Counted from the stretch's first letter, positions 1 through 64,000 are shown. The stretch is 64,000 nucleotides of DNA from Phytoactinopolyspora halotolerans (GCF_010550675.1 NZ_JAAGOA010000008.1:124001-188000), one strand, 5' to 3'. The notes: generated from the letters alone by a model not told the origin. Made by a program: numbers and translations.

Positions 1-475
1 CTGCAAGGCTCGGCGGGCATACGACCGTCAGGCCGCGAGCCGACCCTTGAGCAAGGAGTTCAGCCGCAACGAGGCCTGCCTCAACGGTCTTGCCGACACC
101 TACGTCATCGGCGATCAGCAAGCGCACCGTCTCTTGTCGCAGCGCTAGCAGGAGAGGAACAAGCTGGTACGGTCGCGGTTCCACAGCCAGCCCAGCCAGG
201 CTCCGAAACGGCCCCCCGCTGGAACGGAATCCGATCCGCAAGGCGTCACGAAGTAACCGAGCACTGCGGTCGTCGCCGAGGTCGTCGGGGCGAGGAGGCG
301 GAAACGACGCGCTCTCAATCTGCTCGATTCCACGCAGCACACCCGCCACATCCGCATCACCGCCACCTAACGGACGCACCACGAGCACGGCGTCGTCGCT
401 GTCCGGAAGCACCACCCATTCGCGCCCCCGCGCCCGCACAAGCGAGCCAACCGGGAACTCCTTCTGGACCGTCAC
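1..475 (-). CDS. SNF2/RapA-type helicase, N-terminal part (cut by window edge)
   Basis: Only the first 158 residues are present and the frame is open to the window edge. The GTG start at 475 overlaps the stop of the preceding helicase gene as GTGA, so the two are translationally coupled. About 95 residues with no recognisable motif precede a Q-motif-like 'RPYQLVPLLLAL'. A SNF2/RapA-type Walker A follows, 'IADDVGVGKTVEAGL' (about residues 121-135), and then the beginning of motif Ia ('VVCPPSLA'). SNF2-family proteins are ATP-driven DNA translocases. Next to a DUF1998-type helicase, this one resembles DrmD of DISARM phage defence (inference). Everything after motif Ia lies outside the window, so the family is clear and the system is not. 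Confidence 0.8.
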   Translation of the reverse strand, partial: MTVQKEFPVGSLVRARGREWVVLPDSDDAVLVVRPLGGGDADVAGVLRGIEQIESASFPPPRPDDLGDDRSARLLRDALRIGFRSSGGPFRSLAGLAVEPRPYQLVPLLLALRQETVRLLIADDVGVGKTVEAGLVAAELLAQGSARGLTVVCPPSLA

Positions 476-3400
476 GCAACCCCCTCATAGAACACAGAAC
501 GATTCTCGGATATGACCTCTGCTGGATCGTCAAACCAGCCGATACGGATCACATTCCACCCGCCAAACGCCAAAGCACTGATGTCGCGTGTTTCGTGTTC
601 GGTATCTATCACGACGACCGACGGGACGGCCGCGGTCTCGTAGACGAGGTCGACCTGTACTCCGTCGACCTCCGAGTCGATACGGTCCGGACGCCGTGCC
701 CCGGACTCGCGGACTATTTCGAGCACTTCTCGCAAGCGACCCTCGATGTCAGACAAGGGGAGATCCTCCCAAGGCTTGGAACTCTCACCAGGACTGTCCG
801 CGTGAGGATTCGTGGAACCGCCGACGAGCGACCTCAACGTGTCGATGACCTCTCTTCGGTCGATCTGCTCGTGGTAGAGCTGATTGCCGTATGACAAGAG
901 GCACCGATAACAGCCCCGGACACATGCGTCCTCGAAGTCCTCGCCGTTGTCCGGGTCCACGTGGATGATGCGAAGTGCTTCCCTGGCCGCGGCCGCCAAG
1001 GCGTCGGGCTCGGCCTGCAATCGACGCAAAACACCGGCTCCGCCTTCGGCCGCCTCGACGTACAGGATCCTGCCTCGTCCATCGCTGTCGGGTAGCTGCT
1101 CACTGAGCAGTTCGGAGTCCTCAAGCTGGAACGTCGCTTCGATGCCGCGTTCCAAGGCGTACTGGAGGGTGCGGGCCTGCTCGTCCGTCACGGAGCCAGT
1201 CCACCGAACGACCAAGATGTTGCGGCGGTCCTGCACGTACGGGACGACCCGCGCCTTCCGGGGGACGCTGTCAGCCGTGGTCTCGAACTGCTCGTCGTCA
1301 TCGGTCCCGTCTTCTTCGACGTCCTTCTCCGTTAGCCAGCGCCCTTGGACGAGGTCCAGGGGGAAGCCATGTAATTCTTGGTGCTGGCGTCGCTTGCGTC
1401 CCAGGTTGATCACGCGGATCTCCGCCGAGTCGCCGTAGGCCAGCTCCGCTAGAGGAGTGCCGTCCGAGGAGATCGCCTCGGCGGTCAGGCGGCCAGTCCT
1501 TCCTCCGCGAGGTACGAACCGGTAGGTAGTCAACAGGTCGAAGCCCACCCGGTTTCGCTCTTCCTCGTCTGCACTGATCCGCTGCCGCCGACGGGTCACG
1601 ACAGTCTGGAGGTGCAACATGCCCTTGAGAGTCACCCGGAGCGGGGCTGCACATTGCTCACATACGTCAGTGCCGGCTCCGCGAAGATGGTGGTAGCCGC
1701 AAGCCTCGCATACGCGCGCTTCCGTCAGCACGACATCTGATCCGCCCGTGCCCTGACTTTGGCGGGGCAGGTTCACCCGAGTCACCTGATAGCGGGCACC
1801 CTCGTGGTAGATCAACGCACCGGGGCCGAACTCGGAAATGGCGAGAAAGCGCGGACGCTGCAGCCAGGTGTTCTCCCGTCCCTGCATGCCCGGTATGTAG
1901 GCGGATAGCGGCAGCCGTGGGAAGGAGTATCCCGGCAAGAATCCCTCGCTGGCCAGGTAGCGGTAGGTGTAAAAGTCCGATTGTCCAGTCTCGTTTGTCT
2001 CGTTGAGCAGGAGATTCATTCGCTGGATCGCTTCGCGCCACCGTTGAGTTGCGTCCAACCGGTCAGCTTTTCGGGCTGCGGCATTGCCCGCCATGGCATC
2101 GGCTTCGCGCCTCTCCGCCTCCACTACGCTGTATAGATCGCGCCACCTTTGGCAAGCCGTATCAAAGGCGCTGTATGCGCCTTCGATCACGTCGTCGATC
2201 CAGCTCGCAGTCCACCATGGAGCACGTTCGAGTTGTTCTTGCAGTGGCGCGAGCAGTGCCCGAACCGTCGAGGCAGCTCGCTTGCGCGCACCCTGGTCTT
2301 GCAGTCCTTCGGCGAGCTCCGCGCGCACTGGATAGGCGGGCTCACCGAGATCTAAGACATCCGCCAGTGACCTGCCCAGCTCTTGGCCCGTTTCGGCCAG
2401 CCATACGGCGTGCACGTGCGAACGCATCAAGTCTTCGTTTGCGAGGTCTAGTCGTGGCGGTTGCACACGTCCTGAGACCATGAGCTGAGGCCGCTGGAAG
2501 TAGTACGAGTCATGGCTGTTGCCGCTCGCGCAGTAGGTCACCACCACGGCCGGTTGCCCTGAGCGCCCGGCGCGACCGCTGCGCTGCGCATAGTTGGCCG
2601 GCGTCGGGGGCACGTTCCGCATCGCTACAGCATTGAGCGAACGGATATCGACACCGAGTTCCATCGTGGGTGAACAGAACAGCAGCGGCAGGGTGCGTGC
2701 CTCACCAAAGCGCCGCTCCCGATCCTCCCGGTCTTCGGCGCGTACTTGAGCTGTGTGCTCCGCCGCGCGCAATCCGGCCAGGTCCGTGCCTGCTTGCCGG
2801 TACAAGTCACGGAAGAACGGCACTACCCGAGGTGACTGGTCCGGTTCGAATCGCCGGCGTACGGGATCGGGAACTCCGTGATCACCGGTTCCAGGTCTCA
2901 GCACCATCGTCGAGGAGTTCAGCCGATAACCTACGTCGCCGTCCGCATTGACCTGGGTCACGACGCCTTGAGCGGCTAGTAGGCTCACGAGCGCGTCGAT
3001 GATGTCTGTCGCTTCTTCCGTACTCAGCTCGTCGCCGAATCTTTCGGCCTGACGTAGCCAGCGACCATAGGCGCTACGTCCGGACATATGCAGTTTGTTG
3101 CGATACGACCCCGACCCCGCTCCTACGACAGCCAGCCCAAGTGGAGGGTCAGGCTCGTTGTCTGGGACGGACCATAGGCCGGTCAGATTGTCGCGGCTCT
3201 CACGGCGCAGGCGCTGAACGAACTCATCAGTCAAGGCATGCGAGTCGATCGCAAGCACACGTCGCATCTCGTCCAACAACACATGGGCAAGCTCAGCTCT
3301 CAAACCCGGTGCCGCTGAGCGCAGCCGGGGATGGGTGTCCTGCCACACCTCATCTATCTGGGCGAGTTCCGCAACGTCTGGGTAGTCGACGATCAGAAGA

Positions 3401-5628
3401 CCAGTGCGTTCCAGGTTCGGGAGCGTGATGCGCCAAGACGCCTGCATGTCGCGCATTGCTCGGTACTCGACGACGTTCCTCAGAGCCCGCAGCACGCGGT
3501 GGCGCCCGACGATTGCATCGGGTGCCAGTGCATACTCAGCTGGATCGAGAGACAACGCCCGGGTCACAGCCTCGCCGAGCTCCAATGCGTGCAAACCGTC
3601 GCTGCCTACGCGCTGTGCTTCTTGAGCGGCTCGGTAGATGGCAGCGCGCAGTTGCACGATCAAGGCGAAATCGTTGAAATGCCCTGCCTGCAAGCTGGCG
3701 TCCTGACGGTTGTCCACAAACGTCAGGAGTTTCCGTGCCTCACTGGGCAGATCGTCATCACTAATGGATCGCAGGGTGCTCAAGATGCTCGCCGAGATAA
3801 CACTCATCGCGCTGCTGCGACCTTCTCGGTCGAGCGTGACCAGCTTGGCGAACTCGTTCGTCCTCGGTGCCTCGTAACTAACCCCACAACGCAAGCAGAA
3901 GCGAAACGTGCCGGGAATCCACGCCGCAAGAGTCGATCCGTCCCCGGGATCGGTCGGTGACGATGTGCCGTCCACGTCAACCCAGCATCGGCGCGGAACG
4001 TACGAACGGCGGTACCTCACCACCTCAAGACCCGAAGACGTCTGGGTCAACCACGATCCGGGAAGCCGGCCCTCGGCGATCGGGTTCGCGGGCCATTCCC
4101 GGTCAGCGGAGACGAACAGATAGCCGTCCGCGCCGTCGCTGGGACGCAACGCATGCCGCGCCCGGAAAACCGTGTCCCCCTCGTCCGTCTCCTCCTGTCG
4201 GACGAGCAAGTAATCCTGACCGCACTCTCGGCAGAACGCGAGCGGAAACAGTCGCCGCTCCGGTTCACCCGACAAGACGACTTGGTACTGCGTGGTGATC
4301 TCTCTGACGTCCTCACGCTCCGCAGTCGCGAAGATCGTGCCGCCCTTAGATAGGAACTGGTGCAACCGGAACGCAAACAGGGGTCTGTTAGTTTCGCCGT
4401 CGCGGATGCGTGAGCCGGCAAGCAGAGTCGCCCTGATGGCAGTCGCACATGACTCCAGCGGCTCACCAGTGACACGGGCAAGCGTTTCCGCGGACTCCAC
4501 GATAGTGCGAGGGCTGCGCCGGACGAGGATGCCGGTACCCGGTTCCGGAATCAAGCCAAACTCAGCTTCGATCCACGCCGCAAGTGGGTCAGCGCGGAAC
4601 GACTCGAACGGTGCACGAAGCGACGGGTCATCTGCTTCCACATCCCCGCGGGCCCTAACAGCTGCCTTCAAATCAGCCGGATCTGGATCACGAACCGACG
4701 TAGCACGGACGAGAGTTTCCGTTATGACGTTCCTTGGCGCCACCTCGGTGCCGAATATCTGCGTCGCTACCCTGGCGACCTCCTGACGCTGATCGGCGAT
4801 CGTATCGCCACTCGCCATGGTCGCGGACGTGCCGATGCATTGGAGAGTGTCATGCGCGTGGCAGGCTTCTCGGACCCGACGGACGAGCATCGCCACGTCG
4901 GCACCCTGCCGACCACGGTACGTATGCAGCTCGTCCAGAACGAGGAACCGCAACCCACTCGCAGCACGTATCAGGTGTTTACGCTCCTCCGGCCGCGTCA
5001 ATACCAACTCAAGCATCACATAGTTGGTCAGCAGAATGTCCGGGGGATCAGCCAGGATCCGGCGCCGCTCCTCGTCGCTCTCCTGGCCGGTGTAACGGGC
5101 AAACGTGACCGGAGGACCAGCTGGGTACCCATGGCTCAGAAACTTGGCCAGTTCTTCGCGTTGCGAGTTTGCCAGGGCGTTCATCGGGTAGACGACGATG
5201 GCCCTGACGCCTCGCCCGGATCCCTCACGCAGAACGGCGTCGACGATCGGGACGATATAGGCGAGCGACTTGCCTGAACCCGTCCCGGTAGTAAGGACGT
5301 ACGAAGCGCCGGTCCGCGCGACGTCGACCGCGTCGCGCTGATGCTGGTGCAGGGTGATGGGCCGAGCTCCCGTATCCGCAACATCTTCCTTGACCCGGAA
5401 AACCCGCCCGCACTCCTCGTGAAGAATCCCATGCGCGACCAACTCGTCGACGCTTCCACCCGGCTGAAAGGCAGGGTTGAGCGCAAGATGGGGAGGCGGC
5501 CATTGAGCACCGCGCGCTGTCTCCTCCACGACCTTGGCACGGATCCGCTCATCGTGGATTTCAACGAACCCCTCGCTGAACGCGGCGTAGTCCTTGATCA
5601 ACCGGTCGTGTACCCGAAACGCGTCCAC
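472..5628 (-). CDS. Large superfamily 2 helicase with DUF1998/MZB-like C-terminus (DISARM DrmA/DrmB-like fusion)
   Basis: 1718 residues. The GTG at 5628 is chosen because GGGAGGG lies just upstream; the frame stays open to 5682, where the extra residues only translate this ribosome site. Helicase motifs are in order: 'HQHQRDAV', Walker A 'TGTGSGKS' (about 113-120), Walker B as DELH in 'LVLDELHTYRG' (about 230), 'GTSATMA', then helicase-C 'SPTMELGVDIRSL' and 'YAQRSGRAGRSGQP'. Near residue 1560 the cysteine-rich 'CVRGCYRCLLSYGN' is typical of DUF1998/MrfA zinc-binding ends. The last ~60 residues alternate strand and helix in a way that resembles a small nuclease-like fold, but no complete catalytic set is visible. 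DISARM encodes helicase (DrmA) and DUF1998 (DrmB) separately at roughly 1200 and 600 residues; here they look fused. A coupled SNF2 helicase follows. Defence is inferred. Confidence 0.85.
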   Translation of the reverse strand: MDAFRVHDRLIKDYAAFSEGFVEIHDERIRAKVVEETARGAQWPPPHLALNPAFQPGGSVDELVAHGILHEECGRVFRVKEDVADTGARPITLHQHQRDAVDVARTGASYVLTTGTGSGKSLAYIVPIVDAVLREGSGRGVRAIVVYPMNALANSQREELAKFLSHGYPAGPPVTFARYTGQESDEERRRILADPPDILLTNYVMLELVLTRPEERKHLIRAASGLRFLVLDELHTYRGRQGADVAMLVRRVREACHAHDTLQCIGTSATMASGDTIADQRQEVARVATQIFGTEVAPRNVITETLVRATSVRDPDPADLKAAVRARGDVEADDPSLRAPFESFRADPLAAWIEAEFGLIPEPGTGILVRRSPRTIVESAETLARVTGEPLESCATAIRATLLAGSRIRDGETNRPLFAFRLHQFLSKGGTIFATAEREDVREITTQYQVVLSGEPERRLFPLAFCRECGQDYLLVRQEETDEGDTVFRARHALRPSDGADGYLFVSADREWPANPIAEGRLPGSWLTQTSSGLEVVRYRRSYVPRRCWVDVDGTSSPTDPGDGSTLAAWIPGTFRFCLRCGVSYEAPRTNEFAKLVTLDREGRSSAMSVISASILSTLRSISDDDLPSEARKLLTFVDNRQDASLQAGHFNDFALIVQLRAAIYRAAQEAQRVGSDGLHALELGEAVTRALSLDPAEYALAPDAIVGRHRVLRALRNVVEYRAMRDMQASWRITLPNLERTGLLIVDYPDVAELAQIDEVWQDTHPRLRSAAPGLRAELAHVLLDEMRRVLAIDSHALTDEFVQRLRRESRDNLTGLWSVPDNEPDPPLGLAVVGAGSGSYRNKLHMSGRSAYGRWLRQAERFGDELSTEEATDIIDALVSLLAAQGVVTQVNADGDVGYRLNSSTMVLRPGTGDHGVPDPVRRRFEPDQSPRVVPFFRDLYRQAGTDLAGLRAAEHTAQVRAEDREDRERRFGEARTLPLLFCSPTMELGVDIRSLNAVAMRNVPPTPANYAQRSGRAGRSGQPAVVVTYCASGNSHDSYYFQRPQLMVSGRVQPPRLDLANEDLMRSHVHAVWLAETGQELGRSLADVLDLGEPAYPVRAELAEGLQDQGARKRAASTVRALLAPLQEQLERAPWWTASWIDDVIEGAYSAFDTACQRWRDLYSVVEAERREADAMAGNAAARKADRLDATQRWREAIQRMNLLLNETNETGQSDFYTYRYLASEGFLPGYSFPRLPLSAYIPGMQGRENTWLQRPRFLAISEFGPGALIYHEGARYQVTRVNLPRQSQGTGGSDVVLTEARVCEACGYHHLRGAGTDVCEQCAAPLRVTLKGMLHLQTVVTRRRQRISADEEERNRVGFDLLTTYRFVPRGGRTGRLTAEAISSDGTPLAELAYGDSAEIRVINLGRKRRQHQELHGFPLDLVQGRWLTEKDVEEDGTDDDEQFETTADSVPRKARVVPYVQDRRNILVVRWTGSVTDEQARTLQYALERGIEATFQLEDSELLSEQLPDSDGRGRILYVEAAEGGAGVLRRLQAEPDALAAAAREALRIIHVDPDNGEDFEDACVRGCYRCLLSYGNQLYHEQIDRREVIDTLRSLVGGSTNPHADSPGESSKPWEDLPLSDIEGRLREVLEIVRESGARRPDRIDSEVDGVQVDLVYETAAVPSVVVIDTEHETRDISALAFGGWNVIRIGWFDDPAEVISENRSVFYEGVA

Positions 5629-6168
5629 AGCCCTCCCTCCCTTCGCAGCACCCATGCTGCACGGCACCCCGGACAGAAGCACATCATGCGCGCGAATTCG
5701 GTATCAACACGTTGCCGCACGCTCACGCCCGCCGTCGTGAGCCGGCAGAGCACCCGTCCTCAACCGAACGTCGCGCTCATCGGCTCGATGGGCGACCAAT
5801 CAGCCTAACTGCCCTTGATCCAAGGAGCCGAAGTACTCGCTGAACGGGCCGGCAATCACGTTGCGAGCCAGCTCCTGTCAGTCGACGTAACAGCGATAGC
5901 GCACCGCCCCACTGTGCACATGGCTATGGCGGGTGCAAAGGCCATGGACACAGATCACCGCAAGATTGTCCTGACGGTTGGCATGTTGCGGCTCTCGGTT
6001 GCCTACGCCGGGATCATGCCGGATAGCTTGGTGGGCGTCGATGCCAGTGTCGATACACGGTGGAGTCAACCGACCCCGCATTTCCGGGGACGTACACCGG
6101 TGATGATCTCTACGCCGGCATCGGCGACGATATCGACGCTGAGCAGGCTAGGCAGGCAATCGGCCGCT
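5629..6168. other. Gap without a supportable gene
   Basis: Several short frames cross this stretch on both strands, but none has a convincing ribosome site, codon pattern or recognisable product. It must contain the promoter of the helicase operon that reads leftwards from 5628. Confidence 0.5.
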
Positions 6169-6435
6169 CTATGCACTACTGTTGCGGTACACGTCTGCCG
6201 GTTTGACCCACACACCGAGAGCGTGGCGTCGCCGGTCGTCGATCTCGACATACACGTGATCGGCGTCCCACCGACGGGCGAGACCTCTCACGTACTCCTC
6301 GCCGTCCTTCTCCCAGATCAGCCGGACGCGAACCTTGATGCCCGGCTCATGGTTCCGGAACGAGCGGGGATGCGCTGGCCAATGCTCGTTCAAGATGGCC
6401 TGCTCCAGCAGCACATGTGGAGGCTTCCCCGTCAC
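6169..6435 (-). CDS. Small hypothetical protein
   Basis: 88 residues from a GTG at 6435 preceded by GGTGG; the frame is open to 6510, but the extra residues look non-coding. The product has a balanced composition ('VRVRLIWEKDGEEYVRG', then 'VYVEIDDRRRHALGVWVKPADV') that suggests a small mixed alpha/beta fold. No domain is recognised. Codon third positions are strongly GC, as in its neighbours, which supports it as a real gene. It lies just after the degraded ligase gene on the same strand and could share its transcript. Confidence 0.5.
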   Translation of the reverse strand: MTGKPPHVLLEQAILNEHWPAHPRSFRNHEPGIKVRVRLIWEKDGEEYVRGLARRWDADHVYVEIDDRRRHALGVWVKPADVYRNSSA

Positions 6436-6497
6436 GTCCACCAAACTAGAACACAGGTACGAATGATCGCCAGCGGCGGGCGTGAACAGCCGAGCTG

Positions 6498-7490
6498 CTA
6501 GCCGCCACACTCAAGATCGAGGTCGCACGGGACGTCGTCCGGGGTCAAATCGGCGCGCAGGCGCAGGTACCGCGCACCGTGACGCCAGCGTATGCCGTGC
6601 GTCGCGGTGTCCACCCGCGCTTCCACCACCACGCTCGGTTCGACTCTGAAGCACGGGGTGGGATCCGGCGTATTCCACCCGGGTGGAAGTTGCGCAGGCC
6701 ACGGATGATCCTCGCCTGCCGGCGTGATCACTGAGGCCACCTGCGCCGCGGCGTGCACGCTGAGCGGTACCGTGCGCCCGGCGATCACCAACTCGCCAGT
6801 CGCAGAAGAGCACCGGCCAAGTATCAGATGCTCCGGACGCTGCACGGCGCCCGGTGACTCCGCCAATCACGAACTCCGTGGTGGCGTACTGCTTGACCTT
6901 CAACCACGAACGCCGACCCGGCTCGTACCGTCCGTCCAAGCGCTTCGCAACGACACCTTCGACACCGACGCCGGCCAAGGCGTCCATCCACACCCGGGCA
7001 TCCTCCACATCGCCAGACTGCATGCCGAGCACGACACGAGAAGCATCCGTCGTGCCGGCGATGACGAGTTGTTCCAGGCGACCGCCGCGCTCGTCCAGAC
7101 GACGCGGTCGCAAATCGTCACCGCCCTGCTGCAACAGGTCAAAGACGATGTAATGACACGGTTCCTGCCCGGCACGCCGCCGCGCCTCGGCCCCACGTGC
7201 GCGGTGGCGACGCTGCAACGCGCCGAAATCAAGCCGCCCGCCCTCCGACCACCTAACGATCTCACCATCCAGCACCGTCAACGGCGCAAACGCCTTCCCT
7301 ACCGCCGTGGCGATCTCCGGGAACGAATCCTGCATGGGCTTACCACGACGGCTGACCAGCGAACCGCCCCGTCACCGTCCACAATGGCCAGCGCACGATA
7401 GCCGTCCCATTTCGGCTCGAACGCCCATCCCGGGCCGGCTGGTAACTCATCGGTGAGCGTCGCCAACATCGGCTCCATCCGCACACTCAC
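6498..7490 (-). pseudogene. ATP-dependent DNA ligase (LigD/LigC-like), two frameshifts
   Basis: Three overlapping frames together make one ATP-dependent ligase of about 330 residues. The first (from GTG 7490) holds the adenylation site 'FEPKWDGYRAL', whose lysine takes the AMP. Near 7370 the reading continues in another frame with 'LVSRRGK', 'VLDGEIVRW', 'YIVFDLL' and 'EGVVAKRLDGRYEPG...WLKVK' (ligase motifs III to V). Near 6860 it returns to the first frame for the OB-fold end ('GELVIAGRTVPL...LRADLTPDDV'). The shifts are opposite and cancel, so every motif survives but no single frame reads through. Decay or sequencing error are both possible. Such ligases seal nicks and take part in end joining. 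Confidence 0.75.
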
Positions 7491-7515
7491 CCCTCACCGA
7501 CCGGCCCATCAGTGG

Positions 7516-7719
7516 TCACTCGTTCATATACGGTGTCACCACGGACGGGTAGCGTGCGAGCACTTCTGTGCTCTCCCAGCGCCGCCGCGGTCGTCGCGCA
7601 GCCCAGTGCCGCAAAGCGCGCCAACAGAACTCTCCATCTCCGCAGGCCACCAGGCGCATCGACGGGCTCTGCCCGCGAAGGACGATGTCGACATGCTCGC
7701 TTCCGGGATCGGCACACAC
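7516..7719 (-). CDS. Possible small hypothetical protein upstream of the ligase
   Basis: 67 residues from a GTG, ending 25 bp before the ligase start. The product has a mixed composition ('HVDIVLRGQSP', 'DGEFCWRALRHWAARRP') that looks more protein-like than the frames beside it. No domain is recognised and the ribosome site is weak, so this may be a chance frame. Confidence 0.35.
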   Translation of the reverse strand: MCADPGSEHVDIVLRGQSPSMRLVACGDGEFCWRALRHWAARRPRRRWESTEVLARYPSVVTPYMNE

Positions 7720-7764
7720 ACGATCACGGCATAGTGGCTGTTAGCCATCGTATTTCGCAGCCCA

Positions 7765-7995
7765 CTAGCCCTCGATGTGCCTAGGATCTCGGCTACGCGG
7801 ATAGGTGTTGCGCTCCCCGATCGTGCCGTCCCGCTTGTGGATGAAATGCTCGACGCCGCGCTTCTTGGCCTCCTCGCGACCTTGTTCCCGCGCCTCAGCC
7901 TTCCTCGCCGCGGTACTGATCGGGCGCTTCCCACCCTCGACGATGTTGGCCCAACCGTCACCATGCGGAACCGTGTGGATATCCTGCCCGGGCAT
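7765..7995 (-). CDS. DUF2188 domain protein
   Basis: 76 residues. The ATG at 7995 is preceded by GGGAGGAGG at ideal spacing, which fixes the start against the longer open frame. The sequence fits the small DUF2188 family along its full length: 'HTVPHGDGWANIVEG' near the N-terminus, an Ala/Glu/Arg helix ('ARKAEAREQGREEAKKRG'), then 'EHFIHKRDGTIGERNTY'. Members are common in actinobacteria and often occur on mobile DNA; the biochemical role is not established. It is oriented like the SRAP gene upstream and may be cotranscribed with it. Confidence 0.85.
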   Translation of the reverse strand: MPGQDIHTVPHGDGWANIVEGGKRPISTAARKAEAREQGREEAKKRGVEHFIHKRDGTIGERNTYPRSRDPRHIEG

Positions 7996-8102
7996 ACGTC
8001 CTCCTCCCACAGGCATCACCGCTACATCCACTCGGATACCCCGAACATCAGCACGAGATACACCCGACCACTCGGGCCCCGCACCGCGCGACACGAGCGG
8101 GC

Positions 8103-8828
8103 TCAGCGCACACCGGTTACGACGCCGGCAAAGGGTTCGATCAGTCCGGGATGGTTGATGCGCACGTTGCCCACTGCGGCTCCGACTGGTCGCGGGGCGA
8201 GTGCCTCCGCCACGCTCGCGGTGGTTCCCACGACGAGGTCGGTCAGCGCCGCCGTGTCCTCGTCGGTCCGGTCGAGCCACGCCGACGCATGCTCGGGCGA
8301 CAGCACCGGCATCCGGTCGTGGATATGCGCCAGATCAGCAGCGAGCCGCGTCGTCAGTATGCTCGTTGATAACACCCAACGGTCAACATCCTCGGCCGGC
8401 AGGCGGGGGTCGCGCCGCCACTCGAACACACCGGCCATCACCAACGGCCGCTGAGGTGGGTGGATGTAGAACGGCTGCTTGCGCCCGTCGGGCAGACGCT
8501 GCCACTCGTAGTACCCGCTCGCAGGTACGATACAGCGGCGACGCGCGATCGCCGCCCGATACGCAGGCTTCTCGGCGACAGTCTCAACCCTGGCATTGAT
8601 CATCTTCGCCGCACCAGACAAGTCCGTCGACCACGGCGGAATCAACCCCCACCGCGCCGCATGCAACTCCCGAGTGCTCGCCCCACCACTGGGCTCGACC
8701 ACAATCGGCACACGGTCGGTTGGGGCCACGTTGTACGACGGTGCCAGATCCCGCGTGTCCCCTGCTACGGCGTCGAACTCTTCGAGCATGTCATCCACCG
8801 ACATCGCCACCACATAGCGCCCGCACAC
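8103..8828 (-). CDS. SRAP domain protein (YedK/HMCES family)
   Basis: 241 residues, the usual family length. The N-terminus is MCGRY: after removal of Met the catalytic Cys2 is exposed, and in characterised members it forms a thiazolidine link with abasic sites in single-stranded DNA. Other family signatures are in order: 'APSYNVAPT', 'AARWGLIPPWS', 'NARVETVAEKPAYR', 'RRCIVPASGYYEW', 'TRLAADLAHIHDRMP' with the conserved His. The protein shields abasic sites at replication forks. On a conjugative element, protection of the transferred single strand or of damaged DNA is a plausible role (inference). Confidence 0.95.
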   Translation of the reverse strand: MCGRYVVAMSVDDMLEEFDAVAGDTRDLAPSYNVAPTDRVPIVVEPSGGASTRELHAARWGLIPPWSTDLSGAAKMINARVETVAEKPAYRAAIARRRCIVPASGYYEWQRLPDGRKQPFYIHPPQRPLVMAGVFEWRRDPRLPAEDVDRWVLSTSILTTRLAADLAHIHDRMPVLSPEHASAWLDRTDEDTAALTDLVVGTTASVAEALAPRPVGAAVGNVRINHPGLIEPFAGVVTGVR

Positions 8829-8909
8829 GTCAGACAGAGTCTCACGAAACGGCGATGGTTGGGCTGGGCTGGGTGCCTGTAACGCTCGATCGGGTGCAAG
8901 GCCGCGCCG

Positions 8910-9695
8910 CTAGATCTCGATACCGAACGGGGTGATCTCGTCGGCGGTGAGGAGTAGGCACGACACGTCCGAAACGTCGAGCTGCTTGAGGTGTTCAGAG
9001 ATCATCCTCTCGTAGCGTGCACTGGTTGCAAAGGGCGACGCTTCTGTTGACGGTTTTTCCGGCAGCTGTATGATCACGGTGACAGCGTGCTTGCCCCGAA
9101 AGACTGGATCGTCTTTGATGCGGACGTAGCGGAGTTGTGCTAGGTCTTGGCCCTGTGCCAGTCGCTGGTTCAACCACTTGAGCTTGCTCAGGATCAAGTC
9201 GGGCACGTTGAGTTCAGGAGCGGGCCTGATGTCCTTCTCCGTGACGGTCACGACTACACGCGCTTCACCGGCACCGGTGAGCTCGACTTCGTATCCGGCG
9301 CCGTATCCGTACACGCCGACGACAGAGCCGATCTCGCCTTGGACGAGTCTATGGTCCGGAAGGTCATGGCGCAGGATGACGAAATCGTGCTCGGTGTACG
9401 TCGGCGTGTTTTCGCTGGTGCTGAGCCGTCGTGCGCGTAGTCGCAGCACGCTGAGCAACTCGGCCAGATGGACCAGTCCCGCCGCCTCGCCACGCTCGGC
9501 TGCGTTCAGGCCGCTATCGTCCTGCTGATCAAGAAGAACGTCCAGGCGCGACTGCAGGCCGGGAGGGAAGCGCAGGTCCAACTTGTGCAGACCGAGCATG
9601 AGGCGCTCGTCTGCCAGATATGCATCAAGGTCACGGCCGGTCAAGGCGTCGGCGGCGTCAGAGCCGTCGAACCCGTACGGGTCCGACGCGTCCAA
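8910..9695 (-). CDS. Hypothetical protein with DUF4926-like SH3 segment
   Basis: 261 residues from a TTG start at 9695; no ATG or GTG is available nearby and the frame is open further upstream, so the start is unsure. The N-terminal third is helical and acidic. Residues about 100-155 ('DFVILRHDLPDHRLVQGEIG' followed by 'VVGVYGYGAGYEVEL') match the small beta-barrel DUF4926 pattern. The last 100 residues are of mixed character and unrecognised. It overlaps a small frame at 9658-9954 and may be its frameshifted continuation. Confidence 0.65.
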   Translation of the reverse strand: MDASDPYGFDGSDAADALTGRDLDAYLADERLMLGLHKLDLRFPPGLQSRLDVLLDQQDDSGLNAAERGEAAGLVHLAELLSVLRLRARRLSTSENTPTYTEHDFVILRHDLPDHRLVQGEIGSVVGVYGYGAGYEVELTGAGEARVVVTVTEKDIRPAPELNVPDLILSKLKWLNQRLAQGQDLAQLRYVRIKDDPVFRGKHAVTVIIQLPEKPSTEASPFATSARYERMISEHLKQLDVSDVSCLLLTADEITPFGIEI

Positions 9696-9954
9696 GATCT
9701 CGTCCAGTGCTACGGCGCAACCGGGTACGTGCGATGCGCTGATGAATGTGATCGACCACTTCCCGCACGTCGACCCGGGCGTCGACGTTGATCCATTCGA
9801 CCAGATCCGTCAGCGCGTCCACGACCAGCCATGCGTCGCGCGCTGTGCTGATGTCGAAGGCGTCCTCACCAATGCGCTCGCCGACGAGGTCCCCCTGCGC
9901 GCGGCCGGCCACATCGGCGCGGCCGGTGCGGGCAGCGCCGTCCACCCCGGGCAT
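9658..9954 (-). CDS. Small hypothetical protein, possibly the N-terminal part of the next gene
   Basis: 98 residues from an ATG at 9954 with GGTGGG upstream. The first ~70 residues have strongly coding third positions ('DAWLVVDALTDLVEWINVDA'), but codon bias fades after about 9740 while the frame of the downstream gene improves. One frameshift near 9740 would join both into a protein of about 340 residues. No domain is recognised. Confidence 0.5.
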   Translation of the reverse strand: MPGVDGAARTGRADVAGRAQGDLVGERIGEDAFDISTARDAWLVVDALTDLVEWINVDARVDVREVVDHIHQRIARTRLRRSTGRDLGRVGPVRVRRL

Positions 9955-9991
9955 AGGACACCCACCAACCTCACCGGAACCCGGCGCGTCA

Positions 9992-10681
9992 TCACGAGTC
10001 GTCCTGTGCCTCGATCCTGCGTGTCCCCGCAGGTGGGACGTCGTGTCCTCGCCGTCGTTCCGCTTCGCGCTCTGCGTGTCGTCGGCGCGGTTCGGTGGGC
10101 GTGACGATGGCGACCTTGCCCTTGACGGTTGGGTGCCATTCGCTGTGTCGGTGCCATCCATGCTCGTGAAGTGCATCGTCGGCGCGGCTGAGGTCACCGA
10201 CCCAGTCGATCTGCCACTCATCGATGGTCCAGGGCAGTTGCTCATCCGGGGTGATGGCTTTGACGACCAGGGCGGGGCTGCGTTCGAAGTTCAGCCAGGC
10301 CACGTAGCGGGCATCGTTACCGGCGAAGACCAATTCCGCATGCCTTGCAGTGTCGACGAGCATCACACCGACGGAGTTGGCCTGATCGATGTCGAACGTG
10401 GCTGCGGTGTCGCCGAACGAGGCAATGATCTTCTGAGCGAACATGTCGATCGCGATACTGAATGGGCCGTCTGCGCTGCGGTCCAAGCGCGGCAGGACGG
10501 TGATCCGCACATGACGTTCGTTTTCCTGCTCGACCCCGAGCGGATATAGCTGCTCCCGGGCAAGCGCGTCGTTGATGTGTTCGTCGGTGGCCAGCTCGAC
10601 GGTGCGGACGACGTTGTGGTGCTCGTCTGAGATCTCCATGCGACGCGGGCTGGCATCGAGGTCCACATCAGCCGTGTACAT
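9992..10681 (-). CDS. Hypothetical protein, paralogue of the gene at 12678
   Basis: 229 residues; ATG at 10681 with AAGGAG five bases upstream. The N-terminus has 'MYTADVDL', a 'VRTVELATDEHINDALARE' segment and 'RHVRITVLPRLDRS...FSIAIDMFAQKI', which align in order with the 222-residue product of the gene ending at 12678 (both have 'PRLD' then 'IALDMF/IAIDMF' about 20 residues on). The C-terminus is a charged Arg/Glu tail. No known domain or function is recognised. Two diverged copies in one operon region suggest an old duplication. Confidence 0.75.
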   Translation of the reverse strand: MYTADVDLDASPRRMEISDEHHNVVRTVELATDEHINDALAREQLYPLGVEQENERHVRITVLPRLDRSADGPFSIAIDMFAQKIIASFGDTAATFDIDQANSVGVMLVDTARHAELVFAGNDARYVAWLNFERSPALVVKAITPDEQLPWTIDEWQIDWVGDLSRADDALHEHGWHRHSEWHPTVKGKVAIVTPTEPRRRHAEREAERRRGHDVPPAGTRRIEAQDDS

Positions 10682-10762
10682 GTGCGCTCCTTAGACGAGT
10701 GGTGCTCCCTCGGCTTCCACGGCAGCATCCACAGTGGCTCTCATCACGCTGAGCTTGGGGAT

Positions 10763-11593
10763 TTAGTAGGACTGGTGCTGTTCCCGGCGGGTCTGGTCGT
10801 CGCTGGGCGGGTTGTGGTGGTTCCGGGCGAGGTCGCCAGCGCAGGTGAGAGCGTTGGCGAGCCGGCGAGCGCGGCAGCCGTCGAAGACGAAAGTGCGGGG
10901 CCGCTGGGTGGTGAGACGCATCTCTATCACCGGTGTCGCGGTGAACACGGTGTCGACGACGTAGTAGTCGGTGCTCGCGCGTTGTCGCAGCAGCACGGCC
11001 TCGTCAATGTGCCAGATCGCGAGATTGCCCTTCCAGTCGTCGAAGCCGCGTACGCGTTGGACGCGGACCGCGGCTGCGGTACAGCCTTGGCTGGGGCAGG
11101 TGTCCACCGTTTCCACGACACGGGCGACTTGGTTATCGCTGCAGCGCTCCAGGGTGACCAGCGCCCCCGGCGTGACGTGCGGGCGCTGAACAGGGTGCGT
11201 GTTGGCGCCGTACAGGTCTAGTTCGTCGGCGGCGAGAGTCAGGTCCTCGGCGAGTTGGCGGGCTTGGCAGTCGTTGTAGGTGTGGGCAACCGGTGGATCT
11301 TCTCGCCCGGTGACCACAGTGATCACCGGGCGGGTGCCGAAGTGGACCCACACGGCCAGGTCGTCGCCGAGCGAGGCGTCGACGCGCGTGCCGTGCACGG
11401 TGACGTCGCTGGTGTGGCGGGTCTCGATCTGGCCGGTGTCGAGGTGGCGGATGCGCACTGCGCGTGCTGTGCAGCCCTCGTTCGGGCACTCATCCAGGCG
11501 CTCCACGACCTCGGCGACCTTGTCGGGGTCTCCGTCGTGCATGACGACGTGGGCTCCGGGCACGATGTCCAGGGCACGGGTTGTAGTGGTCAT
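10763..11593 (-). CDS. Hypothetical protein with two internal repeats
   Basis: 276 residues; the ATG at 11593 overlaps the stop of the upstream gene (ATGA). Two halves repeat the same module: 'VPGAHVVMHDGDPDKVAEVVERLDECPNEGC' is split here by position, its first 11 residues near residue 11 and the CPNEGC near 38; the second copy near residue 140 has 'PGALVTLERCSDNQVARVVE' followed by 'CPSQGC'. Each repeat ends in a 'CPxxGC' pair and a hydrophobic 'AVRI/AVRV' strand, followed by a segment ending in 'QARQLAEDL' or 'RARRLANAL'. The cysteine pairs could bind metal. No family is recognised. Confidence 0.75.
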   Translation of the reverse strand: MTTTTRALDIVPGAHVVMHDGDPDKVAEVVERLDECPNEGCTARAVRIRHLDTGQIETRHTSDVTVHGTRVDASLGDDLAVWVHFGTRPVITVVTGREDPPVAHTYNDCQARQLAEDLTLAADELDLYGANTHPVQRPHVTPGALVTLERCSDNQVARVVETVDTCPSQGCTAAAVRVQRVRGFDDWKGNLAIWHIDEAVLLRQRASTDYYVVDTVFTATPVIEMRLTTQRPRTFVFDGCRARRLANALTCAGDLARNHHNPPSDDQTRREQHQSY

Positions 11594-12105
11594 GGCTTCG
11601 TCTCCTCATCCTGGTCGTGGCGGCGCGGCTGTGTCGGCATGTCGTCTGCGATGTCGGCTTGTTCGTTGACCGCGTCGGCCAGGTCACGGGCGGCTTCGGT
11701 ATCCAACTCCACGACACGGTCGATGATGATCAATGAGACCGCGCGGGTGAGCGGGTTGGCTGCCACGCCGAGACCGGCGATCACGACGGGGTCCCACGCC
11801 GGCTGCGCACGGGTGTAGATTCCCCGATCGTTGTGGCACTCCGGCCCGACAGGCCGGGCACCAAGGCGGATGGCTGCGTCGATCAGGGCCTCCCCGTCCA
11901 GAGGGCATGTGCTCGCCACTACGTCGCCGTGTGTGCCCACGATCTGCACCGTGCCGTCGTTGGCATAGACGACCTCCCACCGGTCGGTTGGCTGTAGGTC
12001 AGCGTAGATCTGCGCACCGGTCAGAGGGGTTGAGCCGTCCGTGTCGCCAGCGGCTGCCGTGGCTGTAGCCACTCCAGGGCCGTTGACGACGCACATATCC
12101 TCCAC
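11590..12105 (-). CDS. Hypothetical protein, probably the C-terminal part of a frameshifted GntR regulator
   Basis: 171 residues as an independent frame (start at ATG 12105 or an ATG three codons on). Upstream in the same frame, codons continue naturally through 'FAVAELTTFHLVED', which is what should follow the helix-turn-helix of the GntR-like gene at 12021-12317. The C-terminal part has 'DRWEVVYANDGTVQIVG' and a helix 'AARDLADAVNEQADIADDMP'. Its stop overlaps the next start (ATGA). As an intact gene it would encode a GntR-type DNA-binding domain followed by a unique ligand or partner domain. Confidence 0.6.
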   Translation of the reverse strand: MEDMCVVNGPGVATATAAAGDTDGSTPLTGAQIYADLQPTDRWEVVYANDGTVQIVGTHGDVVASTCPLDGEALIDAAIRLGARPVGPECHNDRGIYTRAQPAWDPVVIAGLGVAANPLTRAVSLIIIDRVVELDTEAARDLADAVNEQADIADDMPTQPRRHDQDEETKP

Positions 12106-12317
12106 CAGGTGGAACGTGGTGAGCTCAGCAACCGCGAACCGACGGTGGGAATGGACACCTGATACTCCAAGGCGAGGTCAGCCTCGCTGAGGAAGACACC
12201 CGGGCCCAGCTCGCCGGTCTGGATCCTCGTCGCGAGATGCTCGGCGAGCTTGCGGTAGACGAAGTCAGGCTCGCCACGGTTCGGATCGAAAGGCCCAACT
12301 CTTGTGCTGTTGGTCAT
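12021..12317 (-). CDS. GntR-type winged-helix N-terminus, frameshifted
   Basis: The frame starts at ATG 12317, five bases after the stop of another GntR gene. 'PDFVYRKLAEHLATRIQTGE' and 'LSEADLALEYQVSIPTV' are the first two-thirds of a GntR winged helix. After the recognition-helix start (about residue 60) the frame gives unlikely sequence, while the other frame carries the expected continuation into 11590-12105. A single-base change near 12145 explains both. The split gene would be a second GntR regulator next to the intact one. Confidence 0.6.
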   Translation of the reverse strand: MTNSTRVGPFDPNRGEPDFVYRKLAEHLATRIQTGELGPGVFLSEADLALEYQVSIPTVGSRLLSSPRSTWWRICASSTALEWLQPRQPLATRTAQPL

Positions 12318-12321
12318 GGGT

Positions 12322-12681
12322 TCACCGGCCTATGGTGTTTATGGAGGGATCGTGCGTACACACCGCTTCTGCTGAGCGGTGCTGGCCGCCACGAGCACGG
12401 TCTCGGGGCGTGGCGATGAAGTTGCCCTTGGCCGGCAGCGTGATCACTAGCCCGCGCTCGCGAAGTTCATCCGTGGCCCGCCGAATTGTGCCGATCGAGA
12501 CGTCTAGCATCAAGGCAAAGTCCTTCTCGCCCGGCAGGCGCGCACCACGGGGAAGTATCCCTGATTCAATGCGCTCAGCGATGAAGTCCGCCGCCTGCAA
12601 GTACAAGTAGCCGGGGGTGTCTATGCGCTCCCACTCTGTGAGCGCATCCCGCCAACTCTGCTGGTCGTGCTCCCCAGTCAT
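12322..12681 (-). CDS. GntR family transcriptional regulator (short, DNA-binding domain only)
   Basis: 119 residues; the ATG at 12681 overlaps the upstream stop (ATGA), which fixes the start within a longer frame. Residues about 20-95 are a GntR winged helix: 'YLYLQAADFIAERIESG', 'LPGEKDFALMLDVSIGTIRR' (helix-turn-helix) and 'RERGLVITLPAKGNFIA' (wing). There is no effector domain, only a short basic tail. Small GntR proteins of this type regulate transfer genes in actinobacterial elements (KorSA-like proteins are GntR members), so an element-control role is plausible. Confidence 0.85.
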   Translation of the reverse strand: MTGEHDQQSWRDALTEWERIDTPGYLYLQAADFIAERIESGILPRGARLPGEKDFALMLDVSIGTIRRATDELRERGLVITLPAKGNFIATPRDRARGGQHRSAEAVCTHDPSINTIGR

Positions 12682-13346
12682 GAGCCACTCGCACAACCGC
12701 GATCGGCGTCGATCATGACGCACCCGAGGGCACGTACGGTCGACCAGGGAATGATGACTGTCTGGTTCAGTACAGCCGATTCGCGACGCCGACCGGCAGT
12801 CGTGGGTCCGGAGATCATCAGACCTAGATGCGTCGCGCCTCCCGGCTCGGGAGAGAACACAGGTGCTTGGAACAGGCGCACGAGATGCAGCGCGTGCGGT
12901 CCCGTCTCGCCGCACCAACGGACGAGCTTGGGCGTTTCGTGGTCGGCACGGATCCAGGTCACACGCGTCGGTTCGTCGGCGAACTTCCATGCCTTCTCCG
13001 CGGCGGCTCGTGCGAGTGCTTCGGCGGCCTGGGCGGCATCGGTTTGGTCGATGCGTGTCACACAGTCGTCTACCCGCACGGAGACCTTGCGGTGGAACAT
13101 GTCGAGGGCGATCAGCGGGTTCGGTCCGAAGATCTCGTCCAGTCTGGGTTGGACGCTGACGGCGAAGCCGCGGTCAGGGCCTTTGTCGAGGCGGTAACGC
13201 GGGCCGAACGGTTCGAGGCCGAGCCGGGCCAGGGCGGCGTCGGGATCCTCGTTCTCATCGAGCACGCTGTAGGTGACGAGCTCACCGTCAGAGCTCTCGA
13301 TTTTCAGGTCGCGCACCGGGAGCGTGCGGATGGTCGCCATGTACAT
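12678..13346 (-). CDS. Hypothetical protein, paralogue of the gene at 9992
   Basis: 222 residues. The ATG at 13346 follows GGAGGAG and overlaps the stop of a 38-codon gene as TGATG, so its translation is coupled. 'MYMATIRTL' and 'SYSVLDENEDPDAALARLGL'-type segments, then 'VSVQPRLDEIF' and 'LIALDMFHRKVSVRV', align with the 229-residue protein from 10681. An Ala-rich helix ('AAQAAEALARAAAEKAW') and 'VTWIRADHETP' follow. No domain is recognised. It heads a minus-strand operon with both GntR genes. Confidence 0.75.
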   Translation of the reverse strand: MYMATIRTLPVRDLKIESSDGELVTYSVLDENEDPDAALARLGLEPFGPRYRLDKGPDRGFAVSVQPRLDEIFGPNPLIALDMFHRKVSVRVDDCVTRIDQTDAAQAAEALARAAAEKAWKFADEPTRVTWIRADHETPKLVRWCGETGPHALHLVRLFQAPVFSPEPGGATHLGLMISGPTTAGRRRESAVLNQTVIIPWSTVRALGCVMIDADRGCASGS

Positions 13347-13462
13347 CAGGCCTCTCCTCCGCACGGCAGAACACGTTGGGGTTTGGCGTCCGCGGCGTGG
13401 TGCAAGGAGAGAGCGCCCAGTCTGTCGAGCGCGGCATGCCTCGGAACAGGTATATGACTCAT
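13346..13462 (-). CDS. 38-residue peptide, first gene of the 13.4-10.8 kb operon
   Basis: ATG at 13462 with a perfect AGGAGG eight bases upstream, 38 sense codons, and a TGA that shares bases with the next ATG (TGATG). The peptide starts MSHIPVPRHAALDRL and ends PCGGEA. The last codons contain the ribosome site GGAGGAG of the next gene, so ribosomes finishing here can restart there. It may act as a regulatory leader peptide below the structured RNA described next, or as a small effector. No family is recognised. Confidence 0.6.
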   Translation of the reverse strand: MSHIPVPRHAALDRLGALSLHHAADAKPQRVLPCGGEA

Positions 13463-13535
13463 CGTGGTCTCCTCCTGGTTAGGTCAGTGAGGGTTTCAAG
13501 AGCCGCCACGGAGTAGGCGCTACGCGACGGTCTGT
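13463..13535 (-). promoter_or_regulatory. Structured leader RNA, left copy, ribosome site in hairpin
   Basis: Read on the minus strand, the transcript forms a hairpin at 13530-13503 (CCGUC/GGCGG outer pairs, GUAG/CUAC inner pairs). A second hairpin is formed by CCUC (13492-13489) and GAGG (13474-13471) around the 14-base loop ACUGACCUAACCAG. The 3' arm of the second hairpin is part of the AGGAGG ribosome site of the 38-residue gene, so folding should block translation. Bases 13471-13492 recur exactly, inverted, at 14540-14561, where a homologous leader has different but compensating stem bases. Confidence 0.6.
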
Positions 13536-13613
13536 CGGCCTATTCAGTTGTTCGCACCGCAAAGACGAGCGCCACGGCGGTGTTGAACCGGTTGTGTGGG
13601 CGACAAGGTCGAG

Positions 13614-13632
13614 CTTAGCGGCGGCCGCTAAG
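13614..13632. promoter_or_regulatory. Palindromic operator, left copy
   Basis: A perfect inverted repeat with 9-bp arms (CTTAGCGGC / GCCGCTAAG) around one base, 80 bp upstream of the left leader RNA. The core TTAGCGG-N3-CCGCTAA is repeated at 14409-14429. Two copies at matching places ahead of two homologous leaders point to binding by one dimeric repressor or activator. Confidence 0.65.
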
Positions 13633-14125
13633 GTTGCCAAGTTGATCTAGAGGCAGCACGATTTTCCACGGCAAACTGAGGACTGGCTCCAACGCACGCC
13701 AGGTATCAAGTATTTGGCGACGCCCGTCATGGCGCCCACGTGTGACGCTCTACTCCGGGGCGACGCGGGCTTGGCACATGGTGGCGGCCCGGCCCATGTC
13801 GTGCCGCCGACTGCCGGCGGGTTGTACGCCGCAGCCCGAGACCACAGGGAGCAGCAGCAGCTACGCTTGGTTCCACCCTCAGCTGTTCAGAACTTGTGAA
13901 CGCGCACGCGGTCGGCTTCCAGGTCCACGCTGGGTGTGCGTCACGCCCACCGGCGACGTCGGCAAATCCCCGCGCAAACGCATGTTGCTGCCCACCCGGC
14001 AGCGGGACGGTGAACCCACCGTTGCTTCGCTGAGCGGTACCCGACGGTCCGCCAGGTACACGTCGACTTCGTCGCCGACCGTCGTTAGAAGACTTCCTTT
14101 CGAAACCGCCGTCGGGGTTTCGCTT
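13633..14125. other. Gap with competing frames, no confident gene
   Basis: A minus-strand frame continuous with 14125-13879 and a plus-strand frame at 13742-14134 overlap here. The minus frame has some protein-like sequence ('LLTTVGDEVDVYLADRRVPLS') directly after the HTH gene stop but no clear start codon. The plus frame is rich in Cys, Ser and Pro and looks like a shadow. Neither is called. Confidence 0.4.
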
Positions 14126-14386
14126 TCACCGTGAACGACCTTCGGCGATCTGCTGTGCACGGTTGGGGTGGATGCCGAGCGCTTCACCGATCTGGCGATG
14201 AGACCAGCCTGCCTGCCGCAGCTCGAGCACGGCGGCGCGACGGACGCTGCGCAGCTCGGCGTGAACTTCAGCGAGCTCGTCCTCCATCCTGGCGACTTCG
14301 AGAGCCCGCTGCACCGGGTCTGCAATCGACTTGATCCGGTCGACCTCGGCCACTGGTTCACCCACTCGCCGAGCGTATCCGTGCAC
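14126..14386 (-). CDS. Small helix-turn-helix protein (sigma-70 region 4-like)
   Basis: 86 residues; GTG start at 14386 with AAGGGG eight bases upstream. A coiled-coil-like helix ('DPVQRALEVARMEDELAEVH') precedes a C-terminal HTH, 'VLELRQAGWSHRQIGEALGI' followed by 'HPNRAQQIAEG'. The order (helix then HTH at the end) is typical of small actinobacterial regulators resembling sigma region 4. It reads away from the operator at 14409-14429, just 22 bp upstream, so it is probably autoregulated and may be the protein that binds both palindromes (inference). It sits between the two inverted leader RNAs. Confidence 0.8.
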   Translation of the reverse strand: MHGYARRVGEPVAEVDRIKSIADPVQRALEVARMEDELAEVHAELRSVRRAAVLELRQAGWSHRQIGEALGIHPNRAQQIAEGRSR

Positions 14387-14408
14387 ACGATGACGTTCCC
14401 CTTGGCGT

Positions 14409-14429
14409 CCTTAGCGGGCGCCGCTAAGG
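14409..14429. promoter_or_regulatory. Palindromic operator, right copy
   Basis: A perfect inverted repeat with 9-bp arms (CCTTAGCGG / CCGCTAAGG) around GCG. It lies 22 bp upstream of the small HTH gene on the minus strand and about 70 bp upstream of the plus-strand leader RNA, so it could control a divergent promoter pair. Same core as the site at 13614-13632. Confidence 0.65.
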
Positions 14430-14498
14430 ACGGCTCGCAGCTGTGATAACCGCATACTGCTGATGACTCGCGTGGGTCCAGCACCCCCGCAGGGGCGG

Positions 14499-14570
14499 GG
14501 CCGTCGCAGAGCGCCAACTCTGTGACGGCCCCTTGGTCGCCTCACTGACCTAACCAGGAGGCGACCCATA
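14499..14570 (+). promoter_or_regulatory. Structured leader RNA, right copy, ribosome site in hairpin
   Basis: On the plus strand, GGCCGUC (14499) pairs with GACGGCC (14530), with AGAG/CUCU inside. Then GGUCGCCUC (14535-14543) pairs perfectly with GAGGCGACC (14558-14566) around the same 14-base loop as the left copy. AGGAGG is buried in this second stem. At the position equivalent to the left start codon there is no ATG (the bases read ATAGG), so the gene once served here seems lost. A C/G-rich hairpin (CCCC-GCA-GGGG) lies just upstream near 14490. Confidence 0.6.
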
Positions 14571-14663
14571 GGTACCGTATCGGGCATCGGACGTCCGCTG
14601 ATCCACACCGGTCCATTGACGCCTGACACGAGTCGCGTTTCGACGTATGCCTATGCCGACGGC

Positions 14664-14999
14664 TCAGTCCGTTGCGGGCCAATGGGGACCGAGGTAGGGG
14701 TCCGAGTTAGCTTGTGCCCAGCGGTCGAGGATCTTCGCGAGGCCGGCGGCCTGCGCGCCGCCGGCCGGGAGGTTCCGCTTCAATACGAACACCAACACGA
14801 CGTCACGTTCAATAGAGAAGTCGACGACGTTCTCGGTGACGACGGCACGCCCTTCCGCGCGGGCCAGCGCGGCGACCTGGGCATCATCGGCTGCTTGTAG
14901 CCCGACGTCGAAGACGTGCACGGCATCGTGACCGTGACTCTCGCGCAACAGTTCGGCCGCGGCCGGCGGGAACATCTCGTCGATGAGAAACGCGTTCAC
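14664..14999 (-). CDS. PIN-like toxin (DUF5615 family)
   Basis: 111 residues; ATG at 14999 overlaps the antitoxin stop (ATGA). 'MNAFLIDEMFPPAAAELLRE' with the early acidic pair, 'AVHVFDVGLQAADDAQVAAL' and 'AEGRAVVTENVVDFSIERDV' match the small PIN-like DUF5615 fold, where clustered acidic residues bind metal for RNase activity. Length is normal for the family. Function as a toxin RNase follows from the family and from the paired upstream gene; plasmid or element maintenance is the likely use. Confidence 0.8.
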   Translation of the reverse strand: MNAFLIDEMFPPAAAELLRESHGHDAVHVFDVGLQAADDAQVAALARAEGRAVVTENVVDFSIERDVVLVFVLKRNLPAGGAQAAGLAKILDRWAQANSDPYLGPHWPATD

Positions 15000-15415
15000 G
15001 CAAGCAGTGCCTCACGCTGGTGCGCAGCGCGCTGACTGTGTTCGGCCATCGCGCGGTTGCGTTCGACCCGCTCGCGGATCTCGTCGGCGTTCTCGGCCGC
15101 ATAGTCGATGGCGATACGGATCAACCGTGGGTGCAGGTCCGACTCCGCGGCCAGGGTGGCGATGCGCTGCTCTTGGCTGCCGTCCAGTTCGCGCAGGCGT
15201 GCGATGATCTCCCACACATCCGGGCCGGCGGCCAACGCGGCGCGTCGGTCGTGCGCCGGGCCCCTGAAGATGATGCCGGGATAGTCGAGTTGATCCACGC
15301 CCTCGACGATGAGCCGCTCCAACAACGCCGTGGCGCTCACCCCGTCACGGGCGGCGCGGACTGCCAGGCGTTGTCTGGCGGCATCATCAATGCGGAACGA
15401 CGTGCTTCTGGCCAC
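14996..15415 (-). CDS. Ribbon-helix-helix antitoxin
   Basis: 139 residues. The N-terminal ~45 residues ('MARSTSFRIDDAARQRLAVR' then 'DGVSATALLERLIVEGV') form a ribbon-helix-helix DNA-binding domain. The middle resembles DUF433-type antitoxins ('LDYPGIIFRGPAHDRRAALA', 'DVWEIIARLRELDG') that accompany DUF5615 toxins, and the C-terminus is a long charged helix likely to wrap the toxin. The start codon is preceded by GGAGT. Overlap with the toxin gene indicates one mRNA, normally repressed by the antitoxin itself. Confidence 0.85.
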   Translation of the reverse strand: MARSTSFRIDDAARQRLAVRAARDGVSATALLERLIVEGVDQLDYPGIIFRGPAHDRRAALAAGPDVWEIIARLRELDGSQEQRIATLAAESDLHPRLIRIAIDYAAENADEIRERVERNRAMAEHSQRAAHQREALLA

Positions 15416-15497
15416 GACTCCACCTCCGTCTCATTCCACTCCCGAGTGTAGCGCATATGAAGCGTACGCGCGCTGCGGCTGAATCGGAAGCGATGAC

Positions 15498-18400
15498 TCA
15501 CCCCGCGTACTTCGCACTGACGGGATTCTCAATCTGTTCGATCAGCGCCACGGTGTCTTCTTCGAGGTCCCCGCCGAGCTCGTCGGCCAGATCGCGTAGC
15601 CGAGCGATCAACGCCAGTGCGCTAGCGCGCGTGCCGAGACGTACCTCGGCCTTGAGTCGGTCCCTCCACAACAGCTCAGAACCCGGCTCGATGTCGAGCC
15701 CGCGTACGGCTGCCGTCTGCGCGGCCCGGAAATCCCCCGCCTTGAGTGCGCGTTCGGCAAGCTCATGGGCGGCGTCGACGATGGCGGCGATCATCTCCTG
15801 CGCGTACATGTCCGCCCACGCATAGGATCGGCTGCGCACACCACTGAACGGACGGGCGCGCACCAGCCCAAGAGCCCGTTGCAGCGCCTCAATGCTGGCC
15901 CCTTCAGGTCCGTCTGCAAGTAGCTCGCACCAGTCGTGCCAGTCAGATCGAATGTCGGCATGGAGTTCGTACCTGTCGGTGGCGTGAGGCAGGTACGCCG
16001 CTCCCGAGGGGTGGGTTCCCAGCCAGCGCCGCAGCGTGGACACGGCTACAGCCCGGGTCTTCGGCGTTCGGCTGGCCGGCCAGATCGCCTCATCCATAGC
16101 GTGGATGCTGCGCGCCGGACGCAGCGACAGGTAGGCGGCGACCTGGACGGCTTGTCCTCGCTTGGTCGGATCCAGCGGCCCAGTCGCGCCGACGACGTCT
16201 GGTTCGCCGAGCAGCAGCACGCGGGGATGCTGCGTCTGCAGACCCGGTTCAGCCGGCCGCGTTTCCGTCGGCGGCTGTTCGTGGGCAGTCTCCACCGCGG
16301 ATGGCATCGTGTCGTGTCCGCCGGTGTGACCGTTTCCGCGGTGGTCGTCGGCGTCGGCGTACGGCAGCGTGGTCGGTGCGGTGCCGGCGCTCGGGACGTC
16401 ACGCAGAGCAAGTTCGGGAGTGACGGCGCCGACAGGGTCGGCGTCGGCCGACGAGAGGAGTCCGACGATGTGCGTGTACATGATGTCGTTGAGTTGCTGT
16501 GGACGCAGAGCGACACCGAGAGGTTCGAGCAGAGCATCGTCCGCACCGTTGATCCGTAGTGTCCAGTCCGCCGGCATTTCCATGTCGGTCGTGACGGCCG
16601 CGATAGCCAGCCGGGGACGTTGATCCACCAGCGCTGTGAGTCGGTCACGTTGAGCAGTGGTCAGCGGTGTCGCGATGAGGAGGATTTCCGGTGTCCATAT
16701 CGCTTCAGCTTTCTGTGCCACCCGCGCGCCGGAGACGTCATCGACCGCGGACTGTGTCGACAGGTCCCGGTCGGCGGCGGCGCGCATCGCGAGCGAGCGC
16801 AGGAGGTGATCAATGTCGGTGACGTGGCGAACCCGACCGGTGTGCATGGCCTCCAGATCGGGGTGCGCTCCGATGAGGGTGACTTGGACGTCGTCCGCCC
16901 ACCTACTCAGGGCGTATTCGGCCGCGAGAGCGGTCATGAACGCACGCGCACACGCGTCGTCGCCGCAGACACGCAGCGTGCCGACGTGTTCCAGGTCGAG
17001 CATGACGTGCGCACCGTCAAAGTCATGGCCAACAGTGACCAGACTGGGAAACGGCGCTGGCCACTCGCCAGTCTTGTCGAGCGCCTCCTCGGCGGCGCTG
17101 GTCAAGGCCCATACGGTGCCGTCGCTGCTGCCGGAAAACGGCGCTGGAAGTTCGGCGGGTTCGGCCAGATACAGCTCGATCTGATCACGGCACACCCGAA
17201 CCGCACGCAACGCGGGCAGCGCCTGGCGATCCGTGGCCATGCCGCGAGCTAATGTCCGCAGGGCACGGTCCACCAGGGCCACGCTCGCAGGATCGCCGAC
17301 GTGGCGCAGTTCGGCTTCGGCCGCGGCGGCGTCCGGTTGGGGGCCGGGCACGCGTTGGCCGTACTTGCGTCGGCGCTGCTGCAGCACCCGTCGGGCGGTG
17401 AGCAGCGTGATCACGCCGGCGGCAAGGAACGAGCCGATCCCAGCAGTCGTCCTGACCAGGCTGCTAGGGCCGCCGTCGTCAATATCGCTGTCCGTCGGCG
17501 ATGCTGCGGCCGGATCCGCCGCGAGACGATGCTCGACGGAGTAGCCGTCCGTCGTCGAGCCTGTGGTGGCGTCTTGGGCGTCGCCATGGTGGCCGAACCG
17601 GGCCGTATCGGTCTGTCGGTCGTGCCCAGGCTCGGCGCCGCTATTCGCGTTTGCGACATCTCGTCCTTCGGGGATATTGCGTTCAGACGTGTCCTGGGCG
17701 GCGTCAACGACCGGTTCGTCGGCTCGCGATGGTTTCGTGGCGTCGGTGCCGCGTCGACCGGAGTCGGGCAGCACTTCTTCCGCGACATGTGTGTCAGGTG
17801 GGATGGTGAGTTCCCAGCCGGGGTAGATCAGGTCGGGGTCGGTGAGTCGTCGCCCGTCGGGCTGGATGGTGTCGGCTGAGGCTTCGGCGATCTCTGGGTA
17901 CCGGGTCGGATCGTGGAGATGGTCGTCGGCGATGTCCCACAGCGTGTCCCCGGATTCGACCACGTAGGTCGTGTGGTCCGGCTGGCGTGGTTCGTCGTAG
18001 GCGTGTGGACTTGGGGGTCCATCGGGGGCCGGTGCGTCATCGTCGTCGGTGTCAGCTGGTGCCGTCGGTACGGGTCGCCAGTCGTCCACGGTGGATGCGG
18101 AAGCGGCGGCTGGTGCCGAGCCCGCCATGGTGGCCGACCCGACGCTGATTCCGATCACGGCGGAGATCAACATTGCCGCTGCTCGTTGTTGTGGCCCCAG
18201 CGTGGGTATGCGTGGTGCTCGCACTCCCCGTACAACGGCGGGAATCTCGACGACGACGGCGATGGCGAAGGTCAACCAGCCGATCCATCCCAGCACCGTC
18301 AGGGTGGCCACGAACAGGCTGCCGTCGTCAGGAGTCGTCGGAACGGATGTGATCTCATCGAGGCTGACCAAGTTCGACGACCAGGGCCACCCGTCGATGA

Positions 18401-18512
18401 GCCACAGCCCGTAGGGAACGCCTGCGAGCAGACAGAGCAACACGAAGAACGCAAGAAGGCCACGCGCGACCTCGGCCACTCGCCTGCCTCGATTCGGCCT
18501 ACGAAGGTTCAC
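15498..18512 (-). CDS. Membrane protein with LysM and BTAD transcriptional-activator-like domains
   Basis: 1004 residues from GTG 18512 (AAAGGG seven bases upstream); the open frame runs on to 18950 with unlikely sequence. Order: two to three membrane helices in the first 130 residues ('LLAFFVLLCLLAGVPYGLWL', 'FVATLTVLGWIGWLTFAIAV'), a Ser/Pro/Asp linker, a LysM module near 180-235 ('YVVESGDTLWDIADDHL', 'PGWELTIP'), a further membrane helix near 360 ('SFLAAGVITLLTARRVL'), a long globular region, and a C-terminal BTAD-like repeat domain near 815-985 ('LSLRPARSIHAMDEAIWP', 'AVSTLRRWLG'). BTAD domains occur in SARP regulators; here no OmpR-type DNA-binding domain is seen. LysM binds peptidoglycan. 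It ends the Tad operon. Confidence 0.85.
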   Translation of the reverse strand: MNLRRPNRGRRVAEVARGLLAFFVLLCLLAGVPYGLWLIDGWPWSSNLVSLDEITSVPTTPDDGSLFVATLTVLGWIGWLTFAIAVVVEIPAVVRGVRAPRIPTLGPQQRAAAMLISAVIGISVGSATMAGSAPAAASASTVDDWRPVPTAPADTDDDDAPAPDGPPSPHAYDEPRQPDHTTYVVESGDTLWDIADDHLHDPTRYPEIAEASADTIQPDGRRLTDPDLIYPGWELTIPPDTHVAEEVLPDSGRRGTDATKPSRADEPVVDAAQDTSERNIPEGRDVANANSGAEPGHDRQTDTARFGHHGDAQDATTGSTTDGYSVEHRLAADPAAASPTDSDIDDGGPSSLVRTTAGIGSFLAAGVITLLTARRVLQQRRRKYGQRVPGPQPDAAAAEAELRHVGDPASVALVDRALRTLARGMATDRQALPALRAVRVCRDQIELYLAEPAELPAPFSGSSDGTVWALTSAAEEALDKTGEWPAPFPSLVTVGHDFDGAHVMLDLEHVGTLRVCGDDACARAFMTALAAEYALSRWADDVQVTLIGAHPDLEAMHTGRVRHVTDIDHLLRSLAMRAAADRDLSTQSAVDDVSGARVAQKAEAIWTPEILLIATPLTTAQRDRLTALVDQRPRLAIAAVTTDMEMPADWTLRINGADDALLEPLGVALRPQQLNDIMYTHIVGLLSSADADPVGAVTPELALRDVPSAGTAPTTLPYADADDHRGNGHTGGHDTMPSAVETAHEQPPTETRPAEPGLQTQHPRVLLLGEPDVVGATGPLDPTKRGQAVQVAAYLSLRPARSIHAMDEAIWPASRTPKTRAVAVSTLRRWLGTHPSGAAYLPHATDRYELHADIRSDWHDWCELLADGPEGASIEALQRALGLVRARPFSGVRSRSYAWADMYAQEMIAAIVDAAHELAERALKAGDFRAAQTAAVRGLDIEPGSELLWRDRLKAEVRLGTRASALALIARLRDLADELGGDLEEDTVALIEQIENPVSAKYAG

Positions 18513-18574
18513 CTGTTGCCCTTTCCCTGTACCGACCGTTCCGCCTGGTAACTCCGTTCTTCCTCGTCGCGCGT

Positions 18575-19492
18575 CTACCCTTGTTCGATCAGTTGGCGTT
18601 CGCCGATGCGGATGCGAGCACTTGTGGTGAGTGGGTCGACGTCGAGAGTCCCGGTTTCGCCGGTGGAGGCTTCCCAGGTGGCCGTCCAGTGTGTGGTCAC
18701 GCTGACCGTGTATGCCCGATCCGGCTCTCCCCGGCTGGTGCGCTGGTACATATGGCCACAGGACGGCGACTCCCGCACCCCCATCTCCGCGCTGTACGCC
18801 GTCCCCGGCTCGACACAGGTGTGGGAACGTCCATCCCCCATGTCCCACACGGCCTCGTCGGCCTCGGCCGTCACGGTCACGGTGACTCCACCCTCGGACG
18901 CCTCGCCCGTAATCGGGCCCCACGTTTGCGGCGACGGGTTCTCGACCCACATCCAGACCGGCGCACCCACCAAACCCATAGAGTCTGGGTCTTCATCTAT
19001 CGGTGTCGGTGCGATACCGACCTCGGCTGGCTCCAGGCCGAAGTCGTCGAGGATCTCCTGTGCCAGCTGTTCCGGGTCGACGGGCGGCGGACCGATCGGA
19101 CTTTCCGCTAGCCACATCCATCCGCCTTCGTCGTAGCCACAGTTGGGCTCGGAGATGCCGTTGAGGCGTATCCAGTGGTAGATCCAACCGTTGGGATAGT
19201 CCTCCCAGATTCCTTGGAACAGGGGCGGTCCGCCTGGTCGGAACCAGTCCGCTTCGTCGTCGGTGGCGGCCCTGAGCCATCGGTTGTCCAACTCCTCGAG
19301 GAAGACGTAACCATCGATGTTGCAGGCCGGGCCGTCCGGGTCCTCGTTGTCCGGGACGCACGCCCAGCCGTTCCAGCTGGTTCCCTCCGGGCAGTCGCCT
19401 ACGTCCGGAGGTTGTCCGGACGCCCATGCGATGCCGGGCGCCGCGAGAACGAGGCCACCGCTCACGATGAGGATCTGTAGCCGACCAGTCAT
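18575..19492 (-). CDS. Secreted protein of the Tad locus
   Basis: 305 residues, starting at the ATG that overlaps the lipoprotein stop (ATGA); an ATG nine bases earlier is also possible. A signal peptide is evident ('RLQILIVSGGLVLAAPGIAW', cleavage after 'WASG'). The mature part is rich in Trp, Gly and Cys ('CPEGTSWNGWACVP', 'DEADWFRPGGPPLFQGIW'), and the C-terminal half has a beta-rich stretch ('EGGVTVTVTAEADEAVWDMG', 'YTVSVTTHWTATWEASTGET') resembling a PKD-like fold. Similar proteins occur at the end of actinobacterial Tad operons; the role is unknown. Confidence 0.8.
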   Translation of the reverse strand: MTGRLQILIVSGGLVLAAPGIAWASGQPPDVGDCPEGTSWNGWACVPDNEDPDGPACNIDGYVFLEELDNRWLRAATDDEADWFRPGGPPLFQGIWEDYPNGWIYHWIRLNGISEPNCGYDEGGWMWLAESPIGPPPVDPEQLAQEILDDFGLEPAEVGIAPTPIDEDPDSMGLVGAPVWMWVENPSPQTWGPITGEASEGGVTVTVTAEADEAVWDMGDGRSHTCVEPGTAYSAEMGVRESPSCGHMYQRTSRGEPDRAYTVSVTTHWTATWEASTGETGTLDVDPLTTSARIRIGERQLIEQG

Positions 19493-20115
19493 GGTGAGCA
19501 TGGCTCATTCAGTGTGAGATCGATCTCGAGAAGTGTCCAGCCTGGCTCCGGCGGGAGGTAGTTCCAGGTCATGTCCCAGCTCTGGTACTGGGCCGGCTCG
19601 CTGGGCGGCTCGTACGGATTGCCGTCATAGTCGACCGCCTTCAGCTCTGTCATGTCCAGGCACGCCCGCGACGTGGCGCTGACTGGCTCACCGTCGTCAG
19701 AGAGCTCAACGTCGCTGATCTCGTGCGTGGCGATGACCGTCTCACCGACTTGCTCTATGTCGCTGCGACCCCAGGCACCTAGCCAGCTCGCGAGGTCATC
19801 TTGCGCGCCCATGTCGGCCGGCCAATCCAAGACCAGCTCGGTCGCCCAGGTCGGGTTCTCCGACGCGTAGTCGGACGTGTTCATCCGGGCGTCGTCCCAC
19901 GCAGCGATGAGCTCGTTGAAAACCGACTTGATGTCCTCGGCTGCTCGTTCCTCTGGACTCGGGGTGGGCGGGGAGGTCAGCGGTGGCGTGGTCGGCTCGC
20001 CGGTTGTCTCGGTGGGTTCGGCGATTGGGTCGCCGTCGTCGTCGCTTGTGCAGGCTGCAAGCACGACGGCGGCGATGCCGGCGAGGGCGAAAGGAAGGTG
20101 CATTCGTGGTGTCAT
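19489..20115 (-). CDS. Lipoprotein of the Tad locus
   Basis: 208 residues. The signal ends in a lipobox, 'AAVVLAACTSDDDGD', with the lipidated Cys near residue 22. A Thr/Pro-rich linker ('TETTGEPTTPPLTSPPTPSP') is followed by a globular domain with 'FNELIAAWDDARMNTSDYAS', 'ISDVELSDDGEPVSATSRAC' and 'EPGWTLLEIDL'. The overall plan (lipobox, linker, NTF2-like small domain) is common for actinobacterial lipoproteins of unknown function. It lies 19 bp downstream of the pseudopilin-like gene and overlaps the next start. Confidence 0.8.
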   Translation of the reverse strand: MTPRMHLPFALAGIAAVVLAACTSDDDGDPIAEPTETTGEPTTPPLTSPPTPSPEERAAEDIKSVFNELIAAWDDARMNTSDYASENPTWATELVLDWPADMGAQDDLASWLGAWGRSDIEQVGETVIATHEISDVELSDDGEPVSATSRACLDMTELKAVDYDGNPYEPPSEPAQYQSWDMTWNYLPPEPGWTLLEIDLTLNEPCSP

Positions 20116-20134
20116 ATCGCCGTCCGTCCTTGGT

Positions 20135-20545
20135 CTAGAGGCCTTCGGTGATCCGCACGGTAGCTTGACCTTCTCCGGCGACGCTGGTGATCCCGATGAT
20201 CGACAAGAACACCGTGGCCTCGGTGGTGGTGGTCGTGACGGTGATCAGGTCGCCGCTGATCGATACGTTGCCGTTGACGCCGGCCTCGGCGAGGTAGGTG
20301 TGGGCGGCCGCGATGGCTGCGGTGCGGTCGAGTCCTGTTCCGCCGATTAGGTCAGCGCCGGTGATGTACTGACCGGCAGCTCGTGCGGCCTCGGCCGCAG
20401 CGTTGTCGGCGCGCTGCATCGCCGCGATCTTCGAGCCGCCGTCGTACACCAGGCCGATGACGGCGATGAGGGCGACGGCGAGGACGGCGAGCATTGCGGT
20501 GATCGATCCCCGCTCGGGCGTGTTTCGTGGTCTCGTCGTCATCAT
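20135..20545 (-). CDS. TadG-like pilus assembly protein
   Basis: 136 residues; start overlaps the upstream stop (ATGA). After a short basic segment ending in 'ERGSITAMLAVLAVALIAVI' there is one membrane helix and then 'YDGGSKIAAMQRADNAAAEA', the Ala-rich amphipathic helix typical of TadE/TadG pseudopilins. The rest is a small beta-rich domain ending in 'EGQATVRITEG'. It is short compared with full TadG proteins. Predicted to be inserted in the membrane and assembled with the Flp pilus base. Confidence 0.8.
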   Translation of the reverse strand: MMTTRPRNTPERGSITAMLAVLAVALIAVIGLVYDGGSKIAAMQRADNAAAEAARAAGQYITGADLIGGTGLDRTAAIAAAHTYLAEAGVNGNVSISGDLITVTTTTTEATVFLSIIGITSVAGEGQATVRITEGL

Positions 20546-21003
20546 CGTGTCCGGTAGGTGTCGATGGGACTGATGGCCGTCTTGGTCGCTGTGCGTGCGG
20601 TCATGCCCGGGATGGGTAGGTCCATGACCTGAATGGGGCAGGTGATCGTCACACTGACGGTGGCGTGCTCGCCAGCTGGAGCGTGGAAGCCGGCGGTGTC
20701 GACATCGATCGTGGTGGATCTGCAGGTCGTTCCTCGATCGGCCAGCGCCATGGTTGCTGTCTCATACGCGGCACTGACGGCGGCAGCCGGGCTGCGCGCC
20801 AGTGACGCGGCTCGCGCAGCATCGGCCGCGGCCTGCTCGACAGCGTTGGCGTCGCCGGTGACGCGTCCTGCCAGGGCCAGCACCGCCACGATGAGCAGGA
20901 GCGCCGGGGCGCCGACGGCGAACTCGACGGTCGCCGAGCCACGATCGTGGCCAGGCCGTCCTCGGCGGCGGCCTGGCTGCGGTTGCGCTGCGGCGGACGT
21001 CAC
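20542..21003 (-). CDS. TadE-like pseudopilin
   Basis: 153 residues from GTG 21003, which overlaps the upstream stop as GTGA; the frame is open further upstream only by chance. 'DRGSATVEFAVGAPALLLIV' is the TadE signature: a conserved Glu five residues into the hydrophobic helix, cut by a prepilin peptidase in studied systems. The post-helix segment 'NAVEQAAADAARAASLAR' is the usual Ala-rich amphipathic helix. Two cysteines in the C-terminal domain may form a disulfide outside the cell. Confidence 0.85.
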   Translation of the reverse strand: MTSAAAQPQPGRRRGRPGHDRGSATVEFAVGAPALLLIVAVLALAGRVTGDANAVEQAAADAARAASLARSPAAAVSAAYETATMALADRGTTCRSTTIDVDTAGFHAPAGEHATVSVTITCPIQVMDLPIPGMTARTATKTAISPIDTYRTR

Positions 21004-21371
21004 GGCGTGGTCCAGCCCTTCAGCGGCGCGGTCGACGATTCGGTGACGCTCAGGTCCATACCGGGGATCAGCGACGGAGAGCGGCCGGTCACGGTGATGG
21101 TGACGGTGTCGCCGTCGCTGGTCTGGGCGACGGTGTCGATGTCCAATCCGCCAGCACGGGTGATGAACTCGGTGGCGCGGGCGGCCCCGTCGGCGCGAGT
21201 TTGCGCTGAGGCCGCGCGGGCGCCTTCTTGTGCACCTCCGAGCGCAACGTTGCGAGCGTGCCACCACAGCCCGCCCTGCACGATCAACCAGATCATCAGC
21301 AGGACAACAGGCATGAGCAGTACCATTTCCACCGTGAGCGATCCCCGCTCGCGTTGGCCATATCTGCGCAT
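21000..21371 (-). CDS. TadE-like pseudopilin
   Basis: 123 residues. 'ERGSLTVEMVLLMPVVLLMI' carries the conserved Glu after the prepilin-type cut and is followed by an uninterrupted membrane helix, then 'NVALGGAQEGARAASAQTRA'. This matches TadE proteins in length and layout. It overlaps the next TadE-like gene by four bases. Minor pseudopilins of this kind are required for Flp pilus formation in studied bacteria. Confidence 0.87.
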   Translation of the reverse strand: MRRYGQRERGSLTVEMVLLMPVVLLMIWLIVQGGLWWHARNVALGGAQEGARAASAQTRADGAARATEFITRAGGLDIDTVAQTSDGDTVTITVTGRSPSLIPGMDLSVTESSTAPLKGWTTP

Positions 21372-21406
21372 ATCGGCTCCCGGTGCTAACCCTGGCCCAA
21401 GCGTCG

Positions 21407-21619
21407 TCAGGGTGTGATGTCGCTTTCGTTAGACATGACCGCCGAAGTAATCCACCCAACGACGAGTGCGGCGAGTACGACGAGTGCTGCGGTGAGAATG
21501 GCTTGTTCGGTGGAGAGCGAGCCGCGTTCACGTCGGACGGCGCGGGTACTGCCCGTCTGGCGCGCGTGCGTGAGTAAGGCGTTTAGCCATGCGCCTGCGT
21601 ATATGCCGAGTGTGTTCAT
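21407..21619 (-). CDS. Flp-type pilin-like small membrane protein
   Basis: 70 residues. A basic N-terminal part is followed by 'RRERGSLSTEQAILTAALVV' and 'LAALVVGWITSAVM', that is, a Gly-Ser cut site, a Glu/Gln pair near +5 and one hydrophobic helix close to the C-terminus. This is how actinobacterial Flp major pilins look. It lies between TadC and the TadE pair, the usual place. It is the best candidate for the structural pilin. Confidence 0.75.
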   Translation of the reverse strand: MNTLGIYAGAWLNALLTHARQTGSTRAVRRERGSLSTEQAILTAALVVLAALVVGWITSAVMSNESDITP

Positions 21620-21707
21620 GGCATTCGTTCCTCCATCAGGACTTCTAGAAGGGTCGTGTTTCTTGCCCTGGTTGTCGGTGTCGGGGGTTGGTGGCCTCCT
21701 GCGTGTG

Positions 21708-22589
21708 CTAGACGGTTTGGGTGATCATGGGGACGATCAGGATGGTCAAGAACACGATCGTCGTCATGGAGACCGGTACAGTGGCGCGTTCGGTGCGCGC
21801 GCCGGCTCGGGCCTTGTCGAGGTTGAGCTGCTCGTCCCGCATGCCGGTGGCGCGGTCGCGCAGCACGTCGACGATGCTGGCGCCCTTGTTTCCGGCGAGG
21901 GCGACGACGGTCGCGGTCTTGGTGAGACTGGGTAGGCGTAGGTCCTCGCCGACGGCGCGTAGCGCGTCCCAGGGTTGCCGGTCATTCAGTTCGGCTCGGG
22001 CGAGCTCGTGGCGCAGCCGGTGGAATACCCAGGAGTCGGCGACGTGGGCTGCGTCGTGCATGGCTTGATGCAGACCGACACCTGCGGCAAGGTCCATGGC
22101 GACAAGGTCGACGTAGGAGGTCATCGTCCGGTCGAACTCGGCGCGTGCGGTGCGTGCCTGTTCGGCGACGTTGTAGTTCGGCACGTACGAGGCCACGACT
22201 GCCAGGACGAGCCCGGCCACCGATGGGATAGCTACCGGCGGGGCGGTGCCGAACACGCTCATGCTGGCTGCGGCAGCGGCGGGCGTTGCAAGCCCAATGA
22301 ACGCGAAGATGATCTTCTCGCCGATGAACCGGGTGACCGGGATGCGCAACAGTTCAAGATCGTTGTGTGGGATCCGCAACGCAGTCCACGTTCCCGCGAC
22401 GGCGGCCATGCGTCGGCCGAGGCGGTCGGCGACGCTACCGTCGGTAGCCGCGACGGTGTAAGTAGGTGCTGCGCCGGTGAGGCGGGCGATGGCATCGCCG
22501 GGGTGAGGCTGGCGAGGTACGTACTCGCGGATCAGCAGCGCTAGCCCGGCGCCGGCGACCATGCCGCAGGCCACGATCAAGGTCACCAT
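21708..22589 (-). CDS. tadC: TadC-like inner membrane platform protein (type II secretion F family)
   Basis: 293 residues. The start overlaps the TadB stop. N-terminal membrane helix ('VTLIVACGMVAGAGLALLI'), then a pair near residues 95-145 and another at the end ('VPVSMTTIVFLTILIVPMI'), with the cytoplasmic GspF-type domain between ('DRTMTSYVDLVAMDLAAGVG', 'LRLPSLTKTATVVALAGNKG'). TadB and TadC together form the membrane platform on which the ATPase acts to assemble Flp pili. Length and topology agree with the family. Confidence 0.88.
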   Translation of the reverse strand: MVTLIVACGMVAGAGLALLIREYVPRQPHPGDAIARLTGAAPTYTVAATDGSVADRLGRRMAAVAGTWTALRIPHNDLELLRIPVTRFIGEKIIFAFIGLATPAAAAASMSVFGTAPPVAIPSVAGLVLAVVASYVPNYNVAEQARTARAEFDRTMTSYVDLVAMDLAAGVGLHQAMHDAAHVADSWVFHRLRHELARAELNDRQPWDALRAVGEDLRLPSLTKTATVVALAGNKGASIVDVLRDRATGMRDEQLNLDKARAGARTERATVPVSMTTIVFLTILIVPMITQTV

Positions 22590-23482
22590 GTCAGACCCGC
22601 TTTCGTGACCCCTGCGGAGGGCGTCACGGCGGGGGTGAGCATGCGTGGCTGCCGTGGAGGAGTCGTGACATGCCTGAGCCAGACCAGGCAGCCGGCATAC
22701 AGGCCGAGCAATCCGGTGAGCACGAGCTGCCCGGTAGCAGTGCGGTAGAAGTCGGCGTACGGGGTGAGCAGCAACGCTGCGATCCCGACGGCCGTGATGG
22801 CCGTGACGGTGCGTGCGGTGGAGCGCAGCTTGGCCCGCTCGGCGTCGATGGCGCGGCGGGCGGCGACATCCTGGGCCACGGAGCCGGCGAGGTCGGTCAG
22901 GAAACTAGCCAGGCGCGGGCCGCGGCGCCGGGTGCCGAGGATCAGCGCGGCGGCGATCTTGTCGCCGGTGTGGTCGTCAAGATCGTCGGCGAAGGCGCGC
23001 AGCGCCGCGGTGGTGTCCCAGCCGGCGTGGAGTCGACTGACCAGGCGTCCAACCTCGTCCCTGATGGGCACCGGGGTGTTGTCCAAGCTGTCGGTTATGG
23101 TCTGCTCGACCCCGCCACCGGCGCGGATGACAGCGGCGAGTTCTCCGGTCCACTGCCCCATCGCCTCCACGCGGGCGTTGTCCGCCGCGACGGTGCTGGT
23201 CTGCAGCAGGAACGGCAGCCCGATGGCCGCAGCCGGAACGGCGAGGACAGCGAGCACCCACCCAGTCGCCAGCCACGCCATCGCTCCGACCAGCACGGCA
23301 CCCGCGTACACGGCACGACAGCGACGCTGCCCAGCCGTCGCACCGGCCAGACGGCGCGCACGGTGTCTCCACGTCAACGCCGGCTTGGCCCTGTCGACCG
23401 GGACGCGGGCAAGCCCGACGGCAAGAGTCATGAGTCCACCGAGTAGACACATCGCGCACAGCGCGGCCAGCAGGGGGTTCAC
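22583..23482 (-). CDS. tadB: TadB-like inner membrane platform protein
   Basis: 299 residues. A membrane helix at the N-terminus, two near residues 60-95 ('GAVLVGAMAWLATGWVLAVL'), the GspF-type cytoplasmic domain ('AMGQWTGELAAVIRAGGGVE', 'DKIAAALILGTRRRGPRLAS'), and two helices near the end. The start overlaps the ATPase stop by four bases. Partner of TadC in the pilus assembly platform. Confidence 0.88.
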   Translation of the reverse strand: MNPLLAALCAMCLLGGLMTLAVGLARVPVDRAKPALTWRHRARRLAGATAGQRRCRAVYAGAVLVGAMAWLATGWVLAVLAVPAAAIGLPFLLQTSTVAADNARVEAMGQWTGELAAVIRAGGGVEQTITDSLDNTPVPIRDEVGRLVSRLHAGWDTTAALRAFADDLDDHTGDKIAAALILGTRRRGPRLASFLTDLAGSVAQDVAARRAIDAERAKLRSTARTVTAITAVGIAALLLTPYADFYRTATGQLVLTGLLGLYAGCLVWLRHVTTPPRQPRMLTPAVTPSAGVTKAGLTW

Positions 23483-24990
23483 AGTGCCCCTCCCCTCGGT
23501 ACCGGCGGGCTGTAGCCGTGCTCCGCCAAGTCAGCAACCCAGTCCGGCATATGGCCGACGATCACCTCGCCGGACGGGGCGCGGCGGAACACGTCCGTGA
23601 CCGCGGGATGTCGGTCTTCTCCCGGGGTGATGGCGACGACTTCGCACACTTGCCGCTGACGGCGCCGCCGGCCGTCGTCCGCGGTGATGTCGCGCTTGTC
23701 CAGGTGCACGATCAAGTCGATATGCTCGGCGATCTGCCGGTAGGCCCACTCCTGGATATGCCCGCCAACCTTAATCGCGCAGGTCACCATCCGCTCAATC
23801 GCGGCTCGGGCCGAGTTCGCGTGAATCGTCGATAGCGTGCCGGAGCCGGCCTGCATCGCCTCGAACATCTGCAGGATCTCCGGGCCGCGGACCTCGCCGA
23901 CGATGACCCGGTCGCCGTTGTGCCGCAGCGCGTCGTACCCGGCGCGCTCGAGCGTGTACTCGCCCAACTGTCGGCCGTCCGGGCCGAGCTCTCCGGAGCC
24001 GGGCCGGTATTGGAACGCGATCACGCGATGATGCCGATCGGGGAGCTTGTCCAAATGCAGCTCGTACTCAGTCTCGATCGTGATGAGCTTCTCGCCAGGC
24101 GGGATCTCGTTCGCCAGCGCCCGCACCAGGGTGGTCTTGCCGGTGTCCATGTTCCCGGTCACCACGATCGAGCGTTTCGCCCGCACTGCCGCCGCTAAGA
24201 ACTCGGCCACTTCGCGGGGAAACGTGTCATACTCCAGCAAATCGTCAAGGCCGAGATCGATCAGGCGATGCCTCCGGATGGTGCACACAGTCTGGCCGGT
24301 GACCCATCCCGTCGCCGCCAACCGGTGCCCGCCGGCGAGGGTGAGGTGCAGCGTCGGGGTGGCCTCGGTGAATGTGCGCTCCCCCGCGCCGCCGCGGGCG
24401 GCCAGCCGGGCCAGCATCGCCACCAGTTCGTCCTCGGTGTCGGCGATCGGCGGGAGCGTGCGCCGACGCCCTCGGTGGTCCACCACCTCCACCTTCTCTG
24501 CGCCGTACACTTCGATGTTCTCCAGCGTCGTGTCATCGATCAGGGGTTGCAGTCGCCCCAGCCCGAACACGGCGTTGAATACGGCGTCGGCGTACGCGGG
24601 CTCGCTCTCCGGCGTGACGCCCGGTTGACCCAATGCTCGTTTGTCCTGATACGCGTCGTCCAAGTGCTCGCGCAGGACCTCGGAGATGATCTCGCGTCCG
24701 ACACGGCGTCGACGCTCCTCACTGCCCACGCCGTCGACCCGGGCGAGGCGCTCGGATACCTCATCCTGGAATCGCCGCACCAGCTGCCAGTCGATGCCGT
24801 TCGCTCGTGTCCTCTCCGGCGCTGCCCATCCTGTGTCCGGCCTGTTCGTTCCCTGTGTGGGACCGAGGCCAGCGGTGAGAGAAGCCGCCGAGGCGCGATC
24901 GCGGTTGGGGCCGCGCCCGTTTCCGTTCGTGGTGCGCATGGCCGGTTCGTCGTCGGCAAAGATGGGCAAGTCTGCGAAATCGCCAGTCAC
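23479..24990 (-). CDS. tadA: TadA/CpaF-like secretion ATPase
   Basis: 503 residues. An N-terminal variable part precedes the CpaF core: 'EIISEVLREHLDDAY', 'LGRLQPLIDDTTLENIEVYG', Walker A 'GNMDTGKTT' (about residue 277), the Asp/Glu boxes in 'LITIETEYELHLDKL', Walker B-like 'RVIVGEVRGPEILQMFEAMQ' and the His box 'GSGTLSTIHANSARAAIERM'. The P-loop has Asp-Thr in place of the more usual Ser-Gly/Ser-Gly-Thr pattern but keeps G-x4-GKT. It powers Flp pilus extension. Overlaps both neighbours by four bases. Confidence 0.93.
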   Translation of the reverse strand: MTGDFADLPIFADDEPAMRTTNGNGRGPNRDRASAASLTAGLGPTQGTNRPDTGWAAPERTRANGIDWQLVRRFQDEVSERLARVDGVGSEERRRRVGREIISEVLREHLDDAYQDKRALGQPGVTPESEPAYADAVFNAVFGLGRLQPLIDDTTLENIEVYGAEKVEVVDHRGRRRTLPPIADTEDELVAMLARLAARGGAGERTFTEATPTLHLTLAGGHRLAATGWVTGQTVCTIRRHRLIDLGLDDLLEYDTFPREVAEFLAAAVRAKRSIVVTGNMDTGKTTLVRALANEIPPGEKLITIETEYELHLDKLPDRHHRVIAFQYRPGSGELGPDGRQLGEYTLERAGYDALRHNGDRVIVGEVRGPEILQMFEAMQAGSGTLSTIHANSARAAIERMVTCAIKVGGHIQEWAYRQIAEHIDLIVHLDKRDITADDGRRRRQRQVCEVVAITPGEDRHPAVTDVFRRAPSGEVIVGHMPDWVADLAEHGYSPPVPRGGAL

Positions 24991-25805
24991 TTCCGCCGCA
25001 CCCCCCGCCCCGCGGTCGACGGCGCGCGACCGAGTAGCTCGCGGCGTCGGGCCGCCACGACTTCAAGTTCAGTGATGGCGCTTCGGACGCTGCGCATGAG
25101 CGGTGACAGTTCCAGCTTCCTGGCGCTTCGTACCTCCTGCCCGCCGCAGAGCTGCTCGGCAGTGGCGGGGTCGAACGCCAACGACGCCCACACCGGCAAT
25201 CCGGTCCGTTCAGTGAAGAATTGCCCCCGCACCGGGCGGCCCTCACCCACCAGGACGAGTCCGACGTGGTCGACGGCGACGTCCGTGGCTCCCCGCAATA
25301 GGGCCGCGTTCGCAGTGACCGAAACGGCGTCGTCCAGACGGGTCCGCGATACCACGGCGATCAGGTCGGCCGCGTCGAGAAGCGGGGTCGGCGCGTTGGT
25401 CATGCCGAGCCGACCTGCGTCGATGATCACGTCGACACCGTCGCGGCGCGTCATCGCCGTCAGCGCCTGGGCCAAGCCCATCCAGAACCCGGTCGTGAGA
25501 TCCTCGCGCTGGGCCGCGGTGGCCATACCTGGAACGAAGCGGCGGTCCGGATTCAGCGGGAATACGATTCCCGCCTCGAGCAGCGTGTCGATGTCCAGGT
25601 TGCCGCCGCGATGGGCCACGACCAGCTGACCGATGTTGGGCCGCGCGCCCAGCTGTCCGCGGAAATGTCCGGCCTTGATGCTGCTCGACCCGGACACATC
25701 CGCCTCGACCAAAATCGCGGACCTGGGCCACATTAACGTCAACGCCAGCGCGGACGTGGTGACGCCAGGCGCGCCGCGGGTAGAAGTCAAGACGAGCATC
25801 GTCAT
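24987..25805 (-). CDS. TadZ/CpaE-like ParA-family ATPase homologue
   Basis: 272 residues. It starts with 'MTMLVLTSTRGAPGVTTSAL', a deviant Walker A lacking the catalytic lysine of ParA proteins, then 'ILVEADVSGSSSIKAGHF' (Walker A'/switch) and 'VDVIIDAGRLGMTN' (Walker B-like). TadZ/CpaE proteins have this degenerate form and place the pilus machinery in the cell. Position between the SAF-domain protein and the ATPase is conserved in Tad operons. Confidence 0.85.
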   Translation of the reverse strand: MTMLVLTSTRGAPGVTTSALALTLMWPRSAILVEADVSGSSSIKAGHFRGQLGARPNIGQLVVAHRGGNLDIDTLLEAGIVFPLNPDRRFVPGMATAAQREDLTTGFWMGLAQALTAMTRRDGVDVIIDAGRLGMTNAPTPLLDAADLIAVVSRTRLDDAVSVTANAALLRGATDVAVDHVGLVLVGEGRPVRGQFFTERTGLPVWASLAFDPATAEQLCGGQEVRSARKLELSPLMRSVRSAITELEVVAARRRELLGRAPSTAGRGVRRK

Positions 25806-26500
25806 TGGCCTGGCCCGTGCTCGCGCGAGTCCAACACGATCCCGACCCGGCCCGTCGCCACCCGCGCGGCCAACTCCGCCCCGGTCGCGGCATCGACGAT
25901 CACGTTCACCATCACGAAGCCGGTGTCGATCGGCTCGACGCTGAGCACGGTCGCCTCGATCGCCTCCGGTGCTGCCTCGGGTGGGTCATCACCCGGATTC
26001 GGGGTGCTCACCACCCGGACCCGGTCACCCGGAATCAGAGGCTCGGTCGGAAGCTGCTGCGGCGTCACCGCGACGCCGACCACAGAATCGCCGACCGCGG
26101 GAACGACCGCAGCGGTTACCGCAGCAGGGGTGAGAATGCTGCCCGCACTGAGATCCGCGGCCGCCCGCTGACCGGCGACCTCGGCGGCCTCGCCAGCCGG
26201 GATCGGTGTCAGAGCTGCGTCCGGGTTGACCGAGGCGATGGTGAGGTCCGATGCCTGGATCGCTTCGCCACGTGGCACGTCGGCGGCGAGTGCAATCACG
26301 TCCACCGTGTCGCCCAGCGACTGCGCCAACTGATACGCACCACCGCCGCCCAGTGCAAGTAGCCCCAACGCCAGCCCGATCACACCTTTGCGTCGCGTGT
26401 AACGCACCCGTGGCTCATGCAAAACGCGCTGCGTAGACGGCCTACCGACGCGTAGCTTCGCTCGCCTATTCGCGGACTTCTCATCAATAGTCGTGCTCAT
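25802..26500 (-). CDS. CpaB/RcpC-like SAF domain protein
   Basis: 232 residues. A basic cytoplasmic start, one membrane helix ('GVIGLALGLLALGGGGAYQL'), then an SAF domain ('DVIALAADVPRGEAIQASDL', 'AGQRAAADLSAGSILTPAAV') and a beta-rich C-terminus ('GDRVRVVSTPNPGDD', 'VMVNVIVDAATGAELAARVA'). SAF proteins stabilise the pilus channel in Gram-negative Tad systems; in actinobacteria they probably link platform and wall. First gene of the Tad operon here. Confidence 0.85.
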   Translation of the reverse strand: MSTTIDEKSANRRAKLRVGRPSTQRVLHEPRVRYTRRKGVIGLALGLLALGGGGAYQLAQSLGDTVDVIALAADVPRGEAIQASDLTIASVNPDAALTPIPAGEAAEVAGQRAAADLSAGSILTPAAVTAAVVPAVGDSVVGVAVTPQQLPTEPLIPGDRVRVVSTPNPGDDPPEAAPEAIEATVLSVEPIDTGFVMVNVIVDAATGAELAARVATGRVGIVLDSREHGPGQ

Positions 26501-26813
26501 ACGCGCGGCCCTGGCCTGTTGCTACCGCGGCCCGCCGCTGTATACGAGTCCGTCTGTCGCTTCCGTCTCCCCTTGCTCATCGACACCCTCCGCCACAGGC
26601 CATCCAACGCAACATCCGGCAGAAACGTGTGTCACCGTCGAGATGACATTTCCGAACATTGCTTCATTTCAGATAGTCAACCCACATAAAGTATGGTGGC
26701 CCGTCTTCTTTGACAGCACAAGGGGCCACACCGAAATCAAAGATCGTCCGACCGTCGCGAACCCGCGGATTCTCCCCGTTCCGTGCCGTGCTCGATCGCG
26801 CGTGTCAGGCCGG
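26501..26813. other. Upstream region of the Tad operon, no gene
   Basis: Lower-GC stretch (around 26640-26720) between the end of the DUF2637 gene and the first Tad gene; the likely place of the Tad promoter. The 24-bp motif found before the transfer genes is not seen here. Confidence 0.5.
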
Positions 26814-27557
26814 CTACGGCGGCGCCTCGGCTCGGTGGGCACCGTTGGAAGCCGCGTTCACGACGGAGCCGTCGGGGACATATTCGCGCACGCCGCTGAC
26901 TGCTGAGGCCGGGCTCAGGGTCGCGCCCTCGGTACGTCGCACGGCCTGCAACCACCGCCGCCCCGTCGCCGAGGACACGCCGAAGTGCTCGGCCACCATC
27001 GCGCCCGTCACCGCCGAGCCGGACGTGGTCACGGCTTCGATCCACGCGCGCAGCTCCTCCGCCGTCGGCCGTTGCGATCCGGCTCCGCCGCCTGGCCGGG
27101 AGTCCACCCCTGAACGTGACGACTGCAGTGTCGACACTGGCGCGACACGATGCGCCGACGCGCTCACTGATCGCTGGGACGGCGGCGCCAGCAGGACGAC
27201 CAACATGTGCGAAGCCAGCAGCAGCGCGATCGCCGGGACCGCGCTGACCAGAGCCGCCGTCGACAGACTCACCACGGTGAGGTCAGCGTGCGTGCGCGCA
27301 TGCAACGCGTTGCCCGACACACTCACGAACGCGGCCGCCGTCAACGTGGCCCACGGATACCAGGCGATACGCCAACCCCGCGGTCGCAGCAGGACGGCCG
27401 CGACCGTGGCCACGCAGATGAACCCATCCACGATCAACGGCCACAGCCACGCAAGCCGCCCATTCACCCCGGCTGCCACCGCCAAGTAGCGCAGCGCATC
27501 GAAGGACAACGTGAACGCCGAAAGCCCGAGCACAGCCACCGCTGCCGTCAGCACCAT
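26814..27557 (-). CDS. DUF2637 membrane protein (SpdB-like)
   Basis: 247 residues from ATG 27557, which shares bases with the stop of a 19-codon leader frame (TGATG); the longer frame to 27713 would run through a conserved regulatory motif and is therefore rejected. Four membrane helices in the first 130 residues ('VLTAAVAVLGLSAFTLSFDA', 'AWLWPLIVDGFICVATVAAV', 'AWYPWATLTAAAFVSVSGNA', 'AVPAIALLLASHMLVVLLA') fit DUF2637, found in Streptomyces plasmid spread proteins. The C-terminal half holds a winged-helix-like 'AEELRAWIEAVTTSGS...GAMVAEHFGVSSATGRRWLQ'-type HTH in two stretches. It likely acts in spread of the element in mycelium, with a DNA-binding tail. Confidence 0.8.
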   Translation of the reverse strand: MVLTAAVAVLGLSAFTLSFDALRYLAVAAGVNGRLAWLWPLIVDGFICVATVAAVLLRPRGWRIAWYPWATLTAAAFVSVSGNALHARTHADLTVVSLSTAALVSAVPAIALLLASHMLVVLLAPPSQRSVSASAHRVAPVSTLQSSRSGVDSRPGGGAGSQRPTAEELRAWIEAVTTSGSAVTGAMVAEHFGVSSATGRRWLQAVRRTEGATLSPASAVSGVREYVPDGSVVNAASNGAHRAEAPP

Positions 27558-27616
27558 CAGGACTCGTCGTCCTTCCGGCGTCGCACCCGGCAATCCTTCA
27601 CGCGGCTGAACCGCAC
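27557..27616 (-). CDS. Possible 19-residue leader peptide before the DUF2637 gene
   Basis: GTG at 27616, 19 basic codons (MRFSRVKDCRVRRRKDDES) and a TGA overlapping the next ATG. The start lies 60 bp after the 24-bp motif, the same distance (57-62 bp) as the first start codon after the other three motif copies, which is the main reason to list it. The ribosome site (GGACG) is weak. Confidence 0.35.
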   Translation of the reverse strand: MRFSRVKDCRVRRRKDDES

Positions 27617-27676
27617 CGTCGCGAACGTCCGCGGGGGTCTGCCCTGGCTCGACAGAGCTAGAAGTCTCCACACCTT

Positions 27677-27700
27677 TAGGGAGCCCCTCGACCGCGCACA
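27677..27700 (-). promoter_or_regulatory. 24-bp transfer-gene motif, copy 1
   Basis: TGTGCG-N11-CTCCCTA on the minus strand, 60 bp before GTG 27616. Identical length and box spacing to the copies at 28051, 49142 and 58293. Confidence 0.7.
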
Positions 27701-28050
27701 TCGCGTGGAACACGGCCCAAGACGCCGACGCCGCATCGAATCATGCTGGCCGACGGCGCAACCATGTCCACAGCGTCGAGCCACGTGGCGTGCGACGTAT
27801 GTGCGGTCGTCCCGAGCGAAGCCCCGCGTCCGGTCGATTGTCCGCCCGACGCGGCCCGTCAACCATTCCGTATCGCGCCGCCTGACCGCCCCGAATCAGC
27901 CACAGTCGTCGCATGTGCCCTCTCGGCCCCGCCCTGCCACGATATCGCCGGCAGCCGATCTTGATATCACGTCCTGCCCGGGCGCTCGGCACCTCAATCC
28001 CATACACGTCTGGCATCCTCAGCTCAGTTCCGTTCGCACAGCCGTTCGCA
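27701..28050. other. Divergent intergenic region, possible oriT location
   Basis: Lies between two outward-facing copies of the 24-bp motif, upstream of both the DUF2637 transcript and the relaxase operon. No gene is supported. MobF-type origins of transfer often lie next to the relaxase operon, so this is where to look, but no nic-site sequence is recognised. Confidence 0.35.
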
Positions 28051-28074
28051 TGTGCGGCCCCAGAGGGCTCCCTA
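28051..28074 (+). promoter_or_regulatory. 24-bp transfer-gene motif, copy 2
   Basis: TGTGCG-N11-CTCCCTA on the plus strand, 57 bp before the first gene of the relaxase operon (ATG 28132). Confidence 0.7.
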
Positions 28075-28131
28075 TCCCTATACGACGCAAAGCGCGACGA
28101 CGTCGCTGGCAGCACGGACAGGGAGCAACTC

Positions 28132-28284
28132 ATGACCGTCACGTTCACCCAAGTCCTCCGGTGCGGACTGTGCCAGGGCGTACACCCGCACGACGAGTTG
28201 GTAGGCGACACCGGCCGACGCGTCGTCGACCGGGCCATCCTCGTGTGTCGCCAGTGCGGCTACGTCACCACCCGGCCGCGATGA
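28132..28284 (+). CDS. Small zinc-ribbon protein
   Basis: 50 residues; ATG at 28132 with GGGAG six bases upstream. Two CxxC pairs, 'LRCGLCQGVHPHDEL' and 'LVCRQCGYVTTRP', frame the whole protein and should bind one zinc ion. Its stop overlaps the start of the next zinc protein (ATGA), and both lead into the relaxase gene, so all three are probably made from one mRNA under motif copy 2. Small zinc ribbons of this kind may modulate relaxosome or transcription; the function is unknown. Confidence 0.8.
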   Translation: MTVTFTQVLRCGLCQGVHPHDELVGDTGRRVVDRAILVCRQCGYVTTRPR

Positions 28285-28706
28285 CGCATCCAAACATCGG
28301 CTACAGCCACCACGACTTCAGCTTGCCGGGCGCGGTCGCAATCGCCGGCCGGCAGAAGCGCTGCCGGCTCGAGTCATGCGGGCGCTGGTTCGTCGCTACG
28401 GTGATCACGCAGCGGTACTGCTCACCTGCCTGCCGCGCGTGCGCATGTCGAGCGCAATCCGACGAGCCCGCCGCGCGCACGTGCGAGTGCTGTACGCGCA
28501 CACTGAGCGGGCACCGTGCGGATGCGCGGTTCTGCTCGCCGGCATGCCGCGCGCGGGCATGGCGGATGCGCACGCGCGTGGCCCGTAGGGGTGCATGCGC
28601 AGCTTGCGGCGCCAGCCTGGCCGGGCGACGCACCGATGCCACGTTCTGCTCGTCGGCATGTCGCGCACGCGCATTCCGAGCAGCGCGCTCGGCGGGCGGC
28701 AGGTGA
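28281..28706 (+). CDS. Triple zinc-finger protein preceding the relaxase
   Basis: 141 residues. Three copies of one finger, each CxxC then about 14 residues then CSxAC: 'CRLESCGRWFV...YCSPACRACACR', 'CECCTRTLSGHRADARFCSP' with 'ACRARAWRMR', and 'CAACGASLAGRRTDATFCSS' with 'ACRARAFRAAR'. (The first is Cys-x4-Cys.) The arrangement resembles short treble-clef fingers with a basic helix after the last Cys pair, suited to binding nucleic acid. Coupled by ATGA to the zinc ribbon and nine bases from the relaxase start. It is a candidate relaxosome accessory or oriT-binding protein (inference). Confidence 0.8.
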   Translation: MTHPNIGYSHHDFSLPGAVAIAGRQKRCRLESCGRWFVATVITQRYCSPACRACACRAQSDEPAARTCECCTRTLSGHRADARFCSPACRARAWRMRTRVARRGACAACGASLAGRRTDATFCSSACRARAFRAARSAGGR

Positions 28707-28714
28707 GCCGTCCA

Positions 28715-31700
28715 ATGATGTCGATTAAGAAGCTACACGCCGGCGACGGCTACACCTACCTCCTGCGCGGCGTGGCCGACGGCGAAGGCATGCCCGGGGT
28801 GATCTCCCCGATGACGCGCTACTACGCCGAGTCCGGCCATCCACCCGGCCGCTGGATGGGCACTGGGCTGGTTGGACTCGCCAACGGAGACGGCGTTCCC
28901 GCCGGATCCATGGTCAATGAGCAGCAGATGGAACGGCTGTTCAAGGACGGCACCGATCCGGTCACGGCGGTAGCGCTGGGTCAGCGCTATGCGCATCCGA
29001 GATCGTGGCGTGAACGCGCCGACGCGCGTATCCGCGCCCTTCCCGCCACGCTCACAGCCGATGAGCGCGCCGCGCGCACCTGCCAGATCGAGGACGAGGA
29101 ACGCCGCCGCCCGACCCGTCGGCCGGTGGCCGGGTTCGACTGCGTGTTCTCTCCGCCGAAATCGGTGAGCGTGCTGTGGGCGCTCACCGATCACCAGACG
29201 CGCGTTCAGATCGCTCGCGCGCACCATGACGCCGTCGATCAGGTGCTGCGCGTGATGGAACGCGACGTCGCACGGACCCGAATCGGCACCGACGGCGTCG
29301 CCCAGGTTCAGACCCGCGGGGTTGTCGCCACCGCTTTCGATCACTATGACTCCCGCGCGGGGGACCCGCAGCTGCACACGCACGTGGTGATCGCCAATCG
29401 GGTGCAAGGACCCGACGGCAAGTGGCGCACCCTAGACTCGCGCGGCTCGCTGTTCCCTGCGGCCGTGGCAATGAGCGAGTTGTATGACACGCTGATTGCA
29501 GACCGGCTCACCGCCGACCTTGGCCTCGGGTGGGAACGCCGCGGCACACCGGTCAAGCCGAAGAACCAGACCTGGGAGATCATCGGAGTGCCGGACGAGC
29601 TGATCACCGAGTTCTCCCAGCGTGCGGCAAGCATCGAAGCCGTCAAAGACGACCTGATCCAGGCATACCGGGAGGCGCACGATCACGACCCGGACGACGC
29701 CACCATCGTCCGGCTGCGCCAGCAGGCCACCTACACCACACGGCCGGACAAGACGCTGCGCTCCCTACAGCAGATGATCGCCGGCTGGCGCACCCGCGCC
29801 AGCCGTGTACTCAAGCGCGACTCCGCGCAGTGGGCAACCTCCGTGGTCGCCCACAGCCGCACGTCGCCCGCGCCGCCGGAGGACGCGCAACGCCTGGTCG
29901 AGGAGTTCGCGCATGCAGCGCTCGCCGAACTCAGCGAGCAACGATCAACCTGGCGCACCTGGAACGTCCGCGCGGCCGCTGCTCGGGCATCGATGCCCCA
30001 TCGCATAGCGAGCGCCGACGAACGACACGCGCTGATCGACGCCATCACGCAGCGGGTGGCCGAGCTCTCGGTATGCATCACCCCACCCGAGCTCACCACC
30101 ACGCCGACGGTATTCCGCCGAGCTGACGGCAGCTCGGCGTTCACGCGCGACCACGACGACGTATTCACCACCACCGAGATCCTCGCCGCCGAAGACCGAC
30201 TACTCGCCGCTGCCGACTCCCTGACGGCTCCCGTCGTCGATCTCGACGTGGTCACCCACGCGACCGGTTCAACACCGCCAGGCGCGACGGTGTTGTCTGA
30301 CGACCAGGCCGCTGCCGTCGCCCAGATCACGACCAGCCAGCGCGTCGTCGACGTACTGGTCGGGCCGGCGGGAAGCGGCAAGACCACCGCCCTTGCATCA
30401 TTGCGCGCAGCATGGGAGGCACAGCACGGACCCGGCAGCGTGATCGGGCTAGCGCCCTCCGCCGCAGCGGCCGAAGTCCTACGGCACAGCCTGGCCGTGA
30501 CCACGGAGAACACCGCGAAATGGCTACACGAATCCACCGGCCTCGCGGCACATCGTCGCCGCGAGCGATACCAAGACTTACTCGCTCGCCGCGCCGCCCT
30601 CCCCGCACACGCGGCCGATCGGCTCGATACCGCGCTCGCCGCCATCGCCCATGACCAGCGCCAGTGGTCATTCCAACCCGGACAACTGGTGATCGTCGAC
30701 GAAGCCACGCTCGCCGGCACCCTCACCCTCGACGCGCTACGAGCCCAAGCCGAACATGCCGGAGCCAAGCTGCTGCTGGTCGGCGACTGGGCACAGCTGT
30801 CGTCCGTGGAGGCAGGAGGCGCATTCGGCATGCTCGTGCGCGCCCGCGGCGACCGTGTCCCCGAGCTGACCGGTGCACGGCGCTTCGCCCACGACTGGGA
30901 ACGCGCCGCCAGCATCCAACTCCGCACCGGTGACACCGACGTCATCAAGACCTACCTCGCGCACGACCGCATTCGCGACGGCGACACCGAACAGATCCTC
31001 AAATCCGTCTACCAAGCCTGGCTCGCCGACGAAAACGCCGGACAGCGGTCTCTGCTCGTCGCCGCCGATGCCGCCACCGTGCGCGAGCTCAACCTACGCG
31101 CCCGCGCCGACCGCATCGCCAACGGCGCCGTCACACGATCTGGGGCGATTCTGCACGACGGCACGCATGCAGGGCGAGGCGACCGCGTCGTCACCCGCCA
31201 CAACGACCGCAGCCTCGCCAGCGGACCTCACTCGTGGGTGAAGAACGGCGACCAATGGACCGTCACACGCCAACACTGCGACGGGGCACTCACCGTCAAG
31301 CGCGCACACGGCGGCGCCATAATCAAGCTGCCCGCCGCCTACGTGGCCGAGCATGTCGAACTTGCCTACGCCTCCACCGTGTACAGGGCGCAAGGATCGA
31401 CAGTTGATACATGCCACGCCGTCGTCACCGAAACCGACATGACCCGCGAGACCCTCTACGTCGCCATGACCCGCGGCCGCCTCACCAACACCGCTCACGT
31501 CGTCACCGACCAACTCGACGAAGAGATCTGCGACGACGAGACACACCTCGCCCGCGACATCCTCATCCGCGTCATGCAGCGCAGCGGCGCCGAACTCTCC
31601 GCCCACGAAACCATCGCCGCCGAACAAGACCAAGCCGTCAGCATCGCGAAACTCGCAGCCGAGTACGAGACTCTTGCTCGCGAAGCCGCCACCAGCTACT

Positions 31701-32368
31701 GGACCGGATTACTCGCAGCCCCTCTGTTCTCGCGTACGGCCGCCGATCCGACACACTCGCCGTCCTACCCCGCGTTCGTCGCTGCCGTTCGCCACGCTGA
31801 AGCCGCCGGACTCGAGGCCAACCATCTGGTCCCTCGTCTCGCCACTACCGACGACCTCCGAGCGGCCGATGATCCACTCGATGTGCTCAGCCGCAGGATC
31901 GCACAGGTCACCGATCACGCGGCAGCCACCCGGCCAGACCGAACGCGGCACCGCCTCATAGCCGAGCTCATCCCAACCGCCACGCACGTCAGCGATCCCG
32001 ACATGGAGCGCGCACTACGCGACCGCGAAACACTGCTCGAAAATCGCGCCGCCACGCTCACCCGCGAAGTGCTCGCCCAGCAGCCACCATGGCTAACCGA
32101 ACTTGGCCCAACACCCTCCGATAGGCGGCTGCGCGAGCAATGGCTACAACACCTCACCACCGTCGCCGTCTACCGCGCCCGCCACGGCCTCCGAGGCGAC
32201 GACGCACTCGGCGACGAGCACAACCAAAGCTGGTCATACCGCGCAGACCGCCGCCGCGCCCGACACGCGATCGAAGCTGCTCGTCACATCAGCGACACAC
32301 CCGACTCGCTAAGAGCTTCGCGGAGGCAGCGACACCGAGCGCGGCCCAACAACACGACTTCATTGTGA
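28715..32368 (+). CDS. MobF-type relaxase-helicase (TrwC/TraI-like)
   Basis: 1217 residues. The ATG at 28715 has AGGTGAG seven bases upstream; the frame opens earlier within the zinc-finger gene. The relaxase domain includes the N-terminal tyrosines ('TRYYAESGHPPGRWMG', about 34-49), 'FDCVFSPPKSVSVLWAL' and the HUH metal site 'DPQLHTHVVIANRV' (His221, His223). A RecD/TraI-type helicase follows: Walker A 'GPAGSGKT' (550-557), 'LVIVDEATLAGTLTLDALRA' (Walker B), 'KLLLVGDWAQLSSVEAGGAF', and 'AYASTVYRAQGSTVD' with 'LYVAMTRGR'. The enzyme nicks oriT, stays bound to the 5' end through tyrosine, and unwinds the strand sent to the recipient. The C-terminus is helical and charged. Confidence 0.95.
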   Translation: MMSIKKLHAGDGYTYLLRGVADGEGMPGVISPMTRYYAESGHPPGRWMGTGLVGLANGDGVPAGSMVNEQQMERLFKDGTDPVTAVALGQRYAHPRSWRERADARIRALPATLTADERAARTCQIEDEERRRPTRRPVAGFDCVFSPPKSVSVLWALTDHQTRVQIARAHHDAVDQVLRVMERDVARTRIGTDGVAQVQTRGVVATAFDHYDSRAGDPQLHTHVVIANRVQGPDGKWRTLDSRGSLFPAAVAMSELYDTLIADRLTADLGLGWERRGTPVKPKNQTWEIIGVPDELITEFSQRAASIEAVKDDLIQAYREAHDHDPDDATIVRLRQQATYTTRPDKTLRSLQQMIAGWRTRASRVLKRDSAQWATSVVAHSRTSPAPPEDAQRLVEEFAHAALAELSEQRSTWRTWNVRAAAARASMPHRIASADERHALIDAITQRVAELSVCITPPELTTTPTVFRRADGSSAFTRDHDDVFTTTEILAAEDRLLAAADSLTAPVVDLDVVTHATGSTPPGATVLSDDQAAAVAQITTSQRVVDVLVGPAGSGKTTALASLRAAWEAQHGPGSVIGLAPSAAAAEVLRHSLAVTTENTAKWLHESTGLAAHRRRERYQDLLARRAALPAHAADRLDTALAAIAHDQRQWSFQPGQLVIVDEATLAGTLTLDALRAQAEHAGAKLLLVGDWAQLSSVEAGGAFGMLVRARGDRVPELTGARRFAHDWERAASIQLRTGDTDVIKTYLAHDRIRDGDTEQILKSVYQAWLADENAGQRSLLVAADAATVRELNLRARADRIANGAVTRSGAILHDGTHAGRGDRVVTRHNDRSLASGPHSWVKNGDQWTVTRQHCDGALTVKRAHGGAIIKLPAAYVAEHVELAYASTVYRAQGSTVDTCHAVVTETDMTRETLYVAMTRGRLTNTAHVVTDQLDEEICDDETHLARDILIRVMQRSGAELSAHETIAAEQDQAVSIAKLAAEYETLAREAATSYWTGLLAAPLFSRTAADPTHSPSYPAFVAAVRHAEAAGLEANHLVPRLATTDDLRAADDPLDVLSRRIAQVTDHAAATRPDRTRHRLIAELIPTATHVSDPDMERALRDRETLLENRAATLTREVLAQQPPWLTELGPTPSDRRLREQWLQHLTTVAVYRARHGLRGDDALGDEHNQSWSYRADRRRARHAIEAARHISDTPDSLRASRRQRHRARPNNTTSL

Positions 32369-32671
32369 CGATGCCCGCGGTACGCACATCCCGGCACCGG
32401 AAGCCACCAACAACACCTGCAGGGCCTCGCCCACATCTGCCCAACAGCTCGAGAACACCGCCCTACGAGGGTTGGATATTTCCTCACGCCTGACCGAAAC
32501 TGGCCTGCGTTGATGTCCCTCTCAGTCCGGGCGATGGCAAGCCCTTGGGCAGCAGTTTAGCGCAACTGCCCGCACACACGACCGGTGACCGTCGGTGTTT
32601 GCCTGACAAAGACCAAGCCTAGGCGATCATCTCATCGAGCCCGGCGAAAGCGAGGGGGCTCATCGTCGAGC
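32369..32671. terminator. Convergent gap with a possible terminator at 32547-32571
   Basis: Lies between the ends of the relaxase gene and the STAND gene. GGGCAG (32547-32552) can pair with CTGCCC (32566-32571); the intervening AGTT and AAC extend the pairing with a bulge. There is no T-run, so efficiency is uncertain. The remainder shows no gene. Confidence 0.4.
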
Positions 32672-35600
32672 TCAGTCTGCGTAACGAGCTTTCTGCAGAA
32701 ATTCCGTTGCGAGTTTTGCCGGCCTGGCCCCGACACTAAAGCAGTCATCCTTAGAGCATGCTATGGAGCCGGGCGGAGGGTTCATAGTTCGGCAGCTTAG
32801 GCACATCCATCCAGGCGCAGCTCGACACGCGATTTCCTTCAGAATCACAATCATATCCGGCGGCCTGGCGCGGACGATGCGCCTCATCGCAGCCTCTTGG
32901 ACGTAACCGTCGGGATCATCGAGGAGCTTTCGGTAGTCTTGACTTAACTCGTCACCGTCCATCGGCTCAGTCATGTGCGCAGCTACAGCCCGCAGCACGG
33001 GGTCTTCGCTGTCGATCCAGCACTGGGGTTCGGGGCCGTTCGCAAAAGATGCCAGAGTGGCAGCGCCGAGTCGTTCATGGTCCGTGCTCGAGATCAGGTC
33101 GGGCAGAAGGTCACGCAGCATAGGTAGTGCGTGTTCAGCTACCGTTGCCGCTCCCCATAGGGATCTGGACGCGAAACGCGCCTGGCCGCGGCCCAGCGTG
33201 AACATGTGCATCAGTATTCGCACAGCCTTCTCGTGGTCCGGGACTGCGGTCCAGTCCGGATCGACGCGCTTATGGGCATTGTCGAAGAGCGCAAAGTACG
33301 GATCGATGCTTTCCCAACGCTCCATGCGTGCGCGTGCAAGATTGGCCTGGGCTGCTAGTAGCTCGTTCTCGAATCCGTACAAGGAAGCAGTTAGTCCGAT
33401 GAGCTCACGAAGCACGTCATCGGGCTCCCTATGGAGGTGCATCACTGCACCGTCATTCATCTCGATCGTCTCCATGAAATCGGCAAGATCGTCCAGCGCG
33501 ACCGCTTGCTTCGTTGTGAGCTCGCTCTTCTTAGTGTTGTCGGATACGAGTTGCAGGAAGTGCCCGAACAAGGAATCGTCCCAGTCTTCAAACCATTGTG
33601 GAAGGTCAAATCCGGTTCGCTTCGATGCGCTCGTGTCCCGAATGGCTCTAACCTCATCGTCGAACCCCCGATCGGCGAGCAACTGCAGAAGTTCGCGTTG
33701 AAGCTTCAGTGGAGCACCTATTGCTCGATCGACCACCGACGTCGCAGCACCAGTTACCTGATCCAGCAGCGCTTCAGCGGCCTTCGCTTGTGTTTTGATC
33801 AGGCTGCCATCTACGTACCAGTCAGAAATCTCATTGCCGCTCGACGATGGTCGTTTCGGTAGTGATTTCAGGGCGAGCACGTCCTTTAGTAGCGCCGTGT
33901 GCTCCGCGCCGGCCGACTCCGCGTGGTACCGAAGCTCGAGCGATGCATGCGCAACGCGAGTGTGTTCGACACTGTGCTTCGCGGCGGCCGCCTCAGCAGA
34001 TGCACGGAGTTCGACAGGGATCGGCAAGTCGAGTAGGTCCTGCCAACTCTGCCAGCCTTCTTCCGTTCCGGTGGACACGTGTGAGATCAAGGTCTCGGCG
34101 ATTTGCTGGTACGCGGCGCTGTCGAGCTTGACTCCTTCCTTGACGGCCTGAACGAGCACCTTCGCAAGCTCGGCGTCCTCGGGGTGCGCTTTTAGTGCGT
34201 GGACAGCGGCCTCTACGACCCTAGCCTCAAGCGTGCACGCCAGCAGGAGTGGCTCATGTTGCCGCGCGACCACCCGCGTCTCGACCCATGCCGCGATTTC
34301 GTCCTTGTGCGAGACAATCCGAATGGCGTCGCCGATCTCGGCGAACAACGCGATCCGGGGGACGACGGACTCCTCGGCACACATCACGAAGATGCCGCTC
34401 TCGTCGAAGAACCGTATCGCGTCCCGGGCCGCAGTCATTGCGTGAGCAGGTGCGAGGCCCCATGGTTCGCGCAGGTCGGTCGCGACCGCCTCGACCACAG
34501 CCTCGACGGTCGCGTGCCCCTGACTGTTCAGTATTGCAGCGGCCTCACTCGTGAATGCGTGCATGCTCGCCTCTTTCAACGCTGTGCCCGACAAGGATCC
34601 GAAGGTGCGATCATCACCGCGTCGTATCTCACGGCGGGCAATGACATCTTCTATGACGGCCTTGAGAATCTTGGCGCGTCGCGTCGGAAGTTCTGGAGTC
34701 GAACGCCGAGCGGCAAGTAGGGCCAGCACGATAGGCATGAGTGGTGTTTCGCGGAGAAGGCTGTCCTGGTTTAGCGCCGAACGCACCCATATCTCGCGTT
34801 CTGATACCCAGCTCGCGTTTTCCGGGACAGCGAGTTGGATCGCGGAGGCCCTCAGGACTGCGGTCACCGTGCTATCCGTGTTCGACGGAGGGCCTAGCCG
34901 TAGGCTCGGCCATCCGAGAGTTGCCGCATGGCCGTAGGCGACATCCCGGGTGGCGACCACCACACAAACCCCTTCCGGCAGGTCCGCAACGAAGCTAGCT
35001 ATCTCACTTACCACGTCTGCTCGGGCGTCATAGGTCTCGTCGAGCGAGTCGAGAAGAAGGGCTACGCGGTCGCCGTGGTCGAGGCGTTCATTGATCTCCC
35101 TGGTCAGCTCATCCCGGTCAGTTGGCCTAGCCTCGCGCACTGCAACCTCGATGAGGCGGTCCCGAAAGCTCGTGGAGGAACGTGAGTTATTGATATCGCG
35201 TAGCGATGCCCGCACAGGAAGGGGCAGCGTCGAATCAAAGACGAGTTGGGCAGCGAGGCGCTTCAGCGCCGTCGACTTCCCACCGCCAGGCGGGCCTGTT
35301 AGGACGATACGGCCGCGCCGGAGGAGGGCCCAGATCAGCTCGCTGTCGCTACGGTCATCGTCAGGGTGAGTACCGACGTGTACGACCGCATCTGCATCCT
35401 TCAGCGGAAGGCTAGGCAACTCGGCACCTAACGCACGTAGGTCGATCTCTGAGCCCTCGCGCTCCGAGCGATCCCTGTACCGTTCCAAAACCTGCCGCCG
35501 CGACTCAAGTACAGCCGCCGGCAAGCTCCCAACGCAGCCGACCTCAATGCCCTCGCCGCACAAAGCATCCAGCCAGCCGGAGAGCGTGTACCCGCCGCGG

Positions 35601-36274
35601 AGCCGAGCGGTGCGACCCGAGATCCGCAGCAGGGCAGTCCAAGCATCTTTGGCTGTGTCGTAGCCACGATCGGGGACGACCTGACGCAGGTGGCTCATCG
35701 CGAGCTGTGACCCCGGCTCCTCGATCCTCTCAACCTGCAGTTCCCAGATCGCCGCGCATCTCAGGACGAGCTCACGTTGCGCATCATCCAAGTCGCCGAG
35801 CAACCCTCGCACCTTCTTCAAGGCCTCCGCCTCGACGCGCGTCGGGGAGCCCGGTAGATCTGTCCGTCCGCGATCAAGCGCTCGCTGGAGCGCTCTCATT
35901 CTCCCGCTCAGGGTGCCGGCAACAATCACAAGTCGATCCTTGCCCGGATCGAGGCCGACCTTGGCCGCTTCTACCCATTGGGTCACCGCCTTCTCGAGAG
36001 GCCTTCCAGCATCAAGACTCAGCTTCGCCTGTACGAGGGCGCGCCACCCCGACTCGAAATCGATCCTGATGTCATCAACTGGATCGTCCGTCTCCAGCGA
36101 GACGGCTGCCACCTTTGCGTAGGCGGGAGGAACACCAGTCCCCGACAGAGCCTCGCCAGCGAACCCACATGCAACTACATACGCGGCAACCCCGCGGCGG
36201 TACTCAACTCCCGCATCGCCCGAAGCCCCAGCAATAGGGCCAGTTCTCGCTGTTGAGTTGCCGATCACGAACAA
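32672..36274 (-). CDS. STAND NTPase with nuclease-like N-terminus (Avs-like)
   Basis: 1200 residues (TTG 36274; GTG two codons on is possible). The N-terminal ~110 residues, 'VEYRRGVAAYVVACGFAG', then 'IRIDFESGWRALVQAKLSL' (Asp72 and QAK 82-84), look like a PD-(D/E)xK nuclease of the Cap4/Mrr type. A NACHT/STAND core follows: Walker A 'GPPGGGKS' (327-334), Walker B 'ALLLDSLDE' (405-413), then helical winged-helix and repeat regions to the end. The last ~45 residues hold 'WMCLSCRTMNPPPGSIACSK' plus 'DDC', a RanBP2-like zinc finger. Avs-type proteins detect conserved phage proteins through the C-terminal sensor and then activate the N-terminal effector; that role is inferred from architecture. 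Confidence 0.8.
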   Translation of the reverse strand: MFVIGNSTARTGPIAGASGDAGVEYRRGVAAYVVACGFAGEALSGTGVPPAYAKVAAVSLETDDPVDDIRIDFESGWRALVQAKLSLDAGRPLEKAVTQWVEAAKVGLDPGKDRLVIVAGTLSGRMRALQRALDRGRTDLPGSPTRVEAEALKKVRGLLGDLDDAQRELVLRCAAIWELQVERIEEPGSQLAMSHLRQVVPDRGYDTAKDAWTALLRISGRTARLRGGYTLSGWLDALCGEGIEVGCVGSLPAAVLESRRQVLERYRDRSEREGSEIDLRALGAELPSLPLKDADAVVHVGTHPDDDRSDSELIWALLRRGRIVLTGPPGGGKSTALKRLAAQLVFDSTLPLPVRASLRDINNSRSSTSFRDRLIEVAVREARPTDRDELTREINERLDHGDRVALLLDSLDETYDARADVVSEIASFVADLPEGVCVVVATRDVAYGHAATLGWPSLRLGPPSNTDSTVTAVLRASAIQLAVPENASWVSEREIWVRSALNQDSLLRETPLMPIVLALLAARRSTPELPTRRAKILKAVIEDVIARREIRRGDDRTFGSLSGTALKEASMHAFTSEAAAILNSQGHATVEAVVEAVATDLREPWGLAPAHAMTAARDAIRFFDESGIFVMCAEESVVPRIALFAEIGDAIRIVSHKDEIAAWVETRVVARQHEPLLLACTLEARVVEAAVHALKAHPEDAELAKVLVQAVKEGVKLDSAAYQQIAETLISHVSTGTEEGWQSWQDLLDLPIPVELRASAEAAAAKHSVEHTRVAHASLELRYHAESAGAEHTALLKDVLALKSLPKRPSSSGNEISDWYVDGSLIKTQAKAAEALLDQVTGAATSVVDRAIGAPLKLQRELLQLLADRGFDDEVRAIRDTSASKRTGFDLPQWFEDWDDSLFGHFLQLVSDNTKKSELTTKQAVALDDLADFMETIEMNDGAVMHLHREPDDVLRELIGLTASLYGFENELLAAQANLARARMERWESIDPYFALFDNAHKRVDPDWTAVPDHEKAVRILMHMFTLGRGQARFASRSLWGAATVAEHALPMLRDLLPDLISSTDHERLGAATLASFANGPEPQCWIDSEDPVLRAVAAHMTEPMDGDELSQDYRKLLDDPDGYVQEAAMRRIVRARPPDMIVILKEIACRAAPGWMCLSCRTMNPPPGSIACSKDDCFSVGARPAKLATEFLQKARYAD

Positions 36275-36937
36275 AGTCTAGAAGAGAGTCGTCCCGTTGT
36301 CTGTGGCCACGAGGATCTTGTCGACCTGAAACGGCTTGCCCCGCTCCGGGTTTCGCGTCACAACGTCATCGGACAGCGGTGCTGGTGTACAAGCTGGCGT
36401 TGAGGGCGCCGCATCCGGCCCGGCTGGATTGCTGCCGAGGCTGATCAACGCGCATAGGTTGACATCCTTCCAGACCGCCTTTACGGGCAAGCCAAAATCA
36501 GATGTCACCTATCCGTACAGAGACTCGCCATCTCACGAGGGATCCGGGCTAGGCGTCGGCTGCAAGTGGCTCGACCAAGCCCGGACCGCTGTTCTGTACG
36601 TCGTTCACTGCGCACAGAGGAAGAGTCCCCCCGAGAGCACTTGCTGACATCAGGGCAGCGACAGACAGTGCCATGAGCATGGAAAATGGGGAAGGAGTGG
36701 AATCGGGCACAGGGACGTGGCGCGAGACCGGCGCCGATCTAGGCGTGTCACCGCAAGCGACTCACCCGGAAGTACTCGAGAATAGGACGCGAATCTGTGG
36801 GCGGCTAACACCGCTCCACAGGACCGACGCACCAGGGCGGGTGCCCGATGTGCATGTTGGTCGGCCCAGTACTGACAGGGGAGCCAGCTTCACGAAGTCG
36901 TATCGTATAGCTCCAAGCTTACTGCTATCTTCCTTCC
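36275..36937. other. Gap with a possible decayed secreted-protein gene on the minus strand
   Basis: A minus frame from ATG near 36674 begins with a signal-like 'MALSVAALMSASALGGTLPL' but stops after about 40 codons; another frame (36508-36278) holds 'LPVKAVWKDVNLCALISLGS' and 'KILVATDNGTTLF'. Together they could be a broken lipoprotein-like gene. Nothing else is supported. Confidence 0.3.
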
Positions 36938-37663
36938 ATGCCGAGCGTGCTTTCTGGGGTCGGTCCAGCACCGCCCGAGCTGATCAGCTGGCTGCGGTCA
37001 TGGTCACGCCAGGACGCGGTGTTGGACCAGAGCTTCGACCTCAACGTGGCGTGGTGGAACGCGCGAATCATCGGCCTGCCGGGTGGCCCCGTAAAGAGTG
37101 CCGATGACTCGCTAGACCGCGGGCCGATATCCCGTAGATATCTGTTTGGCCTAGGAGAGGAGGCCGTCACCGACGACACCGGCGAAGCGGCGCTACGTCT
37201 TCTCTGGCATACGCTTCTGTGGGGAACGGGGAACTCCAACCGTGGCAACCGCCGACGCATTGACTCAATCAGAGTGGACCCCGCCGGCATGGGTCGGCTC
37301 CTGCACTCCGCGGCTGCCACGGCCCGCACCGATCCGGCTGAGGCCTTCCGCCTCCTTCGGCGGCGCCGAGCGACTGTGAAGGGTTTCGGACCAGCGTTCT
37401 TCACGAAGTTCCTCTACTTCGCCGGCGGCGGAGACCCCCGCCACCCGTGCCTGATCGTCGACTCTCGCGTTCAACGCACGCTCCACACCTGCACCGGAGG
37501 GCAGCACGCGCTGCTAAAACCGGACTTCGGGTACCGCGTCGATGCCTACATCGCGGCCCTTACCGTGCTCGAGACCTGGGCAGCCGAACTTTCCGTCGCC
37601 GGCGACGAAGTCGAACGATGGGCATTTGCACACACAGGCCCAAGGACAGAGCACCGCCCCTGA
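36938..37663 (+). CDS. OGG-fold protein (8-oxoguanine DNA glycosylase-like)
   Basis: 241 residues. It matches the prokaryotic OGG-fold family rather than classical OGG1: 'LLWHTLLWGTGNSNRGNRRR', 'AFRLLRRRRATVKGFGPAFF' (helix-hairpin-helix 'VKGFGPAFFTKFLYFAGGG') and 'HPCLIVDSRVQRTLH' with the Asp expected near the active site. Such proteins occur in defence islands; base-excision activity is not proven. A divergent position from the STAND gene suggests a separate unit. The start codon lacks a strong ribosome site and the region upstream is unusually AT-rich (around 36900-36935), consistent with a promoter and leaderless or weak initiation. Confidence 0.75.
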   Translation: MPSVLSGVGPAPPELISWLRSWSRQDAVLDQSFDLNVAWWNARIIGLPGGPVKSADDSLDRGPISRRYLFGLGEEAVTDDTGEAALRLLWHTLLWGTGNSNRGNRRRIDSIRVDPAGMGRLLHSAAATARTDPAEAFRLLRRRRATVKGFGPAFFTKFLYFAGGGDPRHPCLIVDSRVQRTLHTCTGGQHALLKPDFGYRVDAYIAALTVLETWAAELSVAGDEVERWAFAHTGPRTEHRP

Positions 37664-38011
37664 GCAATGACACATCGCCCCAGAAATCGGCGACGGCGCG
37701 GTCGTCTGCGCTTCCAACTAAAGCCGGGAATCGTTCATCCGTGCACTGGCCACCTGGCCCGCGAACTGAGTCCGTCGACGCCGAGCCGGCAGATCACCGC
37801 GTCGTATGACCAGCGCACCATCATGGTGTACCAGGCTTACTCGCATGATATCGCTGCCGCCGCAGTTGCATGCAGGCACTTTCGTTTCGCCTTCCCATCA
37901 GCGCCACCCGAGGGGACAGAGGTGTCTGGAACAGAATCCAATGAGGACGATCCCTTGTGCTTCCCGCCTCTCTCCGACAAACTTGGACAACCAACTAGGC
38001 AAGGAGTGCGC
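37664..38011. other. Upstream region of the RiPP precursor gene
   Basis: The precursor frame is open back to about 37823 ('MVYQAYSHDIAAAAVACRHF'), but a strong ribosome site fixes the start at 38012. The stretch probably holds the promoter of the RiPP genes. Confidence 0.4.
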
Positions 38012-38167
38012 ATGGACAACGCCGCATCCAATCCTTCTGTGCTGGATCAACTGCTCGAACCCGTCGAACTTTCTGAGCCGTTGGGCGAGTACGACGCGAC
38101 TACCCAGACATGGTCGCACCGCAATACTCCGAAGATGTCCCCACAGAAGCATCACCAGGAGCAGTGA
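38012..38167 (+). CDS. Graspetide-type RiPP precursor peptide (candidate)
   Basis: 51 residues; ATG at 38012 with AAGGAG six bases upstream. The leader-like half is acidic and hydrophobic ('NPSVLDQLLEPVELSEPLG'). It is followed by 'EYDATTQTW', which matches the YD-x-x-TQ block seen in actinobacterial ATP-grasp target peptides, and a core-like tail with Thr, Ser, Lys, Glu and several His/Gln ('SHRNTPKMSPQKHHQEQ'). An ATP-grasp ligase gene follows 126 bp on. In graspetides the ligase joins Ser/Thr or Lys side chains to Asp/Glu side chains. Which residues are linked here cannot be told: acidic residues are few in the tail, so the ring may involve Asp/Glu near the YD block. Confidence 0.7.
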   Translation: MDNAASNPSVLDQLLEPVELSEPLGEYDATTQTWSHRNTPKMSPQKHHQEQ

Positions 38168-38293
38168 GTCGTATCCGTCTGAAAGGCGCGAGGCGGCCAC
38201 CTAAGCCGCCTCGCGCCCGATCGTTTCGCGACGACGATTCTCGACTCCTTGGTCAAGTGGGTGGGCACTGTCCAGTCAGCGGAAGTGGATCAC

Positions 38294-39244
38294 GTGACTG
38301 TTCTACTGGCAACGCATCGACGGGCCACCGAGATCGATCGAGTGATCGACGAACTGAATGCTCGGAAAATTCGCTTCTGCCGGGTGAACATGGCGCCTGG
38401 GGAGGGGGCCTTCTCAGCACAGCTGTCCAATGGGAGAGCCAAGGTGACGCTCTCGACCGACGGTGGTCAGTTCGCCATAGATGAATTCACCCACGGCTGG
38501 TATCACCAACCCGCGCTCGTTGAACCCAAGCAGATCTCCGCATGCAAAGGCGCATCAGGCGAGCAGGCCGTGTTGACTTCGTTTAGCAACGGCTGGGAGG
38601 CCGTTCTTGAGATGGCCCCAGTTGTCTGGTTGAACGACGCGCGCAGCGTTGCCGAGGGTTCGAACAAGCTAAGACAATTGCTAGCAGCCGTTGAGGTTGG
38701 ACTACCAGTCCCCACCACGGTGGTAGGGAACCTACTGTCGCCCGCCCAACGCTGGCTTCGTGGTCTGCCCGTGGTTGCCAAGAATCTGACCTCGCCACAT
38801 CAAGTTTGGAACACCGAACGCACGGTTTCATTCGTCACTAAGCGCACCGACCTCGGCAACATTGGCGAGCATGCCCTCGCTGCCGTACCCGTTATTCTTC
38901 AACATGAAGTACGGCCGCTACGCGAGCATCGAGTTGTCGTAGTCTGTGACCAGGTGTTCTCAGCCGCGATTCCGATCGACAAACGACACGGACATGTCGA
39001 TGTTCGCCTTGCTCCCGATAGTCTCCGGCAGTACTCGAAATCTCTAATCGAGCCGACCGTCAAAGATCAACTTATCGAACTCATGCGGCGGTTCAAGTTG
39101 AACTACTGCTCGGCAGATCTGATCGAATCGGATGACGGCGCGTGGAGTTTCCTGGAGTTGAACACCTGCGGTGCGTGGTGGTGGATCGACGACATCCATG
39201 CTGGCAGTGTCACGCACGCGCTCACCGATTTCCTTTCTGGGTGA
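38294..39244 (+). CDS. ATP-grasp peptide maturase (MvdD/TgmB-like)
   Basis: 316 residues from GTG 38294 (GGAAG nine bases upstream); the frame is open to 38249. Matching the MvdD/TgmB family in order: 'VTVLLATHRRATEIDRVIDE', 'VVWLNDARSVAEGSNKLRQL' (family pattern WxND...K...QL), 'GLPVPTTVVGN', 'LPVVAKNL' (ATP-binding lysine), 'EHRVVVVCDQVFSAAIPID', and 'WSFLELNTCGAWWWIDD' with the metal-binding Glu and Asn. Length is typical. The enzyme activates side-chain carboxylates of a precursor with ATP and forms omega-ester or amide links. The small gene upstream is its probable substrate. Confidence 0.88.
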   Translation: MTVLLATHRRATEIDRVIDELNARKIRFCRVNMAPGEGAFSAQLSNGRAKVTLSTDGGQFAIDEFTHGWYHQPALVEPKQISACKGASGEQAVLTSFSNGWEAVLEMAPVVWLNDARSVAEGSNKLRQLLAAVEVGLPVPTTVVGNLLSPAQRWLRGLPVVAKNLTSPHQVWNTERTVSFVTKRTDLGNIGEHALAAVPVILQHEVRPLREHRVVVVCDQVFSAAIPIDKRHGHVDVRLAPDSLRQYSKSLIEPTVKDQLIELMRRFKLNYCSADLIESDDGAWSFLELNTCGAWWWIDDIHAGSVTHALTDFLSG

Positions 39245-40195
39245 TCAAGCCTCGTCAACCTCTCGACGCGACGGCATGCGAACGTGTGGAAGGGTATTTT
39301 CATCGATAGTTCGGGGCACGGAACTCAGTGACGGAACAACCGTCTCTAGCCAAGAGAGACTCAGCCTTCGAGCAGGGCAACGGTGTGGACCGACTCCGAA
39401 GGTGGTATGAGCCGCACCGGGAAGCGCGACCGATGCCGCCGCCACGAAGCAGAGTTGGACCGGCACCCGAGGATCCGTCCGCGTGTCAAACCGAAACAGC
39501 CCAAGGAGGGGCGTCGAGTGGGCGAGACAAGTTTCTATACCACCTTTGCCGCTCGCGTGTTCTGCACAGGCAGAAATCCAGACAGCCGCGCCCGCCAACG
39601 TTTCAAGGACCGCGATCGTGATCGCTGCAACCAAGAACATGACCTGTCTTTGCGCCGACGGGCTATCGCCAGTATCTGCCGTACAGCGCTCGAACAGATC
39701 GCGACAGGGTTGACTCTGCGCAATCAACTCGGCAACGTTATTTTGGATGGATCGGCCGTCAAGGATTGCGGTATGCAAGTCAACGATAAACTCGTTCGCT
39801 AGCTCGACGTCGAATATCGAACGCCAGAGGTCGTAGGTCCGCGTGCGCAGAGTGCCGCGACATGGTGAGTCGGGAGTTGACGTCATACGTGCGGACTCAA
39901 GGAGGCGCGAACCAAACGCGGCATAGAAAGCTTGACGCTGCACTTTGTGTGCATGCCCGTCACTCGTCAGAAGGAAGCCTGAGTGATCGGCCGAGGGCGC
40001 AGCAGAATAGGTGCCTTCGTTCTTCACCACTAGCGTGATGCCACGCTTTGTCAGGGCCGCAACCATCCGTGGTTCACGTACGTGAACCACATCGAACTGC
40101 CTTGCCAGACTTCGCCATACGTCGATCGTAGCGGTGTTACCCGGCAACAAATCGACCGTACCGATCCTGAGGGGAATTGCGTCGTCGACCGTCAC
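39245..40195 (-). CDS. Cytochrome P450-like protein, short and divergent
   Basis: 316 residues from a GTG that overlaps the upstream stop (GTGA); a GTG six bases earlier is possible. The haem-binding loop is present as 'TTFGVGPHRCPARRLSLSWL' with the Cys thiolate, and 'LTSDGHAHKVQRQAFYAAFG' fits the C-helix that contacts haem. The usual I-helix AGxDT pattern is replaced ('AITIAVLETLAGAAVW'), and the expected K-helix ExxR reads 'ETCL'. It is some 80 residues shorter than normal P450s. It may be a modified P450 with a special reaction, or a non-catalytic partner. The gene ends one base from the ATP-grasp gene on the opposite strand. Confidence 0.75.
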   Translation of the reverse strand: MTVDDAIPLRIGTVDLLPGNTATIDVWRSLARQFDVVHVREPRMVAALTKRGITLVVKNEGTYSAAPSADHSGFLLTSDGHAHKVQRQAFYAAFGSRLLESARMTSTPDSPCRGTLRTRTYDLWRSIFDVELANEFIVDLHTAILDGRSIQNNVAELIAQSQPCRDLFERCTADTGDSPSAQRQVMFLVAAITIAVLETLAGAAVWISACAEHASGKGGIETCLAHSTPLLGLFRFDTRTDPRVPVQLCFVAAASVALPGAAHTTFGVGPHRCPARRLSLSWLETVVPSLSSVPRTIDENTLPHVRMPSRREVDEA

Positions 40196-40785
40196 TGCCA
40201 CTGATCCTGTCTGATAAATGAGATCGAGATCGCATCTCTTGGCGTGGCTGTCTGGTTCCTCGTGCCCGAGTGCCAGAGGCCGCCAGTGAACATGATCGCG
40301 TCCCCGGGTTCAGCCTCCACGAGCAACTGACCTGGGCACACGACCGCCGGATCCTCTGGAACATGCCGAGGGCGTTGGAGATGAGATTGGGGCAGGAAGC
40401 GCGTCGTGCCGGACAAGGGTGTGAATGCGACAAGCGGGATGATTGCCGTGACAAGTCGCACCACCGAGCGCGTAACGTCTGCATCGTCGGGATGCATCGT
40501 TTGCTCGCCGTACCCGGGTAGTGGCGCGCGATAGCGCGCGCCCAGGTAGGTTGCTTCGCCTGCGAGGGCATCGTCGGCCACTTCGCGTAGCCTTCGACTG
40601 AAGAGGATCTTGCACAACTCTTCCTCGAATGGGCTGAGATCCTCGATGTGCAACTTCTTTGTGGATTTCCAACCACCTCGCTCGAGAGCGTTGCGCCGAA
40701 GGAGTTCGGTGACGTTCATGGACGGAGGTTGAATCACTCGTCGCATTACGGCAATGCCGTCGAGCAGGAGTTCACTGCCCACCAC
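40192..40785 (-). CDS. PhyH-like Fe(II)/2-oxoglutarate dioxygenase
   Basis: 197 residues. The double-stranded beta-helix signatures are present: 'GYGEQTMHPDDADV' with the HxD iron ligands (His98, Asp100), 'VAFTPLSGTTRFLPQSHLQR' (the 'NG-L-PGSH' region) and 'PGDAIMFTGGLWHSGTRN' with distal His172, then 'RDAISISFI' carrying the 2-oxoglutarate arginine. It is somewhat short but seems complete. Its start overlaps the end of the oxygenase gene upstream, and its stop overlaps the P450 start, so all three are one translation-coupled operon. Hydroxylation or desaturation of a peptide or amino acid is a plausible reaction. Confidence 0.85.
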   Translation of the reverse strand: MVGSELLLDGIAVMRRVIQPPSMNVTELLRRNALERGGWKSTKKLHIEDLSPFEEELCKILFSRRLREVADDALAGEATYLGARYRAPLPGYGEQTMHPDDADVTRSVVRLVTAIIPLVAFTPLSGTTRFLPQSHLQRPRHVPEDPAVVCPGQLLVEAEPGDAIMFTGGLWHSGTRNQTATPRDAISISFIRQDQWQ

Positions 40786-41323
40786 GAGCCACCTTCGGTG
40801 CGAAGGTCACAGTCAGCACTTGCGAGGTTACGTTGACTGGCGGACGATGGTGTGGCACAGCAGCGCCCCGTAGAAACAAGAATCTATCTGCCGACAAGGT
40901 CAATGATTCGCCCCTCGGAAACGGCTCTAGTGCCGCCAGTTCCAGCAGATCTGCGGAGTTCAGTGCAATCAATTCAGGGCACACGACCAAGGGCTCGGTC
41001 ACGTGGCCGACCGCGAGCAAGCCCGTAAGGACGGCATCTGGTCGATCGACGTGTAGTGCGGCAAAGTCGCCCTCGGTGTAGGTGTTTAGCCACATGCTTT
41101 GGAGGTTCAGAGCCAATCCTGTCTGCTGCTGAAGATCAGCGGCGGAGTGTGGGATCACCGAAGCGACGCGTGTGGTGGTCATCCGTGCAGCACCAATGAC
41201 AGAGCCGTCCTCGCGCGCAGAAGGCGAATCTTCGCGGAGTTGGACCACTTCGGCGGCGAGATCCAGCGTTGGAGCCCCACCGAGCGCTGGGCCCCACCAG
41301 TATGGCTTCACGTCGGTCTGCAC
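40772..41323 (-). CDS. Second 2OG-Fe(II) oxygenase-like protein
   Basis: 183 residues from GTG 41323 (GGGAG upstream); the frame is open to 41386. 'MWLNTYTEGDFAALHVDRPD' gives an HxD pair (His91, Asp93), followed by 'LTGLLAVGHVTEPLVVCPEL' and 'LFLRGAAVPHHRPPVN' with a distal histidine (158 or 159), in the spacing of prolyl-4-hydroxylase-type 2OG oxygenases. Overall identity to known families cannot be judged by eye. First gene of the three-gene oxidative operon. Confidence 0.65.
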   Translation of the reverse strand: MQTDVKPYWWGPALGGAPTLDLAAEVVQLREDSPSAREDGSVIGAARMTTTRVASVIPHSAADLQQQTGLALNLQSMWLNTYTEGDFAALHVDRPDAVLTGLLAVGHVTEPLVVCPELIALNSADLLELAALEPFPRGESLTLSADRFLFLRGAAVPHHRPPVNVTSQVLTVTFAPKVARGGQ

Positions 41324-41809
41324 CTGTTCACACTCCCGGTGGGATCTTCTGCGCTCAACCCAACCCCAGAGTCGGCGACAAGACAAGGGCGCGCGCTAGG
41401 ATACCGCATCACATTCTGAAACACTTGCTTGCGCAGTCTCGACAGTACGTCTCGCACACATGCCATCGCCAACAGTTCAGCCCTGTGCCGTCGGGCAGAT
41501 CCCAGATGGTGCTGGCTGACGCACCTTCGGCACCGCTGATCAGATTGAACCTCCGATACTCGCGTCTGGACCTCTGACGCGACCCGGGGGTTGATCTCAG
41601 CCTGGGGAGGTCACGGCGTCAGGCGTCGCGCAGACCTGCAGGCCTTGCTTTCGCGCCTCGATTGCCTCCCGCTCGGCAGGTCGTAATCACCATCGTCTTC
41701 ATCGCCTCTGACACCGAATTCTGACTCTTGGACGAGCGAAGGACCGACCGCTGCGCTCCGGGGGTTATGCGCACTAGCACTCCCCTTTCACCCCAGCGGC
41801 GCCAATGCT
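41324..41809. other. Gap between the oxidative operon and the methylase-helicase gene
   Basis: No frame with a start, ribosome site and protein-like product is seen. It must hold the promoter of the leftward oxygenase operon near 41330-41480. Confidence 0.45.
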
Positions 41810-44800
41810 CTACATCTGGGGCGGATGAGTTGCCGCCGAATGGGGAATGCCACTCGATTCGCGGACGGTTGCTTCCATCGGACGAAGGTCGCTAGATCGA
41901 CTAAGCGGGTACATGTCACCCTCCGGTTGTACGACTGACTGGGCGGCAGGTTCGCCTGCCCCAGGTGGTGGGTGGTCGAGTACGGCGAGTTCTTTCTCCA
42001 CGTCGGCGAGGCGTTCTTTGGCCTCATTGAGTTCGTAGGCACGGTAGAACGGGGTCCCGAGCAATGCAGTGATCTGTTCCGCGCGAGTGCGCTGTTTTCG
42101 CCAGGCTTCGGTTCGCTCGTCGAGGGCGTCATCGATCCGGATGATGTGGCCCTCAAGTCGCCGTACGAGGCCGTAGCCGGGGTTCTCGCCGCCGATCTCG
42201 TCGGCACTGACGTTCGTTGACGCGTTCGGGATGCCGTCTACGCTGACGGTCACATTCTTCAATCCGTCGTTGGGTTCGACGCGAATGTGGAAGCCGCCGA
42301 GTTCTCCGACGGCGGCGTCGGTCTCGCGGAATCGATCGGCCTCGTGTTGAGCCTTAGCAATGAGATGGAACAAGGCCCGGCCAGCATCGGCACGGGCTGT
42401 GTAGCGGCGGCCGCTGATGGTCATCGCGAATTGGTCGCCGTCGGTGGGTTGGCGCATGGTGAGCGCTGCTCGCAGGGTGGCGATGTCCGTGGTTGCGGAT
42501 TCGATTGCTCGTTGGGCTTGGCGAGCGTCGAACTGCAGCCGCCGTTGCTCGTCGTGATGGGCTCGTTCCAGGGCTGCCAGACGAGAGATGGTGGCAACGA
42601 GTTCTTCGCGTTCGAGGATGAGCGGGTTGCCCGAGGATGCAGCCTTGAACTCAGCGTAGGAGATGGCGTCGGCGTCACCGATGTCGTCGACGGTGCGGCT
42701 GACCTGCCCTCCCGCGCGGAGTTGAGCGATGAACTTCTGCTTGCGTTCCACGGTTTGCCACATGTATACGTCGAGAGACCCTTCGGTGGCGTAGCCGAGG
42801 ATTTCCACTTCGCAGTTCTGGTTGCCTTGCCGGATGACGCGTCCTTCGCGCTGTTCGAGGTCGGCGGGGCGCCATGGACAGTCGACGTGGTGCAAGGCGA
42901 TGGCACGGGCCTGCACGTTGACGCCGGTGCCCATCTTCTCGGTCGAGCCGATCAGCACGCTGACACGCCCGTCGCGGCAGGCCTCGAACAGCTCGCCTCG
43001 TTCGGCGTCGTTACGGGCTTCGTGGATGAATCGCACGGCAGCCGGATCGAGCCCGGCGTGGGTGAGCTGGTCTCGTAGTTCGGTGTAGAAGTTCCACCCG
43101 TTGCCGGTGGGCGTGGAGCGGTCGCAGAACACGATCTGCAATGCGCCGGTGCGCGGATACGGCTGGCCGGCCGGGTCGGTGAACACGTCGTTGGCGTGGT
43201 CGCAGTGGATGCGCATGATCTCGGTAGCGACGGCGGTGACGCGGCCGCCGTCAGGGTCGGCGGGCAGGTCAACGAGTCGTGGGTCCAGGGCTGCCTTGCG
43301 GCCGTCGTTGACGACTTTAAGCATGTTGTCCTCGTCCGGCTGCACCGCGCGCGAGCGCACCCGGTCGGCCCGTTTCTCCAAGTCGCTCTGGTAGACAGCG
43401 ACCTCGTCCGAGGGTGCGGTGATGACCGGGCGGCGGGACCCACCGACCAGGGCTGGGAGGGGCAGGTCGAGGTCGTCGCGGGCGACCACGTCGGCGAACT
43501 GGCGGAACATCTCCAGCAGTTCGGGGGTGTTGACGAACGTTGCGATGCGGGTGTGCATCCGGAATCCGGAGCCGGTTACGTCGGTCTCCAGCGCGGCGAC
43601 GGCGCGGGTGAAGTTCGCTGCCCAGGTGTCGAATGTCGCGACACCGGCGGCCTCGAGCTGATCGGGGGCGAGGTAGGCCTGCATGACATACATCTCGCGC
43701 AGGCTGTTGGCCACTGGTGTGGCGGTGGCGAAAGTGGCGACCTTGGCGGAGTTACGGGCCCGGAGGACTTGGAGTTTCACTGCGAGGTCTTCGGCCTGCT
43801 GAGACGGGTTGGTGGTGTTGTCGAACTCGCGTACGCCCGAGGCGATTCGTTTGTTCTTGAAGTGGTGCGCCTCATCGATGAACAGGTAGTCGCAGCCGGT
43901 GCGTTCGAAATTGATGCCAGTATCGCGGCCGGCGCCGGCCCGCAGGTTTGCTAGTCGGGTTTTGCCTTTCGCGAGGGCCTTTTCCAGCTCCTTGGCCCTC
44001 ACACGGCTACTGCTGGCGGTCGAGGCCGCATGCTTGGCCTCTTCGATCCGGGCGAGTTCCGCTTCCAGGTAGGTCGCCTCCGTGTCCGGTGAGACGGGAA
44101 TCTGTTTGAACACGGACTGCGGCACGATCACCGCGTCCCACTCGGAGGTAGCGGAGACGGCGACGAACTCACGACGCTCGGCGGGTGTCATCCCGGAGGA
44201 ACCGACAAGCAGGTCGGCCGTGGGGTACCACTGGGTGAACTCGCGGGAGAACTGCTCGACGAGGTGATTCGGGACCACGTACCAGGGCTGGCGGGCGAGC
44301 CCGAGGCGGCGTAGTTCCATCCCGGCCATGATCATCGTGCCGGTCTTGCCCGCTCCGACGACATGGTCGAGCAGCACGCTCGATTCAGCGATGACGCGAG
44401 CGACGGCGTCGCGCTGGTGCTTGCGCGGACAGAATGCCTCACCTAGGCCTGGGAGGGTGAGGGCGGAACCGTCGTATGCCGGTGGAACGATCGAGTTGAA
44501 TCTGCGGTTGTACTCCTCACACAAACGGGTGGCCCGTACGGGGTCGGCGAAGACCCATTCGGCGAAGCGTCGGTCGATCGCATCCTTCTTCTCCTGCGCC
44601 GCCAGCGTGGCCTGCACGTCACGGCCGCCGCCTTCGTCGTACGGGAATCGGATCTCGACCGGGGTGTTGTTCATGCTGGCGTCCAGCAACGCGACGGCGT
44701 CGCGCCGGTTCGTGCCCCAAGTGGTGGTCACACTCGGTGCCGTGCGTGACCAACGAGGCACATCCAAGAGCCATTTGCCCAGCTCGGGTTCATAGCTGAT

Positions 44801-47440
44801 GTCCACACGAGACGCGGGGATCTCGAACACCTCGGTCACGAACGCTTCGTAGTCGGAGGCTGGGATCCAGGTGACGCCGGGTTTCACGCTGATCTCGCCC
44901 GGCACCAGGTCCGGCGGTTGGACGCGTTCAAGTGCGTCAATGTTGGGCTGCCACCGCTTACCGTCCGGGTCGGCGGCGTGCTCGCGGGCGATGCGCAGCT
45001 TCTCACGTACGTTTCCCGACAGGTACCGGGCTGCTGGCTGCGCCTGTCCCGAAGCGGGGTCGATGAACGCCAAGCCTTCGGCCTGGACGGCGTCCCACGC
45101 CTGGACGGGCTCCAGGCCGAGCAACTCGGCAATCCGGTCGACATCGATACGGCCGGTCTCGTCGAGGCTGATCGCGACCGCGTCCGCCGGGGTGTCGGCG
45201 CCGCGGGCAGGTTCGCGCGGGTGGATGACGTCGACAGTGAAGACGGGAGCTTTGCGGCATTCGCCGGTGTCTTCGTCGAACAGCTCCAGCGCGGCGATCG
45301 CTTGGAAGTCCGGATCGTGTTTGCGCATCCCACCGAACGGCGGTCGCCGTTTCTGGCGTGCTGCCCCGTCGCGTTTCGGCTGGACGAGCTTGTACCGGTT
45401 GATCGGCCCGTGCCGTTCGACATAACTGTCGTAGAGGCGGTTGAGACGCGCCCGGCGGGCCATCACTTCGCCCGGGTCGGCCCAGGTAGCCTGTGCGTCG
45501 ATCAGCGCGAGTGTCTCGTCGCGCAGCGCCAGCAGTTCGCGGAGCTCGGCGGCCTGGGTGGTCGGAACTTCGTGCTCGATCCAGCCGCGGTCTACGGTGT
45601 AGCGGGCGAATCCACCCGACGGTGTGGCCGCGATCGTGCCTGGTTTGGGCGGGCGGTCCCGCTCGACCAACTCGATGCTGGATGTCTGCTCGGTGCTGCG
45701 TTCGTCGCCCGGTTTCGCGGTGAAGGTTAGGCCTCGGGTTCGGGCGTCGGCCACCAGGGTGTCGATCGCCTCGCCCAGTGCCGTGTCCAGGTCGCGGCTG
45801 CCGGGTGCGACGCGCATCTCGTCCGCTCGGTACAGCCCACGCCCGACCTGTAGCGTGCCCAGCACCAGATCCGGGTGATCGACGAACCACTGGTTGATGC
45901 GGACAGTGCCGCCATCGACCGCGGCCTGCACCGAGTGTTCCCACGCGTCGGAGAACACTGTCGGAGCTTCGTCGTCGCGGCGTCGGCGCAGCACCAGCAG
46001 GTCGACGACGACGTCAGTCCCGGCAACCCGCGACATCGCCCCGGAGGGCAGCCGCACCGCCCCGACCAGATCGCCGTGAGCATGCATGTCCCGGCGGGCG
46101 GCCGGCTTGAGCTTGTCCATGGTTCCAGCCGAGGTGAGCACGGCCACCAGGCCACCGGGGACGGTCATCCGCAGAGACTTGATGATGAAGTGATCGTGGA
46201 TGTTATGCCCGGCCGCGTTGTAGACGGGGTCGAACACCGAGAAACCGCCGAACGGCACGTTCCCCACCGCGGCCATGAACGAGCCCTCCGGGAGCCGGGT
46301 GTCCTCGAACCCCTCCGTGCGAATGGTCGCCGACGGGTACAGACGCTCGGCGATGCGCGCGGTGATCGGGTCGAGTTCCACGCCGACCATGTCGGCCGAG
46401 GCGGGAGCGTGGCCGATGAAGTTCCCGGAGCCGCAGCCGGGCTCCAGCACCCGGCCGCCGGTGAAGCCCAGCTCGCTAACCGTTCGCCACACGTGACGAA
46501 TGACCGCGGGGTCGGTGTAGTGCGCATTCAGCACGGTCCGGCGTGCCGCCGCCAGTTCCTCCTCGCTCAACACCTCGCGCAACCGGTCCCGCACGCTGGC
46601 CCAGGCGGCGTCGTTCTCGAACACCCCCGGTAGCGCACCCCAGGACGACCACCCAGCCAGAATCTGTTGCTCGGCGCTGGTCGCCGGCCGGTCCTCGGCC
46701 TCGATGCGGCGCAGCGTCTCCAGCGCTGCCAAGTTAGCCTCGGCCCGCGCTACCGGCCCGGACGGCACGGTCACCTCGGCGGGCGGGTCGAAGTCGACGT
46801 TAGCGGGCGGTTGGGTGTCCGAGTCGTTCGGTTTTGGACGCTCGGGAAGTGGTGCACCGCCGGGGTCGACCGCCTCGATCGGTGTGGGCTGATCGAAATC
46901 CATGAGACTCAGCTGGCCGGATTCCGCCTGTGGCGCCTGCTTTCGCGTGCGGCGCTGCCCGCGTCGTCGTCGATTATCTGGGGCGGGTTCCGCCGTGGTG
47001 GATCGTGGTGTGAGATCAGGCAGGTCGTCGAACAGCGACGGCTGCGCGGATGAGGTTCTGGACCCTTGGGTTGTCTGACGGCGAGTCAGGTGATCAGGCT
47101 GTAGAGCTGTTCGTCCATCACCGTGCGGATCGCCTGCATCTTCGCGGTGCGCCCGATCGCGACCGTCGTCGGGTAGTCCGGATGCCGCCCGGTGCGTACG
47201 GTCTCCTCGCGAATCCCAGCGGCCCGCATCTGCGGGGCCAGCTGGTCGGCCTCGTCCAGGATCGATTCCGCGATCCGGTCGAACATCGTCTCCTGCTCCT
47301 GAGCCGGGAGGTCCGCCAGCCTCTCCGGCAGATGGCTCCGGTAGGTCATGGCTACCTCGGCGCGAATTTCCTCTAGCGTCTCCATCACGTCCTCCATCTT
47401 CTTCGACAACATCGAGGGTGAATAGGCTCTGCTGCGTCAT
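41810..47440 (-). CDS. Giant DNA methylase-helicase fusion protein
   Basis: Up to 1876 residues from ATG 47440; the first ~115 codons overlap a better-coding gene in another frame, so the true start is uncertain. The N-terminal half holds an N6-adenine methylase: motif I 'VLEPGCGSGNF' (about 331) and motif IV 'GNVPFGGF' (about 392; NVPF in place of NPPY). The C-terminal half is a SNF2-like helicase: 'CPRKHQRDAVARV', Walker A 'HVVGAGKTGTM' (about 1025), 'WYVVPNHLVEQF', 'YLFIDEAHHFKNKR' (about 1185), 'ATATPVANSLREMYVM', and 'GSTEKMGTGVNVQARAI' with 'QREGRVIRQGNQN'. A long helical tail follows. Such proteins are frequent on plasmids and phages and may protect DNA from restriction during transfer (inference). 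Confidence 0.85.
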   Translation of the reverse strand: MTQQSLFTLDVVEEDGGRDGDARGNSRRGSHDLPEPSAGEAGGPPGSGAGDDVRPDRGIDPGRGRPAGPADAGRWDSRGDRTHRAASGLPDDGRDRAHREDAGDPHGDGRTALQPDHLTRRQTTQGSRTSSAQPSLFDDLPDLTPRSTTAEPAPDNRRRRGQRRTRKQAPQAESGQLSLMDFDQPTPIEAVDPGGAPLPERPKPNDSDTQPPANVDFDPPAEVTVPSGPVARAEANLAALETLRRIEAEDRPATSAEQQILAGWSSWGALPGVFENDAAWASVRDRLREVLSEEELAAARRTVLNAHYTDPAVIRHVWRTVSELGFTGGRVLEPGCGSGNFIGHAPASADMVGVELDPITARIAERLYPSATIRTEGFEDTRLPEGSFMAAVGNVPFGGFSVFDPVYNAAGHNIHDHFIIKSLRMTVPGGLVAVLTSAGTMDKLKPAARRDMHAHGDLVGAVRLPSGAMSRVAGTDVVVDLLVLRRRRDDEAPTVFSDAWEHSVQAAVDGGTVRINQWFVDHPDLVLGTLQVGRGLYRADEMRVAPGSRDLDTALGEAIDTLVADARTRGLTFTAKPGDERSTEQTSSIELVERDRPPKPGTIAATPSGGFARYTVDRGWIEHEVPTTQAAELRELLALRDETLALIDAQATWADPGEVMARRARLNRLYDSYVERHGPINRYKLVQPKRDGAARQKRRPPFGGMRKHDPDFQAIAALELFDEDTGECRKAPVFTVDVIHPREPARGADTPADAVAISLDETGRIDVDRIAELLGLEPVQAWDAVQAEGLAFIDPASGQAQPAARYLSGNVREKLRIAREHAADPDGKRWQPNIDALERVQPPDLVPGEISVKPGVTWIPASDYEAFVTEVFEIPASRVDISYEPELGKWLLDVPRWSRTAPSVTTTWGTNRRDAVALLDASMNNTPVEIRFPYDEGGGRDVQATLAAQEKKDAIDRRFAEWVFADPVRATRLCEEYNRRFNSIVPPAYDGSALTLPGLGEAFCPRKHQRDAVARVIAESSVLLDHVVGAGKTGTMIMAGMELRRLGLARQPWYVVPNHLVEQFSREFTQWYPTADLLVGSSGMTPAERREFVAVSATSEWDAVIVPQSVFKQIPVSPDTEATYLEAELARIEEAKHAASTASSSRVRAKELEKALAKGKTRLANLRAGAGRDTGINFERTGCDYLFIDEAHHFKNKRIASGVREFDNTTNPSQQAEDLAVKLQVLRARNSAKVATFATATPVANSLREMYVMQAYLAPDQLEAAGVATFDTWAANFTRAVAALETDVTGSGFRMHTRIATFVNTPELLEMFRQFADVVARDDLDLPLPALVGGSRRPVITAPSDEVAVYQSDLEKRADRVRSRAVQPDEDNMLKVVNDGRKAALDPRLVDLPADPDGGRVTAVATEIMRIHCDHANDVFTDPAGQPYPRTGALQIVFCDRSTPTGNGWNFYTELRDQLTHAGLDPAAVRFIHEARNDAERGELFEACRDGRVSVLIGSTEKMGTGVNVQARAIALHHVDCPWRPADLEQREGRVIRQGNQNCEVEILGYATEGSLDVYMWQTVERKQKFIAQLRAGGQVSRTVDDIGDADAISYAEFKAASSGNPLILEREELVATISRLAALERAHHDEQRRLQFDARQAQRAIESATTDIATLRAALTMRQPTDGDQFAMTISGRRYTARADAGRALFHLIAKAQHEADRFRETDAAVGELGGFHIRVEPNDGLKNVTVSVDGIPNASTNVSADEIGGENPGYGLVRRLEGHIIRIDDALDERTEAWRKQRTRAEQITALLGTPFYRAYELNEAKERLADVEKELAVLDHPPPGAGEPAAQSVVQPEGDMYPLSRSSDLRPMEATVRESSGIPHSAATHPPQM
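47086..47385 (-). CDS. 99-residue hypothetical protein overlapping the methylase-helicase start
   Basis: ATG at 47385 preceded by GGAGG. Nearly every codon ends in G or C, and the product has a normal composition ('METLEEIRAEVAMTYRSHLP', 'MFDRIAESILDEADQLAPQM', 'VMDEQLYSLIT'), a largely helical protein. In the same span the large gene's frame is Arg/Gly/Asp-rich and looks like a shadow. So this small gene is probably the real one here and the giant gene begins near its end. No domain is recognised. Confidence 0.65.
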   Translation of the reverse strand: METLEEIRAEVAMTYRSHLPERLADLPAQEQETMFDRIAESILDEADQLAPQMRAAGIREETVRTGRHPDYPTTVAIGRTAKMQAIRTVMDEQLYSLIT

Positions 47441-47547
47441 CGCACGTCACCCAACACAACCGGCCCGTGTCGCCGTGCGCAGCAGCCACTTCTTTCGGTC
47501 GTTCATCATGCGGCTGCACGGACGGTTGATCTCGACAATCTTGCCGA

Positions 47548-48579
47548 TCATGACAACCCCGGACGCGCTATTGTGTGGGCTTCGCGCGGCCTTCGGTTCG
47601 CCGGACCCAACGCGCCCGCAGATCGTGCGGTCCGCGGACGGTCGTCGCTAATCCGTCGTGGTAGCCGCTGGCCGTAGGCCAGACCGTCGCGGATAGTCGT
47701 GTGCACCTCACTAGCCGTGCAACCGGCCACACCGATGTGCCGCGACGCTGCTTCGTGCAACACCTGCCAAGCGGCGTCTGCCGTGAGTTCGCCGCCGCCG
47801 ACGAGGCGCCCAAGAGTCCGAGCGGCTCGCAGCAATGTCCAATGCCGATCTCCGACCTGCGCGGCTGCGACTTCCTTCGCTTCGTTGGTCACGATGGCCT
47901 GCACGTACGCGCCCGCCCGGTCGCTCGGCAGCCGCATCGGCGGTCCAGGCACCGGTGCAGGCGGCGGAGTCAGTGCGTGCAGCAGCCAAGCCGGCAGCTC
48001 GGCGACAGTCGTGTCGCGCACGACCCGATACGATCCATCGGGTCGGGTCGATCCGGCGCCGACAACGAAACCGCCATGAGCGCGTGTGTCGATCCGCCAC
48101 CCGACCGACCCGGCAGTGTTGCGCAGCTGCACCCCGAACGGAGCACGAAAGTACAGGTGGAGACCGCTTGGTGTGGCCACAGTGTAGGTGTCTGTCGGTG
48201 GCTCGGCGCCTGCCTCTGCGGCCAGCATCGCCAGCGCATCCCCGCCATCACGGGCACCGGCGAACCGTTGTGGCGGCACACCTTCACCGCGTCGATCCAA
48301 ATCGAGAACAACCAGGCCAGACGGTCCCGTGGCGATTCCCACGTTCCGCCGTCCGGTATCCGGCCACCACCGGCGGATCTGCTCCACGTCATTGCTGGCG
48401 CGTTCCTGCCATCCCTTGATCATCGGTGTCTTGCCGCCAGGTGCGACTGGGAACACGCACCAGCCGTGCTGCGCCGCCTCGGTTGCCGCCACAAGGTAAG
48501 GATTCCGCTGTGTTGTGCCGTTGTCCGGCCGCGTCCGACGCACAGCCACAGCGGATGCATCCGCGTTGTATGTGTTCAC
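47548..48579 (-). CDS. Bifunctional primase-polymerase (prim-pol) domain protein
   Basis: 343 residues. 'GWCVFPVAPGGKTPMIKGWQ' then 'IRRWWPDTGRRNVGIATGPS' and the catalytic 'GLVVLDLDRRGEG' (DxD) are the prim-pol signature, followed by 'YTVATPSGLHLYFRAPFGVQ' with the conserved His and 'GWRIDTRAHGGFVVGAGST'. The C-terminal region is helical ('VGGGELTADAAWQVLHEAAS'), in the position of a primase C-terminal domain. It primes or fills in DNA on mobile elements. Coupled to the DUF4913 gene by ATGA. Confidence 0.9.
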   Translation of the reverse strand: MNTYNADASAVAVRRTRPDNGTTQRNPYLVAATEAAQHGWCVFPVAPGGKTPMIKGWQERASNDVEQIRRWWPDTGRRNVGIATGPSGLVVLDLDRRGEGVPPQRFAGARDGGDALAMLAAEAGAEPPTDTYTVATPSGLHLYFRAPFGVQLRNTAGSVGWRIDTRAHGGFVVGAGSTRPDGSYRVVRDTTVAELPAWLLHALTPPPAPVPGPPMRLPSDRAGAYVQAIVTNEAKEVAAAQVGDRHWTLLRAARTLGRLVGGGELTADAAWQVLHEAASRHIGVAGCTASEVHTTIRDGLAYGQRLPRRISDDRPRTARSAGALGPANRRPREAHTIARPGLS

Positions 48580-49079
48580 GTGTCGCCCTCGCTGACCGAC
48601 CGGGCAGGCTCAGCGATCTGAGCTTCGCGAACGCCGGTGGTGAAGGCCTGCCACCATTCGTCATGTTCATCGGCCACCCATGGCTGTGGTGTCCCGGCGC
48701 GGTGTTCCAGCGCCGAACACCCGGTGCGTGCGGCCCACTCCCGGATACGCTCCCGCGTCTCAGCGAAGATCCGATGCCACTCCGCCATCGCCGCCGCTGC
48801 CTGGCCCTCGTACGCGACCCGCCATGCTCCCCACAGCCCCGTGAGCTCCTCTATGAGCGCGCCGTGACGCCACCAGCACGAGGGGAGTTCTCGGCCATCA
48901 AGCTGATACCGCGCAACAAGCCAGCAGACCCATTGAGCCAGATCCGTCAGCATGTGCTCGGCATCATCCGCGTACAGGTACGCCCAGCGCACAGGGCGCG
49001 CAGCAGGAGCGCCCAGCATCTCCGCGACCAGCTCTTCGATCTGATCGTCGCTGAACCCGCCGTCTGCGCCGTTCGTCAT
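48576..49079 (-). CDS. DUF4913 family protein
   Basis: 167 residues; the ATG at 49079 has GGGAG seven bases upstream, and a start six codons earlier is possible. The core 'WVCWLVARYQLDGRELPSCW' followed by 'WRHGALIEELTGLWGAWRVA' and 'AAMAEWHRIFAETRERIREW' fits DUF4913 of actinobacterial conjugative elements, with conserved Trp, Cys and His. Its function is unknown. It is the first gene after motif copy 3 and is coupled to the primase, so a role in processing of transferred DNA is likely. Confidence 0.8.
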   Translation of the reverse strand: MTNGADGGFSDDQIEELVAEMLGAPAARPVRWAYLYADDAEHMLTDLAQWVCWLVARYQLDGRELPSCWWRHGALIEELTGLWGAWRVAYEGQAAAAMAEWHRIFAETRERIREWAARTGCSALEHRAGTPQPWVADEHDEWWQAFTTGVREAQIAEPARSVSEGDT

Positions 49080-49141
49080 GGTCTGGCTCCCAATCATGTG
49101 ACTGCCGGGGGTTGCCGATCCCTGTCGACCTGTCTCACCTT

Positions 49142-49165
49142 TAGGGAGCCCCCGAACCGCGCACA
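49142..49165 (-). promoter_or_regulatory. 24-bp transfer-gene motif, copy 3
   Basis: TGTGCG-N11-CTCCCTA on the minus strand, 62 bp before the DUF4913 start at 49079. Downstream bases (AAAGGTG) are the same as in copy 1. Confidence 0.7.
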
Positions 49166-49474
49166 GGTCGCGACGCTGGGGTAGAGGCATACGCGACGAC
49201 TCGCTCCTTCACCCATGCCGGAAAAGGTCGTCACGCCAAGCGAAGAACGAAACGTGCGCCGATAGCGGCAGTACTGAGTCGAGAGCCACAGATGCCTGCC
49301 CAGCCCTTCCTGAAGGCGTAAGAACGTCGCCAGGGCACTCGCGGAGCCGGCAGCTGACATGATAAACAGACCATCAGGTTCGTCGATGCTCCTACCAACT
49401 TCCAAGTGTGGTATGCAAGCTGGCAGGGCACTTGGTAGGGCTTTACGAGCGCACGACCACTGAGAGGAACGGAA
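49166..49474. other. Divergent intergenic region before the DUF262 gene
   Basis: No gene supported. Base composition falls towards 49480, where the low-GC DUF262-HEPN block begins, so the boundary of that insertion probably lies here. Confidence 0.45.
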
Positions 49475-50569
49475 ATGGTGTCCGATATTCACGATGATGA
49501 AGCCTCGGAGGCGCTAACCGAGTCGGCGCCAATCCCACCTGGCGAACGCAAACTCATCACCCAGTCCTACGACATGTCCATAAACACACTAATCGAACAA
49601 TGGAATGACGAAACGCTCGTTATACCGGAAATTCAACGTGAGTATGTATGGGAAACTTCAAAAGCCAGCCGCTTGATTGAGTCACTTCTCTTGAATGTTC
49701 CCATTCCTGTCCTCTACTTCGCCGAGGCGCCGGAAGAGAAGTATGAGGTTATTGACGGACATCAAAGAGTCGCTTCGATCGCAAGGTATATCGATAACCA
49801 GTACGCCCTCACTGGACTTAAGGTCCTCAATGATCCTGAGCATATGAGAAAGCGCTTTCATCAACTACCCGCTAGCGAACAGCGGCGAATAAGGACAAGA
49901 GTCATTCGCGCAATCGTCATTACCGATGAATCGCACCCAACGATGAAATTCGAAGTATTCGAGCGCCTAAATACAGGATCAATTGCACTGAATGCACAGG
50001 AGATCCGCAACAGCACACATCGTGGACCTTTCATGGCGCTCGTAAAGTCACTAGTACACGATGAAACATTCAGGAAGGCCGTCGGGCAGAAGAGTCCCCG
50101 CAAAAGGATGGCTGATAATGAGCTAATTATTCGCTACTTTGCACTCCGAGACAGACTAGAAGAATACCGCCCGCCACTTCCTCGATTCCTGAACAAATAC
50201 TGCAGTGCAGCCAACCAGTTCGGTAACGATAAGCTCGAGGTGTTAGCAAGCGACTTCAAACTGGCCGTACGAAACGTCTACGCAGTCTTCGGCGAAAATT
50301 CATTTAGGCTAACGGACTCACAGGGGAATCGGATTGACCGCTCCCTGAACCGAGCACTGGCAGAAACTCAGCTTTGCACTTTGAGTGACGCCACGCACGA
50401 GGACGTCGCCTTCTTGCGCGAGAAACTCACTCATGATCTCGGCAGGATACACTCTCAGGCTGACTTCTTGGACGATATTCAACGGGCAACGAGCGATAGG
50501 AGCCGTACGTTGGGGAGGATGTATCGTTATCGGGATGCCTTAACAGCCGCTGGCCTGAGGCTCCGCTGA
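49475..50569 (+). CDS. DUF262 (ParB/Srx-like) domain protein
   Basis: 364 residues; ATG preceded by AGAGGAAC. The DUF262 N-terminal domain is clear: 'MSINTLIEQWNDETLVIPEI' then 'QREYVWE' (54-60), 'SRLIESLLLNVPIPVLYFAE' and the catalytic-type 'EVIDGHQRVASIARYID' (DGHQR 94-98; the usual form is DGQQR). 'KFEVFERLNTGSIALNAQEI' is also family-typical. Related GmrS-type domains use this site for NTP-dependent nuclease activity against phage DNA. Five bases separate it from a HEPN gene. Both have far lower GC and different codon use than the surroundings, a sign of recent transfer. Confidence 0.88.
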   Translation: MVSDIHDDEASEALTESAPIPPGERKLITQSYDMSINTLIEQWNDETLVIPEIQREYVWETSKASRLIESLLLNVPIPVLYFAEAPEEKYEVIDGHQRVASIARYIDNQYALTGLKVLNDPEHMRKRFHQLPASEQRRIRTRVIRAIVITDESHPTMKFEVFERLNTGSIALNAQEIRNSTHRGPFMALVKSLVHDETFRKAVGQKSPRKRMADNELIIRYFALRDRLEEYRPPLPRFLNKYCSAANQFGNDKLEVLASDFKLAVRNVYAVFGENSFRLTDSQGNRIDRSLNRALAETQLCTLSDATHEDVAFLREKLTHDLGRIHSQADFLDDIQRATSDRSRTLGRMYRYRDALTAAGLRLR

Positions 50570-50574
50570 ATCCG

Positions 50575-51273
50575 ATGGCGTCCAGGGCTCTCGGAGAATT
50601 GATAGCTGGCCTAGATGAAGTGCGCTCATTAAGGTCCCACGTACCGTACCGAAAATCCGTACCACGGGAAACTGCACATCATTGGCGGGCCGCGCGTATC
50701 GCTAACAGGCGCGCATGCGTGGTCCTTCTCTGCAGTCATTACGAACGTTACGTCTATGGAATTAACGAGGAGGCTATCGACTTCCTGAACTCTTGCAGCC
50801 TACTCTCAGAACGTATCCCTGAATCGGTTCGTCTACTTCAAGTAAAACTGCCGATCGATGAACTGTCGCGCCAGCAGTGGGATTCGCGCGCGCCAAAGCT
50901 ATACGAATTCGCACTGAACCATGCTGCGCATTGGTCACCGGGCGCGCCAGTCACAAATCTCGATGCTGCCGCGATCTTAAGTTGGATGAAGTCTCCCAAA
51001 CCAAGGGATGTAAAGAGATACTTTCTATGCTTCGGTGAAGAGGATATCTTTTCGCGCATCACCCGATCGGAAAACACGCGACGCGACCTCTTCCGGCATC
51101 TACAGGGACTTGTGGACTCAAGGAACGGAATCGCTCACGGTGATTCGACAGTGCAACCGCTGCCAACTGACATAACGGAATATTGCTCGACTGTCTTGAA
51201 GTTCGCCACGCGTGTAGACCGCGTGTTCTCCCGCCTGCTGGCAAGGATCGCCCGAACTAGCCATCCCTGGTGA
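50575..51273 (+). CDS. HEPN domain protein (MAE_28990/RiboL-PSP-like)
   Basis: 232 residues, all-helical in appearance. 'RRACVVLLCSHYERYVYGIN' near residue 45 is the first HEPN helix pair, and 'HLQGLVDSRNGIAHGD' carries the R-x4-H RNase motif (Arg183, His188). This pattern matches the MAE_28990/MAE_18760-like HEPN group. HEPN proteins cut RNA on activation; paired with a DUF262 protein it would be an abortive-infection-type effector with the partner as sensor, or both act together (inference). Ends at a sharp return to high GC. Confidence 0.8.
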   Translation: MASRALGELIAGLDEVRSLRSHVPYRKSVPRETAHHWRAARIANRRACVVLLCSHYERYVYGINEEAIDFLNSCSLLSERIPESVRLLQVKLPIDELSRQQWDSRAPKLYEFALNHAAHWSPGAPVTNLDAAAILSWMKSPKPRDVKRYFLCFGEEDIFSRITRSENTRRDLFRHLQGLVDSRNGIAHGDSTVQPLPTDITEYCSTVLKFATRVDRVFSRLLARIARTSHPW

Positions 51274-51421
51274 CTGGGGCGGTGCCTCCCCGCCAGGGCG
51301 CCGCCCGCCCTGTGCGCAGCTCCATAAAGAACGTCGGTGGCAACATCCGATGACGAGGATTCACCTTCGGACCGCTATGCACTGATACGCGACGCTCGCC
51401 CGCAAACACCCGCTCATCGAA

Positions 51422-51950
51422 TTAATTGGTACGCATTCCTGTACGGCCCGCCGAACCTGATCGTCCGCCACCCACATTTCCGTCGGTGTCGACGGCCGGC
51501 GTCCACGCCCATCTCGGGATCCGCTTCAGCATGTCGGCGAGTCTTCGGGCAGGCAGAACACGATCGAGTACGAGATTCCCTGGGCGGTGATCCAGCCCAG
51601 GAAGTTGTATGTGCACCCTGCAATGTCCGTGCGGATCAGGATCTTGCGGCCTGGGCGCAGCCCGTGACGGTCTGACGGTAGCTGTTTCAGTGCCGCCTTG
51701 ACCACGCTGATGTGGTCGGCAGGTGTTCGACCCGGCATTGCCCGCCCTGGTGCAGATGCGACTGCAGGTGACCGGTGCCCTGGCAGCCGTGCTCGACGAA
51801 CGCCCACAAGGGGTGAAGTGCGGGCCCGTTTGAACGTCGCAGCCGCGCTCGTTTCATTTTGGCGGCGACGAGGCTGCCGTCGACATCGCTGACCAACGGA
51901 TCAGTCGGGTCAACGTCGTCATCGGGAGGCGTCGTCGCCACCAGCGCCAC
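51422..51950 (-). pseudogene. IS1380-family transposase remnant
   Basis: Three minus-strand frames together show IS1380 features: 'DPLVSDVDGSLVAA' (first catalytic Asp region) and 'HPLWAFVEHGCQGTG' in the first; 'LRPGRKILIRTDIAGCTYNF' then 'ISYSIVFCLPED' in the second; 'IPRWAWTPAVDTDGNV' in the third. Two frameshifts and loss of both ends show that it is dead. It lies between the low-GC DUF262-HEPN block and the coupling-protein gene, so it may mark how that block arrived. Confidence 0.65.
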
Positions 51951-52002
51951 ACTCTCACCGCTCGCGGCTATCCCCGGCTCATACAGCACGGAAAACGGCA
52001 AT

Positions 52003-53793
52003 CTAGTGCTGCGGATCGGCCAACTGCGGAGCGCTATTCGCCATGATCGCTTCAACTTGACGCCGGTCGCGCTCTAGATGCGCTGCATCGACACGGTCAT
52101 TCCACGGCATCATCTGCAGGATGATCGGCGGTGCCGAGCGCAGCATGAGCACGGCGGTACGGAACGGCAATGTGCGCAGGTGTCCGGTGTCCATGATGGG
52201 GACGCGCCGCAGGTTCGTGGATGTTGATCGTGTCCCGTCATGGCCTCGCGACATGGACGTCGTTTCGTCGTCGCGCTCACCGATCAGGGCCGCGAGGTCG
52301 TGCAGGTCTTTAGCGTTGGAGCCGCCTCCGAGGATCACTTTGGCGATCGCGGCGTCCCAGATGGTGTTCGCATGGTGTTCGCCCCATGCGCTGCGGGCTT
52401 GCGCAAGCGATTGGAGTACCGCGGTGGTGGTGATGCCGGTGCCGCCGCCTTCGGCCATCAACGCGGGCAGGCTAGGCAACGGAGCGAGGTTGCCGATCTC
52501 GTCGAGAATGGCGGACAGGGGCGGGTCAAGGCGGGCGCCGGGGCTGCGTGCGGCCACGCGCCGCGCTGTTTCGAGCATGTCTTCAACCAGCGCGGCGACC
52601 AGTCCCGCCGAGGCGCCGGCACCGGTCGAGGTGCCGAGGAGGTATAGGGTGCCGCGTTCGGTAATGAACGCCTCGGGGTCGAACTGCTCGCTGCGGCCAG
52701 GGGTGACCGCGTCGAGAACGCGTGGGTCGGCAAGGGCAGCGAGTGCTTGGCGCACGCCGCTCCAGATGTTGGATCGGGTACGTTCGTCCATGGAGATGAC
52801 GGCGTCAAGGGCATCTGCCCAACCCGATGCGGCGCGAGAGCTGTGCTGCATGATGCGCGTGGCTTCGGCGGCCTGAACGGGGTCGAGGGACCAACGATAA
52901 AGGTCACGGGCGCTGCGGTCGTCGAGCGCCGCTGCGTGCAGCAGCCCACGCAGAACCGATTCGGTTTGACCTTGCCAGTAGGCGGCATTCTCCACACCGG
53001 CTCCGCTGCCGGTCAGGCCGGTGGCGGTGGCCAGCCCTCGCGCACGGATCATCGCGGTCTGCGGGTTGTCACACCCTCGAACAGGTGACCAACGCAGCCC
53101 GGCGTCGATGCCGGGAGCGAGTTGCTGGGGGTCGAAGACGGCGATCGGGCCGGTGCGCGATCTGGTGTTGAGGGTGATCGCGAGGTTGTCCGGCCTGGTG
53201 GAGGTCGTCAGTACCGCGCCCGGCGCGTCGAGGATGGCACCGACGACGATGTGCAAGCCTTTGCCCGAGCGGGGTGGGCCGAGGACGATGGTCGAGTCTT
53301 CGCAGCTGGCGTAGACGGGGACGCCGCGGGCACGTCCGAGTCGGAAGCCGACGTCGTCGGGCGCCGGTTTTCTCAGCGACGGCCGCAGGTGGCGGGCGCG
53401 TTTGAGCAGTGCGCGGGCGGAGGCGGCGCGACGGATTTGTGTCGTGGTGGCGGTGCCCGGCAGCCGGTGCACCTCGGCGGTGCCCGAGGTCCCCAGCAGT
53501 CGCCACGTCACCCAGACGATGGTTGCCGCCGCAGCGAGAAGCCCGGCGGTGATCGTCCAGACCAGCCCTGATGGCGGCATGGGTTGACCCCAGGCGTCGT
53601 CAAGGTCGCGCGGGTGGGTGATCGCGGCCACAATCGCCTCAGCGGCGAACGCAGGAACTGCATGGCCGGTGATCTTCGCGGCGAGAGCTGCACCTGCCCA
53701 GGTCGCCGCTGCAACAGCGAGGATGGCGACACCCGCGACGAGTAGCAGGGTGCTTTCCATGTTGGAGCTGTTCGCGTGCGATCGTGCGGTCAT
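52003..53793 (-). CDS. VirD4/TraG-like coupling protein
   Basis: 596 residues from ATG 53793 (ATGA overlap with the upstream gene); a longer frame exists to 54246. Two membrane helices near the N-terminus ('TLLLVAGVAILAVAAATWAG', 'VWTITAGLLAAAATIVWVTW'), then Walker A 'VLGPPRSGKGLHIV' (about 168), the Walker B region 'LSAILDEIGNLAPLPSLPAL' (about 430) and 'GGGTGITTTAVLQSLAQARS' typical of T4CPs. It brings the relaxase-DNA complex to the secretion channel. The all-alpha domain is short and resembles actinobacterial members. Confidence 0.92.
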   Translation of the reverse strand: MTARSHANSSNMESTLLLVAGVAILAVAAATWAGAALAAKITGHAVPAFAAEAIVAAITHPRDLDDAWGQPMPPSGLVWTITAGLLAAAATIVWVTWRLLGTSGTAEVHRLPGTATTTQIRRAASARALLKRARHLRPSLRKPAPDDVGFRLGRARGVPVYASCEDSTIVLGPPRSGKGLHIVVGAILDAPGAVLTTSTRPDNLAITLNTRSRTGPIAVFDPQQLAPGIDAGLRWSPVRGCDNPQTAMIRARGLATATGLTGSGAGVENAAYWQGQTESVLRGLLHAAALDDRSARDLYRWSLDPVQAAEATRIMQHSSRAASGWADALDAVISMDERTRSNIWSGVRQALAALADPRVLDAVTPGRSEQFDPEAFITERGTLYLLGTSTGAGASAGLVAALVEDMLETARRVAARSPGARLDPPLSAILDEIGNLAPLPSLPALMAEGGGTGITTTAVLQSLAQARSAWGEHHANTIWDAAIAKVILGGGSNAKDLHDLAALIGERDDETTSMSRGHDGTRSTSTNLRRVPIMDTGHLRTLPFRTAVLMLRSAPPIILQMMPWNDRVDAAHLERDRRQVEAIMANSAPQLADPQH

Positions 53794-55280
53794 CGTGCGT
53801 CCGCCTTCATTCGCTGGTCGGTATCGAAGAGCTTGGTCTCGATGTCGGACAGGACGTTGAGCACAACATGGGCGCTGGTGCCGACGCGCCACAGGCCTTC
53901 GCCGGTGTTGAGTTCGGGGAGAAGTTCGGCCTGGGTGGAGGTCAGACCGAGCAGTTCCGTGCTTTGGGCGAGCTGGTCGGTCTCTTGCCGGTACATGATC
54001 CGGGTCGAGCAGTCCGCAAGTAGGCCCGCGGCGAGCGCCCGAGCCTCGGAACCCGCGTCGCCGATGGCATCCAGGTCGGAGAGACGGTGGATGACGGCCA
54101 TGTTGGCCAGGCCCCAAGCTCGGGAGAGTTTCCACTGTGCTTGCATGCGGCGCAGCAGTGCCGTCACAGCCATCAAACGCCAGGCCTCGTCGTAGATGAT
54201 CCAGCGCTGGCCGGCGGTCGGATCCTGCAGTGCACCTTCCATCCACGATGAGGCACAGGTCATGATGACCGGCAGATTCTCGTTGTCCTCACCGAACGCG
54301 GACATGTCCAGGCTGACCATCGCCGCGTCGGGATCGAAGCGCGTCGTCGACGGCCCGTCGAAGAGCCCGGCAAGGTCACCGTTGATCATGCGTTGCAGGG
54401 CATGTCCGACCCGGCGTCCGTCATCACGCAACACATCGACCTCGTCGGCGGACAGATCAGTGGCCAGCGGGCTCGGCGCCAACAGGTGCTGCACGACGTA
54501 CGGCAGCGTGGGCGTGGCAGTTGATCGCTCGGCGACGGTCAACGCGGTCGTGAGCGCGGTGTGCTCAACCGGGGCGAGCGCGTCGCCGAGGACGGTCTCG
54601 CAGATGGCGCCCATGAGTTGGCGGCGGCGGGTCTGCACGAGTGTGCGCCACTCGGCCTTGTCCAGACTGGTCGGGCGGATGCCTTCGTCGAGCGGATTGA
54701 GCCGCGTGGGTAGGCCGGGGCCGAGGCGTATCACGGTTCCGTCGGCGGCATCGACCACCGGTGTCCATTCGCCTTTGACGTCTGCGGGGATGTAGACCTT
54801 GCGGCCGAACGGCAACGACCGCCAGGCCAGCGCCTTGGCCAGCGTCGATTTGCCTTGGCCGATCACACCAGCGAGCAGCACGTTCGGGTTCGTGATGGCG
54901 CGTCGACGGTACAGCTCCCACGGGTCGAAGCAGAACGCGCCCCCGGAAAGCAGGTCCTGGCCGATGTACATGCCGGCCGGGCCGAGGCCGCGGTCGGCGA
55001 TGAACGGATACAGCACGGCCAGGCTGGCGGTCGTGGCGTAGTGCGGCTGCACACGCAGCCGCAGCCGAGAACGACCCGCCGACGGGCCCGGTTCACCCGC
55101 ACGTGACAGGCGTGGGACGTCCCACATCGCGCGGTCGGCATGCCGAGCAGCGCGACGGGTGGCGCGCTCTTCCGACTGACGCTCTCGGATCAGTCGGCGG
55201 GCCGCCGTGCGGGCGCGTCGTCGCTCGCGGCGGCTCGTACCTGCTGGAGTGAACACTGATCCGGCATGAAACGACCTCAC
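53790..55280 (-). CDS. VirB4-like secretion ATPase
   Basis: 496 residues from GTG 55280, which overlaps the SCO6880-like stop (GTGA) and has GGGGAGG seven bases upstream. A basic N-terminal region is followed by 'NVLLAGVIGQGKSTLAKALA' (Walker A, about 136), 'RKVYIPADVKGEWTPVVDAA', 'RWIIYDEAWRLMAVTALLRR' (Walker B, about 360) and 'GLANMAVIHRLSDLDAIGDA'. The N-terminal VirB4 channel domain is missing; in actinobacteria this part is supplied by the SCO6880-like partner. It powers substrate transfer or pilus dynamics. Confidence 0.88.
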   Translation of the reverse strand: MRSFHAGSVFTPAGTSRRERRRARTAARRLIRERQSEERATRRAARHADRAMWDVPRLSRAGEPGPSAGRSRLRLRVQPHYATTASLAVLYPFIADRGLGPAGMYIGQDLLSGGAFCFDPWELYRRRAITNPNVLLAGVIGQGKSTLAKALAWRSLPFGRKVYIPADVKGEWTPVVDAADGTVIRLGPGLPTRLNPLDEGIRPTSLDKAEWRTLVQTRRRQLMGAICETVLGDALAPVEHTALTTALTVAERSTATPTLPYVVQHLLAPSPLATDLSADEVDVLRDDGRRVGHALQRMINGDLAGLFDGPSTTRFDPDAAMVSLDMSAFGEDNENLPVIMTCASSWMEGALQDPTAGQRWIIYDEAWRLMAVTALLRRMQAQWKLSRAWGLANMAVIHRLSDLDAIGDAGSEARALAAGLLADCSTRIMYRQETDQLAQSTELLGLTSTQAELLPELNTGEGLWRVGTSAHVVLNVLSDIETKLFDTDQRMKADAR

Positions 55281-56749
55281 AGCGGCAGCCTCCCCAGCGG
55301 CAACGCCGCCGCGTAGAAGGCGGCGTCCTGTTGGCCAACCAGCAGCGAGGTGTCCAGTCCGCACTGGTGACACGCCGACTCGACCTCCGCGACAGCCTCG
55401 TCCAGGTCTTCTCGCGTGCTGCCGGAGACGGCGATCAGGCCGGTATACGGCAGGTCTGCGTGGCCGACTACGAGTTCACGTTCACGGCGGTCGATGTCCT
55501 CCTGCTCTCGTTGCTGAGCAGCGGTGGTGCGGATGTCGTGCTTGTCCCGACGGCGTTGCTCGGATTCCTGCTCGGCTTGCTCGGTGCGTAGCTCTTTCAG
55601 GGCTTGCCGGGTGGTGCGCGGCCGGTAGAACAGGCTGATGGTGCGCCGCACCGTGTTGGTCAGCATCAGCGGAGTGAGAAATGACGCGTCGACGTCCTGG
55701 CGGGGCCATTCGCGCACCCACAGCACCGCATGCCATCCATCGTCGATACGCACGTGGTCCCACTCGGTGGCCACGCCGACGGGACCGGCAACATCAACCG
55801 CAACACCGGTACCGCTGCCTTCGGTGGCAGGGGGGCGTGAGGTGAACGCCGTGTCGATCACGCGGGCGAGCTCGTCTTCGCTGAGGAACCCCTCTACGCC
55901 GAGCTCGGCGGTGCGCAGGCTCGCCGCCACGGTGGTGAGTTCCTTCATCAGCACGTGCGCCGCCCCCGCCACGCCACGACCCGAGGAGCGGATCGCTGCC
56001 GCGGCGGCCTTCAACGACAAGGTGAGCGCCATCAGAGTCTCGTGGCGGGCCGACGCCGGACCGGCGGAAGCGATGAGCGCTCTGTATGAGTCCGCGGCCA
56101 GGCCGGTGCCGTCGTAGCCGTGATGATGCCAGTGGGCTTGTACCGCGTCGCCGTGATCAGGCAGCGTTCGCTCCACGAGCTGCAGGCCGCACACGTGCCC
56201 GGTGCGGCACGCGCCGGAAAGGACGCTTCCCCACGCTGTGACGCGGCGGTTCTGCTCATCCGGGCTCAGCAGCGGGAACGACGGGTGGCTCAGCCGGATC
56301 ACCCCGGTCAGGGTGCGCCGGTGTGGATCATGGATCATCGCCGTACCCGACGATGTGTGCACGTATACGCGCAGGCTGGCAACTTCCCCGGGCAGGGCCA
56401 AGGTGCCGGCGGGGCGCAGCTGGCCGGGACGCGCCAGCCATCGAGTCTGCCCGCCGATGCGTCGCACCATCCAGTTCGCCACGACCGGAGTCCACGCCGC
56501 CACCGTCTTGCCGCGCGGGCGCACGAACGCGAACACCAGCGCGGCAACCCAGCCGGGGGCGGTGACCAGCAGGCCCGTCAACCCGGCGGACATGGCCGCC
56601 GGGCCGACCAGCGCCGCGGCGGCACCGACGGCAATCAGCTGACCGGCGGACAGCCCCCACATCACGCCTCGCTCGGAACGGCGCCCCAACCGGGCCGTGA
56701 CCGGGCCGCGCGGCGCCGTCATCGGCGTAACTTGTCGTTGAATCGACAT
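55277..56749 (-). CDS. SCO6880-family type IV secretion protein
   Basis: 490 residues; ATG preceded by AAGAAGG. Two membrane helices near the N-terminus ('GLSAGQLIAVGAAAALVGPA', 'LTGLLVTAPGWVAALVFAFV') form a PrgI-like unit. The rest resembles the N-terminal domain of VirB4 without an ATPase site ('TAWGSVLSGACRTGHVCGLQ'-type sequence, 'ESACHQCGLDTSLLVGQQDA', 'FYAAALPLGRLPL'). Together with the coupled ATPase gene downstream it makes a split VirB3/VirB4 complex, a known arrangement in actinobacterial conjugative elements. Confidence 0.88.
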   Translation of the reverse strand: MSIQRQVTPMTAPRGPVTARLGRRSERGVMWGLSAGQLIAVGAAAALVGPAAMSAGLTGLLVTAPGWVAALVFAFVRPRGKTVAAWTPVVANWMVRRIGGQTRWLARPGQLRPAGTLALPGEVASLRVYVHTSSGTAMIHDPHRRTLTGVIRLSHPSFPLLSPDEQNRRVTAWGSVLSGACRTGHVCGLQLVERTLPDHGDAVQAHWHHHGYDGTGLAADSYRALIASAGPASARHETLMALTLSLKAAAAAIRSSGRGVAGAAHVLMKELTTVAASLRTAELGVEGFLSEDELARVIDTAFTSRPPATEGSGTGVAVDVAGPVGVATEWDHVRIDDGWHAVLWVREWPRQDVDASFLTPLMLTNTVRRTISLFYRPRTTRQALKELRTEQAEQESEQRRRDKHDIRTTAAQQREQEDIDRRERELVVGHADLPYTGLIAVSGSTREDLDEAVAEVESACHQCGLDTSLLVGQQDAAFYAAALPLGRLPL

Positions 56750-56768
56750 CTGTCGCCTTCTTCCGTCG

Positions 56769-57881
56769 CTAGCGCGTCGAGTTGGGGCGTCGGCCCCGTC
56801 GCACGATGACAGCGGCCGAGGATGCGGCCGCCGCAGGTGCCGTTGCGCGGCCAGCAGCCATCGCCGTACGGGAGCGGATCATCATCGTGCGAGCGCTGTG
56901 CGATCCGGCCTGCACGGTGGCAGCGCTACGTCCGACGGTGCCGTCCCACTCCCGACCGCCGGGGGTGATGAAGTCCAGAAACTTGTACGTCAGCCACGGC
57001 GCCAGCGCGGCCACGGTGAGCAGCATCAGTCCCATCGACAACTCCCCGATCGCCCGCAGCGTGGAGTCGGCCTGACCGGACAGGCCGGCGCGGATCGCGC
57101 CGACCGCGATCGCGAACACCATCACCACCGTGATCTTCGATAGGGCGAGGGCGAACATAATGCTCACCCACTTCGACACCCACCCGGACGTGTACCGGCT
57201 GGCGAGTCCGGCGAAGGCGAACGGCGCGAACACCGCCGCGACAATGATCAATGCCTTTCGCGCCATCAACGCGAACCACACGGTGAACGACGCCACGATG
57301 AAGAAGAACCCGAAGACGATGATCAGCATCGCCGGGAGCATCGCGCCCTGCCCGCTCGCGGCGGCGACCAGCACAGCCGGGGTCAACGCCTCGATAGCCT
57401 CGCCGACCTCCGCGCCGACGCGCCAGCGCATGATCAGATCACAGCCCCAGTCGGTCAGCATCAGCACCGACTGCGTCGCCGACAATGCCACCGCCGAGGC
57501 CGACAGCCCGCCCACCATGCCGACGACGGCACGGGCAAGCTCGCCTGGCTGGCGACGCCAGGCCGCCGAGGTGAGCTGCACCATGTACAGGGCGATGACG
57601 ATCGGTAACGCGATCATCATCACCGTGGCCACGTTCGCGCGGACCCAGTCTGCTGTCAGGTCCACGGCGGTGGTTTCCATGATCAGCGACCACATCGCGG
57701 TGACCATCGTCTCGGCGGCCTCCGCCATCGCCCGGGCCACTCGGCTCATGGTCTCGTCGTACAGCCACCCGCCAGGGTCGACGCCTCCGTCGGTAACGGT
57801 GCGGCACACGAACGACGTGAACGGATCCAAAGAGTCGCACGCCGACCCGGCCGGCTGCATGTCGTCGTCCACGGCGTTCAC
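56769..57881 (-). CDS. TrbL/VirB6-like polytopic membrane protein
   Basis: 370 residues from GTG 57881 (GTGA overlap); the frame to 58427 is a chance extension. After a short Cys-containing periplasmic-type start there are six or seven hydrophobic helices ('VATVMMIALPIVIALYMVQL', 'MLPAMLIIVFGFFFIVASFT', 'ALIIVAAVFAPFAFAGLASR', 'IGELSMGLMLLTVAALAPWL'), then an Ala-rich basic tail. This topology and place match TrbL/VirB6, the inner membrane channel component of type IV secretion. Confidence 0.85.
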   Translation of the reverse strand: MNAVDDDMQPAGSACDSLDPFTSFVCRTVTDGGVDPGGWLYDETMSRVARAMAEAAETMVTAMWSLIMETTAVDLTADWVRANVATVMMIALPIVIALYMVQLTSAAWRRQPGELARAVVGMVGGLSASAVALSATQSVLMLTDWGCDLIMRWRVGAEVGEAIEALTPAVLVAAASGQGAMLPAMLIIVFGFFFIVASFTVWFALMARKALIIVAAVFAPFAFAGLASRYTSGWVSKWVSIMFALALSKITVVMVFAIAVGAIRAGLSGQADSTLRAIGELSMGLMLLTVAALAPWLTYKFLDFITPGGREWDGTVGRSAATVQAGSHSARTMMIRSRTAMAAGRATAPAAAASSAAVIVRRGRRPNSTR

Positions 57882-58234
57882 TCCGCACCCGGCAGGGGAA
57901 TACCCTGCCCGATGCCCCACGCCCACGCCGCGATGACGTTGACCATCCCGAACCCGATGAACGCCGCCAACGCCCACGCCGCGGCCGACTTGCCGTTGTC
58001 CACCCGCTGCGGCGAGTTCGACATCCTCCCCCACGCCCACAACACCAGCGCGACAATCAACGCACCGATCGAGGCGAACAAGCAGAACGACAACACCCCG
58101 CCCAGCAGGTCCTGCAGTGCCGGGATGCCCGGCACGGCGTCCTCGTTCGGCGTGATGTTCGGGTCGAAGCCATTCCCCGACTCCGCCGAACGCAACATCA
58201 TGACTCTGGCGAAGAACGGGTCTATTACGACCAT
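57878..58234 (-). CDS. VirB2-like small membrane protein
   Basis: 118 residues; ATG at 58234 with GGGAG six bases upstream. The N-terminal half is soluble ('VVIDPFFARVMMLRSAESGN', 'NEDAVPGIPALQDLLGG'); two membrane helices follow ('LSFCLFASIGALIVALVLWA', 'AAWALAAFIGFGMVNVIAAW'). Two helices in a small protein at the head of a type IV secretion operon suggest VirB2-type pilin or channel subunit. First gene after motif copy 4; its stop overlaps the TrbL-like start. Confidence 0.75.
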   Translation of the reverse strand: MVVIDPFFARVMMLRSAESGNGFDPNITPNEDAVPGIPALQDLLGGVLSFCLFASIGALIVALVLWAWGRMSNSPQRVDNGKSAAAWALAAFIGFGMVNVIAAWAWGIGQGIPLPGAE

Positions 58235-58292
58235 GTTCACTCCCTGCATTGCGCTTTCGACGTCCCCAAGGCGTGGGCCGTCCTTCACCAAG

Positions 58293-58316
58293 TAGGGAGA
58301 CCTCCACTCGCGCACA
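58293..58316 (-). promoter_or_regulatory. 24-bp transfer-gene motif, copy 4
   Basis: TGTGCG-N11-CTCCCTA on the minus strand, 58 bp before the first gene of the mating-channel operon (ATG 58234). Confidence 0.7.
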
Positions 58317-58387
58317 CCGAGCCCACGTACATATGTCGAACGGTGCACTCGCGGCCACGGGCAGCGATGGTCCGCTAACGTGATCAC

Positions 58388-59383
58388 GTGAACACGTGCC
58401 GCGATGAGATTCTGGCCATCTGGCCACGCCTGGAGGCCTTTAGCGAGGACGGGACGGTCACTCTCCAGACGGTCGTCGATGCGCTCAGGCGAGAAGGGAC
58501 GACGTTCAGCGAGTCGACCATCCGTACTCACGTGACGAGTCGCATGTGCGCTGATGCGCCAGACCACCACGCGCAGGTTTTCGCCGACCTCGTGCGCATG
58601 GACGGCGGTCGGTACCGCATGCGGCACTCGCCAACGCGCGCCACCGTGCCGGCAACCGAAGCGCGGCCGACGTGCCGCTGCGGCTGTGGGGAAGCCACCA
58701 GCGGTTCGCGCGCTCTGTATCGCGCCGGCCACGATGCGCGGCACGCCAGCCAGGTTGCACGAGCGATCGTGGCAGACCCGGGCAAGCGAGCCATTCTGTT
58801 GGAGTCATTGCCTTCCGCTGCGCTTCGCGACAAGGCAGCATCGATCGCGGCACGACGTGCTCGACCGGAACCAACCAAGGGCTCAACAGGCAAGCAAGCC
58901 CGTCCTTACGGACAGACATCACAGCCAGTCGTCGAAGATCCGCTCCCCAATGTCCCCGCAGGCGATAGCAGCGTGCAACGCGAGGCCGAGGTCGTCATGC
59001 TTGACGCACTTGCACAAGCGCTTCGGATACCGCTCGTTCCCGAACGCATCCGACTGCCTGATGGGACCTGGGTTGACGTAGACGGCGTCAGCCACGAGCC
59101 TCCAGTTCTCGTTGAAGCTTGGGCCCATCAAGGCAAACCCAAGTCGGCCCAAAGGAACAAAGTACTCAGCGACGCACTGAAACTGATCCACGTGGCGAAG
59201 ATTCTTGGACAAGAGCACCGGCGAATGCTGTGTTTCTCCGATACAGAGGCGGCTCAGCCCTTCGTGGGGAACACCTGGTACGCTGCAGCGCTGCGCGACC
59301 AACGAGTCGAGGTTCACGTCGTCGCGTTGCCGAGATCCTGGCGAACTCGGATTCTGGAAGCCCAGCAACGCCAGTACCGATAA
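58388..59383 (+). CDS. DUF7669-like winged-helix protein with possible nuclease domain
   Basis: 331 residues from GTG 58388. The first ~75 residues, 'CRDEILAIWPRLEAFSEDGT' to 'TIRTHVTSRMCADAPDHHAQ', resemble the DUF7669 DNA-binding module often joined to restriction enzymes. A CxCGCG cluster ('RPTCRCGCGEATSGSRALYR') looks like a small zinc knuckle. The C-terminal domain has 'EAEVVMLDALAQALRIPLVP', 'TWVDVDGVSHEPPVLVEAWA' and 'RRMLCFSDTEAAQPF', a strand order compatible with a PD-(D/E)xK-type fold (Asp then Glu-x-Trp). Nuclease activity is a guess. It diverges from the secretion operon. Confidence 0.7.
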   Translation: MNTCRDEILAIWPRLEAFSEDGTVTLQTVVDALRREGTTFSESTIRTHVTSRMCADAPDHHAQVFADLVRMDGGRYRMRHSPTRATVPATEARPTCRCGCGEATSGSRALYRAGHDARHASQVARAIVADPGKRAILLESLPSAALRDKAASIAARRARPEPTKGSTGKQARPYGQTSQPVVEDPLPNVPAGDSSVQREAEVVMLDALAQALRIPLVPERIRLPDGTWVDVDGVSHEPPVLVEAWAHQGKPKSAQRNKVLSDALKLIHVAKILGQEHRRMLCFSDTEAAQPFVGNTWYAAALRDQRVEVHVVALPRSWRTRILEAQQRQYR

Positions 59384-59993
59384 ACATCATTCGCGAGCTA
59401 GGGCCCGGGAACGGGGCCGACGGCGGCCCAGACGGGAGACTCCGAGACCAGCTGTATCGGTCCAGCCTCGTGTACATGTCAGGCGACAACGGTCCGAGCG
59501 ACACCGAGCCGAATTGGCGACCGTCCCCGATGGCTTTCTACTCGGTGAGACGACCGCGGTCTCGTATGGCTCACGTACAGTTCTAGATACATATTCGCGG
59601 GCATAGAGAAGCCGCAATGAAGACACTGCGCCTGGAGTTTCATCCGGGGGCCCGACCCGTGAGAACACCCACGACTTCGTCGCTCGACTCGCGCTCATCG
59701 ACTCACTCCATGTTCAACACGAATACTCGGGCGAATGGCGACGCATTCTGGATGCGCACCACAACGACAAGCGGGGCAGAATGAAGAGACTAGATCAGAT
59801 CAGGCGTCAATTGTTCCGAGCCATCTGTCCTCGTCGGCCCAACTGCCCGGACGCTTCACCCACGCGGATGTCGTATGAGCCATAAAGATTTGGGCTATCG
59901 TGGTGTGAGCTATTTGACCGGAGTCACGGGAGAATACTGCTCCTGGTCCGCTCAGGCCAGATCCAGCCAGCGGTGCACATCAGCGACCTTAAT
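59384..59993. other. Gap with a possible gene remnant at 59607-59881 on the plus strand
   Basis: A plus frame without a start codon gives protein-like sequence ('HDFVARLALIDSLHVQHEYS', 'GEWRRILDAHHNDKRGRMKR') and stops at 59881; it may be the end of a lost gene. Nothing else is supported. Confidence 0.3.
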
Positions 59994-62900
59994 TCATATG
60001 AGGCCTCGTTCGAGTAGTGTATTACGAAGGCGCCGACATTCCGGCGTTTCGGCTAGCTCGGTGGCCTTGTTGAGAAGGTCTACTGCTGCCTCGGCCGCCT
60101 GTCGTCTGTCCCACTCGTCGGTGAGGCCACGAACGAGCTGATTCAAGATCTTGAGTGTTGTCGTTGTGACAGGAATGTTGGATGCTCGCTCGGCGACCTT
60201 GTGTGACCAGTCGATCCGGCCGCGGCTTACCATGAGAGTTTGCAGGGTGAGTTCTGCCCATTTGGCATCGTCGAGCATGTTGACTTCAGACAACCAACCG
60301 AACCCCACGAGGTCTTTCGCTGTTTTCGCCGCGAGCACTTGGGACCAAAACTCTATCGCCACGGTGACGGCGGGCGCGGGCGCGTCGTCTGCGCGGAGGA
60401 GTCGCCCGAGGTTCTCGCCAGCGGCCGATAGCTCGTTGATGGATGAGAGAAAGTCGGCAGCGACTTGGACTCCGTACCCGGGGACTCCTCTGAGCATCGC
60501 AATCAGGTATTGGTCGAGGGCATGTTCGACGCCACGTCGTACTGCATCTTTGATGCGCTCGGTGAACTGCTCAAGCAGCCAGTTGTTCGGTTGTCCCCAC
60601 TTGAGGGCAAGGTCGACAGTGAGCTGCCCAAGTTCTGCGGGCGCTGCCTCCCCGAAGAGCTGCTCGCGATGCTGGTCCACCCAGTTGGGCGCGATGTGCC
60701 GGAGAAAGCCAATGCGTGGGGCAAGAATAGCTCGGTGTAGGGCTCCGTCGCTGCCGGTCAGTGCGAGGACGGATGCTAGAAGGTCAAGTGCTTCGGGCCG
60801 GACAGTCTGCTCGACGCGAAACTCGTGTCCCATGAGGACCAAGACCGCTTCTAGAGCGCGAGTGCAGGGTCGATTGATAGCCAGCTCGAGCGCGTCGCTT
60901 GCACCCTCGACGATACCCGATGGTTCTTCGCGTCGGCTCACCTCAGTGAGCAAAATCGCCCATGCCTCTTCACGGCGATCGGCGAAGCCGACATCCGAGC
61001 CGGCAAGCGATTTGATCAGATCGACCAAAGCACCCTCAACGCCCCGCCAATCGCCGTCGAAATCGAAGCTATCGTCACCGAGAGGGATCGCGGCCCAGGG
61101 GCGAGTGCGTATCAAGGCCATAGCCTCGAACAACTTGTCTATGGGTAGCCCTACTAGATTGCCTGATGCGGCCAGCCCGCGCAGATAGTGGTGAATATAG
61201 GTTGGGTGGTGCAGCAGACCGACCAACTTCAGCGGTTCGCTGGCCCACGGGGTCGGCTCAGCCTTCACGACGGCCTCGAGGGTGCGGCCAAGCTCGCGGG
61301 CGCTTACCAGCCAATCATTCGGATCTTGTCTCCAAGAGGCAATCCTCCGTGCAGCTTCATCGACCGGCATGGCTCGGATTTCGTCCTCGCCCAGAGGGCT
61401 CCTTCCAGCGCTCAGCTCCACGGATCTGCGCCGTTGGAGGCTCACCTTTGAAGGCTCGCCATAGATGCCTGATAGGACTGCGTTGGCGGACGACCACGTG
61501 GCTGTAACCTCTGACGGCAACAATCCGCTCCAGTGATGGACGCGGATCCATTCACGAGGCACATCCCTTTTGGCAAGGACGGTGCCGAGTTCCGCGGCTG
61601 TCGGCGGAGTCGGAAGGACCTGAGCCCATTCCTGGACGTAGTCGCCGACGTCGCCTTCGGAGGTGATCCGCTCGATAAGTCGCAGATCATCTCCAGTCGG
61701 TGGCCGAGCCGCAATCGCACGGCCTATTTCGCTGATTAGTGTCGCTCGGTCGATCCCGGTCGCGCGCCCGAGCAGCCATACGCGCACACGGTCGGCAAGG
61801 CCATCGGGCAGAGGCTCTATCGCGTCGAGCACGCTGGTGGCATCGACCACGTCCAGCGCCCGTCTCAAGCACTCGAGCAGAGCGCGCAGCAGGATGGCAA
61901 AACGATCATCTTGGTAGTGATCACGTGGTTCCTCGATGGAGCCGCTGCGATCCCTGATCAGATCATGTCGGTTGACATCATCGAGCGGCACTTTGCGGAG
62001 CTTGAAGCACAGAATGTGAATGCGACTTGCATAGTTTTCAGCAGTTACACCGTTGATGAATGGCCGGGTAAGTATTTCCACTAATCCGACCGAACCTGTT
62101 GTCTGGTTAAGGGCGATGTCCGCGACCGATGTCACAAATTCGTCCGCCGGATCTGCATTCCTCACTGCTTCGATCGCGAGATGAACTAGCCCGGCAGTCT
62201 TGGGGTGCCGACCGAGGGCAGTTAGGACGAGTTTTCGACCGTGAACGCCAAGATCCACGGCCGCCCTGGCTATGTACCACGCTTGCCGATCATCAGCCCC
62301 CCAGCGGTCGAACATCCGCTGAAGAGCCGCAGCTAGTCCCGCTTGGTCGAGATCCTTTAGCGCGCCCACCGCTGCGAACACCGGCCAAGCAGCCTGGCTG
62401 GTCGGCGGTTCTAGCACACCCGACTCGTCCAGCAAGCTGAACCAGGCAACCGTCTTGATCCTCGACAGGAAGCGTCGCAGGTGGTTGGGGCCAGCCACGA
62501 GGGACAGAACGGTCGCCGCGTCGTCGTTGTCGGGACTGTCTAGATCGGCCAGCGCGTCAAGCTCACGGTGCCGAACCTCCGGTGGCAGGAATAGCTGGTG
62601 CAGCACAGCCATGCAATCGATCCAAAGTTGCTGTGCCTCCTCAAAGGTCACCGCGCCATGGACAGCTCTGTCGCATCGATCAATCAGATCCTGGTAGGTG
62701 CGGACGGGATCAGTACCACGCGTTAGCGGCTCGGCTCCAGTCCGGTTCACGATCACAGCGATCAACCTCTGTTGGTGGACTCTGTCCTGTTCATGGGTCA
62801 GCGCCATGTCGTCGATCTTGGCAAGTAGATTGTCGAGGGCACTCTCCTCGTCCTCGCCGGGGAGTCCTCTGATCAATTCGAAACTATGCTTCGCATCCAC

Positions 62901-63206
62901 CACCGCCCGAGACCGTGTCTTCCACGTCCCGATGCCGTCCACGTCTTGGGACTCCGGGATCGCCTTCATCGCCTCGCGCATGCAATAGCCGATCAGTGCG
63001 GCCTGCCGGGTCACGGAACCGGGCGGCATCGCCAGCAGCTGCCTCGCTGCATGCAGAAACTCAACAGCCCGCCTGCCGCGATCAAGAAACTCGATAACGA
63101 GGTGGTCAAACAACTCCTCATCCGGTTCGTCGGTGATCACAAGCATTGTGTACCACGTCGAAGCACTGAACAGTAGTTGCCGATGTGGAGTACGCGAGTT
63201 CACCAT
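59994..63206 (-). CDS. 1070-residue orphan protein, helical repeats
   Basis: Start at ATG 63206; an ATG twenty codons on ('MLVITDEPDEELFDHLVIEF') is equally likely. No known domain, P-loop or nuclease motif is recognised. The N-terminal ~230 residues are helical ('RQAALIGYCMREAMKAIPES', 'DDMALTHEQDRVHQQRLIAV') and contain 'RCDRAVHGAVTFEEAQQLW'. The rest is a long series of amphipathic helices ('QAWYIARAAVDLGVHGRKLV', 'LADRVRVWLLGRATGIDRAT', 'DWSHKVAERASNIPVTTTTL') resembling HEAT/ARM-type solenoids. Codon use is that of a real gene, with AT-rich ends. Its position next to a DUF7669-like gene and transposon debris suggests a defence cargo gene, which is inference only. Confidence 0.75.
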   Translation of the reverse strand: MVNSRTPHRQLLFSASTWYTMLVITDEPDEELFDHLVIEFLDRGRRAVEFLHAARQLLAMPPGSVTRQAALIGYCMREAMKAIPESQDVDGIGTWKTRSRAVVDAKHSFELIRGLPGEDEESALDNLLAKIDDMALTHEQDRVHQQRLIAVIVNRTGAEPLTRGTDPVRTYQDLIDRCDRAVHGAVTFEEAQQLWIDCMAVLHQLFLPPEVRHRELDALADLDSPDNDDAATVLSLVAGPNHLRRFLSRIKTVAWFSLLDESGVLEPPTSQAAWPVFAAVGALKDLDQAGLAAALQRMFDRWGADDRQAWYIARAAVDLGVHGRKLVLTALGRHPKTAGLVHLAIEAVRNADPADEFVTSVADIALNQTTGSVGLVEILTRPFINGVTAENYASRIHILCFKLRKVPLDDVNRHDLIRDRSGSIEEPRDHYQDDRFAILLRALLECLRRALDVVDATSVLDAIEPLPDGLADRVRVWLLGRATGIDRATLISEIGRAIAARPPTGDDLRLIERITSEGDVGDYVQEWAQVLPTPPTAAELGTVLAKRDVPREWIRVHHWSGLLPSEVTATWSSANAVLSGIYGEPSKVSLQRRRSVELSAGRSPLGEDEIRAMPVDEAARRIASWRQDPNDWLVSARELGRTLEAVVKAEPTPWASEPLKLVGLLHHPTYIHHYLRGLAASGNLVGLPIDKLFEAMALIRTRPWAAIPLGDDSFDFDGDWRGVEGALVDLIKSLAGSDVGFADRREEAWAILLTEVSRREEPSGIVEGASDALELAINRPCTRALEAVLVLMGHEFRVEQTVRPEALDLLASVLALTGSDGALHRAILAPRIGFLRHIAPNWVDQHREQLFGEAAPAELGQLTVDLALKWGQPNNWLLEQFTERIKDAVRRGVEHALDQYLIAMLRGVPGYGVQVAADFLSSINELSAAGENLGRLLRADDAPAPAVTVAIEFWSQVLAAKTAKDLVGFGWLSEVNMLDDAKWAELTLQTLMVSRGRIDWSHKVAERASNIPVTTTTLKILNQLVRGLTDEWDRRQAAEAAVDLLNKATELAETPECRRLRNTLLERGLI

Positions 63207-63816
63207 CGGCGAGCCATCCGGTCATCGGCAAAGGTGGATACCTCTCGACGCCACCCAGTTGCGATGCGCTGGTCGAGGGCGGCCAGCGCGCCGAGTTTCA
63301 TCCGCCGGCGCGGGGCGGGCTGTCCGACGAGCAGGGTGGCCGATGGCGATCCATTGTCGAGTTCGTGATTGGTCAGCATGCGCACGGTTTCCAGCTGTTT
63401 CCGGGAGAGCAGCTGGGCTTTGACGAGGACTGGGGACGCGGCCGCGTTCGGCGTATTCGATCGCGAGACGTCGGCGGCTTGAGCGACCAGGGCGGCGCTG
63501 GCGAAAGTGGAGTTGCCCGCCCAAGGCGGTGACCCACGGCGTGGTTGATTCCACGGGTGCCGATCATCGGGTTCTTCGGGATGTAGATGATCGAGTACCG
63601 GGAGGCATCCAGTGTGGACAGCGCCGCACGGACGGCGACCGTCTTGCAGGCGCCGACCTCCCCGGCGATGACGCCGATCAAGCGTTCGGTAACGCACCAG
63701 CCGGTCCGGGCGATGGCCTCGTTGTGCCCGGCATGGCGGTGCAGCATCGCCGGCACCTGATCCCGGGCGAACGGCGAGCGTGAGAATCCCCAGTACGAGT
63801 TCAAGTTCTCGATCAC
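63200..63816 (-). pseudogene. ExeA-type transposition ATPase, frameshifted
   Basis: From GTG 63816 the first frame has 'MIENLNSYWGFSRSPFARDQ' and the P-loop 'GVIAGEVGACKTVAVRAAL', where Cys replaces the Gly before Lys. After a shift near 63540 another frame continues with 'SRKQLETVRMLTNHELDNGS' and 'TLLVGQPAPRRRMKLGALAA', characteristic of ExeA/AAA helpers of two-gene insertion elements. The last part of the ATPase is missing. P-loop loss, frameshift and truncation all say inactive. Confidence 0.75.
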
Positions 63817-63904
63817 GCCGCCCTCCCGTCCGCGCCGCCGTCACCATCGCCGTCGATGTCACTGTCACGGCCATCGTCACTGTCGGTGTCGTGGCGGACG
63901 TCGT

Positions 63905-64000
63905 CTACCGTGTCCTCGCGTCGGCGGCGCGGCTGTCGCCGTCGTCGGCATCTGCGCTGTCGGTGAACGCCTCGAGCTGGTCGGGCATCTGCTCACCGCT
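63905..64000 (-). CDS. C-terminal end of an unidentified gene, possibly the partner transposase
   Basis: An open frame from the right edge ending at TAG 63905, 31 codons, acidic ('EQMPDQLEAFTDSADADDGD'). Two-gene elements with ExeA helpers have the transposase directly upstream, which fits the place. Too short to identify; another frame also runs to a GTGA overlap with the ATPase start. Confidence 0.3.
   Translation of the reverse strand, partial: SGEQMPDQLEAFTDSADADDGDSRAADARTR

What the first reader, a model, noticed from the sequence alone, without database searches (positions are those of the whole stretch)
38012..41323. Graspetide locus facing a P450 / two-oxygenase operon: a possible oxidatively tailored omega-ester peptide pathway
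Seen: a 51-residue peptide gene with a strong ribosome site and a YD-x-x-TQ block, then an MvdD/TgmB-like ATP-grasp ligase. The ligase gene ends one base from the end of a translation-coupled three-gene operon encoding a P450-like protein and two HxD...H iron oxygenases. Known: graspetides are made by such ligases, and most described clusters carry few tailoring enzymes. Inference: oxidation of the precursor (hydroxylation to make new ester donors, or ring oxidation) before or after ligation. The core-like tail has few acidic residues, so the ring pattern may be new.
Basis: partly seen in the sequence, partly recalled or inferred. Interest (0 to 1): 0.85.

Follow-up and report, generated by a model that had tools for sequence, protein, structure and literature searches.

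The report
Graspetide-type peptide locus facing oxygenase operon
A mobile DNA element in an actinobacterium carries a small peptide gene with an enzyme that probably ties the peptide into a ring, end to end with three oxygenase-like genes, one of which belongs to an unnamed enzyme family found beside other peptide-modifying enzymes; an oxidised ring peptide is plausible, but the link between the two gene sets is not proven.

Summary
A 51-aa ORF (38012-38167) with a good ribosome site and a YDATTQ block precedes a divergent graspetide synthetase (TIGR04187, E 1e-47, catalytic residues kept). The ligase stop abuts a minus-strand operon of three overlapping ORFs: a short P450-like protein (only the heme-ligand loop is statistically supported; ExxR absent), a PhyH-type Fe/2OG oxygenase, and an orphan HxD...H oxygenase with a predicted prolyl-hydroxylase fold. 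All five genes have lower G+C (56-61%) than the two flanking genes (65-66%), as one cassette in a conjugative element. The proposed co-occurrence test is negative: 34 neighbourhoods of distant ligase relatives (26-34% identity) lack these oxygenases, and no close relative was found in about 85,000 genomes. New positive evidence: the orphan oxygenase belongs to an unnamed family whose other members sit beside YcaO genes (Planobispora, with Nif11-leader peptide and ThcOx; a second actinobacterium, with a tandem oxygenase pair). Oxidised graspetides are already known (corallotide; SmaO/SmaX), so the idea is not new in kind, but this enzyme set appears new. Precursor identity rests on position, ribosome site and one six-residue block. 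Verdict: plausible, unproven new variant.

The parts
38012..38167 (+). Putative precursor peptide, 51 aa: MDNAASNPSVLDQLLEPVELSEPLGEYDATTQTWSHRNTPKMSPQKHHQEQ
   Evidence: ORF with AAGGAG ribosome site; YDxxTQ block shared with precursors of other ligase loci; no family hit; whole-precursor profile does not find it
38185..38217 (+). Perfect 13-bp inverted repeat (GGCGCGAGGCGGC / GCCGCCTCGCGCC) between precursor and ligase; possible attenuator or mRNA-stability element
   Evidence: RNA fold -43.2 kcal/mol for 38168-38260, z -3.84, 0 of 200 shuffles; no T-run terminator there
38288..39244 (+). Graspetide-synthetase-like ATP-grasp ligase (start GTG 38288 likely; TTG 38249 possible)
   Evidence: TIGR04187 E 1.4e-47, 162 bits against cut-off 350; PDB 5ig9 E 1e-15; K127, K165, Q205, R215, D277, E290, N292 invariant in A2
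39245..40201 (-). Short P450-like protein, 318 aa; heme-ligand loop FGVGPHRCPARR; no ExxR; about 20 residues missing before the Cys loop
   Evidence: hhalign probability 90% over 34 residues; blastp E 6e-8 to an actinobacterial P450 (L042) over the Cys loop; weak collinear P450 hits in PDB; no Pfam/NCBIfam hit; N-terminal 240 aa do not align above shuffles
40192..40785 (-). PhyH-type Fe(II)/2OG oxygenase, 197 aa, H-P-D ... H with downstream R
   Evidence: Pfam PhyH E 5.7e-12; PDB kanamycin B dioxygenase E 2e-6 with conserved HxD, H and PR
40772..41323 (-). Orphan Fe/2OG-type oxygenase of an unnamed family (HVD ... PHxRPP); start GTG 41323 with GGGAG upstream
   Evidence: No Pfam/NCBIfam hit; alignments A1/A3 with Planobispora, Nonomuraea and G028 proteins, invariant H91, D93, H158, R160; AlphaFold2 pLDDT 75, Z 13.2 to PHD2/P4H structures

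Best explanation
This is a small RiPP cassette carried by a conjugative element. Inferred steps: the 51-aa peptide is bound, probably through its central YDATTQ block, by the ATP-grasp ligase, which phosphorylates a side-chain carboxylate of the C-terminal tail (E50 is the only acid there) and joins it to a Ser, Thr or Lys side chain. K46-HHQ-E50 has the same K-x3-acid spacing as the KIVAD macrolactam of corallotide, so a single lactam or ester ring is the simplest product. Before or after ligation the PhyH protein and the orphan prolyl-hydroxylase-fold protein hydroxylate the peptide (Pro, Lys or Asp side chains are candidates). The P450-like protein is either an atypical heme oxidase or a binding partner. 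Shown: gene layout, ligase catalytic residues, oxygenase metal-binding residues, predicted fold of one oxygenase, YcaO linkage of its family. Inferred: that the peptide is the ligase's substrate, that the oxygenases act on it, and every ring and site. Component estimates: ligase acts on this peptide about 0.75; at least one oxygenase acts on it about 0.5.
For: Ligase homology with all catalytic residues. Precursor position, ribosome site and YDxxTQ block. The orphan oxygenase family lies next to YcaO in Planobispora (with Nif11-leader peptide and ThcOx) and in G028. PhyH and orphan oxygenases keep HxD...H. The five genes are 56-61% G+C against 65-66% for the two flanking genes, with abutting stop codons at the convergent junction. 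Precedents: corallotide CorB/CorC and SmaO/SmaX (PMC13097080).
Against: No co-occurrence in the 34 retrieved ligase neighbourhoods. Opposite strands, so no shared transcript. Ligase far below the curated cut-off; precursor unlike any profile. The tail has one acid, unlike the usual Thr/Asp-rich cores. The P450-like protein lacks ExxR and is short. No transporter, protease or redox partner was recognised beside it. No close relatives exist, so purifying selection cannot be tested.
Confidence: 0.45

Rival explanations
1. A graspetide-type pair (precursor plus ligase) and an unrelated three-gene oxygenase operon that merely landed next to each other in the cargo region of a conjugative element.
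For: Convergent orientation; no co-occurrence in any of the 34 retrieved ligase neighbourhoods; nearest PhyH relatives examined (four same-family genomes) lie in neighbourhoods that look catabolic from their ORF translations; the element carries mixed cargo.
Against: Family of the orphan oxygenase is linked to YcaO genes elsewhere; shared low G+C and exact abutment of stop codons.
Confidence: 0.3
2. The ligase and oxygenases work together but the product is not a classical graspetide ring: as in the SmaO/SmaX pathway, the two 2OG-type enzymes oxidise Asp (for example D28) or another residue on the linear peptide, and the ligase makes a different amide.
For: SmaO/SmaX act on a linear precursor of a graspetide cluster (PMC13097080); tail is poor in acids; two Fe/2OG-type enzymes are encoded side by side.
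Against: No sequence link to SmaO/SmaX could be tested; the ligase keeps graspetide synthetase residues.
Confidence: 0.12
3. The cassette is decaying: a short precursor with a lost core and a P450 losing its helices, kept only by recent transfer.
For: P450-like gene has the weakest coding score, lacks ExxR and is short; precursor lacks the RPWGLRF-type block and the Thr/Asp core.
Against: All five frames are open; ligase and both non-heme oxygenases keep their catalytic residues; operon overlaps are intact.
Confidence: 0.13

Closest known systems
Graspetide synthetases TIGR04187 (SAV_5884/TgmB type) with TIGR04186 precursors
   Same: ATP-grasp ligase, catalytic residues, small gene directly upstream with a YDxxTQ-like block
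   Different: 26-34% identity to relatives found; score 162 against cut-off 350; precursor shorter, without the RPWGLRF-like block and with one acid in the tail
Corallotide (group 15, Corallococcus): CorB ligase, CorC 2OG oxygenase, CorD beta-lactamase-like (PMC13097080)
   Same: TIGR04187 ligase with a divergent Fe/2OG oxygenase; a K-x3-acid stretch
   Different: CorC is PF13640, neither oxygenase here hits it; no beta-lactamase recognised here; precursor here has one such stretch, not five repeats; P450-like and PhyH genes are extra
SmaO/SmaX oxygenase pair of a group 18 graspetide cluster (cited in PMC13097080; original paper not readable here)
   Same: Two oxygenases in a graspetide cluster
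   Different: Sequence relationship untested; this set adds a P450-like protein
YcaO/ThcOx cluster with Nif11-leader precursor in Planobispora (L087-L089)
   Same: Contains a member of the same unnamed oxygenase family directly after the YcaO gene
   Different: YcaO/ThcOx chemistry instead of ATP-grasp ligation
CYP157 family P450s (ExxR-less; PMC3599690)
   Same: No ExxR; heme loop FGVGPHRCPAR shared with the L042 P450, whose K-helix region reads DQVLW
   Different: About 80 residues shorter; no alignable similarity outside the heme loop
KanJ kanamycin B dioxygenase / PhyH family
   Same: Facial triad and downstream Arg
   Different: 197 aa against about 280; different context

Membership tests
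Graspetide (omega-ester/amide RiPP) | ATP-grasp graspetide synthetase with catalytic residues | tested here: met
   homology and invariant K, R, D, E, N residues; score is below the curated TIGR04187 cut-off
Graspetide (omega-ester/amide RiPP) | Precursor recognised by a family model (TIGR04186) or by a profile of relatives' precursors | tested here: not met
   no hit; only the YDxxTQ block is shared. Two of three precursors of relatives tested also miss TIGR04186, so this is weak evidence against
Graspetide (omega-ester/amide RiPP) | Core with Ser/Thr/Lys donors and Asp/Glu acceptors | tested here: inconclusive
   Donors T33, S35, T39, K41, S43, K46 but only one acceptor in the tail, E50
Graspetide (omega-ester/amide RiPP) | Side-chain ester or amide bond in the product | not testable with these tools
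   Needs mass spectrometry
Oxidatively tailored graspetide | Oxygenase conserved with the ligase across relatives | tested here: not met
   none of 34 ligase neighbourhoods (about 10 kb each side, less at contig ends) has homologues of the three proteins; only distant relatives exist to test
Cytochrome P450 | Cys heme-ligand loop FxxGxxxCxG/A | tested here: met
   FGVGPHRCPA
Cytochrome P450 | ExxR in the K helix | tested here: not met
   IETCLAHSTP aligned without gap to AEECLRYNGP of 6ldl (a weak alignment); CYP157 is a known exception (PMC3599690)
Cytochrome P450 | Pfam PF00067 match | tested here: not met
   No hit at E up to 1; single-sequence AlphaFold model unusable, pLDDT 37
PhyH Fe/2OG oxygenase | Pfam PhyH with HxD...H | tested here: met
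Fe/2OG oxygenase, prolyl-hydroxylase-like fold (40772-41323) | Double-stranded beta-helix fold and HxD...H | tested here: met
   invariant H91, D93, H158; Z 13.2 to PHD2 and P4H. 2OG-binding residue not identified; the usual downstream Arg is not conserved

The most novel reading that the evidence does not exclude
A graspetide pathway in which a shortened, ExxR-less P450-like protein serves as an atypical heme oxidase or a structural partner for two non-heme oxygenases, which oxidise the tail to create or modify the ring donors of a single-acid core; the orphan oxygenase would belong to a general RiPP hydroxylase family shared between YcaO and ATP-grasp pathways.
Probability: 0.12. Interest if true: 0.75.

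Novelty: new variant of a known kind. Interest (0 to 1): 0.48.

Why it matters
Secondary tailoring of graspetides is described as understudied (PMC13097080). If the oxygenases act on the ligated peptide, this is a compact five-gene system for oxidised ring peptides. Independently of that, the unnamed oxygenase family (HxD...PHxRxP) found beside YcaO and ATP-grasp enzymes looks like a reusable peptide hydroxylase that no Pfam or NCBIfam model covered in these searches, and it is directly testable.

Tried and rejected
Close relatives of the ligase: none in IMG/VR or in about 85,000 species genomes, and none above 31% identity in plasmids. P450-like protein in 22 family genomes and 394 class genomes: only a 53-residue heme-loop match. 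Precursor in plasmids and own genome: chance hits only. Whole-precursor and block profiles from 12 relatives did not find the peptide. AlphaFold on the P450-like protein alone failed. PhyH relatives in four same-family genomes: neighbourhoods look catabolic, no peptide context seen. Wider search with the orphan-oxygenase profile in 251 genomes of the Planobispora family added only one more strong member, in a genome of the same genus. Promoter/terminator scan: nothing above chance. Original SmaO/SmaX paper not held. CorB/CorC sequences could not be fetched for direct comparison.

Full report
What is there. The window lies in contig C64 (268 kb) of a 7.3-Mb genome. Overlaps are 14 and 10 bases. 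Codon scores favour each annotated frame, most weakly for the P450-like gene. G+C of the five genes is 56.4, 57.3, 58.5, 59.9 and 60.7%, against about 65-66% for the flanking OGG-like gene and the large helicase-methylase. This fits one acquired cassette, though other parts of the element are also near 60%.

Setting. Around it are a TrwC/MobF relaxase (28595-32368), a TraG/TraD coupling protein (52003-54246), an EccE-like protein, a primase-polymerase and Tad-like genes. The relaxase is 44-47% identical to its best actinobacterial plasmid relatives. The locus is therefore cargo of a conjugative element.

Ligase. TIGR04187 is the best family (E 1.4e-47, 162 bits, cut-off 350). Solved graspetide-type ligases match (5ig9 E 1e-15). 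In an alignment with ten relatives of 24-30% identity all catalytic positions are invariant. The nearest relative found is 34% identical and comes from the same taxonomic family.

Precursor. The 51-aa ORF has AAGGAG before its ATG. Precursors of other ligase loci often carry a Y-D-x-x-x-Q block, e.g. AYDEETQTG. The stricter Y[DE]xx[TS]Q occurs only in this ORF among 1164 in the window. But the profile of twelve relatives' precursors does not find it, it lacks their RPWGLRF-like block, and its tail has one acid (E50). Precursor identity is therefore probable, not shown. A perfect 13-bp hairpin lies between precursor and ligase, as would fit less ligase than precursor message (inference).

Oxygenases. 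The middle gene is a PhyH oxygenase with its metal triad and downstream Arg. The outer gene has no Pfam or NCBIfam hit. Relatives from Planobispora, Nonomuraea and an unnamed actinobacterium G028 share HxD...PHxRxP. A seven-sequence AlphaFold2 model has pLDDT 75 and matches prolyl hydroxylases and BesD-type enzymes at Z about 13; fold does not show substrate. The usual downstream 2OG-binding Arg is not conserved; an Arg two residues after the distal His is. The inner gene encodes a 318-aa protein whose only statistically supported P450 part is the heme-ligand loop (34 residues, hhalign 90%; blastp E 6e-8). In a weak collinear alignment to 6ldl the ExxR position reads TCLA and about 20 residues before the Cys loop are missing. 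Its N-terminal 240 residues do not align to P450s above shuffles. The L042 P450 it most resembles also lacks ExxR, as CYP157 proteins do (PMC3599690).

The new link. The relatives of the outer oxygenase are few, and their neighbourhoods are informative. In three Planobispora species it follows a ThcOx/SagB oxidase gene and a YcaO gene; in P. siamensis (L088), where Pfam was run, an upstream peptide carries a Nif11 leader. In G028 two tandem copies precede a short ORF and a YcaO gene. In Nonomuraea it follows a prolyl oligopeptidase gene. Two of the three independent settings outside the window are thus next to YcaO, which is uncommon in such genomes and often a RiPP enzyme (own knowledge). This supports, without proving, that the orphan oxygenase here also works on a peptide.

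Thirty-four ligase neighbourhoods from other genomes, about 10 kb each side where the contig allows, were searched for homologues of the three operon proteins: none. Close relatives of this ligase were not found in the collections, so the test covers only distant relatives (26-34% identity) and cannot exclude a linkage limited to this lineage.

Known work. PMC13097080 reports over 21,000 predicted graspetides, some with oxidative enzymes nearby, hydroxylation of a Lys isopeptide by CorC in corallotide, and cites SmaO/SmaX, which convert Asp to aminomalonate on a linear precursor. Oxidised graspetides are thus a known kind; the string P450 does not occur in that paper's main text. K46-HHQ-E50 here has the K-x3-acid spacing of corallotide's KIVAD; with one acid and several donors this could be chance.

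Verdict. A divergent graspetide-type locus with a new neighbouring oxygenase set; joint function plausible (about 0.45), not shown.

Noticed in passing
L087-L089 (10001-10345), L041 (4959-6196), L090: Unnamed oxygenase family (no Pfam/NCBIfam hit) with HxD...PHxRxP, beside YcaO in Planobispora (Nif11-leader peptide, ThcOx, YcaO) and as a tandem pair beside YcaO in G028.
   Followed up: partly
window 28595-32368, 52003-54246, 47548-48579: TrwC/MobF relaxase, TraG/TraD coupling protein and Prim-Pol primase mark a conjugative element around the finding.
   Followed up: partly
window 49475-51273: GmrSD-type restriction protein next to a RiboL-PSP-HEPN protein in a stretch of low G+C (about 49% at 49500-50000); likely defence cargo.
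   Followed up: no
window 32672-36274: 1200-aa NACHT/AAA (STAND-like) protein, possibly a defence gene.
   Followed up: no
window 36938-37663: OGG-like putative 8-oxoguanine DNA glycosylase (PF21790, E 3e-55) just upstream of the precursor.
   Followed up: no
window 38185-38217: Perfect 13-bp hairpin between precursor and ligase without a T-run.
   Followed up: yes
L061, L065, L067, L064: Ligase relatives preceded by a conserved 45-aa peptide with a double-glycine-type leader (ELTEAELGEVSGG) and a tail like GRMSVSWKIGGKPAEWVIS, unlike the YDxxTQ precursors.
   Followed up: no
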